Below are positions 1-64,000 of a DNA stretch of 64,000 nt, piece after piece; the stretch's first letter is position 1, and every line of letters starts with the position of its first letter. Position numbers and translations under genes: made by a program. The stretch is from NCBI GenBank assembly GCA_963575745.1, contig CAUYUJ010015760.1, positions 956,147-1,020,146 of the forward strand, read 5' to 3'. The stretch is from Prorocentrum cordatum (taxonomy: Eukaryota; Sar; Dinophyceae; Prorocentrales; Prorocentraceae). The notes beneath the pieces were generated by a model. The model had not been told where the DNA came from, did no database searches, and saw only the letters and a program-made list of their open reading frames with translations.

Positions 1-1
1 A

Positions 2-334
2 CCCCACGATGAAGATGCCGGGGAACTCCTCAGACTCCGCCTCCTCGTCTGGACCCGCGCCGCAAGTGCCGCCCTCCCCCGGGCTGGCGCAGCGTCGCGG
101 GCTGTCGTCGGAGCCCCCGTTGTTGTCGGCGACCGAGCTGTTGTGTTTCGCGCTGCTGCTCGTGCCGTTCTCGTCATCCGTGCGATTGCCGTCCATGTAG
201 TGACGCAGCCGCTCCCAGTCGAAACCTGCGGCCGAGCCCAGGAGCAGTGGCGCCCACCCCGCCCGCAGGCCGAAGCCCTGGGCGAACTGCGCCAGAGCCG
301 GTGCCTGGGCCGCGGCAGCCCACACCGGCAACAT
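2..334 (-). CDS. Hypothetical protein, partial at window edge
   Basis: Reading the minus strand from an ATG at 334-332 gives 111 codons without a stop up to the left edge, so the C-terminal part is missing. An in-frame TGA lies six codons upstream of the ATG, which supports this start unless an intron ends there. The product begins with an Ala/Leu-rich stretch (roughly residues 1-37), then FDWERLRHYMDGN, then a hydrophilic Ser/Asn/Asp/Glu-rich segment with several N-x-S/T sequons (NRT, NGT, NSS), two isolated cysteines, and an acidic run ending in FPGIFIVG. Composition and third-position GC look like real coding sequence, and the other five frames read as arginine- or proline-rich noise. I do not recognise a family. 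The hydrophobic start could be a weak signal or anchor segment, but this is inference. Confidence 0.6.
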   Translation of the reverse strand, partial: MLPVWAAAAQAPALAQFAQGFGLRAGWAPLLLGSAAGFDWERLRHYMDGNRTDDENGTSSSAKHNSSVADNNGGSDDSPRRCASPGEGGTCGAGPDEEAESEEFPGIFIVG

Positions 335-599
335 CGCGCGGCCGAGCGCCTCTCACCCCCAGCGCCAGTCGGGGCGCCGGGGCGGGGGCGGCCTCGGGGA
401 GGCCCGGCGGGCACGTCGGGCACCCGCTGTGGCCCCCCGTCAGGGGCCCTCCTTCATTGAAAGAGAAGGGCCAAAAAGGGGCTGCAGCCGATGGAGATAA
501 CCGATGGCAGCAGCACCCCCCTTCGTTTCTCCCAGCCGCTCAAAAACCCACGGTTTAGCAAACGAGTTTACAAACCTATACTAACATGAGGATGTGTGT
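335..599. other. Intergenic or upstream region of the left-edge gene
   Basis: GC-rich sequence, then lower-GC sequence, with no supported reading frame. It lies 5' of the minus-strand gene and so may hold its 5' UTR, promoter or an intron. I see no TATA-like box, as expected for dinoflagellates. Confidence 0.35.
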
Positions 600-602
600 G
601 TG

Positions 603-780
603 AGGATGTCTCGGGAGAGACGCTTGCTTTCACATGTCCAGGTCGCCCAGGCGGATGTCTAGCATGAGGATGTGTTGAGGATGTGTTGAGCGAAACGCTT
701 GTTTTCACGTGCCCAGGTTGCCCAGGCGGATGTCTAGCATGAGGATTTGGGCAGGATGTCTCGAGCGAAACACTTGTCCC
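603..780 (+). repeat. Dispersed EDVSSETLVF-type motif, three copies
   Basis: Three degenerate copies start near 603, 675 and 750. Each has a GAGGATGT-like head, a GCGAAACGCTTG-like tail, and GCCCAGGCGGATGTCTAGCAT as a shared spacer. The same core recurs across the window on both strands (see findings). Conceptually translated, an intact copy reads EDVSSETLVF. Confidence 0.6.
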
Positions 781-1600
781 CAACACGTTCCGTAGCGCGT
801 CCCCTTGGCACGTCCCGCGGCGCGTCCCCGTGGCATGTTCCCTGGCACGTCGCCTGGCGCGTCCCTTGGGACGTTCCGCGGGCGCGTCCTTCTGGCATGT
901 CCGCCTGTCAATTAGCTCTGGGGCAGATACTATGTGCTCAGGCAGCTCGAGCATAAGACCCAGATCAGTTCGGTCCGGACTCGGATGCAAAGGAGGACTC
1001 GATCCACAACGCTACAAAGCACTATCGCGGCATGGTACATCGCAGTTCAGCACGGCGCAGCACAGCACAGCCTTCGAAACGGTACATTAAGATCGACACG
1101 CTCAGCATTGCAACCTGGCATATCCCGTGGCGAGTCCCCCTGGCACGTCGCGCTGCGCGTCCCCTGGCACGTCCCGTGGCACGTCCATTGGCACGTTCCG
1201 TAGCGCGTCCCCTTGAAGGGACGTCCCGCGGTGCGTCCCCATGGCACGTTCCCTGGCATGTCCCTTGGCGCGTCCCTTGGGACGTTCAGCGGGCGCGTCC
1301 TCCTGGCATATCCGCCTGCCAATTAGCTCTGGGGCATCTACTATGTGCTGAGGCAGCTCGAGCATAAGATCCAGATAAGTTTGGTCAAGACTCGGATGCA
1401 AAGGAGGACTCGATCCACAGCGCTATAGAGCACTATTGCGGCATGGCACATCGCAATTCTGCACGGCGCGGCACAGCACAGGCCTCGGCACGGTACATCA
1501 AGATCTATACATTCAGCATTGCAGTTGCCCGTCGCCCAAGCAGGTGTCTTTGAAACGTTGCCATGCCTAACATTTCTATACAATTTCCCGGTTTCGTGTG
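700..1600 (+). repeat. ~410-bp repeat, two tandem copies
   Basis: Two adjacent copies (about 700-1115 and 1116-1530, offset about 411 bp) share a block of GCGTCCCCTGGCACGTCCC-like short repeats. This is followed by a conserved segment containing AATTAGCTCTGGGGCA, GCAGCTCGAGCATAAGA, ACTCGGATGCAAAGGAGGAC and a CAGCACGGC run. A third copy lies at about 10060-10400 and a fourth, partial one at about 12125-12560. Copies 2-4 also share a tail with GAAACGTTGCCATGCC and TCGATCAT. No coding frame is conserved between copies. Confidence 0.75.
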
Positions 1601-4390
1601 TCGATCATTTTTTTTTCCAGCCATCCCCGAAGACATATAATATTTCTCAGAAGGCCGGAGGGTTTCTGAGAAGCCCCGCCGCCTGCGAGAGTGTCTTCTC
1701 CTTCTCACCTCCCCCCATCGCTCGCTGTCGACTGTCGGCCATGGCCCTGGGGCACGGCACAGGGCCCCCAAAGGCCGAAGTTGGGCCACCTCTCGCCTCT
1801 CTGCCCTGCCCTGCCGCCCTCGAAGGAGCGCCTCCGAGCCGCTCCCCCCCCACCCCTCGGGGGCAACGACGCTATTTCCTCCTCCCTCGTTTTCTACTTC
1901 TCCTCCGTGGCTTGCGCATCGCAGGGTAGAGCCCCCTTTCCCTCAGTGGGAAAGCTTGTAATGTTCACCATCACTGCATTGGCTCGTGGAAAAAATCCCC
2001 CCCTGGCGTTGCCATGTCGCCGTGGCAGGTAACGCACGCAGCACCATGCCTGGCAATATCATTCCTCCCTTTCCTCCTCCTTTCCACGCCTGCCAACCCG
2101 CGGCCTTTCCTTGATCCCGCGCCGGCCACTGCCACTGCCAGACGCATCCTTTTGCAATCGCGCCTACGAAGTGGCTTGTTCGTTCGATCTCTTGTTGCCC
2201 CCCCCCCCCTCCCACGGTGGAGGTCGAGCTCCGCTGGCGCCGCCGCGGCGGGGAAGGGGCGAGGCGGGGCGCTCCTCGCAAGGCCGTGAGCTCCTCTGGG
2301 CCTTCCCTCGCCTCCCACGCATCGCCCCCCGTCGCTCAGAAAGACCGCAATCGGGTTGGGTGGATGGGGCTGGGGGATCTGATGAGGCCATCCGCAGTAT
2401 TATGTGTTTCCCCAACCCTTTCCTCCCAACGCGATAATTGCTTATCTCGCTCACGAGCGGCGAGGACATCCGTAGGTTAGGCTCGCGTCGTGTCGACCGG
2501 CGGCGACCCCGCCGCTGGTATTGTTCAGCGTTGAACGCCGCTGGAGGCCCAGAATCGGTCGATATTGAACGGTCTGGCGTTTCGGAGACGGCCGATCGTT
2601 CAAGGTGAAATGATCCCCGCGGTGTCAGGAACTTGAAGTATCCGCACCCTCGCGGTCTGGGCTCTGGGGCGCGATCCAGCGCATACGCGGGCGCACGGGC
2701 ACGTTCGGCGCGAGGCATCCGCGAAAGATCGCCCCGCGCCCGCGGGGTCGCGGCCCAGGGGCCTGGCCCGCGGGGCCGCGGATGCGATTCGTGTTTCGTT
2801 CACGACACCCCAACCCTGGGCTGCCACGAGGGGAGCCCCGCGGGGGAGCAAGAGTGCCCTTTCCCCCCTCGGGGCAGGGAGGGGGGCCCCAGGGGGGCAT
2901 CGAGGATCGAGGTGCAAGGATCGAGGTACGAAGGCTGGAACTTGTGGGCGTTCTCGTGGCCTTTTGCGGGCCGCTTCGGGGAGTCCTTGCTGTCACGGCC
3001 AGACACGCCTTGCCACCGGCCAGGGGTAGATCTCCCTACGGGGGGCTGGGTCCCAGGCGAGGTCTGCGCAGTTGTCACGTCGTTTTCTACAGAGGCCAGT
3101 GCTTGCCAGGACGTGTTGTGCGCCTCGTTTCCACTGCGACCTTCCGAACTGCACCCGCGCATGTTTCTTTTTTGTTGTATCTCGTCTGCGCTCTTCCTGC
3201 ACAGGGGGATGGTATTCCCCCTCGTCTTTCTGAAAGGTGCACGTCCTTTCCTTGCCCTGACGTTGTCCCTCCCTTCTCCCCTGTGTCCTCTTGCCCTTCC
3301 CGAGCCTGCCTGCGTGGGAAACAACGTGCGCAACCCATAGCACATCACAGTCCCATTGCCACGTTGATATTGGATGGACATGCGCACCGACCTTCATGTC
3401 TCCATTTCGCCAGCAGGAGGTTTATGCTTGAAGTCATCACATCGGTATCCCCAGCAACTCCCGCATTGGACTCCTTCCACCCTGTTCCCAAGGGGGGAGG
3501 ATACCGAGGGGAAAAAGATCCCTCCCCCAGATTCTGTTGCCCCACCCCTGTTCGGCCCCCAAAATACCCTCGACCTCCTCAACGACTGACCACTCCCAAG
3601 AAGCCAGCGACAGACCCCTGTCAGTGACAGACCCCTGCAGGTGGCGCGCCGCGTAGATCTTCAAGGCCATCCGCGGATAATCCCCGAGAGTCCCAGATCG
3701 GCCACATCCCGCGGACTCATCCGTCAACAGGCGAGGCCTCTCTCTCGGGTCGGACGGAAAGGGTGAGGATTGGGAAAGGGGGGGGAGGGTCCGACATTTG
3801 CTGCATGCAGCTGGTCTCGGCAACGCCGACGGGCGCTTTCCGCATCCGCCATACACTGGCGCCTCCAGCGCCAGGAAAGTCAGCTACATAAGCTGATTCG
3901 CCATGGGACAACCACCTCGTGACGTGGTACGGTGGGCTTTGGGCGACGCGGATGACATCGTCGCACTCGCGCCACAGGTCCGCATGGTGGGTCTCGCTTC
4001 GCTCGCATGGGCGCTGGGCGCGAGGGTAGGGGGTGTGGGTGGGGAGGGGCAGGGTGGGGGAGTAGGGCTACGGCGTCCGCGCCTACGCCTGGCGCTCCTT
4101 GCCGCGTCGGCCCGGAGGACCGAGGGGCAGCGGCACGCGCGGCGGGGCGTAGCGGGCCTCGGGGCCCTTGAGAGGCGAACGTGCCTCGCGCCGAGTGCCC
4201 TCTACGACACCCCCCTTTTCGTCCAACCCCACTCTCGCAGTTTGGGGCGGTTGGACGCTCGGCACACTGCTGCCGCCCCTCGCTTTATGCGTGGGTGGCC
4301 AGGCGGCCGTGGTGGCTGGCGACGGCGCCGCGGCGACGCAGCCCTCGAGGGGCATCGAGCTGCTCACAGGCGGGCCGGCAGTGGGGAGCC
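1601..4390. other. No recognisable gene
   Basis: GC-rich, C/T-rich sequence with long overlapping open frames in all phases, none of which shows a recognisable domain or plausible composition. A stretch near 2361-2440 resembles the complement of 36345-36450 (shared GATGGGGCT and a GATCTGAT/GATCAGAT-type core), so part of it may be a dispersed repeat. I found no RNA gene. Confidence 0.4.
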
Positions 4391-4396
4391 CCGCCT

Positions 4397-4949
4397 TCAC
4401 GCGCCATCTGCACGGGCGTGTGGCAGAGGTGGGCCGTTCTGAGCCGGCACCTCGGCACGGCAGAAAGATCGAGCCCAGATCTCCGCCGATATGATCTGTT
4501 CAATCCTGGCGTTTTTCCTCGGTTGCGGCTTGTGCGGCCCGTTTTCGGACACTGGGGCCATCACACATGAATCCAGGACGAAAATCAGCCCCCAGGGCAG
4601 GGGTCGGCAGCTCTGCGGCCCAGAATTGTAAAAATCATATCTGAGGATGGCCGGGAGGATCAATGACACGCCGACGTTGGGAGCCTTTTCAGCGTGTTGT
4701 TCATTGCTATTGTTGTCCGACGCACGGTGCTTCGTCAACAGGAACACGCAAGACGGCGCGTCATTGATCTGCCCCACGTGGAACAGGCCAGTGATGAGTC
4801 GGATCAAGTCCTCAGGCTCGGTAAAACTCGTGTTGATGTGTCCGCGAAAGTTGCTGCCCAATCCCACCCTTGTGCCAGTTCGGACGCGTTGGTTAAACTT
4901 GATCAGCAGATTGATGTGTCCAGAGTGGCGGGAATCCTTGTAGCTGCCA
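4397..4949 (-). CDS. Possible exon or gene fragment, unknown function
   Basis: The minus strand is open from a TAA at 4957-4955 down to a stop at 4397. The best stretch (about 4949-4600) reads as a normal globular protein, with SGHINLLIKFNQRV, GLGSNFRGHINTSF, TEPEDLIRLITGLFHVGQI, NDAPSCVFLLTKHRAS and NVGVSLILPAILRYDF. GHIN occurs twice, 27 residues apart. The frame opens right after TTGGCAG, which would suit a 3' splice site, so it may be an internal exon. The last ~55 codons look less coding-like and may be intron or decayed sequence. The plus strand is also partly open here but reads less like protein. I do not recognise the family. Confidence 0.4.
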
Positions 4950-4984
4950 AGTTGTTACCCGAATGGTCGCCACTCAGGCTGTGA

Positions 4985-6170
4985 CCTGAGTTTGTCAGGG
5001 AGCGTGCTGCAGACCTGGGAAACGCGCTCAGCACTCCGCATCAACGGCAGCATATAGGAGGTCGTTGGAAGTGTAAGGTCTATTTAGTTGTTCCTCGGAG
5101 GGTGAGGCTCCCAGAGAACCTGTCGGATGCTTCTGGATGTTGGAGCCGCCACCCACTCTCAAGGGTTGTTCTGGTACATTTCGTCTGGAGTTGGCCCTCC
5201 TGGAAGAGCGTGGGCATACTTATGTTTCGCTGCTGTATTCGTACTCCTCCAGGCTCATTGTCTGTCTAAGGTGTAAAACGTATTGTGGGCACGACAATGC
5301 CAGGAACTTGCTTGTACGGTATGGTACGGTCCCTTCGCACTCAGGGAGCTGTGCATTACTGGTCCAGGATATCGAGAGGGTTGCATCCGATGATCGAGCA
5401 CTAAGATAAAAGGCGCCGCCAGACCAGGAAACGCCCGCTTGTTTTTCTCAGCCTGAGTCTTGTCGTCCAATCCTTCAGGCAGGAGGACGCCGAGGCTCCC
5501 CTAGTCCCAACAAGGAATGTAGGAGACGGTTCGAGCTCGGACTAATTGGTAACGTGCCCCTTTGAGCGCGTCTTCTGCCCTCGGTGTGGGTGGGGGCTCC
5601 TCTTCTCCAGACGGGCTTCTCTCTCTCTCTCTCTATCGGGTATGTGGCGGGCCTCCCTGCCGCTCCGTCGTTGCTCTTTGCTCTTTGCGATGTGCCCTTG
5701 GTGGCGCCACTAGGCAGCGGGCGTCTGCAGCATGGTGGTCTGGCCGTGCAGGTTTCAGGCGGTACCCCAGAGTGGAACGTGGCGAGGTTGCCATGCGTTG
5801 TGTGTCATGCCCTCTTTCTTTCTTGGCCGTGTCGGTGATGGCTCCTTCACGGCCAGTCTCTATTTCCCGGAAAGGGCGGGGGCCCAGGGTTCTATTTTAG
5901 TAGGTTCATCCCCACCCTGGAATCGACTTGAGACGGGCCGGCGGAACAAGAGGTACGCGTGCCAAGGATCATACAATCACGGATGCGGGACAAAGGGAGG
6001 TAGAGATGACGCCAATTCGCGGTAGTTTCGGGGAAGCGCGCGAGTGCTGCGACACGCTGTCGAGTGACCATAACGGAGGAGCGGCGAATAGCACCATGGC
6101 TGTGTGGACGCATCGCTAGGTTCGATTTGAAGGAGATCTGAATATGACGGGCGAGGTTTGTGAGGTTTCA
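4985..6170. other. No supported gene; low-complexity patches
   Basis: Moderate-GC sequence with short overlapping frames only, and a (CT)n run near 5611-5633. It includes one copy of a dispersed ~90-bp repeat at 5861-5945. Confidence 0.35.
5861..5945 (+). repeat. Dispersed ~90-bp repeat, copy 1
   Basis: Shares TTCCCGGAAAGGGC, GGCCCAGGG, TTTAGTAGGTT, CGACTTGAG and GGGCCGGCGGAA in the same order and orientation with 10750-10850. It is a dispersed repeat of unknown type. Confidence 0.6.
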
Positions 6171-7019
6171 ACGGCGTGTTTTATGATGCAGGCCACCTGT
6201 ATGGAGCGAGACGCTTGGTCCCAAGAGGGCGGGCGCGACGATCCGCCACTGTATTTTCAGCGCGTTGTGGAGTGTTCCAGAGCTCCTGCAGCCCTGAGAG
6301 GCAGGGGGGTTGTCAGGTTCTTCAGGGCCCGGGCCCTTGGTTTCCCAGGCGCTCTTGCGCGCTCTCGCGCGGGCCCGGGGTGTGTCGCGTGGGCTTTTGG
6401 GGCGCCACGAGGGCCCGAAGACAGGCCAAGAGGGCCCCAGAGATTCCCAAGACCGTGGAAAATGGCACCGAGTCGTCGAACGATCGGTCCAAGACGTCCA
6501 AGATGGCCCCCGGGCGGCCCAAGATGCCCCCGATATGCCCCAAGAGGCCTTCAAGAAACCTTTCGAGAGAAACCACCCGGGGACGTACCCAACCCGTTGT
6601 ACACATGAGGCGATTATACATCGGACTGCTCTATACAAAAACACGCACTGAGGGATCCGCCGTGCTTTTGAAAGCTGCGCCAACGAACGTTGGACCAGAG
6701 TCAACTATTTCACATTCGCGTCATCATTCTTAAGAGTCAGATCGCTGGCAGGAAGGCGACCACGAGGGGGCGTGGAAACACACTGATGAGGGGGAACTGG
6801 AGACGTGCTTCGTGGGAGTACCAGCGCATCGCGCTAGGTTCTCATTGCAGAAGAGCGCCATGCGCACTATGACAGAACAGCCCCTTGCGCTAAGCGCTGC
6901 AAGTGCCCGAGTGCACTATGGACAAGTGGCAACTGAAGAGTCGATGCGACATGGGCACGTGACAGCGGCATGCGTTCCGTGGCGCCCCATCCCGCTGCGA
7001 TCTGCGATCAAACAGCGCA
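6171..7019. other. No supported gene
   Basis: Open frames exist, but the stretch at about 6400-6580 is a loose run of AAGATGGCCCC- and CCAAGACGTCC-type short repeats. The predicted peptides (Lys/Arg/Pro-rich) look like translations of this repeat rather than a protein. Confidence 0.3.
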
Positions 7020-8305
7020 GCGAGGTCTCATGGTGGTCCCCGTGGGACACCCTTCCGCTGGACCTCCCACCCAGGAGCCCACGAAAGTGGCGACATTTTC
7101 GCAGATCGCAGCCCCCCACGGGGCAGCAAGGTCTCGTGGTGATCTGCGTGGGACGTACTTCCGCTGGGCCTCCCAGGAGCCCATGAAGGCGGCGACCGTT
7201 TCGCAAATCGCAGTCCCCCAGGGGATGGCGAGGTCTCGTGGTGATCTGCGTGGGACGTACCTCCGCTGGCCCCCTTTAGCCAACGAAAGTGTCGACAGTT
7301 TCGCAGGTCGCAGCCCCCTCGGGGGCGGCGAGGTCTCGTGGTGATCTGCGTCGGACGTACCTCAGCTAGGCCTCCCAGGAAGCCACGAAAGTGGCGCCAG
7401 TTTCGCCGATCGTCCCCCCCCCAGGGGATGGCGAGGTTTCGTGGTGATCTGCGTGGGACGTACCTCCGCTGGCCCCCCCCTTAGCCAACGAAAGTATCGA
7501 CAGTTTCGCAGATCGCAGCCCCCCAGGGGGCGGCGAGATCTCGTGGTGATCTGCGTCGGACGTACCTCATCTAGGCCACTCAGGAAGCCACGAACGTGGC
7601 GCCAGTTTCGCCGATCGCACCCCCCCAGGGGACGGCGAGGTTTCGTGGTGATCTGCGTAGGACGTACCTCCGCTGGGCCTCCCAGGAGCCCACGAAGGTG
7701 GCGCCAGTTTCGCAGATCGCAGCCCCCCACGTGGCGGCGAGGTCTTGTGGTGATCTGCGTGGAGCGTACCCCAGCTGGCCCTCCCAGAAGCCCACGACGC
7801 GGTCTCGTGGTGATTTGCGTACGACGTACCTCCGCTGGGCCTCCCAGGAGCCCACGAAAGTGGCGCCAGTCTCGCACATCGCAGCCCCCCAGGGGACAGC
7901 GAGGTCTCGTGGTGATCTGCGTGGGACGTACCTTCGCTGAGCCAACGAAGGTGTTGACAGTTTCGCAGATCGCAGTCCCCCAGGGCGGCGGCGAGGTCTC
8001 GTGGTGATCTGCGTGGGACGTACTTCCGCTGGCCCTCCCAGAAGCCCACGGAAGCGGCGACTGATTCGCAGATCGCAGCCACCCCAGGGGACGGCGAGGT
8101 CTCGTGGTGGTTTGCGTGGGACGTACCTCCGCTGGCCCTCCCTTCAACCAACGAAAGTGGCGCCAGTTTCGCAGATCGCAGCCCCCTCGGGGGCGGCGAG
8201 GTCTCGTGGTGATCTGCGTGGGACGTACTTCCGCTGGACCTCCCAGGAGCCCACGAAAGTGGCGACTGATTCGCAGATCGCAGCCCCCCAGGGGACGGCG
8301 AGTTC
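7020..8305 (+). repeat. 102-bp satellite, about 12-13 copies
   Basis: The landmark GGTGATCTGCGTGGGACGTA recurs with starts near 7141, 7243, 7343, 7446, 7548, 7650, 7752, 7812, 7914, 8006, 8108 and 8212. Most spacings are 100-103 bp, with one 60-bp and one 92-bp unit. Each unit contains a purine/pyrimidine-rich core and CGCAGATCGCAGCCCCC. Because 102 is a multiple of three, several frames on both strands stay open through the array. Those frames are repeat translations, not genes. Confidence 0.9.
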
Positions 8306-8430
8306 ACGAGGCAGGGAGGAGGAGGAAGACATCGAGAAGGAGGAAGATAATGGAGGGAGGACGAGGGAGGAGGAGGAGAAGGAGGAGCAGCAGGAGGAGG
8401 AGGAGGAGGATGAGAAGGAGGCGGAGGAAG
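8306..8430 (+). repeat. GAGGAG-rich low-complexity tract
   Basis: Purine-rich (GGA)n-type tract that directly follows the 102-bp satellite. Confidence 0.75.
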
Positions 8431-8589
8431 AGGTGGGGATCTCAGCCTTTCTTGGATTTCTCAAATCGAGTACCCAACACAGGGTGATGGGGAATACTAT
8501 AGTGTTGTTATGTGTTTGAAGATTGCTCGCTTCGGGGAGCTTTGACGTGAATAAGTTGTTACGTCATTGTGAGCTCGCCAGAGCCATGG

Positions 8590-9545
8590 TGTAATGTGGC
8601 GCCGCGGTCGGTCGGCCGGAATAAGCAGAGGGGGAGCCACGAGGGGAATGATGGGGACACGGGGGGCCACGGTCGGGCAGGGGGGGGGGGCCCGGTGGGT
8701 CGGCCAGTATGAGCAGAAGGGGGGCCACGGAGGAAAGGGGGGAGCACGGTCGGGCACGGTCGGGCAGGGGGGGCGGTCGGTCGAAATCATCAGAGGGGGT
8801 AGGCACGGGGGGAAGGGGCGGGGCACGGGGGGCCACGGTTGAGCAGAACGGGGGGGCACGGTCGGTCGGTCGGAATGAGCAGAAGGGGAGGCACGGGGGG
8901 AATGGCGTGCACGGGGGGGGCACGGTAGGGCAGGCGGAAAAAGCTGACGGGGGGCACGAGGCGGAGGGGTGCGGGGGGGAGCAGGGGGACGGGAGAGCAC
9001 GGTCGGGCAAGGAGGGGGGGGCACGGTCGGTCGGGCGGAATAAGCAGACGTGAGGGGCCACGGGGCGGAGGGGCGCAGAGGGGGGGCACGGTCGGTCGGT
9101 CGGTCGGACTAAGCAGACGGGGGCCACAGGGCGGAGGGGCGCGGGCGGGAACAAGGGGGACGGGAGGGCACCACGGTCGGACAAAAAGGGGGGCACGGTT
9201 GGTCGGTCGGTCGGAATTAGCAGACGGGGGCCTCGAGGCGGAGGGGTGCGGGGGGGAGCAGGGGGACGGGAGGGCACGGTCGGTCAAGGGGGGGGGGCAC
9301 GGTCGGTCGGTCGGAATGAGCAAACGGGGGCCGCGGGGCGGAAGTGGCGCGGGGGGGAGCAGGGGGACGGGGCACGGTCGGTCGGTTGGTCGGAATAAGC
9401 AGACGGGGGCCACGGGGCGGAGGGGCGCGGAGGGAACAGGGGGACGGGAGGGCATTGTCGGGCAAGGGGGGGCACGGTCGGTCGGTCGGAATAATATGCA
9501 GACGGGGGGCACGGGGCGGAGGGGTGCAGGGGGGGCAGGCAGAGC
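8590..9545 (+). repeat. G-rich minisatellite (GCACGGTCGGTCGG family)
   Basis: Irregular repetition of GGGGGGCACGGTCGGTCGG, GAATGAGCAGACGGGGGCC and GCGGAGGGGCGCGG blocks. The minus strand reads as very long proline-rich frames, which I regard as repeat translation. G-runs of 6-10 bases are frequent, so G-quadruplex formation is plausible on the plus strand. Confidence 0.85.
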
Positions 9546-9775
9546 ACATGCGGGTGGCACGCATTCCAACGCACATCTTGGCCCAGAGACCCCAGCACGC
9601 CCAGGCCACACCCCAGCACGTATCCCAGCACACGAAGGCAGCACACATCCCAGCACGTATCCCAGCACATGGAGGCAGCACACAGCCATGCACACATCCC
9701 AGCACACGAAGGCAGCACACGTCCCAGCACACATCCCAGCACACATCCCGGTCCAGCGCACATCCCAGGCACGGT
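9546..9775 (+). repeat. CCCAGCACA minisatellite
   Basis: Repeated ATCCCAGCACA and GAAGGCAGCACA blocks, ending at a last GGTCGGTCGG block of the preceding array. Confidence 0.8.
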
Positions 9776-9869
9776 CGGTCGGCCGGTCGAAATAATGCAG
9801 TGCGAGATCACATAGATAGGTATGATAATTATTTGCGATACATGTCGAGGTCGAGACGGGCCAGCGGAA

Positions 9870-10062
9870 TTATGTTTGAGGATGTCCCGGGCGAAACTCT
9901 GGTTTTCGAAATTCCGATTGATACAATAGATGGCAAAGTAAGCATAATCGTTTGTTGCGGATGTCTCGAGCGAACCGCTCGTGTTGCAGAATTTGTTGAG
10001 GGTGTCTCTAGCGAAACGCTTGTTTCGGAGACTTCCAAGAACCTGGACGTCCACGTTCCCTG
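9870..10062 (+). repeat. Dispersed EDVSSETLVF-type motif, three copies
   Basis: Copies near 9877, 9958 and 9997 (GAGGATGTCCCGGGCGAAAC, GCGGATGTCTCGAGCGAACC, GAGGGTGTCTCTAGCGAAAC). A single frame remains open across all three, but the spacer differs between copies and I see no domain. Confidence 0.65.
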
Positions 10063-10400
10063 ACGCGACCCTTGGGACGTTCCGTGGCGCGTCCCCGTGG
10101 CGTGTCCCCCTGTCAATTAGCTCTGGGGCAGCTGCTATGTGCTCAGGCAGCTCGAGCTTAAGATCCATATCATTTCGGTCAGGACTCGGATGCAACGGGG
10201 GACTCGATCCGCAACGCTATAGAGCACAATCGCGGCATGGCACATCGCAATTCAGCACGGCACAGCACAGCACAGCTTTTGGTACGGGATCTCAAGATCA
10301 ATACACGCAGCATTGCAATTGCCCGTCGCCCAATCAGGTTCCCTGGAAACGTTGCCATGCCTTACACTTCTACATTCCATTCCGGGTTCATGGGTCGATC
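10063..10400 (+). repeat. ~410-bp repeat, third copy
   Basis: Collinear with the copies at 700-1600: GGCGCGTCCCCGTGGC block, AATTAGCTCTGGGGCAGCTG, CATGGCACATCGCAATTC, CAGCATTGCAATTGCCCGTC and the tail GAAACGTTGCCATGCC. Confidence 0.8.
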
Positions 10401-10749
10401 ATGTTGTCTTGGTGGCTATGGGGATGAAACATTTTCCCCTCCGCCACTGGTCTCCATTTCCTCGTGTAGGCCCTTCATCTTAACCAGGTGAAGTGGAAAG
10501 TTGTGGGCATAACGACCCACACCATAGATGATGTTTGGCTTCACCAGGTCGCCACATTCGTGAATGTTTGGGGCAAAGTGGGCAGGATACGGCACACATA
10601 TGTGATTTGTGGGGTCGGAGTTGGAGCGGCCCCACCAGCCCAGGAGGTTATGTTTGACAAGTCTCTTCAATACTAGGCCCCGACATCTCGGAGGAGTGGA
10701 CTTCGTTGGAGGGCAGCGGTGCAGCTCATTGCTCATGATCAAGTTCATA

Positions 10750-11015
10750 CTTTTTCCCGGAAGGGGCATGCTTTTTCACGGAAAGGGCATGGGCCCAGGG
10801 CTCTCGTTTAGTAGGTTTACCCCAGCCTTCGACTTGAGGGGCCGGCGGAAGTTGTCCGATGTCTCAAGCGAAACGTGTTTTTTTGAATTTCCGCTCGATT
10901 GATAACAAGGTAACGTGAGATCTTTCGTTAGATGCGGATGTTTCGAGTGAAACGCTCGTGTTGCAGAACTTGTTGAGGATGTCTCAGGCGAAACGCTTGT
11001 TTTGAAGACTTCCAA
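10750..11015 (+). repeat. ~90-bp repeat copy 2 followed by three dispersed motifs
   Basis: Positions 10750-10850 match 5861-5945. They are followed by dispersed motif copies near 10855, 10936 and 10975 (CCGATGTCTCAAGCGAAACG, GCGGATGTTTCGAGTGAAAC, GAGGATGTCTCAGGCGAAAC). Confidence 0.6.
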
Positions 11016-11034
11016 GAACCTGGACGCCCAAGGA

Positions 11035-11625
11035 TGCCCCAGGGGGCTCTGGGAGTGCGGACGCAGCGTAGTTTATTAGAGATCGTGGCCCTGGGAGCGC
11101 GGCCGCAACGCAATTTACAAGGGATCGTGGCACGGACGAAGGGTAATTTATGAAGCATCGTGGCCCAGAGCGTGAACCCCGAGTGATTTACAAAGGATCT
11201 TCGCCCTGGGAGCGCGGACGCAGCGTAGTTCACAAGGGATCTTGGCACTGGGAGCGCGACAACTATATAATTTACAAGGGATTGTGGCCCTGGGAGCGTG
11301 CATCCGTTGTAATTTACGAGGATCTTGGCCTTGGGAGCGCAGACCCAGTGTAATTTGTGAAGGGGTCTTGCCTGTGAGCGCGAACCCAGGGTAATTTACA
11401 AAGGATCGTGGCCCTGAGAGCGCGAATCTGGTGTTAATTACAAGGGATCGTGGCCCTGGGAGCGTGCATCTTGTGTAGTTTGCATGGGATCGCTGCCCTG
11501 TGAGCGCGAACCCAGCGTAATTTCCGAGAGAACGTGGCCCTGAGAGCGCGAATCTGGTGTAAATTAGTGAAGCGCGGCCTTGCGCGCGCGGACGCAATGT
11601 AACTTACGAGGATCCGCGGCTTCTG
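11035..11625 (+). repeat. ~43-bp minisatellite, about 13 copies
   Basis: The unit is approximately GGGAGCGCGGACGCAGCGTA, then ATTTACAAGGGATCGTGGCC, and is degenerate throughout. No coding frame is preserved. Confidence 0.85.
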
Positions 11626-11724
11626 GTCCAGCGCCTTATTTTCAAGAAATGGCGGGGTGGCCGAAAAGCGCCCCCCCGAATACATGTTCCAATGCAGAGA
11701 AATATTGGTTTCTGCTCTGGAGAA

Positions 11725-12140
11725 GAATTTTCGCGTGGTGTGGGGCCTCAAAGGGCCTCCCCGGGGCGGGAGTTTTCGTTTGGTGTAGGGCCTCTGGGGG
11801 CTTCCCCGGGCAAGAGTTTTCGCCTGGTGTCGGGCCTCCATGGGGTTCGCGCTCCTGGGCGGGAGTTTTCGCGTGGTATCGCGGGCACCTGGCCTTCCCG
11901 GGTGGGCGTTTTTTCGCGCGGTGTCGGGCCTCTGGGGGGCCCCCTCCCGGGCGAGATTTCGCATGTTGTCGGGCATCCGGGGGCCTCCCCAGGGCGGAAA
12001 TTTGTGCGCGGAGGGGGCTTCCGGAGGCGTCCCCGGGCAGGAGTTTTCGCATGGTGTCGGGCTTCCCGGGGCTTCCCTTCCCGGGCGAAAGTTTTCGCGT
12101 GGTGTCGGGCCTCCGGATGCCTTTCCGGTGCGGGAGTTGG
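11725..12140 (+). repeat. ~45-50-bp minisatellite, about nine copies
   Basis: The repeated unit carries GGGAGTTTTCGCGTGGTGTC followed by GGGCCTCCGGGGGCCTCCC. It directly adjoins the fourth copy of the ~410-bp repeat. Confidence 0.85.
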
Positions 12141-12560
12141 CACGTTTGCTTGCGCGTCGCCTGGCACGTTCCCTGTCACGTTCCATGGCGTGTCTCCCTG
12201 GCACGTCGCGCGGCGCGTCCCCTGGCACGTTCCCTGGAACGTTCCGTCGCGCATTCCCCTGGCACGCCCCGCGTTGCGCCCCCTCCATCCCATGGCACGT
12301 CCCCTGGCGCGTCTCTTCGGACGTTCTGCGGCGCGTCCCCGTGGCATGTCCCACGGCGCGCCCTCTAGCGCGTCCCTTGGCGCGTCCCCTTTGCGGCACG
12401 CACAGCGCAGCGCAGCACAACACAGCCCTTGGCACAGCATCGTCAGTCACCATCCATATCTTCAGCATTGCCACTGCCCATCGCCAAATTGAGGTGCTTT
12501 GAAACGTTTCATTTTTCATATTTCTACATCCCTTTCCAGGTTCGTGGGTCGATCATGTTT
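12125..12560 (+). repeat. ~410-bp repeat, fourth (partial) copy
   Basis: Has the GGCACGTCCCCTGGCGCGTC block and the tail with CAGCATTGCCACTGCCC, GAAACGTTTCAT and GGGTCGATCATGTTTGCC. The middle segment with AATTAGCTCTGGGGCA is missing. Confidence 0.7.
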
Positions 12561-12569
12561 GCCGCCTGG

Positions 12570-13165
12570 GCCAGAAGATCGACCAGCAAGTACTCGCCAA
12601 CGTGGTCCTCCAGAGTGGAGATCGATTCGTCGCAGGCGCCGAAGCCATGTTGCAGGGACGAACGTGCAGGGACGACCGCGCGCAAGAAGCACAACATAGC
12701 GAAACGTGAGCCAGGACCGATGGGACCGCATATGAACAACATGTTCGAACCCCGCGGCGCAATATACCCCCCCCCCGACATTAATTTTGAAGGGGCGGCA
12801 CTGGAGAGGGCATTGATTAACAGAAATATTTCAACTCCCAAACCACCACCAATGCTGAAATCAACTTTGACTTCAAGGCCCAGGGGGTGATGAACATCCC
12901 CTCAAGTGTGTAAAGGGTTCGAATAGTCTGTCCATGTACTGGAGGAGTGTAGAGCCCGAAGAAGCAAACGTTGCATAAACATAAGCCCTCGGAGCTTCAT
13001 GCGGACCCCTGGGAATAAGCACAACATAACGAAGCCTGAGCCAGGATCAGCGGGAGGACTGTGTCGGGCGGGGCTGGGACGAGGGTAAATCCGTTCCAGC
13101 GCGTTCTGGAAGGAGGCCGCAGCGCCCGAGACATCCTCCAGAACCGCCGGAGCTCAAATATTCTT
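12570..13165. repeat. Dispersed repeat shared with 35190-35465
   Basis: Positions 12585-12725 match 35205-35330 at high identity (shared AGAGTGGAGATCGATTCGTC and GACGAACGTG), with a 3-bp length difference. Positions 13010-13165 match 35300-35465 (shared GGGCTGGGACGAGGGTAAA, CGAGACATC, CCAGA-CCGCCGGA). At 35 kb the two segments are contiguous, whereas here they are about 290 bp apart. The minus strand reads FAMLCFLRAVVPARSS in one copy and FAMLCLFRAVVPTRSS in the other, so an old coding exon is possible. Confidence 0.65.
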
Positions 13166-13519
13166 TATCGATAACAGTGATCTGTTTACCAGTGTAGAAT
13201 AAAGGGAGCTGTGAGGCACGACAATGGCTGCATCGTCTATAGTCATGTGTCCAAGGAGCCCGCCTCCGATACAGTCTTGGCGACTGGCTCAGTCTTGCCA
13301 ACCTTCTCAGCGGTTGGGCCCATCACTACTCCAGTATTCTAGAGATTTCGACGCCCCCCCGGCAGACTGCGATTGCCGGTGCCGCTGCGAGCTGGGCGGT
13401 GGCGCGGTGGCCGCGGCGGGCGACGCGCCGGGCTTGAAGCTCGCCGTGGACACGTGCTTCGGCGCCCTCGGCGGCCGCAGCTCGGCGCCCGCAGCGGCGC
13501 CGCCTACCCCGCCCGGCCG

Positions 13520-14170
13520 GCGATTCGCCGGCCTACGCCTCGCTGTCGCTGTCAGCGTGGTTGGCGCTTGGCGGGCTGCTGCTGGTGACCGGCTTCGTCC
13601 TTGGCGTGGCGGCGGGGAGCTGCTGCGCGGCTGCCCCTCGGGCGCGCGCCCCGGCGGGCTCCCACCTCCGCCCGGGGGCCTACGCGGGGCCGGGCTCTCC
13701 CGTGGCGCTGCGCGGGCCTGACGTTTGATGGCGAACGCCGTCCAGGCGGCCCGCGAGTCGCGGGCTTTCGACATGCCGAACCCGCAAATCCTGGTGGACT
13801 TCTTCGATGATCCGAATGGCTTCTATTGGCACCATCGGCTTCTGCAGCAGACTGACGGCAACGGGCTCTGGACGGCCGCGACGCCCACACATTTGGTCCA
13901 GGTACTCGACATCTCGGTGCACCGCGTGTCGCCGCTGGATCGGAACGAGCCGGTCCCTGCCCCGTGCCGCGACGACGTCTTCCTATTCGACCCTTGTTCG
14001 AGCCCCCTACATCAAGGAAGAGCTGGCTCTCACGAGGTTCGAGAACGCGAAGATCGAGCACTTCCCTTTGTCTGTCCCTCGCGTGGTCGTCGAGTTCCTC
14101 TGGAGCTTCCGCGCTCAGGGCCAGATTTTGGGTTCTCATCATCGCGAGTGGGCCGGAAGAGCGGAGTGAA
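13520..14170 (+). pseudogene. ORF1 (gag-like) N-terminal half, frameshifted
   Basis: Three frames must be combined. Around 13531-13725 one frame gives a hydrophobic helix (SLSLSAWLALGGLLLVTGF followed by VLGVAAG), a plausible membrane segment. From 13728 a second frame gives NPQILVDFFDDPNGFYWHHR, then VHRVSPLDRNEPVPAPCRDD and VFLFDP. From about 13990 a third frame continues with YIKEELALTRFENAKIEHFP. The FYWHHRLL and FLFDP blocks match a conserved ORF1 domain that I recall from dinoflagellate DIRS-like elements, where it precedes the segment found at 16131-16466. Function is unknown; a structural or gag role is inferred. The gene is interrupted downstream by a 1.5-kb minisatellite. Confidence 0.6.
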
Positions 14171-14319
14171 TGCCAGCGGGGCGGCGGCACGGGAGCATAT
14201 TATTTAACAGCGAAGATTGATAGGTTTCTAGTAGGGGCAAAAGAGAGCATCATGACGCCCCAGGGGGGTCTGGTCGCGATCCGGGGGAAGATGCCGGGGA
14301 CTCCTTTTTTAGCGAACAG

Positions 14320-14455
14320 TAACGCACTTCGTGGTCTTCGAGTTCCCAGAACTCCATTCCTGGGCATGCATTTGAATGCCCAGAGCCAACTGTAGGCCAC
14401 TTCGTGTTCTTCGAGTTCCCAGAACTCCATTCCCGGGCCACATTTTGAATGCTGA
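14320..14455 (+). repeat. ~75-bp direct duplication
   Basis: CACTTCGTGGTCTTCGAGTT and CACTTCGTGTTCTTCGAGTT, each followed by CCCAGAACTCCATTCC and a TTTGAATGC tail. It lies at the left edge of the GAGGCT array. Confidence 0.75.
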
Positions 14456-15975
14456 GGCAGGCTGATGCTGAGGCTGAGGCATGCTGAGGCTGAGGCCGAG
14501 GCTGAAAGCAGACTGACTGAGGCTGAGGCTGACGCAGGCTGAGGCTGAGGCGGAGGCAGGCTGAGGCTGAAGCTGAGGCAGGCTGATGCTGAGGCAGGCT
14601 CAGGCTGAGGCTGAGGCTGATGCAGGCTGAGGCCGAGGCTGACGGCAGACTGAAGCTGAGGCTGAAGCAGGCTGAGGCTGAGGCTGAGGCTGAGGCAGGC
14701 TGAGGCTGAGGCTGACGCAGGCTGAGGCTGAGGCAGGCTTTGGCTGAGGCTGGGGCTGAGGCTGAGGCCGAGGCTGATGCAGGCTGAGGCTGAGGCAGGC
14801 TGAGGCCGAGGCTGACGGCAGACTGAAGCTGAGGCTGAAGCAGGCTGAGGCTGAGGCTGAGGCCGAGGCTGAGGCCGAGGCTGACGGCAGACGGAGGCTG
14901 AGGCTGTAGCAGGCTGGGGCTGAGGCCGGGGCAGGCTGAGGCTGAGGCTGAGGCTGAGGCAGGCTGATGCTGAGGCAGGCTGAGGCCGAGGCTGCGGCTG
15001 AGGCTGAGGCTGAGGCTGAGGCTGAGGCTGAGGCAGGCTGAAGGCCGACTGAGGCTGAGGCTGAAGCAGGCTGAGGCTGAGGCAGCTGAGGCTGAGGCTG
15101 AGGCTGAGGCAGGCTGATGCTGAGGCAGGCTGAGGCTGAGGCTGAGGCTGATGCAGGCTGAGGCTGAGGCAGGCTGAGGCTGAGGCCGAGGCTGAAGGCA
15201 GACTGAGGCTGAGGCTGAGGCTGAGGCTGAGGCAGGCTGAGGCTGAGGCTGAGGCAGGCTGATGCTGAGGCAGGCTGAGGCTGAGGCTGAGGCTGAGGCT
15301 GAGGCTGAGGCAGGCTGAGGCTGAGGCCGAGGCTGAAGGCAGACTGAGGCTGAGGCTGAAGCAGGCTGAGGCTGAGGCTGAGGCAGGCTGAGGCTGAGGC
15401 TGAGGCAGGCTGAGGCTGAGGCTGAGGCTGAGGCTGAGGCAGGGTGAGGCTGAGGCAGGCTGAGGCTGAGGCCGAGGCTGAAGGCAGACTGAGGCTGAGG
15501 CTGAAGCAGGCTGAGGCTGTGAGCTGAGGCAGGCCGAGGCTGAGGCAGGCTGAGGCTGAGGCTGAGGCAGGCTGAGGCTGAGGCAGGCTGAGGCTGAGGC
15601 CGAGGCTGAAGGCAGACTGAGGAGGCTGAGGCTGAGGCAGGCTGGGGCTGAGGCTGAGGCTGAGGCAGGCTGATGCTGAGGCAGGCTGAGGCTGAGGCTG
15701 AGGCTGCAGGCTGAGGCTGAGGCAGGCTGAGGCTGAGGCCGAGGCTAAGGCAGACTGATGCTGAGGCTAAAGCAGGCTGAGGCTGAGGCTGAGGCAGGCT
15801 GAGGCTGAGGCAGGCTGAGGCTGAGGCTGAGGCTGATGGGCTGAGGCTGAGGCAGGCTGAGGCTGAGGCCGAGGCTGAAGGCAGACTGAGGCTGAGGCTG
15901 AAGCAGGCTGAGGCTGAGGCTGAGGCTGAGGCTGAGGCTGAGGCTGAGGCAGGCTGAGGCTGAGGCTGTGACTGC
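14455..15975 (+). repeat. GAGGCT hexamer minisatellite, 1.5 kb
   Basis: Almost pure (GAGGCT)n with regular GAGGCAGGCT and GAAGGCAGACT interruptions that form a higher-order unit of roughly 100-150 bp. It lies between the two halves of the retroelement ORF1. The complementary strand reads as Ser/Leu- and Gln/Pro-rich low-complexity frames that are not genes. Confidence 0.95.
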
Positions 15976-16130
15976 GACTGCCGTTGCCGCTGCGACTGTC
16001 ATCGCGGAAGCGTCTACGACTGCGAGAACAGCAGGATTCTACAGTTGGATTCTCATTTGAATCTTAAGGGGAATGCTTCCAGATTTGCTCCTACACATCG
16101 CTGTTAGGTCGCTCTGCCGGGATAATCTTT

Positions 16131-16466
16131 TTCTGTGAGGTTTTTCGCTGGGAGGTGCAGTTCGATCAGCTCGACGTCTCGATGCTGGCCAGCGCGGAGC
16201 TCTGCTTCCGCCGCCTCGTACAGATCGAGGCGGCGGCCCGCCGCAACCCCGAGGTGCCCGACTTCTCGGCCCTCGACGCGCTGATGAGCGCTGCCGCCGA
16301 TGAGTCTGGGGCGGCGACGGCCGCGGTCATTGCCCAGTGGGTCGCGGGCCGCCAGAAGGGCCGAGCGACGATCGCGAAGCAGGGCCGTCTGCTGCGCGAG
16401 GAGAAAGAAGCTGAGCGCAAGCGGGCCGCCGACCCCAAGAAAGGGTCGGGGCCCGCGGACCAATGA
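16131..16466 (+). pseudogene. ORF1 (gag-like) C-terminal part
   Basis: One open frame from about 16131 reads CEVFRWEVQFDQLDVSMLAS, AELCFRRLVQIEAAARRNP and ends with WVAGRQKGRATIAKQGRLLR before a charged tail and TGA. The blocks DQLDVSxLASAEL, RRLxQIE and RQKxRAxIxKQxRLxREE match the C-terminus of the ORF1 product of dinoflagellate DIRS-like elements as I know it. It fits directly to the N-terminal half at 13520-14170, with the central region missing and the GAGGCT array in its place. A splice acceptor at GTGCAG (16156-16161) could alternatively make the array part of an intron. The next open block, in another frame, leads into the reverse transcriptase gene. Confidence 0.6.
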
Positions 16467-16799
16467 CTATCGGGGGAGGCCCAGAACGAGCTGGGCGACT
16501 TGGCCACGCGGCCTGGCTCAGCCTTCCCGCTTCTTTTTGGCCTGCATACATATGTTGTGCAATCTCTTCGGCAGGCTGGGTCCGTCGCGGCCTCCCACGG
16601 CGACGTGTTCCCCTTGCCTTGCCCCAGTCTAGAGTCCCCTGACCGATGCCAGCGTCGCGCAGCCCAGCAGGCTGCGGCTCGTCGTCGCGTGCGGCGGAGT
16701 CGATCGCGCCCTGGAATGCGCTCGCGGCAGCCTCTACCCTGTCGCCTCGCGGCATCGTCGACCCTCCCACTCCCGCCACCCAACGGGCCCCAGGCCTCG

Positions 16800-18180
16800 G
16801 TGATCAGCCGCGTCGGGAGGAGAGCATCTCGGCGGCGGCGTCAGCCTGACTTCCCGCCGAAGGAAGCAGTGCTAGAGCTTCTGAAGACCAGCGACATGCA
16901 TGACACTGAACCCCAGGGGCTCGAGGTCTTCGACCCCGACCAGCTGAAGGTCCTCGAGCGCCCTGCGCGCCCGAAGCCCTTCGAGTCGGTCTTGGCCAGG
17001 TTCGCTCTGGAGCAGCACTTGCACTCGGAGTCTCGGACTGGCGCCTCGAATGTTCGGCCGCCGAGATCGAGGCGCGCATCCAGGAGGGGCTGATCGCGCC
17101 GGATCCCATGTCCCGCCCCTCTCGCCCAGCGGTCTTCCTTTTCTTCGAAGGCCTTGCTGGCCAGCGGACCTGGCGGGCTGCGGACCTCGACCCGCGCCCG
17201 CGTCGCTCGTCTCTTCCGCGCCAAGAAGGGCGGCTCTCAGCGCGTGATCGTGGACGCCCGCGAGGCCAATCAGCTGGCGCAGGAGCCTCCACAGGCGGCT
17301 AGGCGGGCCTGGGAGCTGCGCGACCTGGACCTGAGCGACGCTGCTTTCGAGTTGGAAGGCTGCGACCCCCGCGAAGCCGATCTGCGCATCTGCGTGGCCG
17401 CCCTGGACTTGTGCCAGGGCTTCCACCGGTATCGCGCCAAGCGCCTGGGCCGCTGTTTCGGCGCCGAGTTCGGCCCCCCTCGCGACAGGGGCGCCACCTC
17501 CTGCTGTGACGAGGGCGCGCAGGGTTACCTCCCCGTCGACGGCGACGCGGTCCTCTACTTCGTCATGGAAGTCGCCTGCGTGGGCTTCAGCTGGGCCTTG
17601 TACTTCTGCCAGTGCCTCATGGGGGGCGCCGCCCTGGTCGCCTCGGGCCCGCTGGTCGCCTCGGGCCCGCCAGTCCACGGGCCCGGCGGCCCCTTGTCCC
17701 GCTGGGCGGGCTTACCGTGGGAAGTCACCTGCACCTCTCCTGGGGCGCGGGCGCCCCATTTTCTCGGTCTACTTACGTCGACAACGGCACCGCTATCGGC
17801 TGCAATCGCAAGGATGCTCAGGCAGGCCTCGACCGCTACCTGGCCCGCCTCGAGGAGCTCGGCCCCATCGTCCACGACGTCGAACTCGCCCAGCGCGAGC
17901 TCGTCATCGTGGGCCTCCAGTTCCTCGGGGGCGCCCACCTGCAGCTCCTGCCCGCGGCCATGCACCTCTGGCGGCTGTACCTCGCGCTCGACCAGCTCCA
18001 GCGTCAGGGCGGCTGTCAGGGCGTGATCTTGGAGCGCTCCGCGGGCCGCCCTGTCACCCTCTTCCAGCTGATGCCCTGGGGGCTCTCGGCCCTCGATCGC
18101 TGCCGCCGCTTCCCGCGCCGACATGGGCGTCGCGAGTGGGGCTGGTTTTGCCCGGCCCTGGTCGCCGAGCTGCGCGCGCT
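16800..18180 (+). pseudogene. Reverse transcriptase, frameshifted
   Basis: Recognisable blocks lie in at least three frames. They are LLKTSDMHDTEPQGLEVF (16875), AEIEARIQEGLIAPDPMS (17060), the RT fingers block RLFRAKKGGSQRVIVDARE (17205), VACVGFSWALYFCQ (about 17574-17615) and STYVDNGTAIGC (17768-17803). YVDN stands where most RTs have YxDD. YxDN-type catalytic boxes occur in this retroelement class as I know it, so the change may be ancestral rather than damage. About 17050, 17110-17200 and 17650-17760 the frame shifts, with a short GGCCTCGGGCCCG duplication near 17640-17665. The enzyme would copy element RNA into cDNA. This copy cannot make a full product. Confidence 0.7.
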
Positions 18181-18890
18181 GATGGGCTTCGTCGAGCTCG
18201 TCGACGTGGACCTTGCCGCGCCCCGCGCGCCCGCAGTCTTCTCAGGCGACAGCTCCACCTTCGGCTACTCGCTGGCCTTCGCGCGAGCGTCCGCCGCGGA
18301 CATATTCGACGCGGACCGCCTGCGCGAGCGCCGGCGCATCCGGGTGGGGGAGCTCCGCCTGGTCGACGGCGCGGACATGGCGGATCGCGCCTCCGCCGAC
18401 GCCCCGCACCTGGCCTCCGGCTTCGGGGCGGTGGATCTCGACGTCGCCGGGGTCGCCGGGGTCGCCGCGCAGGCCGGCCCCGCGGACGCGCCAGCGGCGC
18501 TTCGGCGGCGTCGGGCGCCCGCACGGCTCGTCGACGTCAGCGAGGCCTTAAGATTGGCGCTCGACGACGCCTGGACCGACCCCGCCGGCTGGCGGAATGC
18601 ATCGTCAAGGGCGGCTGGGTCTTTCACTCCGCCATGCACCTGAGGGAGGCTCGCGTGGCGCTAACGCAGCTTCGCCGTGCCTCGCGCTGCCCGGCCGTGC
18701 GCGCCGCGCCGAAATACTGAGCGCCCTTAGGATCCTGGCCCCCATGAAGGGTCGGGCTCCGGCTGCGGCGCGGCAGGCGGCGGCGATCGCGACCGGCGCC
18801 GAGATCTCGCGGCACTTGCGCTACATCGAGAGCTTTCGCAACTGCGCCGCCTACGATTCCCACGCGGCAGATCGTGGCGATGCCCTCCCA
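18181..18890 (+). pseudogene. RNase H domain, frameshifted
   Basis: Follows the RT in the usual order. FSGDSSTFGYSLAFARA (about 18239-18290) corresponds to the first catalytic Asp block. After a frame change near 18550, IVKGGWVFHSAMHLREARVA (about 18602-18661) matches the helix with the catalytic Glu. RYIESFRNCAAYDSHAADRG (about 18818-18877) matches the terminal IPSExNxADxxSRxxDxG block, with several key residues changed. It would degrade RNA in RNA-DNA hybrids during element replication. Confidence 0.6.
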
Positions 18891-19152
18891 GGCCAGTCGA
18901 TGTCGGGGGCTGCCCGCGCCTGCCGGCTCGCTCTCGATTCGGCTGAGTGCCGCCCAGCCCCCCCCCGCTGCCGCGTCGCGGGGCGGCCCGGACTGGCCGC
19001 GCGCTCCGCCTCGCCAGCATGCGCGCTGCGTTTCCCGCCCGCGTGGCCCGAGCAGCGCCTGGGCTTCTGGGCGCCACCGCCACGGGGGCAGAGGCGACCC
19101 CCCGCGGCCGCCTCTCCTCCGACCCGCCGCCGCCTCGACCACGCCCGGCGAC

Positions 19153-19184
<32 letters not shown>

Positions 19185-19371
19185 CTCTCAGCGGCGGGGC
19201 CCGCGGCTGGCGACAGGGCTACAGCGCCCGCTTCAACATCTAGGCGGCGCTGCTGGCCGCCTCGACGGCGCGCCCCTGCTGGGCCGCCTTCCGAGCCGGT
19301 CTCGGGCGCCCGTTTGCGCATAGCAGAGCGACCTCCTCCTCGGCGCGTCACCGGCGCCAGCGCAGCTGCTC

Positions 19372-19900
19372 GGGGCGTCTTGGAGGTGCATTCTGGGACC
19401 AGCCGGCCCTCGTCGACTCTGGTGGGCCAAGACCTCCGCGCCTTGCTTCTCGCGGGCCACCAGCGGGCCCTTGATTTCGATTTGCGCTCCTGGAAGGCGG
19501 TCCGCGCACTGGAGACCTGGATCCGTACTGGCGCCGTCTGGCGGGTACACCTCGGCACGCCCTATGCGACGCGCAGCATGGCGCGGTCGGCGCGCCGCTC
19601 GGGTCGCCCGCCCAGCCCGAAGACCTGGTCGATTTGCGCCAGCGGCTCGGCATCTTCGGACAGTGGGGAATCCGCTGCGCCCCCGCCTCCGGGAACAGGA
19701 CCTCTTCCGCCCTCTGCTCCGGCGCAATGGGATCGTCTTCGTCACTCTGGGAATGTGCGGGGCCCGCTGCCTGAAGCCCGCTGGTCTCTTGGGTCTTTGC
19801 CGAGCCTGGGCAGACATCGCCTCGGCCTCAGCCCCGCGACGGGCTCGCCCGGGCGCTCGGGGGGGCAGCTGCGCAGCAATGCGCGGCCAGGCGCCGGCCC
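19372..19900 (+). pseudogene. Methyltransferase-like domain of the retroelement
   Basis: GVLEVHSGTSRPSSTLVG (from about 19375) resembles the FxExFSGxGxLS block of C5-methyltransferase-like domains. It is followed after ~65 residues by GAVWRVHLGTPYATRSMARS, which fits the variant PC-loop seen as HLGTPCTxWS in dinoflagellate elements. The catalytic Cys of that loop appears replaced by Tyr. Further on, in a second frame, IVFVTLGMCGARCLKPAGLL (from 19730) matches the downstream DxCxxGxxxKKPT block. DIRS elements are known to carry a methyltransferase-like domain between RNase H and recombinase, which agrees with the order here. Whether the domain ever methylated DNA is unknown. Confidence 0.5.
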
Positions 19901-20159
19901 CTCCCTCGACGGGCCTCGGCTTGACCCACTTGCCGACGGGCGCCCGTGGGAGTGGCCGTTAACGGCGGCCGAGAGCGGGGGGAGGCGAGGCCGCCGGCGG
20001 GCCCCGCCGGGGCGCCCGAGCACGGGCGCGCGAAGGACCGCCGGCGGCGGCGGCGCCCGCTCGGCCGGACTCGGCCGAAGCGCGCTGCCGCGAAGGCCGC
20101 GCGCGCCGGCAGACGCCGCGCCGCCCCGGCCACCGCGCCCAAGGCCGTCGCCCGCGCCG

Positions 20160-21035
20160 CCCGCCAGAGCCACCTCAAGACCAAGAGCGTCTCCGCCAAG
20201 ACGGCCGCGGTCTACGCGCAGTGGCGCGAGCGGGTGGTCCACTTCCACGGTCGCCCGCTGCCGCGCGACCAGGCCAAGCTCGACCCGGTCCTCGAGGCGC
20301 GCCTGGCCATGCCGAACTTCGACGACGAGGCGGTCAGCGCGGGCCGCATCATGATGGCGGCTGTCGCCTTCAGCCAGAACGCCAACTTCGCCGACTAGGC
20401 GAACGCGCCGAGATCCAAAGCGCGCTGCAGGGCTGGCGCAAGGAGGAGCCCGAGTTGGCCCGCGACCCCCGTCCGCGGATCGCCCTCGTGGCCGAGCAGC
20501 TCGCGAAGGAGGGCGACCGCGGCGACGACGGCGTCGCGGCCGCGCGGGCCGCCGTGCTGAGGCAGGACGGCCACTTCAGGCCGTCGGAGGTGCTCAACAT
20601 CCGCCGCGGCGACGTCGCCGACGTCTCGGGGCGCGGGCCTGCGGCCGCCACGGTGGCCCCCACGCTGCCGCGCGAGCCCGGCGAGGAGTAGCAGTCCATG
20701 AAGCCCGCCAAGAGCGGCAAGGTCGACGACGCCGCCATCCTGCGCGACTCGATCTCCATCGATGCTGGCTGCGCCTACCTGCGCGAGCTCGTGGAGACGC
20801 TCCTCGCCGAGGCCGCCCCGGGCGGTCCAAACTCTCCCCCTCGCTCTCGCTCGCGAAGTTCGAAAAGCTCTTCAAGGCCGCCGCCGCTGCCGCCAAGCTC
20901 GACTACATGAAGCCAGCCGCCGCGCGCTCGCCCAGGCCCAGGAGCGTGGCCGCTGGGAGGCCAAGGCCTCCGTCCGCAACCGCGCCAAGGGCGGCCGCGC
21001 CCTCCGCCGGGTCCATCCAGAAGCTCGCTGCTGAG
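20160..21035 (+). pseudogene. Tyrosine recombinase, broken
   Basis: The N-terminal SAM-like part reads SVSAKTAAVYAQWRERVVHF and LDPVLEARLAMPNFDDEA up to a TAG at 20395. After a frameshift, ALQGWRKEEPELARDPRP leads to HFRPSEVLNIRRGDVADV (about 20570-20623), the catalytic-Arg box (R in RPSE). An in-frame TAG at 20689 then interrupts the link to MKPAKSGKVDDAAILRDS. The C-terminal box is recognisable as AQERGRWEAKASVRNRAKGG (about 20935-20995). I cannot place the nucleophilic Tyr with confidence; the usual VxRYxKxGR context reads VRNRAKGGR, so it seems lost. The protein would integrate circular cDNA. This copy is inactive. Confidence 0.65.
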
Positions 21036-21179
21036 CAGCAGCGCCACGGCACGGGACTTGTTTCTGTTTGGGGTTCCCTGGAACGGATGGATCCCCCCTC
21101 CGAGCGCGGTCGGCGCGCCCTCTTCTCCTCGTTCCCCTCCGCCGCCATCTGGGATGGAGCTGGAGCGCTTTTTGCGGGG

Positions 21180-21195
21180 GGGGGGGGGGGGGCTG
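21180..21195 (+). repeat. Poly-G tract
   Basis: Uninterrupted run of about 16 G, a likely length-variable and error-prone site. Confidence 0.8.
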
Positions 21196-21213
21196 GGCCC
21201 CAGAACTCAACGC

Positions 21214-21714
21214 GATGCCGGGCCCCCGAGAGGGCGGGGACTACTGCTTGTTTACATTTGCGGGAGCCAGAGTGGCGGGGGCGATCCCGCCGCCCGGCAT
21301 GGTCCGAGCCATCGCCCAGGAGGAGTGGCTGGCGTGGCGGCGGGCGCAGTCGCTGTCGCTCCTGGCGGATGGCACTTTGCAGACGCCCCGCCCAGGGGCG
21401 GCCGAGGAGGCGCCGCCCGCCCAGCCCCGGGGCAGGGGGGGGCTCGCGAGGGGGCCCCAGCCGCGCTGGTGCTCAAGCCGCCCCCCGAAGCTGGGCGCCC
21501 GTAGGAACGGGAAAGGCCCCGCCCTCCCAAGGACGAGGGGGGCAAGGATCTGACCCTCGCCCTGGAGGAGGACCCCCAGGCCGAAGAGGGGGCCCCGCCC
21601 GAGCTCAACGCCGAGGAGGACCCACCGGCTGGCGAAGAGGAAATCGAGAAGGAGGCCTCGCCCCGGCCTAACGGCGAAGGAGTGGGGAGGGGCCGGGCGG
21701 CGCCAACTTGAGGC
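21214..21714 (+). pseudogene. Coding-like remnant, unknown
   Basis: From ATG 21214 one frame reads MPGPREGGDYCLFTFAGARV then GMVRAIAQEEWLAWRRAQSL, a well-mixed globular composition, and becomes Pro/Gly-rich after about 65 residues. A second frame then gives an acidic stretch (KDLTLALEEDPQAEEGAPPE and on) ending at the TGA at 21712. It may be the 5' part of another retroelement ORF or a gene exon. I do not recognise a family. The region to 22090 has further open frames but no supported product. Confidence 0.35.
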
Positions 21715-22089
21715 ACGCAGGTGCAAGACGGGCTCGCCGCCCTTGCGGGATTGGCTACCGTAGAAGGAGCCGGAGAACCGCTGGCGGCGGAGACGCGACC
21801 ACAGCGCCGCCAACGCTACGGTGGCGGAGGACGCGGCCTCCTGGACGGATGCCGCCGCGGACGGGCTCTTCGCTCTGTCGGGAAGGATGCTCGCGGCACG
21901 GGCCCGCCCGACGGTCCGCCCTCCGGCTCCTGTGGAAGTATTTTCTGGCCGCCGCCAGGGTGAGGTTCCTCGTCCCGCTGATGGACCGGATGGCCGCCCT
22001 GCTCTACCGGCTCGTATTTTGGACCCGCGCCGGAAGGGGGCCCGATCAGCGGGAAGGAGGATCGGCCGCGCCCCCTCCAGGACCCCGAG

Positions 22090-22900
22090 GACGCCTGGGG
22101 GGGGCACAAAGCGAAACTGTTGAAAAACACATGGGTGTTTAACAATTGTGATGGGTGATGGGTGTTTGACACTAATGTCATAATGCTGATGACGATGACG
22201 ATTATGTTGATGCTGATTACGATGACGCTGATGATGGTGATGATGAAGATGATGTTGATGATGATGATGATGATGATTATTATTATTATGATGATGATGA
22301 TTACTATGATGACCCTATCGTCGTCTTCCTCGTCGTCGTCATTGTGGTTACCGTCGTCGTCGTCATCGTCGTCGTCGTCATCGTCGTCATCTTCGTCGTC
22401 ATCGTCGTCGTTGTCATCGTCGTCGTCATCGTCGTCGTCGTCGCCAACGCTGCCGACCTGTAGTATATTTGTGTCCAGCCGACCTGTGGCACATTTGTCT
22501 CCAGCCGACCTGTGGTGAATTTGTTTCCAGCCGACCTGTGGTATATTTGTCCCCTTGGTGGCCATCCGATCACCGTCCGTCCTGCGGCATATTTGTCTCC
22601 AGTCGACCTGTGGTGTATTTGTCTCTAGCCGCCCTGTGGGTGGAACGGTTCGGTTCAAATGGCGACGCCGGTTAAAGACGCCGCGCCGTAGAGAAGACGT
22701 TCGTAGGATATTCAGGACAAGGGTTGTCAACGTTCGGGGAGCGCGCGTCCACAGGTATTCCTTGTGGACGTTCGGGAAGCTCGTCCACATTCGGGCTCAT
22801 CGTGATAATGCTACACGTTATTGCAGAGCTCTTCTCTTCTACCCGCTTCCCGCTCATGTCAGGAAGGGTTCCCGACATGAGCGTTTCGCATGAGAAATCC
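22090..22900. repeat. Duplicated block, copy 1 (with GAT/GTC microsatellite)
   Basis: Collinear with 23130-23930 at an offset of about 1,049 bp. Both have GTTGAAAA-CATG-GTGTTTAAC, a (GAT)n then (TCG)n microsatellite, several copies of GTCTCCAGCCGACCTGTGG, then GACGCCGGTTAAAGACGCC and GTAGAGAAGACGTTCGTAGG. The microsatellite spans 22165-22445. The poly-Asp and poly-Ser frames are not genes. Confidence 0.8.
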
Positions 22901-23129
22901 TAAGCCAATCTTGATATTCGGTGCTATCGCTTAGGACGCGCAATGCCACACATGACGATTTCGCTTGATATCCTCCAGAAACGGAGATATTGAAATCGCT
23001 CGCCTAATTTTCGGACCCTCGAAAATGGTGTTTTCGCTTGAAAAATCCTCGGAACAGTTGGGTGTATGAAGGCTGTTTTCAAGCATATTTTCAGAGCGAT
23101 CTCGGATGACCTCCAAGATGGCCGAAGAA
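22901..23129. other. Spacer between duplicated blocks
   Basis: Lower-GC sequence with dispersed motif-like pieces (GACGATTTCGCTTGATATCC near 22955). No gene is seen. Confidence 0.3.
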
Positions 23130-23930
23130 GGCGGACTTGTTGAAAACAACATGTGTGTTTAACAATTTTGATGGGTATTTTACATGCGTTTTGCTTGAGA
23201 CATCCCACAAACATTGCCTTCGGACGGGTCCTCGATCTGATGGAGATGCTGATGATAATGATGACCATGATGACGACGACGACGATGACGATGATGATGC
23301 TGATGGTGACGACGATGACGATGATGTTGATGACGATGACGATGACGATGATGATGATGATGATGGCCTATTGTCGTTTTCTTCGTCGTCGTTGTGGTCG
23401 CCGTCGTCATCGTCGTCGTCGTCGTCGCCGTCATCGTCGTCATCTCCGTCGTCATCGTCGTCGTCGTCATCGTCGTCATCGTCGTCGTCGTCGCCGGCGT
23501 CGCCGACCTGTAGTGTATTTGTCTCCAGCCGACCTTTGGCATTTTTTCTCCAGCCGACCTGTGGTGAATTTGTCTCCAGCCGATCTGTGGTATATTTGTC
23601 CTCTTGGCGGCCATCCGATCACCGTCCGTACTGTGGCATATGTGTCTCTATCCGATCTGTAGTATATTTGTCTTCAGCCTCACTGCGGGCGAAACGTCTC
23701 GGTTCAAAGGGCGACGCCGGTTAAAGACGCCACGCCGTAGAGAAGACGTTCGTAGGATATTCAGGACAAGGGTTGTGAACGTTCGGGGAGCACGCATCCA
23801 TAGGCATCCTCTGTGGACGTTTGGGGAGCTCGCCCACATTGCGGTTCATCGTGATGATGCTGCGCGTTCTTGCACAGTTTTTCTCTTTTACGCGCTTCCC
23901 GTTCATGTCAGGAGAGGTTCCCCAACAAAA
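23130..23930. repeat. Duplicated block, copy 2 (with GAT/GTC microsatellite)
   Basis: Second copy of the block at 22090-22900. The microsatellite is at 23230-23505. The right end runs into a ladder of dispersed motifs on the complementary strand. Confidence 0.8.
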
Positions 23931-24845
23931 ACGATTTCGCTCGAGACATCCTCACACAACTGAAATATTCGCGACGTCGCGTTTAACAAATGCAAGCGTT
24001 TCGCTCGAGACGTCCTCGAACAATTGACCGCCGCGAACTTCATTCATCTGTAGGAATTTGCGTTTCGCCTGAGACATCCCCACAACAATGACATGTTTCC
24101 AGAGGTGCTTTCTACTGCCGGTTGTGCTGGACAGTGCGTTTCCGTTAGGGGCATCCTCAGAACATGACTTGCAGCACGGCGGACCAGAAAATTGAGCACG
24201 GCAGAACATAGACATTTCGCTGGGGGCATCTTCGAATAATGAGATGTTATCAGCAACGTCTTTGCGTCGTTCTTGAAGTGCTTCAAGAGGATGAATTGAG
24301 AATCCAAAAAGGACTTCAAGATGGCTCAAAGAGCGCCCTGATGACGGCCTAACATGACGATTTCGCTTGGGACATCCTCAACATGTTTAAATATAAAAAC
24401 ACTCGCATCGCTTGGAAAACTGATGTTCCAATCTCGTCTTGGGATAGCTCTTGACAAGGTTTCCAGACGGCCCAAACCAGGTTTCTACAATGACAAGTTC
24501 GCGAGGGACATCTTCAAAAATGAGATATGTGTGACATCGCGTTGGCATGTTTTTGATGGCGTCGAGGCAGCCCCAAACGAGCCCCAAACGAGGCCCCAAA
24601 TGATTCCAATAACGCCCTCGACACTCGTCGAATTTAGCATTTCGTTTGAGACATCCTCACCCAAATCAGCTGTTCACAACACCGTATTCCACAAAGTCAA
24701 GCATTTCGCTTGAAACATCCACCAGAACATGACAACCGCGAATTCAACAAACGCATGGAAACTTGGATATCGCTTGAGACATCCACAAGCAATGAGATGC
24801 TCAAAAGGCTGATTGTAAGATCGTCCGTGCTAAAATTGAGTTGTT
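23930..24845 (-). repeat. Ladder of dispersed motifs plus ~420-bp duplicated segment
   Basis: Complement-orientation copies of the dispersed motif lie near 23930, 23991, 24059, 24210, 24355, 24640, 24700 and 24765 (for example TTTCGCTCGAGACATCCTCA). Positions 24425-24845 are collinear with 31700-32140 (CTCGTCTTGGGAT, CCAGACGGCCCAAACCAGG, TTTTGATGGCGTCGAGGCA, AACGAGCCCCAAACGA, TGCTCAAAAGGCTGA). No intact gene is seen. Confidence 0.7.
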
Positions 24846-25283
24846 CAGTCAATGCACTCTTTCCGCACCACCATCTTGCTGCCCGTCCTGCTCTCTAGCC
24901 TTGCTTGCACTGTCTGCTTCTCCCCTCGACTTGGACGTTTTACCTGTAGCTGCTTGGCTTTAGGGGAACAGAAAAGGAGCGAACCTGCGGCGCGCGCGCG
25001 TGCGTCGGCCGGCGGGCCGGCCCCCTCCCTTCAGGGCTAGGCTACATTATTGCATGCTTGACGGCATTATCCTTTCTCCCCCATGTCACCGGCGAAGCCC
25101 AGTGACCATGAGACATCAACGGAACAACTTGCAGGGGTCATGAATAATCAGGCAAAAAATTGGTCATCAGCCGAAACGGCGGCACAGCCGTTAGCTTCGC
25201 AGAGCATCGGACCACGGGAAGGACCGCTCGGAAGAAAATAAGAACGATATCGTTCCGAGCATATTCATGATGCAGGCGCCTCT

Positions 25284-25790
25284 ATGAGGCGACCTAGTTC
25301 TCTCCGCCTCCCAGAAAGGCAAGCGTCGAAAACTGTGTTCGATTTAACAGAAGGAGATTCTCCAGTCGATTCGATGACAGTAGTAAGGGAACAAGCCCTG
25401 GGTGGGAGGTATGGCGCAGCCCAAACTCCCACCGGGAGGCCATTTAATTTGGCGCCGGCACACCCGAGTTCCCAACCGTCGATTGACTTAGACCATGATG
25501 TGGAGAAACTGATGGAAGGAATGCCCAGAGGAACGCTAGATCAAGGTAGCTGTAGCACAGGAAAAGCAACGCAATTTGAGATTCACGGCCAGGGCGAGGA
25601 AGAGAGTGATCTACCATCTGAAAGGGACAGCTCACATCCGATTGAGAGGAATGAAGAGTACGCTCCATTGCATACTTCGCCCGGCCCATCTCATCACCAT
25701 CACCCCCTCGCTGATGGGGCCGACGGGCTCGCCCCAGGCGCAGACCCGTCTAAGAACGAGACAACTGACTATGTCGATGCACTCCAATAG
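25284..25790 (+). pseudogene. Gag N-terminal region, probably disordered
   Basis: 168-residue frame rich in Ser, Pro, Gly and acidic residues (TVFDLTEGDSPVDSM, EKLMEGMPRGTLDQG, PSHHHHPLADGADGLAPG). It ends at a TAG at 25788. Codon use is not repeat-driven, so it was probably translated once. No catalytic motif is seen. Assignment as gag N-terminus rests on its position ahead of the coiled coil and gag core. Confidence 0.4.
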
Positions 25791-26549
25791 GCTATTCTCG
25801 ATTCGGATGATGATGTTGGAGATGGAGGAAGCCCAGGTCAAGGCAAGAGTTCGTCGGCCCAGCCGATTTTTAACTGGCCCGAAGGCTTGGGCACAGTAAG
25901 GCATGCAAGAGAGTACGCGAACAGCCTCAAACCCATTTCCGCAGGTAGAGAAGCCGAAGAATGAGGATGATGACCTCGATGCTTCCACTTTTGCCAGAAG
26001 GCTTTCACCTACCAGACTTCACATTGACGACGTCAAACAGGGACAGGGTGCCAGACATGATGAGCGTGCAATGCAGGACGAAAGAGACGAGCTGGCCCAA
26101 AAACAAGATGTCGATTTCATCAATAAGGGCGTAAGAACAAAGGAACAGCATACTCCGGCCTCCAGCAGGGGACATAGGAAGGCCCCCCGGGCCGGGCGCT
26201 CCAGTTCCAGAGGATTCACTGCCCTTCAGTCACTTCGGTCATCATCAACTATGACTACCAGTAGCTTCTCGATGAGGGAATAGCTGCTGGAACGCTGGAC
26301 CTAGGCACCCGCCGCGGGCGGAGAATCGATGTCTGGGAAAAGCGCGCAAACCGGGGGGGGGCGCGTCTTAGGCCAGTGCGCTCGTACTGTTCGAAACGCA
26401 TGTCCCAAGTGCAGTGTTGCATTGCTCTGCGGAGAATGCATTGAGCTGGAGGAACGCAATTGCCGTTGCATAGCCATTCGCGAGTGCGAAGTGAACATCG
26501 GCAGGATCGGTGGCAACTGAGAGCTGCGCGCGCGCCACTACAGCAAATT

Positions 26550-27270
26550 ATCCTCGAGGCACAAGTTGAAAAGAGAGCTGCTGGCGAAGCCGAAAGGGTG
26601 CTAGCGGAATCTGAAGCATAGAGACAGGCAACGGCGCACAAAAAGTCGATCAATAGAGATTTGTCATTGCGGAAGATGCGCAGAGACGGACACAGCAAGC
26701 AGAAGCCAGTGTAGCCGGAATCAATGATGCGGCGCAGCGACGTCTTGCTCAAGGGGAGAACGAGAAAATATATAGTAAACATATGGCAGAGCACATGGCG
26801 TCAGCTTCTAATCAGCAGGCCGAGAAAGAGAGAGCCGAATGCAGAGAAATGGCCGGCGATGCCAGGAGGGAAGGAAAGAAAGAGGTTCGAGATCAAGCAG
26901 CACGCGACAATCAGGAGCTCCGTAATCTACTCGGAGCTGCTAGATTCGAGGCCGAAAAGGTAAACGCGGAAGCCCTGCGAGCCTTTCGAGAACATGAGCA
27001 GAAGGCACAGACAATCAGGAGCGAGGACCAGAGGAAATGGCCGTTGCCTGGGGTCAGCTGACAGGGCAAGCAGACGAGCAGATGAAAAACAATGTCCTTG
27101 CCGCTCGCGCAGTAAGCAAAGATGACAGGAGGTTAAGATTAGACCTGGAACAACGAAAAGACAGGGAGTCGTTGGGATGGGCTCGGACAACCGAGCCACA
27201 TGCGACAGAAGTTCCGACAGAAGCTGAGTTTGCGGCTGCCTCATCGACGGCAAGGGCGGGCTCGACTGAA
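26550..27270 (+). pseudogene. Gag coiled-coil segment
   Basis: The best frame (26783-27061) reads EKERAECREMAGDARREG, DNQELRNLLGAARFEAEK and ALRAFREHEQKAQT, an Ala/Glu/Arg-rich pattern typical of a long coiled coil. Neighbouring frames continue the same composition on each side (for example DDRRLRLDLEQRKDRESL at about 27120-27175), so frameshifts cut one original coil. In related elements this coil precedes the gag core and would serve in particle assembly. Confidence 0.45.
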
Positions 27271-27493
27271 GGTTGAAATCGACGCCGGCACGGCCGATGC
27301 GCGTTGAACCGCCCCCGAGCCCGACTGCTGCTCGCCCTGTGCGTAGAAACGGCGACAAGCAAGCTCAGACTCGAACAGTCGACGCAGGTCAGTATTGTCA
27401 TAATTGTTAAGATTCTTCCGTTGAGATTCGCGGGGGGCGTTCTAAGCCCGCGCGCAGGGCTCGCCTGGGCTCGATTACTAAAAGGCGCACGGA

Positions 27494-28220
27494 GTGCGCC
27501 TGGGACAAGCAGTTCGGACGACAAGACGATCTCGAGAGAGGGAGGGGGGGCGGGGCAGTCGGCGCGCATGGCCCCCCCGTGGCAATGGCGATCCCAGGAA
27601 GACGGCACCGAGCCACTCAGACATGCCGAAAGACTGTAGATCGGAACGAAGAGTGAGCAACCTCGCCGATCTGATGGGCATGCCTGTATTCAAACCGACC
27701 AAACCAGATTTTGATCGAATGCCTCTATTGACAGCTCCGCCTGCACCCGCGCTTCCTCTTGCAAAATCACATTACATTCCGGGGCCGGCTCTTGAGAAAT
27801 CCCGCGATGCTGATGAAGGTCCGATGCAAGAGTATGTCGGGGGAAGGGGCCCTGGGAACGTTCCGTTCAACGCTAAAATTTCAGGGCTCCCTGACATCTT
27901 CGATTTGCCTGGTCGCCTCTTTTCACCATCGGCTCAGCCGCGACTGGCGCAGGGGGCGGAGAACCGGGCGGACACGGCGATGGCCAGAGAGATGATCGAA
28001 GCATTGCGCCCAGCACGGCACGATTGCAGCAGCGTTATTTGACGAGACGGGCAAGCCAAAGCCACCGGGGGGCCCTCCTGGGGGACCTGGAGGCGGAGGT
28101 GACCCAGGCGGAGATGGCGGTGGTGGACCGAATGGCCACCATGACCCATCTACGCAACCATTCAATAACAATCAAATGGGCGCGAATTGGAGAAGCGTTG
28201 GAAATAAGAAAGAGCTAAGT
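27494..28220 (+). pseudogene. Gag linker, Pro/Gly-rich
   Basis: The frame 27494-28042 contains DMPKDCRSERRVSNLADL and TAPPAPALPLAKSHYIPG. After a frame change a glycine-rich stretch (GGPPGGPGGGGDPGGDGGG at about 28068-28125) precedes the gag core, as in related Copia gag proteins. Only composition and position support the call. Confidence 0.4.
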
Positions 28221-28897
28221 TAAACCTACTAGACATCCCAAGCGTCCAGACACCACGCGGATTGAAACAACATTGCATTGGGGCAGTAGCCAGGGCGCGG
28301 CATGATGTCAAGGCGGCGCACACGTGGATCACTGCAGCAATGGAGCCCGAGGTGCCGAAGGAGAACCCTCGAGACTCCAGAGCGCTGATGCGCCTTGATA
28401 TGACGATCGCCACAAACCTATTCGAAAAGTTTGCCAAGATGAAGCGTAACGGCAAACTGTCAGTGCGACGCATCCATTTCTTTTCGCAAATTAACCGCGT
28501 GTGGCGCTCTTGCCAGATTGAGGGGCCTCTCCTTACGGGCCGAGAAATGATTCGCGCTGCATGTGTTTGGTGCTCTGTCAGGTCCGAAAGCGGACAACGC
28601 TGCATATGTCGTGATCTGTTTAGAGTAACGGTTGATCGACACAGGCCCAACCAGGATTTGCATCTCTTCTACAGTGAATGGATGGAGCGGTGCCAAGAAC
28701 TGCATGGCGCCAGGGGGCCGCCGGACGAAATGAAGGCTTCAATCCATGCGCATTTCCATGGGCAGATCAAACAGGTTCCGAGACTTGACTACGCAGTGCA
28801 GTGGTATTTGTTGTCGACAGACCCTCCTGGAGGGTCCCTCCAGGTGCAGGGATGCGCTCGTATCGATGGCTTTGATGCCAGGTTGAGTCGCTCATGA
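28192..28897 (+). pseudogene. Copia-like gag core
   Basis: One frame reads RGLKQHCIGAVARARHDVKA, AHTWITAAME, ALMRLDMTIATNLFEKFAKM, GPLLTGREMIRAACVWCSVR, DLFRVTVDRHRPNQDLHLFY, SEWMERCQEL and ends at TGA 28897. The order W-x-x-x-A...AxxWI...LDxxI/L...LLxGRxxI...DLxxVxxxxDxxLxxFxxxW fits the UBN2/Retrotran_gag-type core of Copia elements. It would form the particle shell. The upstream join is broken (stop near 28218). The downstream join overlaps the next frame by four bases (28894-28897). Confidence 0.55.
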
Positions 28898-29676
28898 TGC
28901 GCGACCGAGAAAAGTGGGCAATATCTGAGCATGAATCAACCCTCAATTCTAGGAGTAGACAGGCTCGCCATGCAGGAGGAACGAGTGAGGGCGCCGGCGG
29001 TGGACGACGGGCCTCCTCCACGGCAGCAACAATACACATATTGGGATTGCCTACAGACAAGACAGCATGTGGAAGGAGTAAAGGTGAAACGACTTGCAAA
29101 TTCGTGAAGCAAGGAAAGAGCGGTCCCGAAGCGGGGCAAGGTTGCCCCTGTAATCATAGGAAGCCTAAGACACCTGCCGCGCCGGCCCAGCCGGGGGCGG
29201 GCAATGATAAAAAGGCAGCCGGCGGAAATAACGACCGCAGAGGTAGGAGCGAGAGATCGGGAAGCAAGGGTCCAAAAGGTAAGGACAGACCTCGCTCTTC
29301 GACCCCGTCGAAAATGTTTGGCAACTCGAATGCGACACAGTCGCGGACGAGAAGTCAATTGGAGACCTCGCGAGAACGTCAGAGCAGGATGGCGTGCTAC
29401 GCATACTCGCGTGATCCCCGCAATTGCAAAGGTCCTCAGAGCGGATGTTACAAGCAGCGCAGAGGCTTGACTGAGGCCGAGAAGATCAAGCGGGACAGAT
29501 ACGAAGAGGCACAGCTAAAGGCCGGTGAGTCTCTGGGCTGCCAGAGAACCACCAGGCAAGCTCCGCCTCTGCTAATGCCACCGATGCGGTGCCGGGAGAT
29601 ACCCCGAGAAGCCGTGAATCGAGTAAAAGGTCGTGTTAAGCAGAAAGGTAAGGGCAAAGGACAAGGGACATACTAA
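28894..29676 (+). pseudogene. Gag C-terminal Cys-rich nucleocapsid-like region
   Basis: 260-residue frame. Near residues 60-90 CKFVKQG...GCPCNH resembles a CCCH-type finger. A long Arg/Ser/Lys/Gly-rich, probably RNA-binding linker follows (DRRGRSERSGSKGPKGK). A second finger-like stretch MACYAYSRDPRNCKGPQSGC has its expected final His replaced, and is followed by a basic tail. Paired CCCH fingers separated by an RS-like linker are what I know from dinoflagellate Copia gag. Both fingers deviate from consensus, consistent with decay. Confidence 0.5.
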
Positions 29677-29841
29677 CCGTGCAGAGTGTTCACCGAAACT
29701 GGAGCTTGCTCACGTGGCAAGGACTGCTGGTTTGCGAAGAACACACCACGCCATCCGCGCCGTGACGATGGCAGGGCGCTGGCGCGTTGTGGGCCAGTGC
29801 CAGAATGGTCCTCACGTATATCTTCCTGTTCATGATAACGC

Positions 29842-30475
29842 TTGCTCACGCCATCCACAAGTTATCACGGCGACCACGTCGGCTTAGCCGACAGGGGAGG
29901 TGCAGACATAGGCCATAGGCCTCCTGGCACAGCCAGTCGAGCCCTTCTCGCTTGCCCTGCCCCATTGGCTAAGGGGTCTTCTGGCTTCCAAAATATGTCG
30001 AACGATCATCCGTTATCGGTTGAATCAAATAGTGCGTGTTCTAGAGATTTCCACAATTTTTCCGAGGGGGCCGTTCCCGCTTCCGAGACGCAACGCGAAC
30101 GTCAGGAAAAGTTGACCAAACTTGTCGCTATCCTCGTTAAACTGCATCTTCTTCCAAGGGAAGCCATCGCATTGTTTGGCGACGAGCCCTACAAGAAACG
30201 TTGTGTCAGGCACACGCAAACGGCTCGACGCGGACCCAGTGTCCAGTTTCACCCCTCGATTCGGGAGCCCACCGTCGCTCGAAGAAAGGTACGTCGCCAC
30301 AGCCCGAGAGCTACGCTCGAGTATTGACGATAGATGGAAATTTTCAAAACAAGAGTACCGACGAATGCAAACTGACTGGAACGCATCGCTGAGAGATGCT
30401 CAGCTTGGGGCATCTGATTTAGATGATGAAGTTTGTCATCTCTGGCTAGAGTCTGAGGGGCAGGAGGAAGCCTGA
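29842..30475 (+). pseudogene. Coding-like fragment, unknown
   Basis: Two overlapping frames (29842-30327 and 30122-30475) show plausible composition: QEKLTKLVAILVKLHLLPRE then AIALFGDEPYKK in the first, and RYVATARELRSSIDDRWKFS with EYRRMQTDWNASLRDAQL in the second. They may be one original product with a frameshift near 30230. It lies between the gag region and a satellite. No family is recognised. Confidence 0.3.
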
Positions 30476-30478
30476 AAG

Positions 30479-31375
30479 CCCAAAAGTGGCGACGGTTACA
30501 GGTTGCCGATGACCCGCTCGGATTACCAACGTGAAATGCGGGACCCATCAGGAGGGGGCTCCCGCCTGAGACATCCTCACAATCCACTCACAGACGAGGC
30601 CTCTGCTTGATATTTCGTCGAAATTCAAGCCTGAGGAGCCCAAAAGTGACGACAGTTACAAGTTGCTGATGACCGGCTCGGATTACCAACATGAAGTGCG
30701 GGACCCATAGAGCGGGGGCTCCCGCTTGAGTTCTCTTCACAAGTCACTCACAGACGAGGCTCCCGCTTGATACTTCGTCGAAGTTCAGGCCAGGGGAACC
30801 CAAAAACTGACGACGGCTACAGGCTGCCGATGACCCGTCCGGATTTCCAACGTGAAATGCGGGACCCATAGGGAGGGGGCTCCCGCTTGAGACTTCCTCA
30901 CAATTCACTCACAGGCGAGGCTCCCGCTTGATACTTCTCCCAAATTCAGGCCTGAGGAGCCCAAAAGTGGCGACAGTTACAGGTTGCCGATGACCCGCTC
31001 GGATTACCAACGTGAAGTGCGGGACCCATAAGGACGGGGCTCCCGCCTGAGGCATCCTCACAATTCACTCACAGACGAGGCTCCCGCTTGATACTTCTTC
31101 GAAATTCAGGCCTGGGGAGCCCAAAAGTGACGACAGTTACAGGTTGCCGATGACCCGCTCGGATTACAAACATGAGGTGCGGGACCCATAGGGAGGGGGC
31201 TTCCGCTTGAGACTTCCTCACAAGTCACTCACAGACGAGGCTCCCGCTTGATACTTCTGCGATATTCATGCCTGAGGAGCCCAAAAGTGACGATGTATAC
31301 AGGTTGCCGATGACCCGTTCGGATTACCAACGTGCAGTGCGGGACCCATCGGGAGGGGCCCCCCGTCTGAGACTT
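30479..31375 (+). repeat. 160-bp satellite, about 5.6 copies
   Basis: The landmark GAGCCCAAAAGTG recurs at 30479, 30639, 30799, 30960, 31120 and 31280 (spacing 160-161 bp). Every unit has GGTTGCCGATGACCCGCTCG, TGCGGGACCCATA and two copies of a CTCCCGCTTGAGAC/CTCCCGCTTGATAC-type element related to the dispersed motif. Confidence 0.95.
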
Positions 31376-31402
31376 ACTCGGGTGACATAAGCGAGTGGCG
31401 GT

Positions 31403-31464
31403 GATGAGTGAGTGAGTGAGTGAGTGAGTGAGTGGGTGGGTGGGTTGGTGGGTGGGTGGGTGAG

Positions 31465-31496
<32 letters not shown>

Positions 31497-31580
31497 CTGA
31501 TGATGATGATGATGATGGGTGGCGATGCGTGCGATGATGATGATGATGATGATGGTGGTAGTGATGATGGCGATGAGGGG
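31403..31580 (+). repeat. (GAGT)n, (GGGT)n and (GAT)n microsatellites
   Basis: Adjacent tetra- and trinucleotide runs. The complementary strand gives poly-Thr/His/Ser frames of no coding value. Confidence 0.9.
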
Positions 31581-31699
31581 GAGTGAGAAGGATAAGGAGG
31601 AGGAGTAGGAGAGATCCTGCGCGGAGGGTGTCCAGAGAAAACAAGAACCCCACTTAGGATGTGGGAAAAATAAATACAACAGCCTCGTTGTTTTAAGCT

Positions 31700-32150
31700 G
31701 CTGTTCTAACCTCGTCTTGGGATCGCTCTTGAAAAAAGGCTTCCAGACGGCCCAAACCAGGCTTTTAAACATGACGATTTCGCCAGGGACATCCTCAAAA
31801 CAGATTAGTGTGTGCGTGTGACATCGCACGGGCATGCTTTTGATGGCGTCGAGGCAACCCCAAACGAGCCCCAAACGATGCCCAACACTTAGGACCCCGA
31901 GAGCGCCCTCGATATTCCTCAAGTTCAGCAGTTCGCTCGAGACATCCTCACCATAATGAGTTGTTCGCAACACCGTCTTCCACAAAAACACCATTTCGCC
32001 TGAGACATTCACCAGAAAATGAAAACCGCGAGTTTAACAAACGTATGGAAATGGTGGCATCGCCAGATACATCCTCGAAAAACGAGGTGCTCAAAAGGCT
32101 GAAGTAAGATCACGCGCGTTAAAGCTGAGCTTTTCGCTTGAGACATCTTC
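31700..32150 (-). repeat. ~420-bp duplicated segment, second copy
   Basis: Collinear with 24425-24845. It includes dispersed-motif copies near 31775, 31931, 31990, 32060 and 32130 in complement orientation. Confidence 0.75.
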
Positions 32151-32157
32151 AGAAATG

Positions 32158-32571
32158 GGCAGGATCACGGCAGCCCAACACGCAGAAGCACGGCAGAACG
32201 CGCGAGAGCTCTGCAGAACACACAGGGGCACGGCAAAACGCACAGGGGCACGGCAGAACCCAAAGAACACACGGGAGCACGACACTACACACAGGAGTAC
32301 AGCAGAACACACAGGAGCACGGCAGAACACACAGGAGCACGAGGAGCACGGCAGAACACACAGAACGCATATGAGCACGGCAAAACACACAGGAACACGG
32401 CAGTACACACAGGAGCAGGAGGAGCTCGGCAGAACACACAGACTGCATATGAGCACGGCAGAACACACAGGAGCACGGCAAAACACGCAGGTGCACGGCA
32501 GAACACACATAACACGTAACATACAGGAGCACGGCATAACACACAGGAGCACGGCAGTACACACAGGAGCA
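32158..32571 (+). repeat. 20-bp minisatellite, left arm
   Basis: Degenerate copies of CACAGGAGCACGGCAGAACA, about 20. The array is cut at 32571/32572 by an inserted sequence and resumes at 34129. Confidence 0.95.
32558..32571 (+). repeat. Possible target-site duplication, left copy
   Basis: TACACACAGGAGCA, identical to 34129-34142 on the other side of the insert. Because it is also a unit of the minisatellite, it may be array sequence rather than a true duplication. Confidence 0.5.
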
Positions 32572-32593
32572 TCCGTAGCCATTTTGGCTCAAG
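32572..32593 (+). other. Exact dinoflagellate spliced-leader (DinoSL) relic
   Basis: All 22 bases match the published DinoSL consensus, with T at the variable first position; its last 16 bases are GCCATTTTGGCTCAAG. No GT donor or snRNA-like sequence follows, so this is not an SL RNA gene. It is the trans-spliced 5' end of an mRNA copied back into the genome. It starts exactly where the minisatellite stops and lies 49 bp upstream of the ATG of the next gene. Confidence 0.93.
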
Positions 32594-32642
32594 CGAGCCT
32601 GGCTGGCGGCAGGCCCTCGGGCGCGCGCGCTCGCTAGCGGCC

Positions 32643-33922
32643 ATGGGGCATTCTGGATGCGGGACAGCCTGGGCGGCAGCCTCCGCCCGCACGCTTGCGC
32701 GGCGGCTGCGGCGGGAGCATCGGCGTGCCATCGGGGAGTCGCGGGCGGCGGCGCTGGCGCGGCGTTCGGCCGCCCTCCGCCGTTCCCTGGAGGCTCACTG
32801 GCAGCTCGCCGACCGCGTGGGCGCCCACGCTCCCAAGTTCGGGGAGACGATCGCGGCCGCGCGGGTCCTCGGGGTCAAGGACGGCCTCCAGGAGGCGCTG
32901 GAGGACTTCGCCTTGGGGAACTGGGCGCGGCACGCCCCGCCGCCTGGGCAGGCGCGGCTGCGGCTCGTGCCCGAGGCGACGCAGCTGCTTCCTCCTGGTG
33001 CGATCCTGGCGAACGACCTCGAGGCGCAGTTGGCTGCAGGGGCTGTGCAGGTTTCGCCCGCGCCGAGCATTGGCGACGGCGAGGGCGACGACGGCTCGGG
33101 CCTTTCTGCCTTCGAGCGGAGCCTGGCGGCGGAGCTCGGGGGCAAGACGGGGCAGGACGAGCTGGAGAGCGTGGACGCGGCGTGGGGGAGCGACGTCGCT
33201 GTCGAGATCTGCGTCGCCGAGCCCGCCGTGGAGCCCTGCCATCCCGCGGGGCCACGGGCGCGCCGACGGTCAGGCGCCCTGCCGTGCCGGTCGCGGCGCA
33301 CGCCGCTGCGGGGCGGGGCCGTGCCGTACGTCCCCCTCTGCCTGCGGAGTTGCGTGGCGACCGCCGAGTCGGTGGTCGAGGCGTTGGGCTGCGGGCCCCT
33401 GGCTCCTGCGGACGGGGCAGCCAGTGCGCCGCTGCCCCCCGTCTTGGGACATGCTCGTGCAGAGCGTGGCGCTGGCGGTCGCGCCAGCGTGGACGGCGTG
33501 GCTGATGCCAGCGATGCTGGCTCTTCGAGGCCGTCTACGCGTGGGCCCGTCGAGCATGCCGACGACGTCGTGCCGCACCTGGGCGGTTGCTGCGTCGTCA
33601 GCGACGACGTCGTGGAGGGGCCCGTGGGAGGCTCGGCCATCGAGCACGCCGTCGGCATGGAGCCCCTGGTCGCGGACTCCGTCGGCTGCACCGCGGGCGT
33701 TGGCCACTCGGGCTCGGAGTGCGGGTTCGTTTCATTCCTGGACGACTTCTCGGTGGCGGCGGTGGCGCGGGAGTTGAGTCACTCCTGGACTGGGCCGAGG
33801 CCCGCGCCCTCGGTGTCCGCCTCGGCAGTGCAGGTTGTCCAGATGCCGAGGAGCGCGCGCGGCTCCTCGACGGTCTCTTGGCCCGTGCGCGCGGCACGAC
33901 GCGGCCCAAGAGTAGTGCGTGA
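32643..33922 (+). pseudogene. Retrocopied gene, unknown function, one frameshift
   Basis: The ATG at 32643 has a good context (GCGGCCATGG) and lies 49 bp after the spliced-leader relic. About 380 residues follow: an Arg/Ala-rich helical N-terminus (RTLARRLRREHRRAIGES, RRSLEAHWQLADRVG, FGETIAAARVLGVKDGLQEA), then a Val/Asp/Gly-rich middle (ESVVEALGCGPLAPADG, EHADDVVPHLGG) and FVSFLDDFSVAAVARE. Near 33770-33785 the frame shifts. The new frame continues sensibly with SLLDWAEARALGVRLGSAG, ERARLLDGLLARARGTTRPK and a TGA at 33920. Without the shift the first frame runs to 34019 with poorer composition. The product was probably about 426 residues. I do not recognise the family. No intron is visible, as expected for a copied mRNA. 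Confidence 0.65.
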
Positions 33923-34128
33923 GGCGGGCAGTTGCATTCTGTATGTAGATATGTTCTCGCCTTGTGGCGCGGCCGCGGTGGAGGCCCAGTGCGGCCCCCG
34001 CGGGGAGAGGCGGCCCTAGGCGGCCCCTCTCGGGAGGGCGTGTCTCGGGTGGCGCTCGGTGCCCCTGGAGGCCCCATCGGTCCCTTTTCCTTACCTCCCC
34101 TTCGCCTTGAAGGCCCCGTCGTTAACTT
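33923..34128 (+). other. 3' UTR of the retrocopied mRNA
   Basis: 206 bp between the probable stop and the point where the 20-bp minisatellite resumes (34129). It ends in GTTAACTT with no poly(A) tail. Confidence 0.5.
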
Positions 34129-34625
34129 TACACACAGGAGCAGGAGGAGCACGGCAGAGCACGGCAGAACACCCAGGAACACGGCAGAACACACAAAACA
34201 CGCAGGAGCACGTCAGAACAAGCAGGAGCGCGGCAGAACACACGGGAGCACGGCAGTACACATAGGAGCACGGCAGAACACATAGGTGCACGGCAGAATT
34301 GACGGCAGAGCACGCAGGAACACGCCATAACACACAGGAGCATGGCAGAACACGCAGGATCACGAGGAGCACGGCCGAACACACGGAGTACATAGGAGCA
34401 CGGCAGAATACAGGAGCATGCATGGCAGGACACCCAGGAGCAGGAGGAGCACGGCAGAGCACGGCAGAACACCTCGGAGCGCGGCAGATCACACAAAACA
34501 CATAGGAGCACGGCAGAACAACCAGCAGCACGGCAGAACACATAGGAGCACGGCAGAACACACAGGAGCATGGCAGAACACATAGGGGCACGGCAGAACA
34601 CACAGGAGCACGGCAGAACACATAT
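34129..34625 (+). repeat. 20-bp minisatellite, right arm
   Basis: Same unit as 32158-32571. Its first bases, TACACACAGGAGCAGGAGGA, match the left arm at about 32403, so the two arms are one array split by the insert. Confidence 0.95.
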
Positions 34626-34629
34626 AACA

Positions 34630-34885
34630 TCTATTCACACAGCCGCACTCACAGGCACACGCACATAGGCACATGCACACGCACACGCACACACACAGAC
34701 ACATACACACACGCGCACACACGCACACACAGAGAGGCAACATACGTTCACGCAGATCGCAGGAGCACGGCAGGGCAGCACGGCACAACACAGCAGTGCC
34801 GCAGACCACTACGCACGGACACACATGCACATATTCCACGCACGCACGCGCACGCGCGAACGCACGCACGCCACGACAGACATGC
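34630..34885 (+). repeat. CA-rich microsatellite
   Basis: (CACACG)n, (CACA)n and ACGCACGC runs. Confidence 0.9.
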
Positions 34886-35189
34886 GCAGCGCACACTTAA
34901 GAACGTAGGCTATCCCATAAGCCCAGGACACAAAAGGACGCTTCCCGTTCTTGTCTGGTCAGGTTCCTCTTCCCTTTCCCTTCCTCTGTTTTTCTTCTCC
35001 TCTTTCTCTCTTGCCCTTTCTCCCCCCCCCCCCCCCCGCAGGCCCCGACGGCGGGTTCGCTGGGTTCCGGGGCGCGGGCCGCGCGCCTGGCCGGCAGTGT
35101 AGCTCTCCAGGCCTCCCGGCCTCGGCGGCCACACAAAGGGTGTGGTTTTCCGCCAGTATGTGGCTTGCGATCTGCGTCCTGGTTCCACA

Positions 35190-35465
35190 AGACCGACCGC
35201 TAAGTACTCGCCAGCGTGGTCCAGAGTGGAGATCGATTCGTCGCAGGTGCCGAAGCCGTGTTGCACGGACGAACGTGTAGGGACGACCGCGCGGAATAAA
35301 CACAACATCGCGAAACGTGCGCCAGGAACGGCGGGAAAACTCTGTCGGGCAGGGCTGGGACGAGGGTAAAATCCGATCCGGAGCGCTCTGGCACCAGAGC
35401 GTTCTGGAACGGTGTGAGAAGGCCACGTCGCACGAGACATCTTCCAGAGCCGCCGGATCTTAGAG
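35190..35465. repeat. Dispersed repeat shared with 12570-13165
   Basis: Contains GTACTCGCCAGCGTGGTCC, AGAGTGGAGATCGATTCGTC and GGGCTGGGACGAGGGTAAAA, and ends with GCACGAGACATCTTCCAGAG, a dispersed-motif copy. A poly-C run lies upstream at 35023-35036. Confidence 0.7.
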
Positions 35466-36600
35466 ATTTCTGATTCATCCTCATTTGATTTGATCCTCGT
35501 CGTCATTCGCCGTCGTGACCTTTGGTGCGGGCCCACTGGGGTCCCCCGACCGCCGAGCGCGAGGCGGCAGTGGTGTCTTGCGCCTTGTGTTTGGCCCCCC
35601 CGCCGCCCCCGAAAAGCCGCGCACCAAAGATAACTTTGACCTAGGGTCACTCTTGCGTGCAGTCGAGTCCCTGGGGTTTGGGTCCGCCGCAAAAACATAT
35701 ACGCAGACATACTCCAATGGATTGTTCCTGGGCCTCAGGAGAAGGGTGGCAGTGTATACATCACCACTGGGAGCCAACGACTTTCTACATCGCCGCCGCC
35801 CCTGAAGGTACATGCAAAGTTCGTCGGAGGGTGTCTGTGTATTTTTTCGTGTCGTATTGGGGGCACCACGTTGCTCTCTTCGGGCTTCCTCGGGGCGCGG
35901 CGGAGATCTCTGTCGAGGTCCTCGCCCACCCCCCCGGGTGCCTTGGTCAGAAGAGAGAGGAGGAAGGGGAGCATTTTGAGCTGGCAGCATTTCCTTCCCG
36001 TCCTCGTCTTCATCCTCCTCGTGGTCGTCCTTCCCCGTCCTCGTCCTCGTCCTCCTCCCTCTCCACCCCCCGTGGGTCCGAACATGCCGGGGCAGAGCGG
36101 GAGAGACCTGGGCGATTCGCGGCCTCTAGTGCACGCTCACATCCCTCTGCGGGGTGATCCTTCTGGTCAGCAGCGAGGGCGGCCGCCAACGCATTCGAAC
36201 CGCCGGCGGGCACACCTAGGCCACTAGGGAACGGAAGGAAGGCGGCCACGGAGGAACGTGGGGGGAGACCCCAGGCGTAGAGAGAAGCAAGATGAGCTCC
36301 AGAAGCGCAAACAATGACATTTCAATGAGGAAGGCAAGGGTCGTGTTGGCAGGAAGGGGGTTCGGAAGATACAGCATGCGACTGCGCGATAAGCCCGTTC
36401 AACATACGATAGTACGGATGATCTGATCAGTTCCCCAAGCCCCATCCTCCCAGCGTTGATAGTCCCCACAGCCAGGGGGGGGGGTTCTTCATTTCTTTAG
36501 CCCCCCCCGCGCGGGAATCCGAGCTCCAGGCCCTGACACGGCCATCTGCCTATCCCTCACCACCCTCATGATCTCATCGCCCCCTAACCCTCGAGGATCG
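35466..36600. other. No supported gene
   Basis: Overlapping open frames without recognisable domains. C/T-rich near 36000-36075 and a poly-G run near 36476-36484. Confidence 0.35.
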
Positions 36601-36639
36601 AGGATCGAAAGTGTCGGACCTCTGGAGGTGTCCACTGTG

Positions 36640-36880
36640 CATTGTCTTCATCGTCCGCGCACTCATCCTCACCGCCCTCACCCTTCCTTATCTTCGTCCT
36701 AATAACCACCTACGCTCTCACCATCATCACCCTCATCGTCTCCACCGTCCTTGCCCTCATCCTCATCGCCGTCACCCGCCCTCATCTTTGTCCTCATCAC
36801 CACCTCCACCCTCACCAGCACCACTCACCAGCATCCTCGCCTTCCTTTCTCTCTTTCTGCATCTCTGCCCTCATCTCCCC
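36640..36880 (+). repeat. CATCACC / CCTCATC low-complexity tract
   Basis: Pyrimidine-rich TCATCCTCACC and CACCACC repetition. The long Ser/Pro/Leu frames are repeat translations. Confidence 0.75.
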
Positions 36881-37012
36881 TCCGCCCTCGACGGCCTCCG
36901 CCAGGTTCAGCATCGGGCCGGAGGCGCAGTGCTACGCGCTGGTCGACCTTGCCTCCGCCCGCTCCAGCCAGCGCTGTTCGGCTGTTCCCTCTCCTACTCC
37001 GCCAACATGAGG

Positions 37013-37430
37013 GGAAGGGGTACCCGCCTTAACTCGCACGTACTTTACTCGCACTGGGCTGAAATTGCACGCACTTAACTCGCTCACAGTTGAACTCGCA
37101 CGAGCACCGAGCTCGCACGCGATCTGAAATCGCACGCACTGAGTTCGCACGGAGCCAAACTCGCACGCATTGGATTCAGACGTACTAAACTTGCACGGAG
37201 GCGGGATTGCAGGGACAATTCTCCCGAGTCGCGTGCGAGTTAAGTGCGTGCGAGTTCAGCGCGTGCGAATGCAGCTTATGCGAGTTCAGTGCGTTTGAGT
37301 TCAGTGTGTGCGAGTTCAGCCGTCAGCGTTCGAGTTCGACGCGCGCGACTGCAGTGTGATGCGAGATCAGAGCGCGAGTTCAGCATGTGCCACTTCGATG
37401 CGGGAAGCTGAACTGACACGAACAAGGCTC
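37013..37430. repeat. Inverted array of a ~16-bp repeat
   Basis: From 37027 to 37200 the unit runs as GAACTCGCACGCACT-like copies. From 37223 to 37430 its complement, AGTGCGTGCGAGTTCAG, runs in the opposite sense. The two arms (each roughly 180-200 bp, degenerate) face each other across a short centre near 37205-37222 and could fold into a long imperfect hairpin. Confidence 0.8.
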
Positions 37431-38747
37431 CGGAAGCTGAACGCGCACGCGCATGTCGGGGAAGAGCCTGGAGGTCAGAAATGAGCGGATGACGAAAGGA
37501 GCGAAAACAAAGGAAGATTCGGGCGACGACGATGACCACTGCGATGTCGGCATAGAGGAAAACGACGACGAGGCTGGCGATGTCGCCACGGCGAGGACTG
37601 CGAGGACGACAAGGGCGAGAACGACGAGGACGATAGGTGCCACGTTGGCGACAATGACCCTCGCTCGCGTGTCGGGCGAGCAGACCATCACGAGCAGCTC
37701 GGGCGCAGGCGACCAGGACGCCCGCCACGACAAGCACAGCCAGGGCGACGCGACGAAAACGACGACGACGCGGACGACGAGGAGGCTCTCTGCATGGGGA
37801 TCGGGCGGGCAGATCGATCGGACGGACCCTCGCACTCGAATCATGCGAAAAGCGACGGCCCTTATCGAAGACGCCTTAGCGAAAGAGAGCGGCCCCCCAA
37901 ACTGGTGCCGGGTGATAGCCCTCGGTAGGATTCGGAAACCCTGAACCCAACAAGGTTGTCATCTTCGGTTGTTGCTGAAAACGCCCCTGGCCCAAGGTGC
38001 CCCCAGGACTTCCAAGGAGGCCCGCACAGCCTCCAAAGCACCTCTCACGAGGCCCAGAGGGCCCCATGGGCTCCCAAATGGAGCCAAAAGCTGGAAGCAC
38101 CTGGGGCCAGGGACACCTTTCGCAACCCCTGGCCCAGGGGCGCATCTTGTATTTCCGCCGGCTGCCGCTGGCGGAGGCGGCCCCGATGTTTGCTGCCGCC
38201 GTCTCCGCCGGCCTGTCGCCGCCCTCTGCCGAGGAAGGGTCGGCTCTCGAAGGAGAGGACCTCTCCAGAGCGCGCCCCGTCGGTTGATTGGAAAGAGCGC
38301 GTTCAGTGGGCGCTTGGAGGGCGGGGGGGGGTTTGGAACAGGACCCTCCCCCTGGACTGAGGGGGAGGGGTTTCGACCCCCCCCCCCTATGACGGAGGAT
38401 GGGGGTTTCAACCCCCCCCCCCCTCCTTCTCCTCTCTCCCTCTCGTCGGGCCGGCGCTGGTGTCGGCGGCGGCTGGCGGCGGCGGCGGGGAGCGTCGATG
38501 AAGACGGCGTTTTTCTTCTCTTGGCCGGCGCCAGCGCTTGCGGCGGCTGGCGGCGGCGGCGGAAGCGTCGACGAGGACGACGGCGACAACGATGACGACG
38601 ACCACGACGACGCTCCGCCACTGTGCCTCGGTTTTGGGTCAGAGTCCAAATAGATGCCTTTTGGGGTCTCGTCGGAGGCCTCTGAAGAACATTTGTGCAG
38701 CCTCCTGGGCGACTCTTGGACGTCTCTTGGGACCTCTGAGGGCCTCT
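37431..38747. other. No supported gene; GAC-rich and G-rich patches
   Basis: ACGACG-rich sequence at 37520-37790. Then GC-rich sequence with overlapping Arg/Pro/Gly frames and short poly-C/G runs near 38380-38425. A CTCGGTTTTGGGTCAGAG stretch (38627-38645) is echoed by CTTTGGCTTTGGGTCAGG at 40040-40057, so the GGT tract is framed by a partial direct repeat. Confidence 0.35.
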
Positions 38748-40150
38748 CTGAGATGGTGGTGGTGGTGGTGGGCTGGTGGTGTGGTGGGTTGTGGGTGGTG
38801 GTGCTTGTGGTGGGTTGTGAGTGGTGGCGGTGGTGGTGGTGGTGGTGGTTGAGGTGGTGGTGGTGATGTGGTGGTTTCTGGGTGGTGGTGGTGGTTGTGG
38901 TGGGTTGTGGTGGTGGCGTTTTTGGTGGTTGTGGTGGTGGTTTAGTGGTTTGTGGTGATGGTGGTGGTTGTGGTGGTGGTGGTGGGTTGAGCTGGTTGTG
39001 GTGGTGGTGACGGTGGTGGTGTAGTGGCGTGGTGGTTTGTGGTGGTGGTGGTGGTTTTGGCGGTGGTGGCGGTGGGTTGTGGAGGTGGTGCTGATGGTGG
39101 TGGTGGCGGTGGTGGTGGTGTGGTGGTTTGTGGTGGTGGTGGTGGTGGGTTGTGGTGGTGGTGGTTGTGGTGGTGGTGGTGGTTGTGGTGTGGTGGTTTG
39201 TGGTGGTGGTGGTGGTTTTGGCGGTGGTGCTGGTGGTGGGTTGTGGAGGTGGTGCTGGTGGTGGTGGTGGCGGTGGTGGTGGTGGTGTGGTGGTGGTGGT
39301 AGGTTCTTCTGGTGGTGAGGTGGTGATTGTGGCGGAAGTGGTGTTTTGGTAGATTGTGGTGGTGTTGGTAGTGGTAGTGGTTGTGGGTTGTTGTGGTGGT
39401 GGTGGGTTGTTGTGGTGGTGGTGGCTGTGGTGGTGGTGGTGGTTGAGTGGTGGTTTGTGGTGGTGGTGGTGATGGTGAGTTGTGGTGATGGTGGTGCTAG
39501 TGGTGGCGGCGGTGGTGGTGGAAGCGTGGTGGTTTGTGGTGGTGGTGGTGGTGGTGGTTGGCTGTGATGTTGGTGCTGGTGGTGCTGCTGGTGGTGGTAC
39601 TGTTGGTGGTGTGTGGTGGGTGGTTGTGGTGGTGGTTGTGGTGGTGGTGGTGGTAGTGTGGTGGTTTGTGGTGGTGGTGGTGGATTGTTGTGGTGGTGGT
39701 GGCGGCGGTGGTGGTGATGGTGGTGGTAGTGGTGTGATGGTTTGTGGTGGTGGTGCTGGTCGTGGTGGTTGTGGTGGGTTGTGGTGGGTTGTGGTGGGTT
39801 GTGGTGGTGGTGGCGTTTTTGGTGGTGGTGGTGGTGTAGTGCTTTGTGGTGATGGTGGTGGTTGTGGTGGTGGTTGTGGTGGTGGTAGGTTGTGCTGGTT
39901 GTGGTGGTGGTGGTGGCGGTGGTGGTGGTGGTGGTGGTGTGGTGGTTTGTGGCGGAGGTGGTGGTGGTGGTGGTGGTGGTGGTGGTGGTGGTGGTGGTGG
40001 TGGTGGTGGTGAGGCCTTCGGGTCTTCCCGCCACCGTGCTTTGGCTTTGGGTCAGGTGGTGGTGGCGGTGGTGGGCTGTGGTGGTGGTTGTGGCGGTGGT
40101 GGTGGTGGTGGTGGTGTGGTGGTTGGTGGTGGTGGTTGTGGTGGTGTAGA
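38748..40150 (+). repeat. 1.4-kb GGT/TGG trinucleotide-rich tract
   Basis: Nearly uninterrupted (GGT)n with TGGTTGTGG and TTTGTGG variants, broken only at 40011-40057. The minus strand yields an 814-codon poly-His/Thr/Pro frame and the plus strand poly-Val/Gly/Trp frames. None is a credible gene. Confidence 0.95.
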
Positions 40151-42300
40151 TGGCGATGCGTGTTTCCCCTCTGCGGCCTTTGGGCCCTCTCTGATCATCG
40201 TCGCTGCGTTCCCGCCGTTGGCGCTGCTGGCCGCCGCCAGCGCTGACGCAAGTGCCAGGGGTTGGGGTGCGGTTGAACCCTCCTCCCTCCTGGGAGCGGG
40301 GGAGGGGTGGATTGGGGAGGGGGGCGGTTTTGCGGGGGAGGGGAGACAGCCCCCCTGGTTCTGATCGACGGCGCCGAGTGTTGGGGGGGGGGCCATCTCC
40401 CATTTTGAAACGCGCCGCCGAATGTTCCTAAGGCAAGCGCCCGTGCAACGCGCTCACTCATTGATTGGTAGGCCGACCCTGTCAGATCAAGGCCCACGCC
40501 CTCTGCATTCCTGTGGCAATGAATGTGGCCCTCGGAAAGGTCTGGTGACCGTGTCCTCTCGCGTGTCGTCTCCAATCAGCCCTGACTCTAACATAATATG
40601 CACCGCCCGGGCCCGTGCGCAAGCGGCCGGGGCGCGCCGCTCAGCACGTGTGCGCCGTGTGGCCGGACTACCCGCCACGGCGTGGCGCGTTCCCATCTGA
40701 CAACCAGGGCTCGGGTTCACGGCGAGCAGCGGCGCCATGGCTCGCGCCCATCCATCCGGCGTCCTCAAAACTCGAGACAAGGTTTGTCGAGGGAAGAAAC
40801 GCGGGGAGCATGATCTCAATTTGTCGCGATAGTTTATCGATGCCGATCCTGGTCACGGTCCATGTCGGCCGTCGCCGATTCACGAGGATGATTCACGGAT
40901 GCGCGCTGACCAAGATCGGTGGTGGCCAAGATCGACACGACGTTTCCACGTTCAGTCTTGATCATGGTCCCCGTCTTTTTCCCTCAAGTTTTTCTCCGTT
41001 TTCAGCTTCTTGGGGCCCTTTTCCGCGCCTCAGGACCGTCAAACAACGACCATGATGAAAAGCTGGTCCCGGGGAAGTGGTCGAGAGGTCGGGGGCCCGT
41101 GTTTCGAAAAAAAGAACGTCGGATGCGTGGGTCGCTAGCGCTCGTGGCGCTAGTCCGGAGCCAGCACTAGAAGCAGGAGTAGGAGGAACGGGAGCTCCAG
41201 GAGGACCAGGGGCAGGCGGAGGAGGGCCGACAACGATGAGGAAGAAATTGGATCCAGAAAAGTGGCCCGCGCGGGGATGCAAGCGCCATTCTGAACGACC
41301 AGGGCAAAGCGTCGATTCCATGATGAGGCCCACGCTGCGGCAGGAACACCACATTGGAAGGATCGAGAGCACGCCGAGCGGAGGAACACACGAGAGATAC
41401 ACAGCTCGGATTAAGCGTGTGCAAAAACCATACGCGGAGGGTGGCGCGCCACTCTCAAGACGTCGTCGGGAGGGAGAGGGGTAGGGGAAAGTTGTGCTCA
41501 CAGCGAGTGGTTCGGAAGGGGGCAGGGGAGGGGGGGGGGGAAAGGGAGGGAGGGGGAAGAGGAGGGCCCTCGTGCAGCCGCTCGGTTCCCGGGCGCGCGC
41601 GCACGACGCGGCCCATGGCGGGCACTCTCGCGTGCGGGGCGGCAGCGGCCGAAGGCCCAGGCAGCGCCGCGCGCTCTGGCGGTGTGGTCGGTGTGGCCGG
41701 GTCGTGGCCCCTGGCGATCGTCAGAGCGTCGCTTGCCTCTCGTGCTCTGGGGTGGCTTCAGTCGGGGGTGTCCGAGAGGGGGCGGAGGACGGGGGGGGGT
41801 GTCATGGCCGGGGAGGTACTGTCGCCTCAGATTTCGTGGCCAGTTCTCCCTCCCCCCTTGTCCGCTCACGCGCCTCGGGTAATGATTTGCGAGCCCTCCT
41901 GTTGGACGCACCCCTCTTGGACACCCTCGATTCAGCGTCAGCGACGACTTTCGCTTAATATTTGAAGTATTAGGTCGGCTTCTAGTGATGTATGCATGTG
42001 GGCTCACGCACAGAAGTTTGGCTTGTCGCGCCGCCGGCTCTGGCCCGCGGCACGCCAAGCACGTCCCAGTATCCAGGCACCAGAGTTGACCCAGGTCTCC
42101 CGTCCCTCGGAGCAGAACGACACGCTAATTTGTTGCAAGGCATAGCGTGTGGGGTAGGGGCCGTCGAGGGGACTCGCTAAGCAAAAGTTTCTGACCGTAG
42201 CCTGCCGGATACCCGGTGCGGCTGAGCATAGCGCGGGACGGGGCAGTGCGGACAGGGGGCTCCCGAAAGACGCGCGCAGAGGCGTGCTCAAATCTTTATG
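40151..42300. other. No supported gene
   Basis: Mixed GC-rich sequence. G-rich low complexity at 40305-40335 and 41510-41560. Open frames exist in all phases but none shows a domain. Confidence 0.35.
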
Positions 42301-42307
42301 GGCACGA

Positions 42308-42475
42308 TCTGCGTAAGTGGTGCACCGAAGCGGGCGGGGCGAGGTCATGCAAACGCCCTCACTGAGGCTGTATGTGGAGCTTCCTGCGGAGCATGATCCG
42401 CGTGACTGGTATGCCAAGATGTGCGTGCCGAGGTCATGCGCACGCCTTTGCAGAGGCCGTAGGTGGTTAAGGTGT
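42308..42475 (+). repeat. ~90-bp direct duplication
   Basis: GATCTGCGTAAGTGGT and GATCCGCGTGACTGGT copies, each followed by GCGAGGTCATGCA- or CCGAGGTCATGCG-type and GAGGC(T/C)GTA(T/G)GTGG segments. Confidence 0.65.
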
Positions 42476-43194
42476 GCACTCATCCTTTCTCCCCCCCGGC
42501 CTCCTCCCGTCCTCTTGCCCATCGGCTCCAAAGGCCCGACTTCTCGAAGTCTGCGAATATGTTTGATATGTGTACATATATGCGCACAAACAACATTATC
42601 ATTGTACACACAGCGCCCATTATAGTACAGTCCTGCGGCGCTGAGCATGCATGCATGAGTCGTTGTCCAGTCAGTTATGGTTGTCGTCGGTGTCAAAAAC
42701 CATTATTGGGTGTGGCCAAGGAAACCCATAGCGGTATGTAATACAGTTACAGCGGTTTATGTTTCTGTGTACATATGTCTTTGCGTGGGTTTGTCAGTAT
42801 GTCTAGCGCTTGATATTCAGATGTTCAATACAAGACTACGTTGGCGCTTCCTGCCATGCACCTTGGTTCTCGAAGTTGTGCATGCAGGCGGAACGGCAGG
42901 AAGGCAATCCAGATGACATAAGAGATTTTTTTGTTGCCTTTTCTGGCATCGTCACTCTAATAATGTTATTCATTATCCGTCCCTCATGTTTCCTTCTCCT
43001 CTTCCTCATTCTCGCCCTACCCTGCGAATTCTTCCCCATTCTCCCCAGCTCATTGTGCGGAAGCTCCTCCTTGAAGAGCCTCTTGGTGGCCTCAAGGAAG
43101 TTTTTAAGGACTTCTTTGGGGCCGTCTGAAGGCTTCCTGAGCGCCTTCTGGGGGCGTCCGGGGGCTTCCTCGGGCCACCTTGCTTCCACCCGGA
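42476..43194. other. No supported gene
   Basis: Lower-GC sequence. The stretch at 43070-43190 (CTCAAGGAAGTTTTTAAGGA and similar) is short-period degenerate repetition. Confidence 0.3.
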
Positions 43195-43325
43195 GTGTCA
43201 GCTATGTCGTGAAAGCTGTGTCGTGAAAGCTATGTGGTGCGACCGATGGATGCGAACTATGCGGTGTAAGCTATGCTGTGTAAGCTATGTGATGTAACCT
43301 ATGTGGTAAACGCTATGGTTTATAA
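43195..43325 (+). repeat. ~16-bp minisatellite
   Basis: Repeats of GTGTAAGCTATGTGGT, degenerate. Confidence 0.8.
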
Positions 43326-43329
43326 GCTC

Positions 43330-43650
43330 AGAGCACGGGGCTCTTTCGAGGAGGCACGTTGCGCAACCTCGGAAAGAAAAACCCACCCAGAGCACGGGGC
43401 GCCCACGAGGCGGCACGGGCGGCAACGTGACTCAAGCTCCGTGAACCCACCCAGCGCACGGGGCGCCACCGAGAGGCCCACGAGGCGGCACGGGCGGCAA
43501 CGTGGCGCAACCTCGGTGAACCCACCCAGCGCACGGGGCGCCAACGAGTCGGCACGGGCGGCAACATGTAGCAACCTCGGTGAGCGCACCCAGCGCACGG
43601 GGCGCCCACGAGGCGCCCACGGGACGGTACGGGGCGGCAAAGTGGCGAAG
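43330..43650 (+). repeat. ~75-bp minisatellite, about four copies
   Basis: The unit holds AGCGCACGGGGCGCCAACGA, GGCGGCACGGGCGGCAACGT and CAACCTCGGTGAACCCACCC. Confidence 0.85.
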
Positions 43651-43831
43651 ACTTGGTGGACCCATGCAATTGATCTAAACCCAGAACGTACCCCTAAATA
43701 CAAGCACCGTTTGGAACGTATATATTTATGCAGCAGAGTGAAAGGGCCGAACGGTCATTCACTGTCCCTGGGTGTATGGCTGAAGTGCGGTCTGAGTATG
43801 GTTTTGTGGCCCGTTGCATTCGCATTCTTGA

Positions 43832-43872
43832 TATATATATATACATACATATATATGTATATATGTAGTTAT
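43832..43872. repeat. AT-rich microsatellite
   Basis: (TA)n with ATACATACATATATAT, an AT island in GC-rich surroundings. Confidence 0.9.
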
Positions 43873-45039
43873 GTATTGTTCATCCCCCACCGGTGGACAT
43901 TGTGTTATTCAATTACAGTGCCCCCTCGGGCTCGCACCTTGCTTTTTAGCAGGGCAAATTTTCCTGCTCAACCTGTGCCCATGGCCCCCAGCTACAACAA
44001 CTGCTCCCGCCGGATGCTTCCTCACACGTTATTCCAAACTCGCGCTCTCGCGCGGGACTTCCTCACAATGTATGCAGGAGTCGCGCTCTCACGTGGTAGT
44101 TCCTCGCAATTTATACAGACGCCGCGCCCTCGACACTCAGGAATCACGCTCTCGCTTGGGGCATGTATCGCGATTTACTTGGGAATCGCGCTATCACTAG
44201 AGGCGCCCTCACGATCCATGCAGAACTCACGTCTCAGCAACCCGCGTGCTGGACCTGGCCGCCTGGGCCCGCCTTCCCGACCCGCTTGTCAGAGTCTGCC
44301 CGCCCGATCTGCCCGTCGTGTTCTACCACGTGTTTTCTGCTCATAGCCCCCCTCCTGCTAATCCTTCTCCCTCCCCCTTCCATGCGTCTTCTCTTCCCCT
44401 GTTTTAGGGGTTGCGCTAAATGCACGTGGCAGGTAAGAAAGATACACCCCACGGGGGCACGATCGAAGACGAAGAGGGAGGGCACCAAGGCTTCGGGATA
44501 CACGTGTTGAATAGCACGTGATCAGATAGGGAGGAGCAGTCTTAACATGTGTGTTGGTGTTGTTGTCGCTGCTGTTGTTGTTGGTGTTGTTGCTGTTGAT
44601 GAACTCTCACTATGGATAAGTATTGCTGATCCCTCTTCTGGCGCACATTGCGTTTTTTAACTGAAGTGCCCTCCCGGCGCTCGCACCCTGTTTTCTATCA
44701 GGGAAAGAAAAGTATTCCTCCTCAAATTGTGTTGTTGACCCCCGGTTTACAACAACAGCGGCTCCCGCTTCATATTTCCTCAAGATTTACTCCAGTCCCC
44801 CCCTCCCGCTTGAGACTTCGCAATTTACTCAAGAATCGCGCTCCCGCCAGAGACTTCTTCGCACTTTACTCAGGCGCCGCGCTCTTGCCATTCAGGAATC
44901 ATGCGTTGGCTTGGGACTTCGTCAAACATACTTAGGAATCGCTCTCTCGCTGGAAACTTCCTGGCTAATCACGCAGAGCTCACGATCGATTCGCCCGGTC
45001 GGCCCGCCCGTCAGGGTCATGCCTTTCGTGCCCCATGCT

Positions 45040-45425
45040 CGCTCGCGCCCCTTGTGCCTCATTGCTGCCCTTCGTGGCCCTTCGTAGCCCAGTCGCTGCC
45101 CTTCGTAGCCCCGATGCTGCACTCAGTGGCCCCTCGCTGCCCTTTGCGGCCCATGTATACGCCTTTCGTGCCCCCCAGTCGCTCGTGCCCTCAGTGGCCC
45201 CCTCGCTGCTCTTTGTCACCCATATATACGCCTTTCGTGGCCCCCAGTCGCTCGTGCCCTCAGTGGCCCCATTGCTGCCCTCAGTGGCCCCATTGCTGCC
45301 CATGTGCCTCTCCCCGCTGCCCTCAGTGGCCCCCTCGCTGCCCCTTGTGGCCCATAGATTCGCCCTTCGTGGCCCACAGTCGCTCGTGCCCTCAGTGGCC
45401 CCATTGCTGACCTTCGTTGCCCCGG
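45040..45425 (+). repeat. CCCTCAGTGGCCCC minisatellite, unit 2
   Basis: Degenerate ~21-bp copies such as GCTGCCCTCAGTGGCCCCAT. Confidence 0.85.
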
Positions 45426-45482
45426 CGTAGGCCCCTGTGCTGTTCGGCCGCATGTTTTCTGCTCCTAGCCCCCCTCCTGCTA

Positions 45483-45516
<34 letters not shown>

Positions 45517-46159
45517 ATCTCGTGTTCCATCCTCCTCTCTCCCCTTTGTCCCTTCCTTCCATCCATGCTCTCTTCCCCTCCCTTAGGTGCTGCACGACAT
45601 ACACGTTGCAGGTAAGAAAGATATATCCCCAAGGGGATACGTCGAAGACGAAGAGGGTGGGTATCGAGGGTTTGAGATACCTGTGTTGGGTGGCACGCGA
45701 GCAGATTAGAGCGAACAGTCTTAAACTGATTGCTGCTGTTGTTGTTGTTGAACTCTCAGTACTGAAGAATAAGTATTATTGATCCCCCATCCGGTGCACA
45801 TTATTTTTTCAATTGAAATGCCCTTCCCGGCGCTCGCACCTTGTTTTCTAGCAGGGAAAGTCTTGAGGCTCAAACGTTGGCATCCAGGTTGCAACAACAA
45901 CGGCTCCCGCTTGAGACTTCCTCACAATTTAGCCAGGACCCCCGCTCCCGCCTGAGACTTCCTCGTTTGTTATGCAGGAGTCGCGCTCTCGCTTGGGACT
46001 TCCTTACAATTTAATCAGGAGTCGTTCTCTCGGCGTTATGGAGTCGCGCTCTCGCTGGGGATGTGTGTTGCCGCGCTCCCGACACTCAGGCACCCAGGAG
46101 TTGCGTTCACGCTTAGGACTACCTCACATATTATTTCGAACTCTGGATCTCGCTGACCG

Positions 46160-46995
46160 CCCTGGCCCCGTTGCAGCCCTTCGTGGTCCACTCGCTGCCC
46201 TTCGTGGACCCGTTGCAGCCCTTCGTGGCCTTCGCTGCCCTTCGTGACCCCGTTGCAGCCCTTCGTGGCCCCCTCGCTGCCCTTCGTAGCCCTGTTGCAG
46301 CCCTTCGTGGCCCCCTCGCTGCCCTTCGTGGCCCCGTTGCAGCCCTTCGTGGCCCCCTCGCTACCCTTCGTGGCCCCGTTGCAGCCCTTCGTGGCCCCCT
46401 CGCTGCCCTTCGTGGCCCCGTTGCTGCCCTTCGTGGCCCCCTCGCTGCCCTTCGTGGCCCCGGTGTATCCTCGTGGCCACGTTGCAGCCCCTCGTGGCCC
46501 CGTTGCAGCCCTTCGTGGCCCAGTTGCAGCCCTTCGTGGCCCCCTCGCTGGTCTTCGTAGCCCCGTTGTAGCCCTTCGTGGCCCCCTCGCTGCCCTTCGT
46601 GGCCCCGTATAGGTATGCCTTTCCTGGCCCCCGCTCGTTCGCGCCCGTCGTAGCCCCATATGCATGCCCTTCATGGTCCCCTTGCTGCCCTTCGTGGTCC
46701 CGTTGCTGCCCTCAGTGGTCCCGTCCTTGCCCTCCGCGGCCCAATATACGTACATATGCCCCTCGTGGCCCGCATTCGTTCGCGCCGGTCGTGGCCCCAT
46801 GTGCATGCCCTTCGTGGCCCCACTGTCGCCCTTTGAGGCCCCTTCGCTGTCCTACGTGACCCAGTTGCTACCCTCAGTGGCCCCGTCGTTGCCGTCTGTG
46901 GCCCCGCATTATCTGCCCTTCGTGCCCCCGCTCGTTCGCGCCCGTCGTGGCCCCATACGCATTCCTTTCGTGTCCCCGCTGTCACCTTTCGTGGC
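46160..46995 (+). repeat. 21/42-bp minisatellite, unit 3
   Basis: Alternating CCGTTGCAGCCCTTCGTGGC and CCCTCGCTGCCCTTCGTGGC halves, most regular from 46240 to 46460. The Pro/Phe/Val-rich frames are repeat translations. Confidence 0.95.
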
Positions 46996-47300
46996 CTAAT
47001 TCGTGCCCTTCGTGGCCCTGCTGTCCTTCTCTCTCTCGCTCTCGCTTTTGCTCGTCGTCGTCGCCGTCGTCGTCGTCACGTCGTCGACGTTGTCGTCGTC
47101 GTGGTCGGTCCCCTGTCCGTTCCTCTTGGGGTCAGGTTGCCGCCGATCAGCGCTGCCGCTGGCCAGGCCGACGGTCCGCGGCCGCCCCGCCGCTTGCCGG
47201 GGCCCGGCCTGCAGGGAAGAAAAGTATACCCCCCAAAAGAGGTGCGATCGAAGACGAAGAGGGCGGGCATCGAGGGTTTGGGAAATACGCATGCGCAGAG

Positions 47301-48339
47301 ACGCGCTCGTACTACTGAGATTCATGGACACTCCAACTCATTCACATTTAGATTCACTCCCAGACCGTCAATACTCAAGCCCGTGAATTTTCGACAATTC
47401 TTGCGCTTAGACACTCACGGCGGAGAGGTCCACGCTCATTGATGCACATATGAAAAGATCCGCGCAGTGAAACATTTGATGAATTCTCACTGCTGAAGGA
47501 TAATCTAAAGGCTGCCGCCTCTGCCGCCGACCCCAAAGGAGGTTTAGGAGGATTATGGGTAGCAGGTGTACCGGCCGGTGCATCATCGGTCGGAGGGATG
47601 GCAGGGTGAGGATGACGATCATGAAGGGGAGCAGGAGCAGGAGGAGGAGCAGGAGGAGGAGGAGGACGACGACGACGACCATGTCGGGGCGTCGACAGAG
47701 CCTCGGGAAGAGGGGGCGATGCGCGCGACGGGGTGTGGCCCGGGAGGGGGGCTGTTAGAAATATTGCACAAACTTTACTAGACAGCACTTGGCATACTAG
47801 CACGCCTCAATGTTCCATGAATCGGAAGGCCTGGGGTATGGGGGTTGGCCTTTGTTCATTGCAACTTCGTGGCACGTTCCTCAAGCAAGCCACAGAATTT
47901 CTGGAGCGATGTCCCCCCCCTGGTGTTTCCGGCGGGGGGGTGGGGGGGAGTGGTGACAACATCTCACACGCTAATGATTCCAAGGGGTGGGCGGATTCCT
48001 ACTAGAGTCGGGACCTCGTTCTGAAACCGCCGCGCCGTGCGCCTATCCGCTCCTTTCTTCCTCGTCGTCCCGGGATGCCTTTCCCCGGTGGCCCCCGGTG
48101 CCCCTCCGAAACCCGACTTGGTCCGAAACTTTCCAAGGGACAGGTTTTCAGTTCATCCCTGGTTCGCTGACGCGTAGGGATGACTACCCCACCCCTCCGT
48201 CCCTGGCTAATTGACTTTTCAGGCTGTTGGCTAAGCCAAAGCCAAGCCAAATTCTGATCCGGCCGGCTTGGCAGGCCCTGCCCGGCAGCCCCTCGGATCA
48301 AACATCCAGTCAGCCTTCGGGATCAAACAGCGAATTGGC
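47301..48339. other. No supported gene
   Basis: Contains a GGAGGA/GACGAC patch at 47625-47690 and short G/C runs near 47930-47950. No gene is seen. Confidence 0.35.
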
Positions 48340-48520
48340 TAGCCCGAGACATCCTCGCAATTTTATTCACGCGGGCTCCCACCGCCCGAGACATCCCCGC
48401 AACTCCAATTGGCTAGCCCGAGACATCCTCGCAATTTTCGTCAAGCGGGTTCCCGCCGCCCGAGACATCCCCGCAACTCTTCACATCGAGGCCGCCGCCG
48501 CCCGAGACATCTTCGCAACT
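48340..48520 (-). repeat. Five clustered dispersed-motif copies
   Basis: CCCGAGACATCCTCGCAA or close variants occur near 48341, 48388, 48416, 48459 and 48501. They alternate with CGCGGGCTCCCACCG-type spacers and GGCTAGCCCGAG. Confidence 0.8.
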
Positions 48521-49221
48521 AGCTCTACTCGTGCGGGCCCGACGGCGACGACGACGACGACGACGACGGTAACGACGATAAGGACGATAGACGTCTCTTC
48601 TATCCGCCCCCAGACCTCCGATCGTCATGACCTTTCTCGCGGCGGGGGCCTGCCCTCGGGGCTCTTGACTCCTCTTTCCTTGGGACCGGCCTCTCGCCCC
48701 GGGTTAGCTTTTCAGGGCCCCCTGGCCCGAAAGCGGCCCCCGCGGGACGACGTGGCAATTAGCCCACTGAGGGCAAAACAATTTCATTCATTGCGCCTTC
48801 GGTTTGCATTCAGTGAGCTCCTTGCTTTCAGGGCAAAGAGAAAGAAAACAACGCCCATCGTGAGTTTTGTTGCGGCGCCTGGAGGTGTGGGTCTCCGCCC
48901 CCTTGGGGGCTTGCCGTTCGGCCTGCCGCAGAGAAGCGAGGTCCGTGGCCCCGTGCTGACCGATGCCCGCCCCGCTCCGCCCCGCTCCTCCTCCCCCTCA
49001 CTCGTGCTCCCGCTCTCGCCTCCTCCTCTCCTCCTCCCCTCCTCCCCTCGTCCCTCCTCCTTCCTAGGCCCCTTTCCTCCTCCTCCTGCTCCCCTCCCTC
49101 CGCATCCCTCCCTCCCTGTCATCCTCTTCCCTCCTGAGCTAGCGCAAGGGACTGTACACTGTCGCGGTGCTTCTCTTTCTCTTTCCTCCCGCTCGTCCCT
49201 CTCCTCCATTCTTCCTTCCTG
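48521..49221. other. No supported gene; CT-rich tract
   Basis: (GAC)n near 48541-48570 and a strongly pyrimidine-rich tract at 48975-49215 (CTCCTCCCCTCCT). Confidence 0.4.
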
Positions 49222-49243
49222 TCCATAGCCATTTCGGCTCAAG
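49222..49243 (+). other. Decayed DinoSL relic (20 of 22 bases)
   Basis: Ends with GCCATTTCGGCTCAAG; it differs from the consensus only at positions 4 and 14. The following bases (CGAGCC, ten others, AGGCCCTCG) match those after the exact relic at 32572-32593. It may mark a second retrocopied mRNA, though I find no convincing gene downstream. Confidence 0.75.
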
Positions 49244-49859
49244 CGAGCCGCGTTTCGGGAGGCCCTCGCACTCCTGCCCCTCCTCATTCCTCCTCCCCTC
49301 TGCCCCGCCGACTGCGGAGGACTTAGGGCTTTCAGATAGAGTTTCGAACTTCGGGCCTCGAGGATTTGGGTTCGAAGCTTTTTAGGCTCTCGGGGGCCCT
49401 CCTCGTCGCCGCGGCTGGACGCAGCTCGGAAAACTGGTACGTTCGGACCCCGGGAGGGGTCCAGGGGCCTGTTTTGAACGGATTTTGGCCGAGGGGGGGT
49501 GTGGATATCGTGGCCGAGGCCATGAAATCTCCCGGACATCGTGGCCTCCTCTTGTCTCAAGGCGTCCCCTGGCCCCTCCTCCATCGGCCAAGCACGTGCC
49601 TCCGGCCATTATTTGCTAACCCCGCGTTTGGACGCCTACGAGTGGAAAAGAAGGGAAACCCCCAGATCCTCACGACCCGGAGGTTTTCGTCCGTCTTTCA
49701 GCCCCCGGGGGCCTTCGACGGGCCCCGCGACCGTCAATGATGAGGGTGATGATGATGATGATGACGGTGATGATAAAGGCCTCATCTTGAAGGCCTCTTG
49801 AGCGGTGGATTGTACGCCAGGCCACCTGCATACGGCGGCCGCTCAATAGTGAAGCGGCG
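49244..49859. other. Sequence after the second leader relic, no gene recognised
   Basis: Short open frames only. It could be the body of a decayed retrocopy, but composition gives no clear reading frame. (GAT)n-like sequence lies near 49740-49775. Confidence 0.3.
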
Positions 49860-49879
49860 TGTTGCGTGTAAGAGTATGC

Positions 49880-50165
49880 AGGAAGAGGTAGGGGTGGGGG
49901 TAGGAGGAAGTAGGAGGAGGTAGGAGGAAATTGGGAGAGGTAAGTGGAGGTAGGATCAGGTAGGAGGTAGGAGGCGGTAAGAAGAGGTTGGATGAGGTTC
50001 GAAGACACAATGGCGTGGAGGTGGAGGTAGGAGGAGGTAGGGGGAAGGTCGATAGAGTAGGAAAGGGTTCGAGGAAGTAGGAGGTGGTGGGATGAGGCAG
50101 GAGAGGGATGGAGGTGGTGCAGGAGGTGGGATTTGTAAGGAACCATAGGTGGAAGTAAGAGGAAG
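49880..50165 (+). repeat. GGAGGTA minisatellite
   Basis: Purine-rich AGGAGGTAGGAGG repetition just upstream of the Helitron gene. The complement gives Ser/Tyr/Pro-rich frames of no coding value. Confidence 0.85.
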
Positions 50166-50390
50166 GAGGATCAGGAGAACGCAAAAAAGTGGAGGGACAA
50201 CGATGGGAGAAATGGGAGGGCGAAGACGGATGACGACAATGGGGCCAGCCAAGGCAACGAGAGTTCAAGCGGCATGCACCCTTGTTCATTCTGTCACGCC
50301 GCGTGCTTCAGGCTCAAGCCTTGAGCGGCTGCAGCTGGCTCCCCTCCTGTGGGCCTTCCCCGAGGGGCCGCGGGAGCGCGGGGCGCGGCG

Positions 50391-53300
50391 ATGAAGGTTT
50401 TACCGGTTGCGCCTAAAAGCAACCGCGGGCTTTACCGGTTGGGCCATAACCAACCGAGGGTTTTACCGGTTGTACCACAATCAACCGAGGGAGCGCCGGT
50501 GTCCATAAGCCGGTCCCCCGGAAACGGGGTGGTTCGTGGCGTGTGTCAGCAATGGCACGCCCGCGTTCCTGCATGGGCCTTCGGGTCAGCCGGTGTCAGG
50601 CCGGTCCCCCGAGAGGGGTGTGTCGTGGCGGGGTCCTCCGGGGCTTTGCCGCGTCGCTGCGTAAATCCACGACCGAAATGTTCTGCTTTGTGGTGGGCCC
50701 GAGTGACCAGCTCTCGGAATGGGCGGGCTGAAAGGGGGAAGCTATCGCGATTTTGCGGAGACAGGCCCTGGTGGATTGGTCCCATGACGTTTCGTGCACA
50801 CAGTAGACGGGGGAAACTATCGCGAATTTTGTGCGGTGTGGGAGAGACAGGTGACGGAAGGCCGTTACCAGGAAGACCCCGCTGTCTGTCTCCGAAGAGT
50901 AGAAGGGGGAAACTATCGCGTTTTTTTTCGCAGGCGCGTCTTCGGGAGGGTACAAGTAGGAAACTATCGAGATTCGCGTCCCAGGTTCGTCCTCTCGACG
51001 ATAGACGGAGGAAACTATCGCGAATTTGTCCACAGGCGCGTCTTCTAGACAATGGAAGGGGCAGACGATTGCGATTTTGTTCCCAGGTTCGTCCTCTGAA
51101 TGAGAGAAGGTGGAAACTATCGCGGCTCTATGCAGAAACGCGTCCACTGGACGACAACATGAAGAAACTCCCGAGGAGGAGTTGGCCACAGGCGCTTTCT
51201 CCACACGATACAAGGGGGAACATATCGCGAACCGTCTTTTTGGAGCGTGCGCTAGAAGACAGGAGGGGAGAGCAACGGCGAATTTCTGCCCAGACGCGCC
51301 CATCGAGCGACAGACAGGACAGACTAGCACGCTTTGCTTCGCAGACGCGTCGTATGACCGATGGAAGGGGGAAATGCTCGCGGATTCTCTGTAGGTTTGG
51401 TCCAGCCAACGCGTGGCGCGAGGGACGGAAATCGATTCGAAGAATGGTCCGATCGTCAGTGCCAGAGACGGGGGTTCTGCGAAGCTCCGAGGAGGGTCGC
51501 GCGTGGCGTCTGGGAGACGCGGGCAAGGCAGCCGTGAAACGCTGGTGCCCTGCAGGTGACGGGTCGCGACTACAGCGATGGATATCTCGAAGGCGATCGT
51601 GGCGGGATCGGAGAACACGCATAGTCGGCCATGTAGCGGACGTTAGTAGGGAAGACGGAAAAGGAGGAGGAGGAGGAGGAGGAAAAGAAGGAAAAGGAAG
51701 GGCCTGCGGCCGCCAGAGCGCAGCTGCGAGGACGTGCGTTGCTCGGACGCGCGACAGGTGCACGGCTGTGATGAGAGCCCCGAGCGGGAGGAATGGCTCC
51801 GAAAGGCAGTCGGACGACGTCGTGGACGCTTCGTTCTTCGACGTGCTGCGCACAGTCCTTTTCGTTGCACTCGGGCATGCTTCGAATGCGTGTGGGTTGT
51901 GGCGTATCGCGGCGTGGATGTCGGGCCGCGAAGCGCGCCGTGTCGGGGGCGCCCGCAGAGCTCGCGTGCGTCGTGCGCCGGGAATTGGCGTGAACCGGAA
52001 GGTGCACCACCAGGGTCGGGGCAATAGCGAGTGGATTGAGTGCGTTGCGATGTGCGCAAGCAGCGGTGGCGCGCCCGTGGAGACACTAGGTGACGGAATG
52101 CTACGGGTTGCTGTCGCGTGGATGGCGTACGTGACATGCGCACCGACGACGTCTGTGGCGACACTCGCGGCAGACGAAGCAACCGTGGGGTCCTGGGAAA
52201 ATAAGTGCTTGCAAGATGCCGTAGCGCGTATGCAGCGCGGTCGTTGGCGCCGAGAAGCATTGCGATTCTTTTCGAGAGAGTGCCCCAACAATGCATTGTC
52301 GGGTGCGGGCGGAGTGGACCCCGTACCAAAACAGAACGTGGACGCGGTCCAGCGGTGGCTGTGCCAGCAGAAGGCTTTCGCGTGGGTCTACGAGGCAGAA
52401 AAAGTCGCGGATCTTCTGGAGGAGGGAGCCCGTTTGAGGTGGCGACTTGGTGATGCGAATGGCCGCTGCGTCGGGTCTGCCGTTTGGCTGTCCGAAGGAC
52501 ATGTAGTTCGCGTCGCTCATGGGCACGGCGTACTGAGCGGGATGGAAGGTGACCCTGTGCGGGCCCCGTGGCGACGTTCCGCGGCTGGCGCCAGTCGTGG
52601 CGGCAAGAATGGGGCGCTGGCGGCAGGCAATAGCGCGAGCGCGAGTACTGGGCTGCAGCATGACGGTTGCCCTGTCGTCATGGGTGACGGATGCTTTTCC
52701 GAGAGAGTTCGGGCACTCGTTAACCGTCGGTATCGAAAGATGCTCACCAGCGGCCAGGGCGGCGCTTGTGGAATTAATGCGTTGTTCGGCACGGCCAGCC
52801 CAGATGGCCTGCGGCACGCCGATGCGAGAGGTTTCTTGCGACGGACGCTCGGCGAGACTGCAGAAGAAGTGCGCCGAAATTGCCGCAATGCTCGAGCGCT
52901 TGATGAGCTGATGAACTCGGCGTGGAAGCATGTGATCAAGCCGCAGGCGGAACAGCATGCTGGTCTGAACGATCGGAATCTGGGCATGCTGGCGGAAGAA
53001 AAGAGATTGTGGGAGAAAATAAAGGGGAACCGCCATGTCATGAATGCCTGTGTGTGCGCCGTGAAGCAAGAGAGTGAAGCGTTGTCGGTCTTCGAGCAGA
53101 AGCGACGCGAAGTTGCAAGTGCGCTGAGAAACTTATGCGGGAACGACATGAAAGATGTTTTTCTGCGCCCGCTGCTGACTCACATGGGCATTCTTGACGA
53201 CTACGAATGCATAGGCAATGACGGGCAATGGAAGATCGACGTCGCTGGCACAGACACAGAGCTCGGGCAGCATTACCGCCGCGGCATCGTGGAGTACTGC

Positions 53301-56300
53301 GGAATGAACAACGTGGACGCTTTTCTGTCGCACGTAAATAACACGGTGGCCGATCTGCAGGACGCGAACGTAGACAGAGCATTCGGCGCTGGAGTTGGTG
53401 ACTTCGTAGAGTTAGTGAAGGAGGCCCGCGTGCACGCGCCCGTCGTCGACGCCGGGGAGTCTGTCTTGGTGCAAGAGCCATTCGAGGACTTCTTCACTCT
53501 TGTGTACCCTTGTTATTTGGAGGCCGTATGCTCGGATGGGTATTATTTGAGTGATTTAGAGCTGATGTTGGTGTGCGAGTGTGCAGGTATGAACGCGGTA
53601 ATAGCGCGGGAGGTTTGGGAGGAGCGTGGGCTTCGTCGCCCAGCCTTTCAGCTGCACAAGTATGTCTTGCCTGACGCCGACTCGGCGCACATCACTCTTA
53701 TTGGTATAAACGCTGATCTGGGGAGGAGCGCTGTGCGAGGACATTACGAGCGTTTGGAATGCTTGTCGAGAGCTGTGCCCCCGTCGCCAGGTCCGCCGAC
53801 TCCGCGTGCGAGGGCGAAGGAGTTGGAAACCAAGAGCGGACTGCCTGATGAATCTGACATCGTGGAGGGCAACGCTGATATGAACCACGGAGGATTGGGC
53901 GCGCACAAAGAAACGTCGGCGAAGCCTCGTCGCGGCATCGGTCCGATTGCGACGGTCGGTGGCGGTGTCCAGGGAGGAACAAGGGAGGGGCATCGAACGA
54001 ATTTGGGCCAGGCTGGCGGCGGTCAGAGAGCGGGCAAGGAAGGCGGTGACAGCGCGACAGGGACTTTTTGCTCGGCGACGACCGACGCGAGTCGTCCGCA
54101 AGCTTTGCGTGCCCAGTACGTTGCGTGCTCGGGCTCGTCAAGCGTTGGTGAAGCAGCGGCATTGGAGCGCGGCGTGGTCGGCCTGGAGGGACCTTCGTCG
54201 GTGGCGTCGCAGGAGAAGCGTCCTGGGGGGCTGGTCATGCATGGCGTCGCCGCCCGAAAAGGTCGTGCTCCGGCGCTGCACATCCTACCCTGTGATCTCG
54301 TGGCACCAGTGCGGGTCGTCAGGGAGTCGGATATCCGCGCACTGCGTTTGTTGCTGAGTCCGTGCGAAAAGCCGGATGCGTGGGACGTTCCCGGACTGGA
54401 GTTCGTGCCGGGAGAGCTGCGCGCTCATCTCTGGAAAGCGTGGGGCGACACGGAATCGCTCCTGCGAGTCATGCAAGAAACGTGGGTGCGTGCCTGGCAG
54501 GGATGGGAGGAGTCATGGGGCGCTCTGGCAGACGCCCCCGACGCAGAGGATAGGTGCCGCGTCGTGGAAGAACGAACGTGCAAGTTTATGGAATTCTTGA
54601 TGGGGGAAATGGTGTTCGAGGCGAAGACGGACGAGGAACGCGGAGCAGAAATGACACGAGATGGCCGCTGTGTGGGTGCATCGCTTGCACACGGGGTCAA
54701 CGCTAGCCTAGCGGACAGTATATTCCAGCTTGTGTCGAACGCCGGGTGGTGTGGCCATGCCCTGGCGTCCGCTGAGGAGCGCCGCGTCGCATGTGAAGCG
54801 TGCGTGCGGTATTTGCGGAACGTCGAGGATGCGTGGTTGAATCTGGCATCGCACGGTGGAGAGCTGAGCGTTGCCGCTCATGCAGGCGAGATCGTGAGGT
54901 TTGCGTTGGCCCGCCACGGCATGCAAGGAGTAGCGCTGCCAGACCGCGTTATCCTGCGCACGTACTCCCGCTTTGACGGGCACGTTGGGCCACGCGGGGG
55001 GTATGACATGACGTTGTCCCGAGAGGAGATCCAGGGGGGCGGCCCGGTGCTGGGCCAATGGTCACGTGAGGGCGATGTCACCGAGGAGGAAGGGGCAGTA
55101 ATCCTTGAAATATACAACGAGACAGGCGCGGACATCAGCAGTACCTGGTACAGGCCAGTGTGGGCGCGCGCCGAGAACGATTCCCGCGGGAAGTCGCCTT
55201 CCCAGGGGGCAGAAGAACCTTCGGAGGTGGCTGGGCCAGAGACAGGGCAGCACGAGAGCGCAGGATTGCTAACGACGGCGCGGCCGAGTAGTGCAGGGGC
55301 GGACGCCAGTGCGGGCGGTGCGGGCAGGAGCGGAACGGAGCAGAGCACGGGCCAGGTGGTGGAGAAGGACTACACGGAGGCAGCGGGAGCAGCGCACGTG
55401 CACCGCGTCCGCGCCGTCGAGAACGGCCGCGTGTCCGCGGACGGTTGTCGCAGGGCTAGAGAAGAAGGTCTACAGGCGGCCGCGGAGCTTATGAAAGAGC
55501 ACCCCACCGTGCCAGCGGTCTCCGTGCACGGAGCACCGTTGGAAGACGACGCCATCTTCTCACGAGGTGCCGTAGTGCTGCCGCAAGCACACTGCGCTTT
55601 CAGCAGATGCGGGTGGAGAGGGTCCAGCAACGATGAGCTCCAGGAGCATGTGGTAAGCAATCACGCGGGGGATCTACGGGACGTCGCGGAGGCGCTCGCA
55701 TGCAACGAAGAAGACGAGACGAGGCGAAGAGAGGCACAGTACTGGTCCGCGTACAACGAGGCCATTGCATGGAAAGTTCGGACGGGCGCGCCGCTTGCAG
55801 CACTGGCGATCGATCGTCGATGTCTGTTCGAGTATGCGCGGAGTCTGCGCGAGGGTGCCGTCGACTCTCTCGTGTGCATGGTGTGCGCACGGAAGTTTCC
55901 GCACGTGGAAGGGCGCAGAGGGAACCCGATCGAATGGCGCGCGGTGAGTCCCAACGCGGACGGACTGTTCGGGCTGTCAGGCGCGTTCGTGAGGGAGCAT
56001 ATGTCGGTGGACGCGTACGTGGAGCGGTTCGGCAATGTGAGTGCCGTCGGGGAGGGGAGCAGCGGTGTTCATCTCCGAGATCGAATGGAGGAGTTTAATG
56101 ATTGGCAAGTGACGGTTCCATCAGAAGAGGGGCCCGTCCGCGTGCTCTGTTGCCCCGAGGACATGCGGTGCGTCAGTGGCACGTGGCACTCGGAGAACAC
56201 GGCGTGCAGATGTTGTGAAGCCCCGCTGTGCGGGGAGTGTAAGAACGCGATGGTGGGCGTTCGCGGCGAGGCGACGCTGCCCCCCGCGGCGCTGGCCAAT

Positions 56301-59300
56301 GATATGATGGCTTTCTACTCTCCGGAAGAACTGTTCGGTAGCAAGGTGACGATTTTGGAGATGATCTGCGCCTCAGTCTGCATCACATCAATGGTGTGCT
56401 TCACACTGGAGAAACGATACCGGAAGGAGCGGTCTTTTGACATGGAAGTGGGTGCGAACGACGTCCGCATGGCGGCGCGCGGAAACGCGACGTCGTTCCC
56501 GATGCCGTGGACGGACGTTCTAGCGCAGTTGGCTGCTGCTGAAGAAGCTGCCGCGGACGGGCATGCGCCGGCGCTTCCACGCACGGGCGCGGAGCTTGCA
56601 GGCATCGTGTCTGTGATCTTGAAGTCGGGCGGCGACGACGATACTGCTGAAAGCATGTCCACGTTCGTGCACCAGGCTCTGGTGCGCAGGAAGGTGGTCG
56701 TGGATCTCATCGAGGGGGCGAAGGCTCGCGGGCGTCGCGCGTACCGGAACGTGGACATGGATGAGGTCCGGAAAAGAGCCATGGAGCTTCCGGAGGAAGG
56801 CGTGCCACCGGCGATCATGCGCCTGGTACCCCTGGACGACGCGCTTGAGAAGATACAAATGCAGAAGGCGGCGACGCCCGTGCCGAGGCCCGACGGGCTA
56901 CGTGAGGCTGGAGAAATTTTGGAGACCACGAAGGCGAACGCTGTGGTGTGTGAGAAGAGCAGTTTCGACGAGGGAGACATCAATGCGCAGCGGATTGAGG
57001 CCGTGCGGACCTTCGTGCAACGGCTAGATGAGGAGTGCGCGCATGGCGGGGCCGACAGCACGTCGAACTCCAGCGAAGACGAGGAAGGCGGCGGAAAGGC
57101 AGAACGGACAGGGAAACGCGGCCGCGTCCGCGAGGGCACGGCCTCGAGCGCGGACGAAGCGGCGCGAGAAGCAGTGGAGCGCGACATGCTGATGCAGGCC
57201 GGGCGCGAAAGGAAGCGTGTGGATCGGCTCCGCGTGCGCACTGGAAACGTTATGATGGATCAGTTCGAGCCCTGGTATTTCGGCGTCGCGTTCGCGTTTG
57301 TGTTTAAGTATTGCACGGGAATGCCTGACTGCCCAGAGTTCATGAAGCGCCCGCGCCACCGACGGGGGAACGGGGCGCCGCGGGTGGAGCTGCCGCTGTG
57401 GGTGAGGATAATGAGTCGTCGCGTGGAGAGCCAGATGTCCCGCGACTGGCACTTCGGATTCGTGTCGTGGAACCTTGTGTTTCGATCGGCTGTGAACCTG
57501 AGCAGGACGTGGTTCACGTATGTGTCAGCGAACGCATCAGGCGAGGTCGAACAGCTCACTCCCGCGGAAATCGCGGAAGGAGCGAAGCAGATTTATCGCG
57601 CGCTCGACGGGAAGTACGTAGACATCAACAATAGGAAACAGAAAGTAAACGGCGACATGACCAAAGTGCGGCACGTGCCAGGGTTGGGGAAAGCCGCCCA
57701 TAAGCTGCTGACGCACATAGAGCACACTTCGCGGCGACTGTCTGGGACGCAGGAAGCGCGTCGAGTCATGCGATTTGAGACGAACGCGCTGCGAGTGCGG
57801 TACGGCGTCCCCATATTCGTAACCTTCTCGCCCGACGAAGGTCACAATCTGCTCATGGTGAGACTCTCGCGCACTCGCCGGCAGGACCCCGTGCACAAGG
57901 CAGCTGATGATGAAGCGCACTCGCGGCTGGCGGGGAGTCGGGGCTGGCCGCGCGTAGCCCCCGACATGGATGGGCTGCACATGGACCTGCCGATGACCAC
58001 GGGGGAGGCAGGAGTGCCGCCATGGAACGAGCGCAGACGAATTCTTGCGAGAGATCCCATGGCCAGCGTGGACGGCTTCCGTATCCTGGTGGACGCCACG
58101 CTCCGTCACTTGTTCGGCGTGCGGACCTGTCCGAACTGCCCGCGGTGCAACGAGGCGGAGAATGGGGCACCTTGCCAGGACCTGTTCGGGAGTAATGCTC
58201 AGCCCGGGGGGGGCGCGTTCGGGCGCGTTGATGCCTACTACGTGTCGATCGAAGCGCAGAAGTCCACGGGGTCTCTCCACGCGCACTGCCAGGTATTCAT
58301 CCAGTGCCTGCACCAGCACACACCGCTGGACGAGGTATTCGAAATCGTCCGCGACGAGGTGGAAGGCCGTGGAAGGAAGATCGTTGAGGATTATTTGAAG
58401 TATAAGAGTCGCGTGTGCCGCCAGGTTTATTCGGAGCAGATGACACCGGAGGAGATTAATGGCAAGTTGGATGAGGCAGAGAAGTCGTGGCCAGAGTTCA
58501 AGAACGAGGGCGGTCTCATTTGCAGGCCCGCGTTTCAGTGTCGCACACTGGACCCAGAAGCAACGGAGAAGGAGGCAGCATACGACGCTGTGGCATGGGA
58601 GAAAGCGTACCTGGACGAAGACGTGCAGTACCTGCAGGAGAGGAAGCAGAACCACGTGCATTTGAAGAACGAAGAGACTGGTGAGCGAGTACCCCTGCCG
58701 GCGTGCCGCCGGAAGGACAACCCGAAGCTGTGTAAGGCGGACTTTCCGCGGACGTCGCAGCTCATTGACCGCGCCATCGTCGTGTGTCCAGGGCAGGCGG
58801 CAGCGTTGGACATGCCAAAGGCAGGGCGACGGAATCGGACGGGAAGCCTGCACGGGCCGATGAATCACGCGAGTCTGAACGGCACGCATCCATGCATGTT
58901 GTCCGCGCAACGGTTCAATTCGGACGTGCAATTGCCGTATCGATTCCCCATCACAGAGGTTTGTTGTACGTGCGGGAAAGCGTGCGATAAGAAGCTCAAC
59001 GACGCAGCGATCATCAAGGTCGCGCAGATGGCACAGGACGCACAGGCAGGGTACGCCTGCGACTACTGCACGAAACGGCAACCCATGGCTTTTCACGAAG
59101 TGAAGGAGTGCTGCAAGGGGGTAGAGAAGCTTGGCAGGCAGCTGCAGGGCGAGAATTTGAATCGGATCGGGAAGAGAGTAGCGAATCGCATCATGAGCGA
59201 CGCGTACGGCAAAGGCATCGTGCGGGGGCAAGTGGAGTGTGCGAACCTGAGAGCGTTCGCGAGGGAGGACGACGTCACTGCGGCGGAAGCACTGAAGTCG

Positions 59301-62300
59301 TGCCAGACCACAGCCTTTTATGGACGCGAGTACGTGGACTTGGTCGAGCGCCTGGCAGACCGCGCGGCAGGCGGGCGGAAAGCGCAGTTTGCTGAAGTGG
59401 ACATGCGGCAGAGGAGACGCAGAAAGGTGACCTTCCGAGACGTGGCCATGTTGTATGGACTGCGACCGAACGAGCCCGACCTGTGGCACTTGTCGCCGTA
59501 CGAGTTCGCGACGTTCTGGACGCCGGTGTTGGCGTCGTTCCCCACGAGACTCGGGGATGCGGACCATCCTCGGCATCACGCTGTCTTGACGCAGAAGGGC
59601 AAGGAAAAGGTGCGCGAGAATTGTAAGAACCCGAGATTGGAGCAGGACCTGGAACTTGGGGAGGACTACATGGTGAAGGAAGGAGGAGGCGTGGATTGGG
59701 TGCCGTACCCAGAGACAGACGGGTGCGCCCACCTTCGTCACACGTGGGTGCTCAAGCGGAACAAGAGACCCAAGGCACCAACCTTTTTCGGAGCGCCCGT
59801 GCCACGCGGACGTCCTGGAGAAGCGGAGCGATCTGCGCGCATTGTGATGACGTACTTCCACCCGTGGACGTTGAGGCCTGACGCGGCCGACGCGCACGTC
59901 GTGTTCGCAGGGAGCCTGCGCGGCGACGCGCCGACGTGGGACGCGGCCATGGTGGCGTGGCTGGACGGCGGGGTGCAGACGAAGGAAGCCGCGCGGTACG
60001 TGGGCAACTTCCTGAGTGTGTACCGCGTCCGGCCACGAGACACTGAAGAAGCGGGGGACGGGACCGACGAAGACGTGAGCGACGAGGAGTTGGACGTGGG
60101 CTTCGATCAGCTCGACGATGCGCTGAAGTCCCGCGTGGGCGGGAAGAGGCGCAAGGACGGCGACGGAGACAGCAGCAGCGAGGAGGACGACGCAGACCCT
60201 GGGCAGGGAGCCGGAGGCGTCTCCCACTACGAAAATTCGAAAGGGGGCATGAGTGTCGCGCAACAGGTGTGGGGGCTCCGCGATGGCGAAACGCCGTTGA
60301 GCGAGATTCCGGGTGCATGGCCCGCAGAGGAGCCCTGCGACGTTGAGCAGGTACTCAGGGAGGCGCGCAAATCTCGGAACAAGGAGCAATCCATGGCGGA
60401 CCGACTGGCGGAGGCTGACGGCGCAGTTATCGTCGCTGGCCAGGCCGCAACATCGGAGGACGTTGCCGCGTGGCTCAGGGACCTAGAGTTCCGGGTGGAC
60501 AAGCAGACGGGACGGCGTGTTGTGAACGCGAAGCAGTTCGAGATGGTGAAGAAGGTGGCGAATCGAGTAATGCGCGAGATAGACGGCGAGGGAAGTGAGG
60601 ACGGCAGCATGGGTGATCCGCTGCAGTGGTGCATGCACGGGGGCCCTGGGACCGGCAAGTCGCACGTGCTTCGCATTATTCGTCGTGAGTTGTTCGAGAA
60701 GGTGATGAAATGGACTATCGGAGTGCACTTCCAGATAACCGCCTTGCAGGCCGTCATGGCTCAGCTGCTGGGAGGCGACACCATTCACCATGCGTGTGGC
60801 ATTCCGGCTATCAAGCGGGGGGAAGAGAAGGGGGGGGAGGACGTGAAGTTGCAGTACGAGGCTGCGAAGCGGCTGCTCCAGTGGAGGTGGCTCTTTATCG
60901 ATGAGATAAGCATGGTGAGCGCTAGACTGCTAGCAGAAGTGGACGCGAAACTTCGCGGGGTCATTCGGGACGTGGGCACGACGAAACTCGGCGACGATGG
61001 CGTTCCACGCCCGTTCGGCGGCCTCAACGTCGTGCTGAGTGGTGACTTCTGGCAGCTGGCCCCCCCTGACGGAGGCTTTCTCGCCGACGTCCCCACGGAG
61101 CGGATTTCGGCTGCGCGCAAGTACACATCGCTGCCACCCGTGTTGCACGGTCAATCGCTACTGTGGGGCGGGGCCGAGTGTGGGATTCAGGGCGTGACAG
61201 AGCTGGAAGAGTGCGAGCGATGCGACGACGCCTGGTTGAAGGAGGTGCAGGAGGAATTCCGAAGAGGCTCGCTGTCGGCGGATGCGCACGCATTCTTGCA
61301 CGGCCGGCATACGTCCGTTCCTGGGAGCTGGCTGGGGGGGGACGTCTGCTGCGGGAATCGGGCGTGTCGGGAACTGTGCAGTGGCGGAAGGGACGCAGCG
61401 TCGTCAAGCGCGGGGCAACGACGGAAACGCCCCGTGACGCCGAAAGATATCCGCGAGCAGGAGTGCAAGGTGTGCAGAACGGAACGCGCACGCCGCAAGC
61501 TCGTGGTGGATGGACCCGACGACCCGCGTCTGCAGTCAGACAAGTTCCTCGTGGCGCCGGGTGTGTTCCCAAACAACGACGTGAAGTACGAGGCGAACAA
61601 GCTCCGTGCGGCCCAGTACGCACGGAAGCACAGGATGCCGATGGTGTACGTCCCTGCGCGAGATACGCCCACGCCAGAGGCGCTGCGGGAGCGGCCGGAT
61701 CTGCCGCAGCAGAAGATGGCATGGCTCCAACGCCACGACAAGGAGAGCGGGGACTTGTACGGTTTCTTGCCCATCGCTGAAGGCATGCCCGTCGCTCTGA
61801 CCGATCATATCGATCGAAGCGAGGACAAAAACCTGCTGCGCGGTCGCGTGGGCCGGGTGCAATCCTGGGTATGCGACGGGGACGCCGTCAATGATCGAGT
61901 CACGCGCGGCGGGGAGACCATATTGAAGAAGACTCCGAAAGTGATCTTCGTGTTGTTCGACGAAGGCGAAGACGGGAACGGCGGCAGGAAGCCATGCCAG
62001 TGGACGATCGAGGGATTGAAGACGCCCGGGTTGTACCCCGTGATTCCGCAGAAGAAGGATTGGTTCGTGGACAAGGGCCGTCCGCATCCGCGACTGAAGG
62101 TCAAAAGACGGCAGTTCCCGCTGGCTCCGGCCTTCGGAGTGACGGCCCATGCGGCGCAGGGGCAGACGTTCAAGCAAGGTGTCATAGTGGACCTGAGCAT
62201 CGGTGGGGGCACGTCACCTCTGTCGAGCTACGTGGCACTGACGCGGGTGCAACGCCGCGAGGACATGCTGATCTTTCGCCCTTTCGATATTGCGCCGTAT

Positions 62301-63494
62301 CAGAAGAAGGGCGAACGGAAGGGCCCGGACTTACTACTGCGCACGTTGCGCGGAGAAGAGTTGGACTGGGAGGCGATAGAGCGGGAGTTCATGCCGTCTG
62401 GCAGGTGCGCGGTCTGCGGGTGCACGAAGTACAAGAACATGTGCCCAACGGTCGGGCAGTGGAGCCGCGCAGATGGGCTCCGCGTGTGCAGCGTGTGCCT
62501 GGAAGATAAGAAGAGGTCCGGCACGCCGTGGCAATGCATGGAGTGTGGTCTATGGAAGTGCCAGGAGGCTTTCCACGCGTCACAGCACCACCCATCGAAG
62601 TTGACCACGCGACGTTGCGTAGACTGCCCCGAGAGGCGAAAGTGTTATGTGTGCGAGAAGAGCAAGTACGAGGAAGGATTCGGGGCGACTCAGTGGGACA
62701 AGGCAGGGAATGCCCGATGCAAAGGAGGAATGTGCCTGGACTGCGAAGAGGCGAAGAAGCATCTGAAGTGTTCGCGCTGCGGCGAGCAGAAGTTACTAGA
62801 TCAATTTGCCAAAGCGGAAACTGTTATCAACGAGGAACCCACATGCAAGGCGTGTAAGAGGTTGCAGAGAGAGGAGGAGAAGGCCCGTGCCGAAGAGGCA
62901 AAAGAGCGCGTGTGTTCCAAGTGCGGAACCCCAAAAAGGAGAGCCGAGTTTTCAGAGCACATGTTGGTTAACGCGCCGGTAGCATCGATGCAATGTAGGG
63001 AATGCGTAAACGCTGCAGCAGCAGGGCGGGACAAGGCGGCGAGGAAGGACATTAAAACTTGCGTGGTGTGCAGGGTGGGGCAGCGGCAAGAGTTTTTTTC
63101 AGAATGGATGCGGGGCGGCGTGGCTGATCTGCATCGTAAGTGCAAGCAGTGCGTCGCTGCAGGGAGGAAGGAAGAGAGAACTTGTGTAGTGTGCGAGAAG
63201 GCGCAACAGAAAACATGTTATTCCGATTGGATGTGGGACGGCGTGGCAAATCTTCACCGCAAGTGCAAGCGCTGCATCGGCGGTGCGAAGATGCAGCGCG
63301 GAAAGTGGACATGCGTAGAATGCAAAGGCGCTTTCGGGAAAGAGGAGTACAGCAGCTGGTTGGCCGAGCGGACTTCGCAGAAGGCGAATGGAAAGCAAAG
63401 GTGCAACGTGTGCTGTGCTGGCCAAGAGCGCAAAAGGAAAGAAGTCGCTGAGCGGAGCCACGCGTCGGTGACAAAAGTGCGTAAGACTGAATAG
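50391..63494 (+). CDS. Giant Helitron RepHel polyprotein with protease-like and zinc modules
   Basis: One frame of 4,367 codons from the first ATG (50391). The frame is open 14 codons further to a GTG at 50349, and residue numbers here count from that GTG. In order: 17-residue Arg-rich repeats (130-355); cysteine-protease-like GQGGACGINALFG with C807 and GHYERL with H1132; a C2H2-like finger (C1749, C1754, H1767, H1772); CxxC pairs near 1843 and 1955; DUF6570-like LPPAALANDMM; a Helitron-like N domain (about 2304-2510, including FVTFSPDEGHN); C-rich TCPNCPRC; HUH motif GSLHAHCQVF (H2644, H2646). The helicase follows with Walker A GGPGTGKS (K3437), Walker B FIDEIS (D3518, E3519), LSGDFWQLAPP, TAHAAQGQT and SYVALTRVQRR, then eight Cys4 modules (4018-4361). 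It would nick, unwind and rejoin element DNA. No stop or frameshift is seen. The true start may be further downstream. Confidence 0.9.
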   Translation: MKVLPVAPKSNRGLYRLGHNQPRVLPVVPQSTEGAPVSISRSPGNGVVRGVCQQWHARVPAWAFGSAGVRPVPREGCVVAGSSGALPRRCVNPRPKCSALWWARVTSSRNGRAERGKLSRFCGDRPWWIGPMTFRAHSRRGKLSRILCGVGETGDGRPLPGRPRCLSPKSRRGKLSRFFSQARLREGTSRKLSRFASQVRPLDDRRRKLSRICPQARLLDNGRGRRLRFCSQVRPLNERRWKLSRLYAETRPLDDNMKKLPRRSWPQALSPHDTRGNISRTVFLERALEDRRGEQRRISAQTRPSSDRQDRLARFASQTRRMTDGRGKCSRILCRFGPANAWREGRKSIRRMVRSSVPETGVLRSSEEGRAWRLGDAGKAAVKRWCPAGDGSRLQRWISRRRSWRDRRTRIVGHVADVSREDGKGGGGGGGKEGKGRACGRQSAAARTCVARTRDRCTAVMRAPSGRNGSERQSDDVVDASFFDVLRTVLFVALGHASNACGLWRIAAWMSGREARRVGGARRARVRRAPGIGVNRKVHHQGRGNSEWIECVAMCASSGGAPVETLGDGMLRVAVAWMAYVTCAPTTSVATLAADEATVGSWENKCLQDAVARMQRGRWRREALRFFSRECPNNALSGAGGVDPVPKQNVDAVQRWLCQQKAFAWVYEAEKVADLLEEGARLRWRLGDANGRCVGSAVWLSEGHVVRVAHGHGVLSGMEGDPVRAPWRRSAAGASRGGKNGALAAGNSASASTGLQHDGCPVVMGDGCFSERVRALVNRRYRKMLTSGQGGACGINALFGTASPDGLRHADARGFLRRTLGETAEEVRRNCRNARALDELMNSAWKHVIKPQAEQHAGLNDRNLGMLAEEKRLWEKIKGNRHVMNACVCAVKQESEALSVFEQKRREVASALRNLCGNDMKDVFLRPLLTHMGILDDYECIGNDGQWKIDVAGTDTELGQHYRRGIVEYCGMNNVDAFLSHVNNTVADLQDANVDRAFGAGVGDFVELVKEARVHAPVVDAGESVLVQEPFEDFFTLVYPCYLEAVCSDGYYLSDLELMLVCECAGMNAVIAREVWEERGLRRPAFQLHKYVLPDADSAHITLIGINADLGRSAVRGHYERLECLSRAVPPSPGPPTPRARAKELETKSGLPDESDIVEGNADMNHGGLGAHKETSAKPRRGIGPIATVGGGVQGGTREGHRTNLGQAGGGQRAGKEGGDSATGTFCSATTDASRPQALRAQYVACSGSSSVGEAAALERGVVGLEGPSSVASQEKRPGGLVMHGVAARKGRAPALHILPCDLVAPVRVVRESDIRALRLLLSPCEKPDAWDVPGLEFVPGELRAHLWKAWGDTESLLRVMQETWVRAWQGWEESWGALADAPDAEDRCRVVEERTCKFMEFLMGEMVFEAKTDEERGAEMTRDGRCVGASLAHGVNASLADSIFQLVSNAGWCGHALASAEERRVACEACVRYLRNVEDAWLNLASHGGELSVAAHAGEIVRFALARHGMQGVALPDRVILRTYSRFDGHVGPRGGYDMTLSREEIQGGGPVLGQWSREGDVTEEEGAVILEIYNETGADISSTWYRPVWARAENDSRGKSPSQGAEEPSEVAGPETGQHESAGLLTTARPSSAGADASAGGAGRSGTEQSTGQVVEKDYTEAAGAAHVHRVRAVENGRVSADGCRRAREEGLQAAAELMKEHPTVPAVSVHGAPLEDDAIFSRGAVVLPQAHCAFSRCGWRGSSNDELQEHVVSNHAGDLRDVAEALACNEEDETRRREAQYWSAYNEAIAWKVRTGAPLAALAIDRRCLFEYARSLREGAVDSLVCMVCARKFPHVEGRRGNPIEWRAVSPNADGLFGLSGAFVREHMSVDAYVERFGNVSAVGEGSSGVHLRDRMEEFNDWQVTVPSEEGPVRVLCCPEDMRCVSGTWHSENTACRCCEAPLCGECKNAMVGVRGEATLPPAALANDMMAFYSPEELFGSKVTILEMICASVCITSMVCFTLEKRYRKERSFDMEVGANDVRMAARGNATSFPMPWTDVLAQLAAAEEAAADGHAPALPRTGAELAGIVSVILKSGGDDDTAESMSTFVHQALVRRKVVVDLIEGAKARGRRAYRNVDMDEVRKRAMELPEEGVPPAIMRLVPLDDALEKIQMQKAATPVPRPDGLREAGEILETTKANAVVCEKSSFDEGDINAQRIEAVRTFVQRLDEECAHGGADSTSNSSEDEEGGGKAERTGKRGRVREGTASSADEAAREAVERDMLMQAGRERKRVDRLRVRTGNVMMDQFEPWYFGVAFAFVFKYCTGMPDCPEFMKRPRHRRGNGAPRVELPLWVRIMSRRVESQMSRDWHFGFVSWNLVFRSAVNLSRTWFTYVSANASGEVEQLTPAEIAEGAKQIYRALDGKYVDINNRKQKVNGDMTKVRHVPGLGKAAHKLLTHIEHTSRRLSGTQEARRVMRFETNALRVRYGVPIFVTFSPDEGHNLLMVRLSRTRRQDPVHKAADDEAHSRLAGSRGWPRVAPDMDGLHMDLPMTTGEAGVPPWNERRRILARDPMASVDGFRILVDATLRHLFGVRTCPNCPRCNEAENGAPCQDLFGSNAQPGGGAFGRVDAYYVSIEAQKSTGSLHAHCQVFIQCLHQHTPLDEVFEIVRDEVEGRGRKIVEDYLKYKSRVCRQVYSEQMTPEEINGKLDEAEKSWPEFKNEGGLICRPAFQCRTLDPEATEKEAAYDAVAWEKAYLDEDVQYLQERKQNHVHLKNEETGERVPLPACRRKDNPKLCKADFPRTSQLIDRAIVVCPGQAAALDMPKAGRRNRTGSLHGPMNHASLNGTHPCMLSAQRFNSDVQLPYRFPITEVCCTCGKACDKKLNDAAIIKVAQMAQDAQAGYACDYCTKRQPMAFHEVKECCKGVEKLGRQLQGENLNRIGKRVANRIMSDAYGKGIVRGQVECANLRAFAREDDVTAAEALKSCQTTAFYGREYVDLVERLADRAAGGRKAQFAEVDMRQRRRRKVTFRDVAMLYGLRPNEPDLWHLSPYEFATFWTPVLASFPTRLGDADHPRHHAVLTQKGKEKVRENCKNPRLEQDLELGEDYMVKEGGGVDWVPYPETDGCAHLRHTWVLKRNKRPKAPTFFGAPVPRGRPGEAERSARIVMTYFHPWTLRPDAADAHVVFAGSLRGDAPTWDAAMVAWLDGGVQTKEAARYVGNFLSVYRVRPRDTEEAGDGTDEDVSDEELDVGFDQLDDALKSRVGGKRRKDGDGDSSSEEDDADPGQGAGGVSHYENSKGGMSVAQQVWGLRDGETPLSEIPGAWPAEEPCDVEQVLREARKSRNKEQSMADRLAEADGAVIVAGQAATSEDVAAWLRDLEFRVDKQTGRRVVNAKQFEMVKKVANRVMREIDGEGSEDGSMGDPLQWCMHGGPGTGKSHVLRIIRRELFEKVMKWTIGVHFQITALQAVMAQLLGGDTIHHACGIPAIKRGEEKGGEDVKLQYEAAKRLLQWRWLFIDEISMVSARLLAEVDAKLRGVIRDVGTTKLGDDGVPRPFGGLNVVLSGDFWQLAPPDGGFLADVPTERISAARKYTSLPPVLHGQSLLWGGAECGIQGVTELEECERCDDAWLKEVQEEFRRGSLSADAHAFLHGRHTSVPGSWLGGDVCCGNRACRELCSGGRDAASSSAGQRRKRPVTPKDIREQECKVCRTERARRKLVVDGPDDPRLQSDKFLVAPGVFPNNDVKYEANKLRAAQYARKHRMPMVYVPARDTPTPEALRERPDLPQQKMAWLQRHDKESGDLYGFLPIAEGMPVALTDHIDRSEDKNLLRGRVGRVQSWVCDGDAVNDRVTRGGETILKKTPKVIFVLFDEGEDGNGGRKPCQWTIEGLKTPGLYPVIPQKKDWFVDKGRPHPRLKVKRRQFPLAPAFGVTAHAAQGQTFKQGVIVDLSIGGGTSPLSSYVALTRVQRREDMLIFRPFDIAPYQKKGERKGPDLLLRTLRGEELDWEAIEREFMPSGRCAVCGCTKYKNMCPTVGQWSRADGLRVCSVCLEDKKRSGTPWQCMECGLWKCQEAFHASQHHPSKLTTRRCVDCPERRKCYVCEKSKYEEGFGATQWDKAGNARCKGGMCLDCEEAKKHLKCSRCGEQKLLDQFAKAETVINEEPTCKACKRLQREEEKARAEEAKERVCSKCGTPKRRAEFSEHMLVNAPVASMQCRECVNAAAAGRDKAARKDIKTCVVCRVGQRQEFFSEWMRGGVADLHRKCKQCVAAGRKEERTCVVCEKAQQKTCYSDWMWDGVANLHRKCKRCIGGAKMQRGKWTCVECKGAFGKEEYSSWLAERTSQKANGKQRCNVCCAGQERKRKEVAERSHASVTKVRKTE
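50399..50487 (+). repeat. Three tandem hairpins
   Basis: TTTACCGGTTG starts at 50399, 50431 and 50462. In each, CGGTTG pairs with a downstream CAACCG (50404-50409 with 50420-50425; 50436-50441 with 50451-50456; 50467-50472 with 50482-50487). The inner pair is C-G in the first and G-C in the second, a compensatory change. They lie inside the first codons of the open frame. Confidence 0.75.
50738..51410 (+). repeat. 51-bp tandem repeat (17 codons), about 11-12 copies
   Basis: GGAAACTATCGCGAATTT-like starts recur. Spacing is 75 then 96 bp at first, then 51 bp from 50912 on (50963, 51014, 51065, 51116), becoming more degenerate toward 51400. Each unit also carries CAGGCGCGTCTTC or CAGGTTCGTCCTC. 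All spacings are multiples of three, and the protein reads RRKLSRICPQARLLD-like units. Confidence 0.85.
62398..63435 (+). repeat. Eight tandem Cys4 zinc-module coding repeats
   Basis: Within the Helitron gene, about 38-residue modules of the form CxxC-x(3)-K/R-x(4)-F-x(10-20)-CxxC recur. Examples are LKCSRCGEQKLLDQFAK, RVCSKCGTPKRRAEFSE, KTCVVCRVGQRQEFFSEW and RTCVVCEKAQQKTCYSDW. Modules 6 and 7 are the most alike (both with LHRKCKQC/LHRKCKRC), pointing to recent duplication. The pattern resembles Stc1-type fingers. Confidence 0.75.
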
Positions 63495-63557
63495 CTGTTG
63501 CCACGTGGGCCAGGTGCGGGCCAGGTGGGGTGGGTGGGGGGGGGGGGGGAAGGGGGA
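63495..63557. other. 3' flank of the Helitron gene
   Basis: 63 bp with GGGCCAGGTGCGGGCCAGGT and a poly-G run. It is the first, partial unit of the satellite that follows. I see no clear terminator or poly(A) signal. Confidence 0.4.
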
Positions 63558-64000
63558 TATCGGTCGATTTTGGGCGAGAAATCGCGGGGTGGGGAGTCCC
63601 AAGAACAGAGCCCAGAGGGCTGGCGGTGTCGGGGCCAGGTGGGGGCCAGGTGGTGTGTATCGGTCGATTTTGGGCGAGAAATCGTGGGGTGGGGGGTCCC
63701 AAGAACAGAGCCCAGAGGCCTGGGGGTGTCGGGGCCAGGTGAGGGCTAGGTACGGGGTATCGGTCGGTTTTGGGAGAGAAATTGCGGAGTGGGGGGACCG
63801 AAGAACAGAGCCCAGAGGCATGGGGGTGTCGGGGCTAGGTGGGGGCTAGGTGGGGGGGGGGGGTATCGGTCGATTTTAGGCGAGAAATCGTGGGGTGGGG
63901 GGTCCCAAGAACAGAGCCCAGAGGCATTGGGGTGTCGGGGCCAGGTGGGGGTCAGGTGGAAGGTATCGGTCGATTTTGGGCGAGAAATCGTACGGTGGGG
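63558..64000 (+). repeat. 100-bp satellite with internal hairpin, reaches window edge
   Basis: TATCGGTCGATTTT starts at 63558, 63658, 63758, 63864 and 63964 (spacing 100, 100, 106, 100). In most units CGATTT and AAATCG can pair across eight bases (CGATTTTGGGCGAGAAATCG). Each unit also has CCCAAGAACAGAGCCCAGAG and GGGCCAGGTGGGGG. Confidence 0.95.

Follow-up and report, generated by a model that had tools for sequence, protein, structure and literature searches.

The forward strand of the window, the 64,000-nt stretch of Prorocentrum cordatum DNA analysed here, carries a long unbroken frame whose product (hereafter P0001) is a Helitron RepHel protein. Our reading is that the frame is the RepHel gene of a rolling-circle element of Helitron type, whose cassette is exchangeable and probably deubiquitinating; we give this a probability of roughly 60%. 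The cassette would occupy a slot between an N-terminal module and a family-wide domain, D2, and comparison of the predicted proteins shows that the content of this slot differs between close relatives.

An Intact Open Frame

The frame runs from stop to stop across positions 50325-63494 (+; 4,389 codons), and translation from the ATG at 50391 would give 4,367 residues, in line with the preliminary description of an intact frame of about 4,370. The same interval holds 151 and 110 stops in the other forward frames and 50-74 in the reverse frames, so neither chance nor base composition accounts for the opening. Over 3,908 codons, 3.9% of single-base changes create a stop, and a neutral copy of that length would be broken with 95% probability at 0.29-0.14% divergence, given an assumed indel/substitution ratio of 0.05-0.15. 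Since neutral drift of only 0.14-0.29% would break it, the frame is, on this calculation, either recent or under selection, as had been proposed from its integrity. Predicted relatives that differ by 13-20% in the core have long frames too.

The true start of the protein may be Met461 (51771, +), giving 3,907 aa, rather than the ATG at 50391; in the comparison with P0003, similarity between P0001 and its relatives starts near residue 465. Codon bias, scored as a log-likelihood ratio after training on residues 1700-4200, is weak in residues 1-778 (-0.12 to -0.01 per codon) and reaches +0.11 to +0.23 per codon in the core, which is also the training set. The weak bias was dropped as proof against translation of residues 1-460, because it is just as weak in the conserved N-module (-0.011 per codon over residues 579-778). 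Over the first 1,446 nt this is the only open forward frame (0 stops against 14 and 13), which favours translation of residues 1-460; base composition puts the chance of such an opening at ~2e-8, an underestimate, since the stretch holds repeats. A repeat recurs nine times in this stop-free N-terminal stretch (50784-51384, +), mostly at intervals of 51 nt (17 codons), and may be translated.

The RepHel Core and Its Relatives

P0001 is a Helitron RepHel. One unbroken frame encodes a Helitron_like_N domain, the two tyrosines and the HUH motif and PIF1-type helicase that had first been described. The Helitron_like_N (Rep) domain covers residues 2433-2633 (57687-58289, +; Pfam 34.8 bits, cut-off 28.9). 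The HUH histidines, H2630 and H2632 by motif (58278-58286, +), are those earlier numbered H2644 and H2646 in a count that began at GTG 50349 and not at ATG 50391. The presumed two-tyrosine motif of Rep, Y2888/Y2892 (59052-59066, +), was recognised by the YxxxY pattern and would correspond to the Helraiser tyrosines; both histidines and both tyrosines are invariant in an alignment of 13 rows. The helicase (60633-62297, +) consists of a Pfam PIF1 match at residues 3415-3558 (56.3 bits), in which Walker A begins at residue 3417, and a C-terminal helicase part at residues 3899-3969, and AAA_19 scores above its Pfam cut-off (26.0 bits).

The DUF6570-like, C2H2-like and Cys4 segments of the preliminary description were also recovered. 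DUF6570 spans residues 1962-2125 (56274-56765, +; Pfam 40.8 bits, cut-off 24.3), a C2H2 zinc-finger motif recognised by pattern only lies at residues 1735-1758 (55593-55664, +), and eight Cys4 modules, from a count of 16 CxxC after residue 4000, occupy residues 4006-4341 (62406-63413, +). Stc1, for which an HMM search had been suggested, scores 22.2 in this Cys4 region of P0001, under its Pfam cut-off of 24.8. C-terminal CxxC motifs number 15 in P0002, 22 in P0003 and 16 in P0001, and a count over 11 proteins gave between 7 and 22; the array therefore grows and shrinks among relatives.

A search with residues 2350-3950 returned 37 homologues, of which 34 (P0002-P0035) show 33-95% identity across the matched part; for the other three (P0036-P0038) the figure is 22-29%. 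Their predicted lengths are 2,410-4,020 aa, lengths below 2,402 aa being outside the query's reach, and they have the same core as P0001, with DUF6570 in all 14 relatives scanned against Pfam. The view that this copy is unusually complex is thus not upheld. Nor is P0001 without a similar RepHel protein in dinoflagellates, an outcome that had been named as fatal to the first interpretation: close relatives exist, and two homologue rows bear the name Prorocentrum cordatum, no other species being given for any homologue. P0014 and P0022 carry “Skav” gene names, presumably a Symbiodiniaceae label; their loci, of 9,867 and 9,267 nt, measure exactly 3 x (aa+1), so both genes are intronless. A core tree, made by a quick method with SH-aLRT only and with P0030, P0036, P0037 and P0038 excluded, groups P0001 with P0002, P0035 (filling 41% of the columns) and P0003 (support 100). 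Pattern-matching candidates were found in viral contigs and in bacterial/archaeal genomes, none of them encoding a relative. One of the 14 scanned relatives, P0017, has an extra CoiA_N-type domain (PF25164; E 1.6e-8), perhaps another captured module.

Two Protease-Like Domains

The segment first described as a single protease-like domain is two domains, D1 and D2. Protease-like motifs are indeed present; they are divided between D2, which is common to the family and has lost its presumed catalytic residues in P0001, and D1, which fills the slot.

D2 (residues 1343-1596; 54417-55178, +) is OTU-like by motif and matches a family-wide profile. Its motifs across the family are N-x-C-L-x-D and G-Y-H-F-D-A-L, which we take to resemble OTU Cys and His boxes. 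The presumed catalytic columns of P0001 hold Ser1439 (54705) and Trp1586 (55146), i.e., Cys and His are absent. Among the 21 of 32 profile matches that cover both columns (eleven short matches were excluded), 16 have Cys as well as His and five have neither, the replacements being S/W in P0001, S/C in P0002 and P0030, S/S in P0003 and S/G in P0034. P0034, which fills 47% of the columns of the core tree, groups there with P0004. Since P0004 has a whole D2, the residue loss in P0034 looks separate from that in the P0001 clade. P0004 combines its whole D2 with a partial second D2-like stretch.

D1 (residues 755-1137; 52653-53801, +) has presumed catalytic residues Cys793 (52767) and His1118 (53742), and its coding bias is good (0.09-0.15). 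A D1-only search in which 8,000 candidates were scored found at least 13 proteins. P0039, P0043 and P0045 (489-591 aa), without a Pfam domain above cut-off, look like free-standing D1 genes. In a midpoint-rooted D1 tree, P0001, P0042, P0047 and P0050 come together (94/94, below the tool's star), three of them filling less than half of the columns, within a set that includes free-standing genes. The Cys motif is found in eight of 15 sequences, the His motif in 11 and both in five; the remainder end or diverge before the site, and the rows that extend as far as these positions all keep Cys and His. A word search for D1 in other RepHels found none among 1,267 candidates, and a later profile search gave the distant RepHel P0010, which keeps both motifs. 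P0042, which EukProt lists as a Pyramimonas sp. transcript, shares 78% identity with D1 over residues 920-1143; the label reflects either contamination or transfer.

An HMM search for OTU had been proposed as a check, and it did not favour that class. Pfam OTU stays below cut-off in D1 (two of 14 rows matching, best E 0.081) and does not appear among the families given for 25 of the 32 D2 carriers. Comparison by hhalign of D1 and D2 with OTU, using the OTU-bearing relative P0033, gave nothing significant, and PDB searches gave unrelated weak matches only. The idea that D1 is a duplicate of D2 is likewise unsupported (hhalign probability 0.2). We regard D1 as a putative orphan Cys/His domain whose assignment to OTU finds no support in these sequence tests.

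Probable Exchange at the Slot

The slot is bounded upstream by the N-module (residues 465-749; 51783-52637, +), which is common to P0003 (41%), partly P0035 (50%), P0002 (47%) and P0047. P0002, P0003, P0030 and P0035 have the same RepHel core as P0001, with matched blocks 65-95% identical, and differ from it in the slot occupant. Outside the slot, P0002 is 74% identical to P0001 in D2, 88% in DUF6570, 89% in Rep and 88% in the helicase; its slot holds ~340 residues without a blastp match to P0001. This occupant is putatively OTU-like, by motif only, and found no match as OTU in Pfam or PDB. P0003 has 24 residues between the flanks and no slot domain. In P0035 the slot holds a USP (Pfam UCH 38.7 bits, cut-off 23.9), with an N-module (50%) on one side and a 3′ flank (47%) on the other. 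The slot of P0030 holds a USP as well, which shares 54% identity with the P0035 domain. The 3′ flank of P0030 is 83% (380 aa) and 93% (333 aa) identical to P0001; P0030 is an annotated gene model with missing pieces, its 5′ side showing no N-module, so that the 3′ flank alone is matched. In P0047, D1 is joined to the N-module (68% over residues 620-915). P0020 and P0034 carry more distant USPs, and the USP Cys and His boxes, read by eye, are kept in P0030, P0035, P0034 and P0020. Exchange at the slot is thus supported, at the level of predicted proteins, by five rows of different kinds, the sharpest of which, P0030, is also the least secure.

Slot occupancy can be set against the state of D2. 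A USP or D1 is present in three of the five rows that have lost the D2 Cys/His and in none of the 16 that have kept them (Fisher 0.0075), and if the P0002 motif is counted, four of the five D2-lost rows have a slot occupant (Fisher 0.0008); both tests treat rows as independent of kinship, and the USP profile was built from the USP rows themselves. Two rows misfit a simple replacement. P0003 lacks both a live D2 and a slot domain, which means that the slot cassette can be dispensed with. In P0004 a live D2 is accompanied by a partial second one, so gain at the slot need not come after loss of D2.

Relation to Known Helitrons

P0001 resembles the canonical animal Helitron RepHel (Helraiser/Helibat; PMC4778049, in part) in its HUH motif and two tyrosines, its SF1B PIF1-type helicase, its zinc-finger motifs and its single frame, and a profile of its helicase matches Helraiser chain 7lcc with E 2.9e-5 over 27 residues. 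Unlike the 1,496-residue Helraiser chain, the protein here is of 3,907-4,367 aa, and unlike Helraiser/Helibat it adds an N-terminal slot domain, D2, DUF6570 and a C-terminal Cys4 array. In these systems two tyrosines carry out nicking and transfer, with strand displacement and circle formation, and genes next to the element can be captured (PMC6213432 and PMC4778049, both in part).

OTU proteases occur in Helentrons (PMC4067079, in part), and P0001 is like a Helentron in being a Rep/helicase element with an OTU-type cysteine protease, in P0001 by motif only. Unlike in Helentrons, the protease-like domains of P0001 lie within one and the same frame. Assignment to Helentrons was rejected, as the eight Pfam families that match P0001 with E up to 10 include no AP endonuclease, which in Helentrons is C-terminal.

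The closest parallel to the cassette is found in fish Helitrons, whose frames hold one or two cysteine deubiquitinase domains of VTD/OTU type, some inactive (PMC9741609, in part). According to the same source, zebrafish Helitrons carry active deubiquitinases, suggested to protect proteins needed in transposition, and deubiquitinase classes have been proposed to replace one another in Helitrons. Unlike in fish, the occupants here are a USP, the orphan D1 and an OTU-like motif, with no VTD identified, and exchange is between close relatives with shared flanks. The literature searched, judged by titles, abstract openings and parts of PMC9741609 and PMC4067079, mentions neither a USP or D1-type domain in a Helitron nor close-relative exchange, and by title or abstract opening no study of such a protein appeared in the literature on Helitrons in dinoflagellates, Prorocentrum or Symbiodinium. 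Helitron deubiquitinases are already known; a USP or D1-type domain and its exchange between close relatives would be apparently new.

Element Ends and Surroundings

One simple scan for Helitron ends found no hairpin plus CTRR in 63401-64000 (+) or 47001-50391 (-). The window ends 506 nt past the stop codon, inside a 100-nt tandem repeat (63552-64000, +) that starts 57 nt past the stop codon and runs off the window, and the 3′ end of the element may fall outside. Upstream by 1.1 kb lies a relict spliced-leader sequence (49222-49243, +; two mismatches in 22), within a 48-nt stretch (49222-49268, +) that is 83% identical to a copy at 32572 and reaches beyond the leader. No evidence was found for a direct tie between this relict and the Helitron gene.

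The preliminary description held that all other element genes in the window are broken. This could not be confirmed: 28 of 90 ORFs (180+ codons, positions 1-50000) were scanned and gave no Pfam domain above cut-off. Elsewhere in the window, 32572-34129 (+) begins with the 22-nt dinoflagellate spliced leader without a mismatch (0 in 100 shuffles). A satellite of ~20-nt units (32188-32571) stops exactly at this leader and resumes at 34130; the enclosed ORF (32643-34019) has no Pfam domain and the 3′ junction no poly(A). The segment looks like a spliced-leader-headed retrogene inserted in the satellite. Two long overlapping open frames, of 822 and 772 codons, lie at 37959-40427 (-), a strongly skewed region (GC skew 0.54, AT skew -0.60); the one that was scanned has no Pfam domain.

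Proposed Mechanism and Alternatives

By analogy with studied Helitrons, the two Rep tyrosines would nick element and target, the helicase would then peel one strand away, and the Cys4 and C2H2 fingers would grip DNA. D1, a putative active OTU-like cysteine protease, would strip ubiquitin (or a relative) off the transposase or host factors, and transposition would thereby be protected. The older family protease, D2, would have lost its catalytic residues in the P0001 lineage, and other proteases would have been inserted upstream of it through module exchange or gene capture. A more specific version is that in dinoflagellate Helitrons a true deubiquitinase cassette, in a fixed place of the transposase, has repeatedly been replaced by unrelated proteases (USP, OTU-like and a new D1 family) after the active site of the neighbouring ancestral protease had decayed in two lineages or more (the P0001 clade and P0034); this we advance tentatively, as possible yet doubtful.

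Much of the slot evidence could also be read as old polymorphism, in which the several proteases of an ancestor were lost differently from copy to copy, or were shuffled by unequal recombination, with no new acquisition. The D1 relative in the distant RepHel P0010, the USPs of the distant P0020 and P0034 and the two D2-like stretches of P0004 would all fit. We nevertheless consider this unlikely, as no row was found with more than one of the three occupants (D1, USP, P0002-type domain), and the flanks of P0001 and P0030 are too similar for old sorting without exchange. It is rather unlikely, too, that P0001 is a plain Helitron RepHel whose slot is a fast-evolving spacer without shared function, with D1, the USP and the P0002 segment as chance gene captures: two of the three occupant types (USP and D1) are cysteine-protease-like with Cys and His kept, and D2, which adjoins the slot, carries the same kind of motif. 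Such captures would agree with the empty slot of P0003, with the free-standing D1 genes P0039, P0043 and P0045, and with the frequent capture of host genes by Helitrons (PMC4778049, in part).

A domesticated host gene that keeps the RepHel frame and is no longer mobile would explain an intact frame near which no Helitron ends were found. The many long, divergent relatives resemble a mobile family, however, all Rep and helicase catalytic motifs are kept, and with the window stopping so soon past the stop codon the 3′ end could fall outside it; we judge domestication very improbable. An assembly or annotation artefact is scarcely credible, as it would not hold 3,900 codons open with conserved motifs, and the two relatives P0014 and P0022 are intronless.

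On the preferred reading, a Helitron-type RepHel gene with an exchangeable cassette, P0001 provides a named, long and apparently intact Helitron gene for dinoflagellates. Relatives with 83-93% identical flanks and a different protease would represent the same transposase with different cassettes, and on them the proposal that any deubiquitinase class will do could be put to a direct test. Repeated replacement of the cassette, if true, would be the mark left by an ongoing conflict with a host that controls transposition through ubiquitin.
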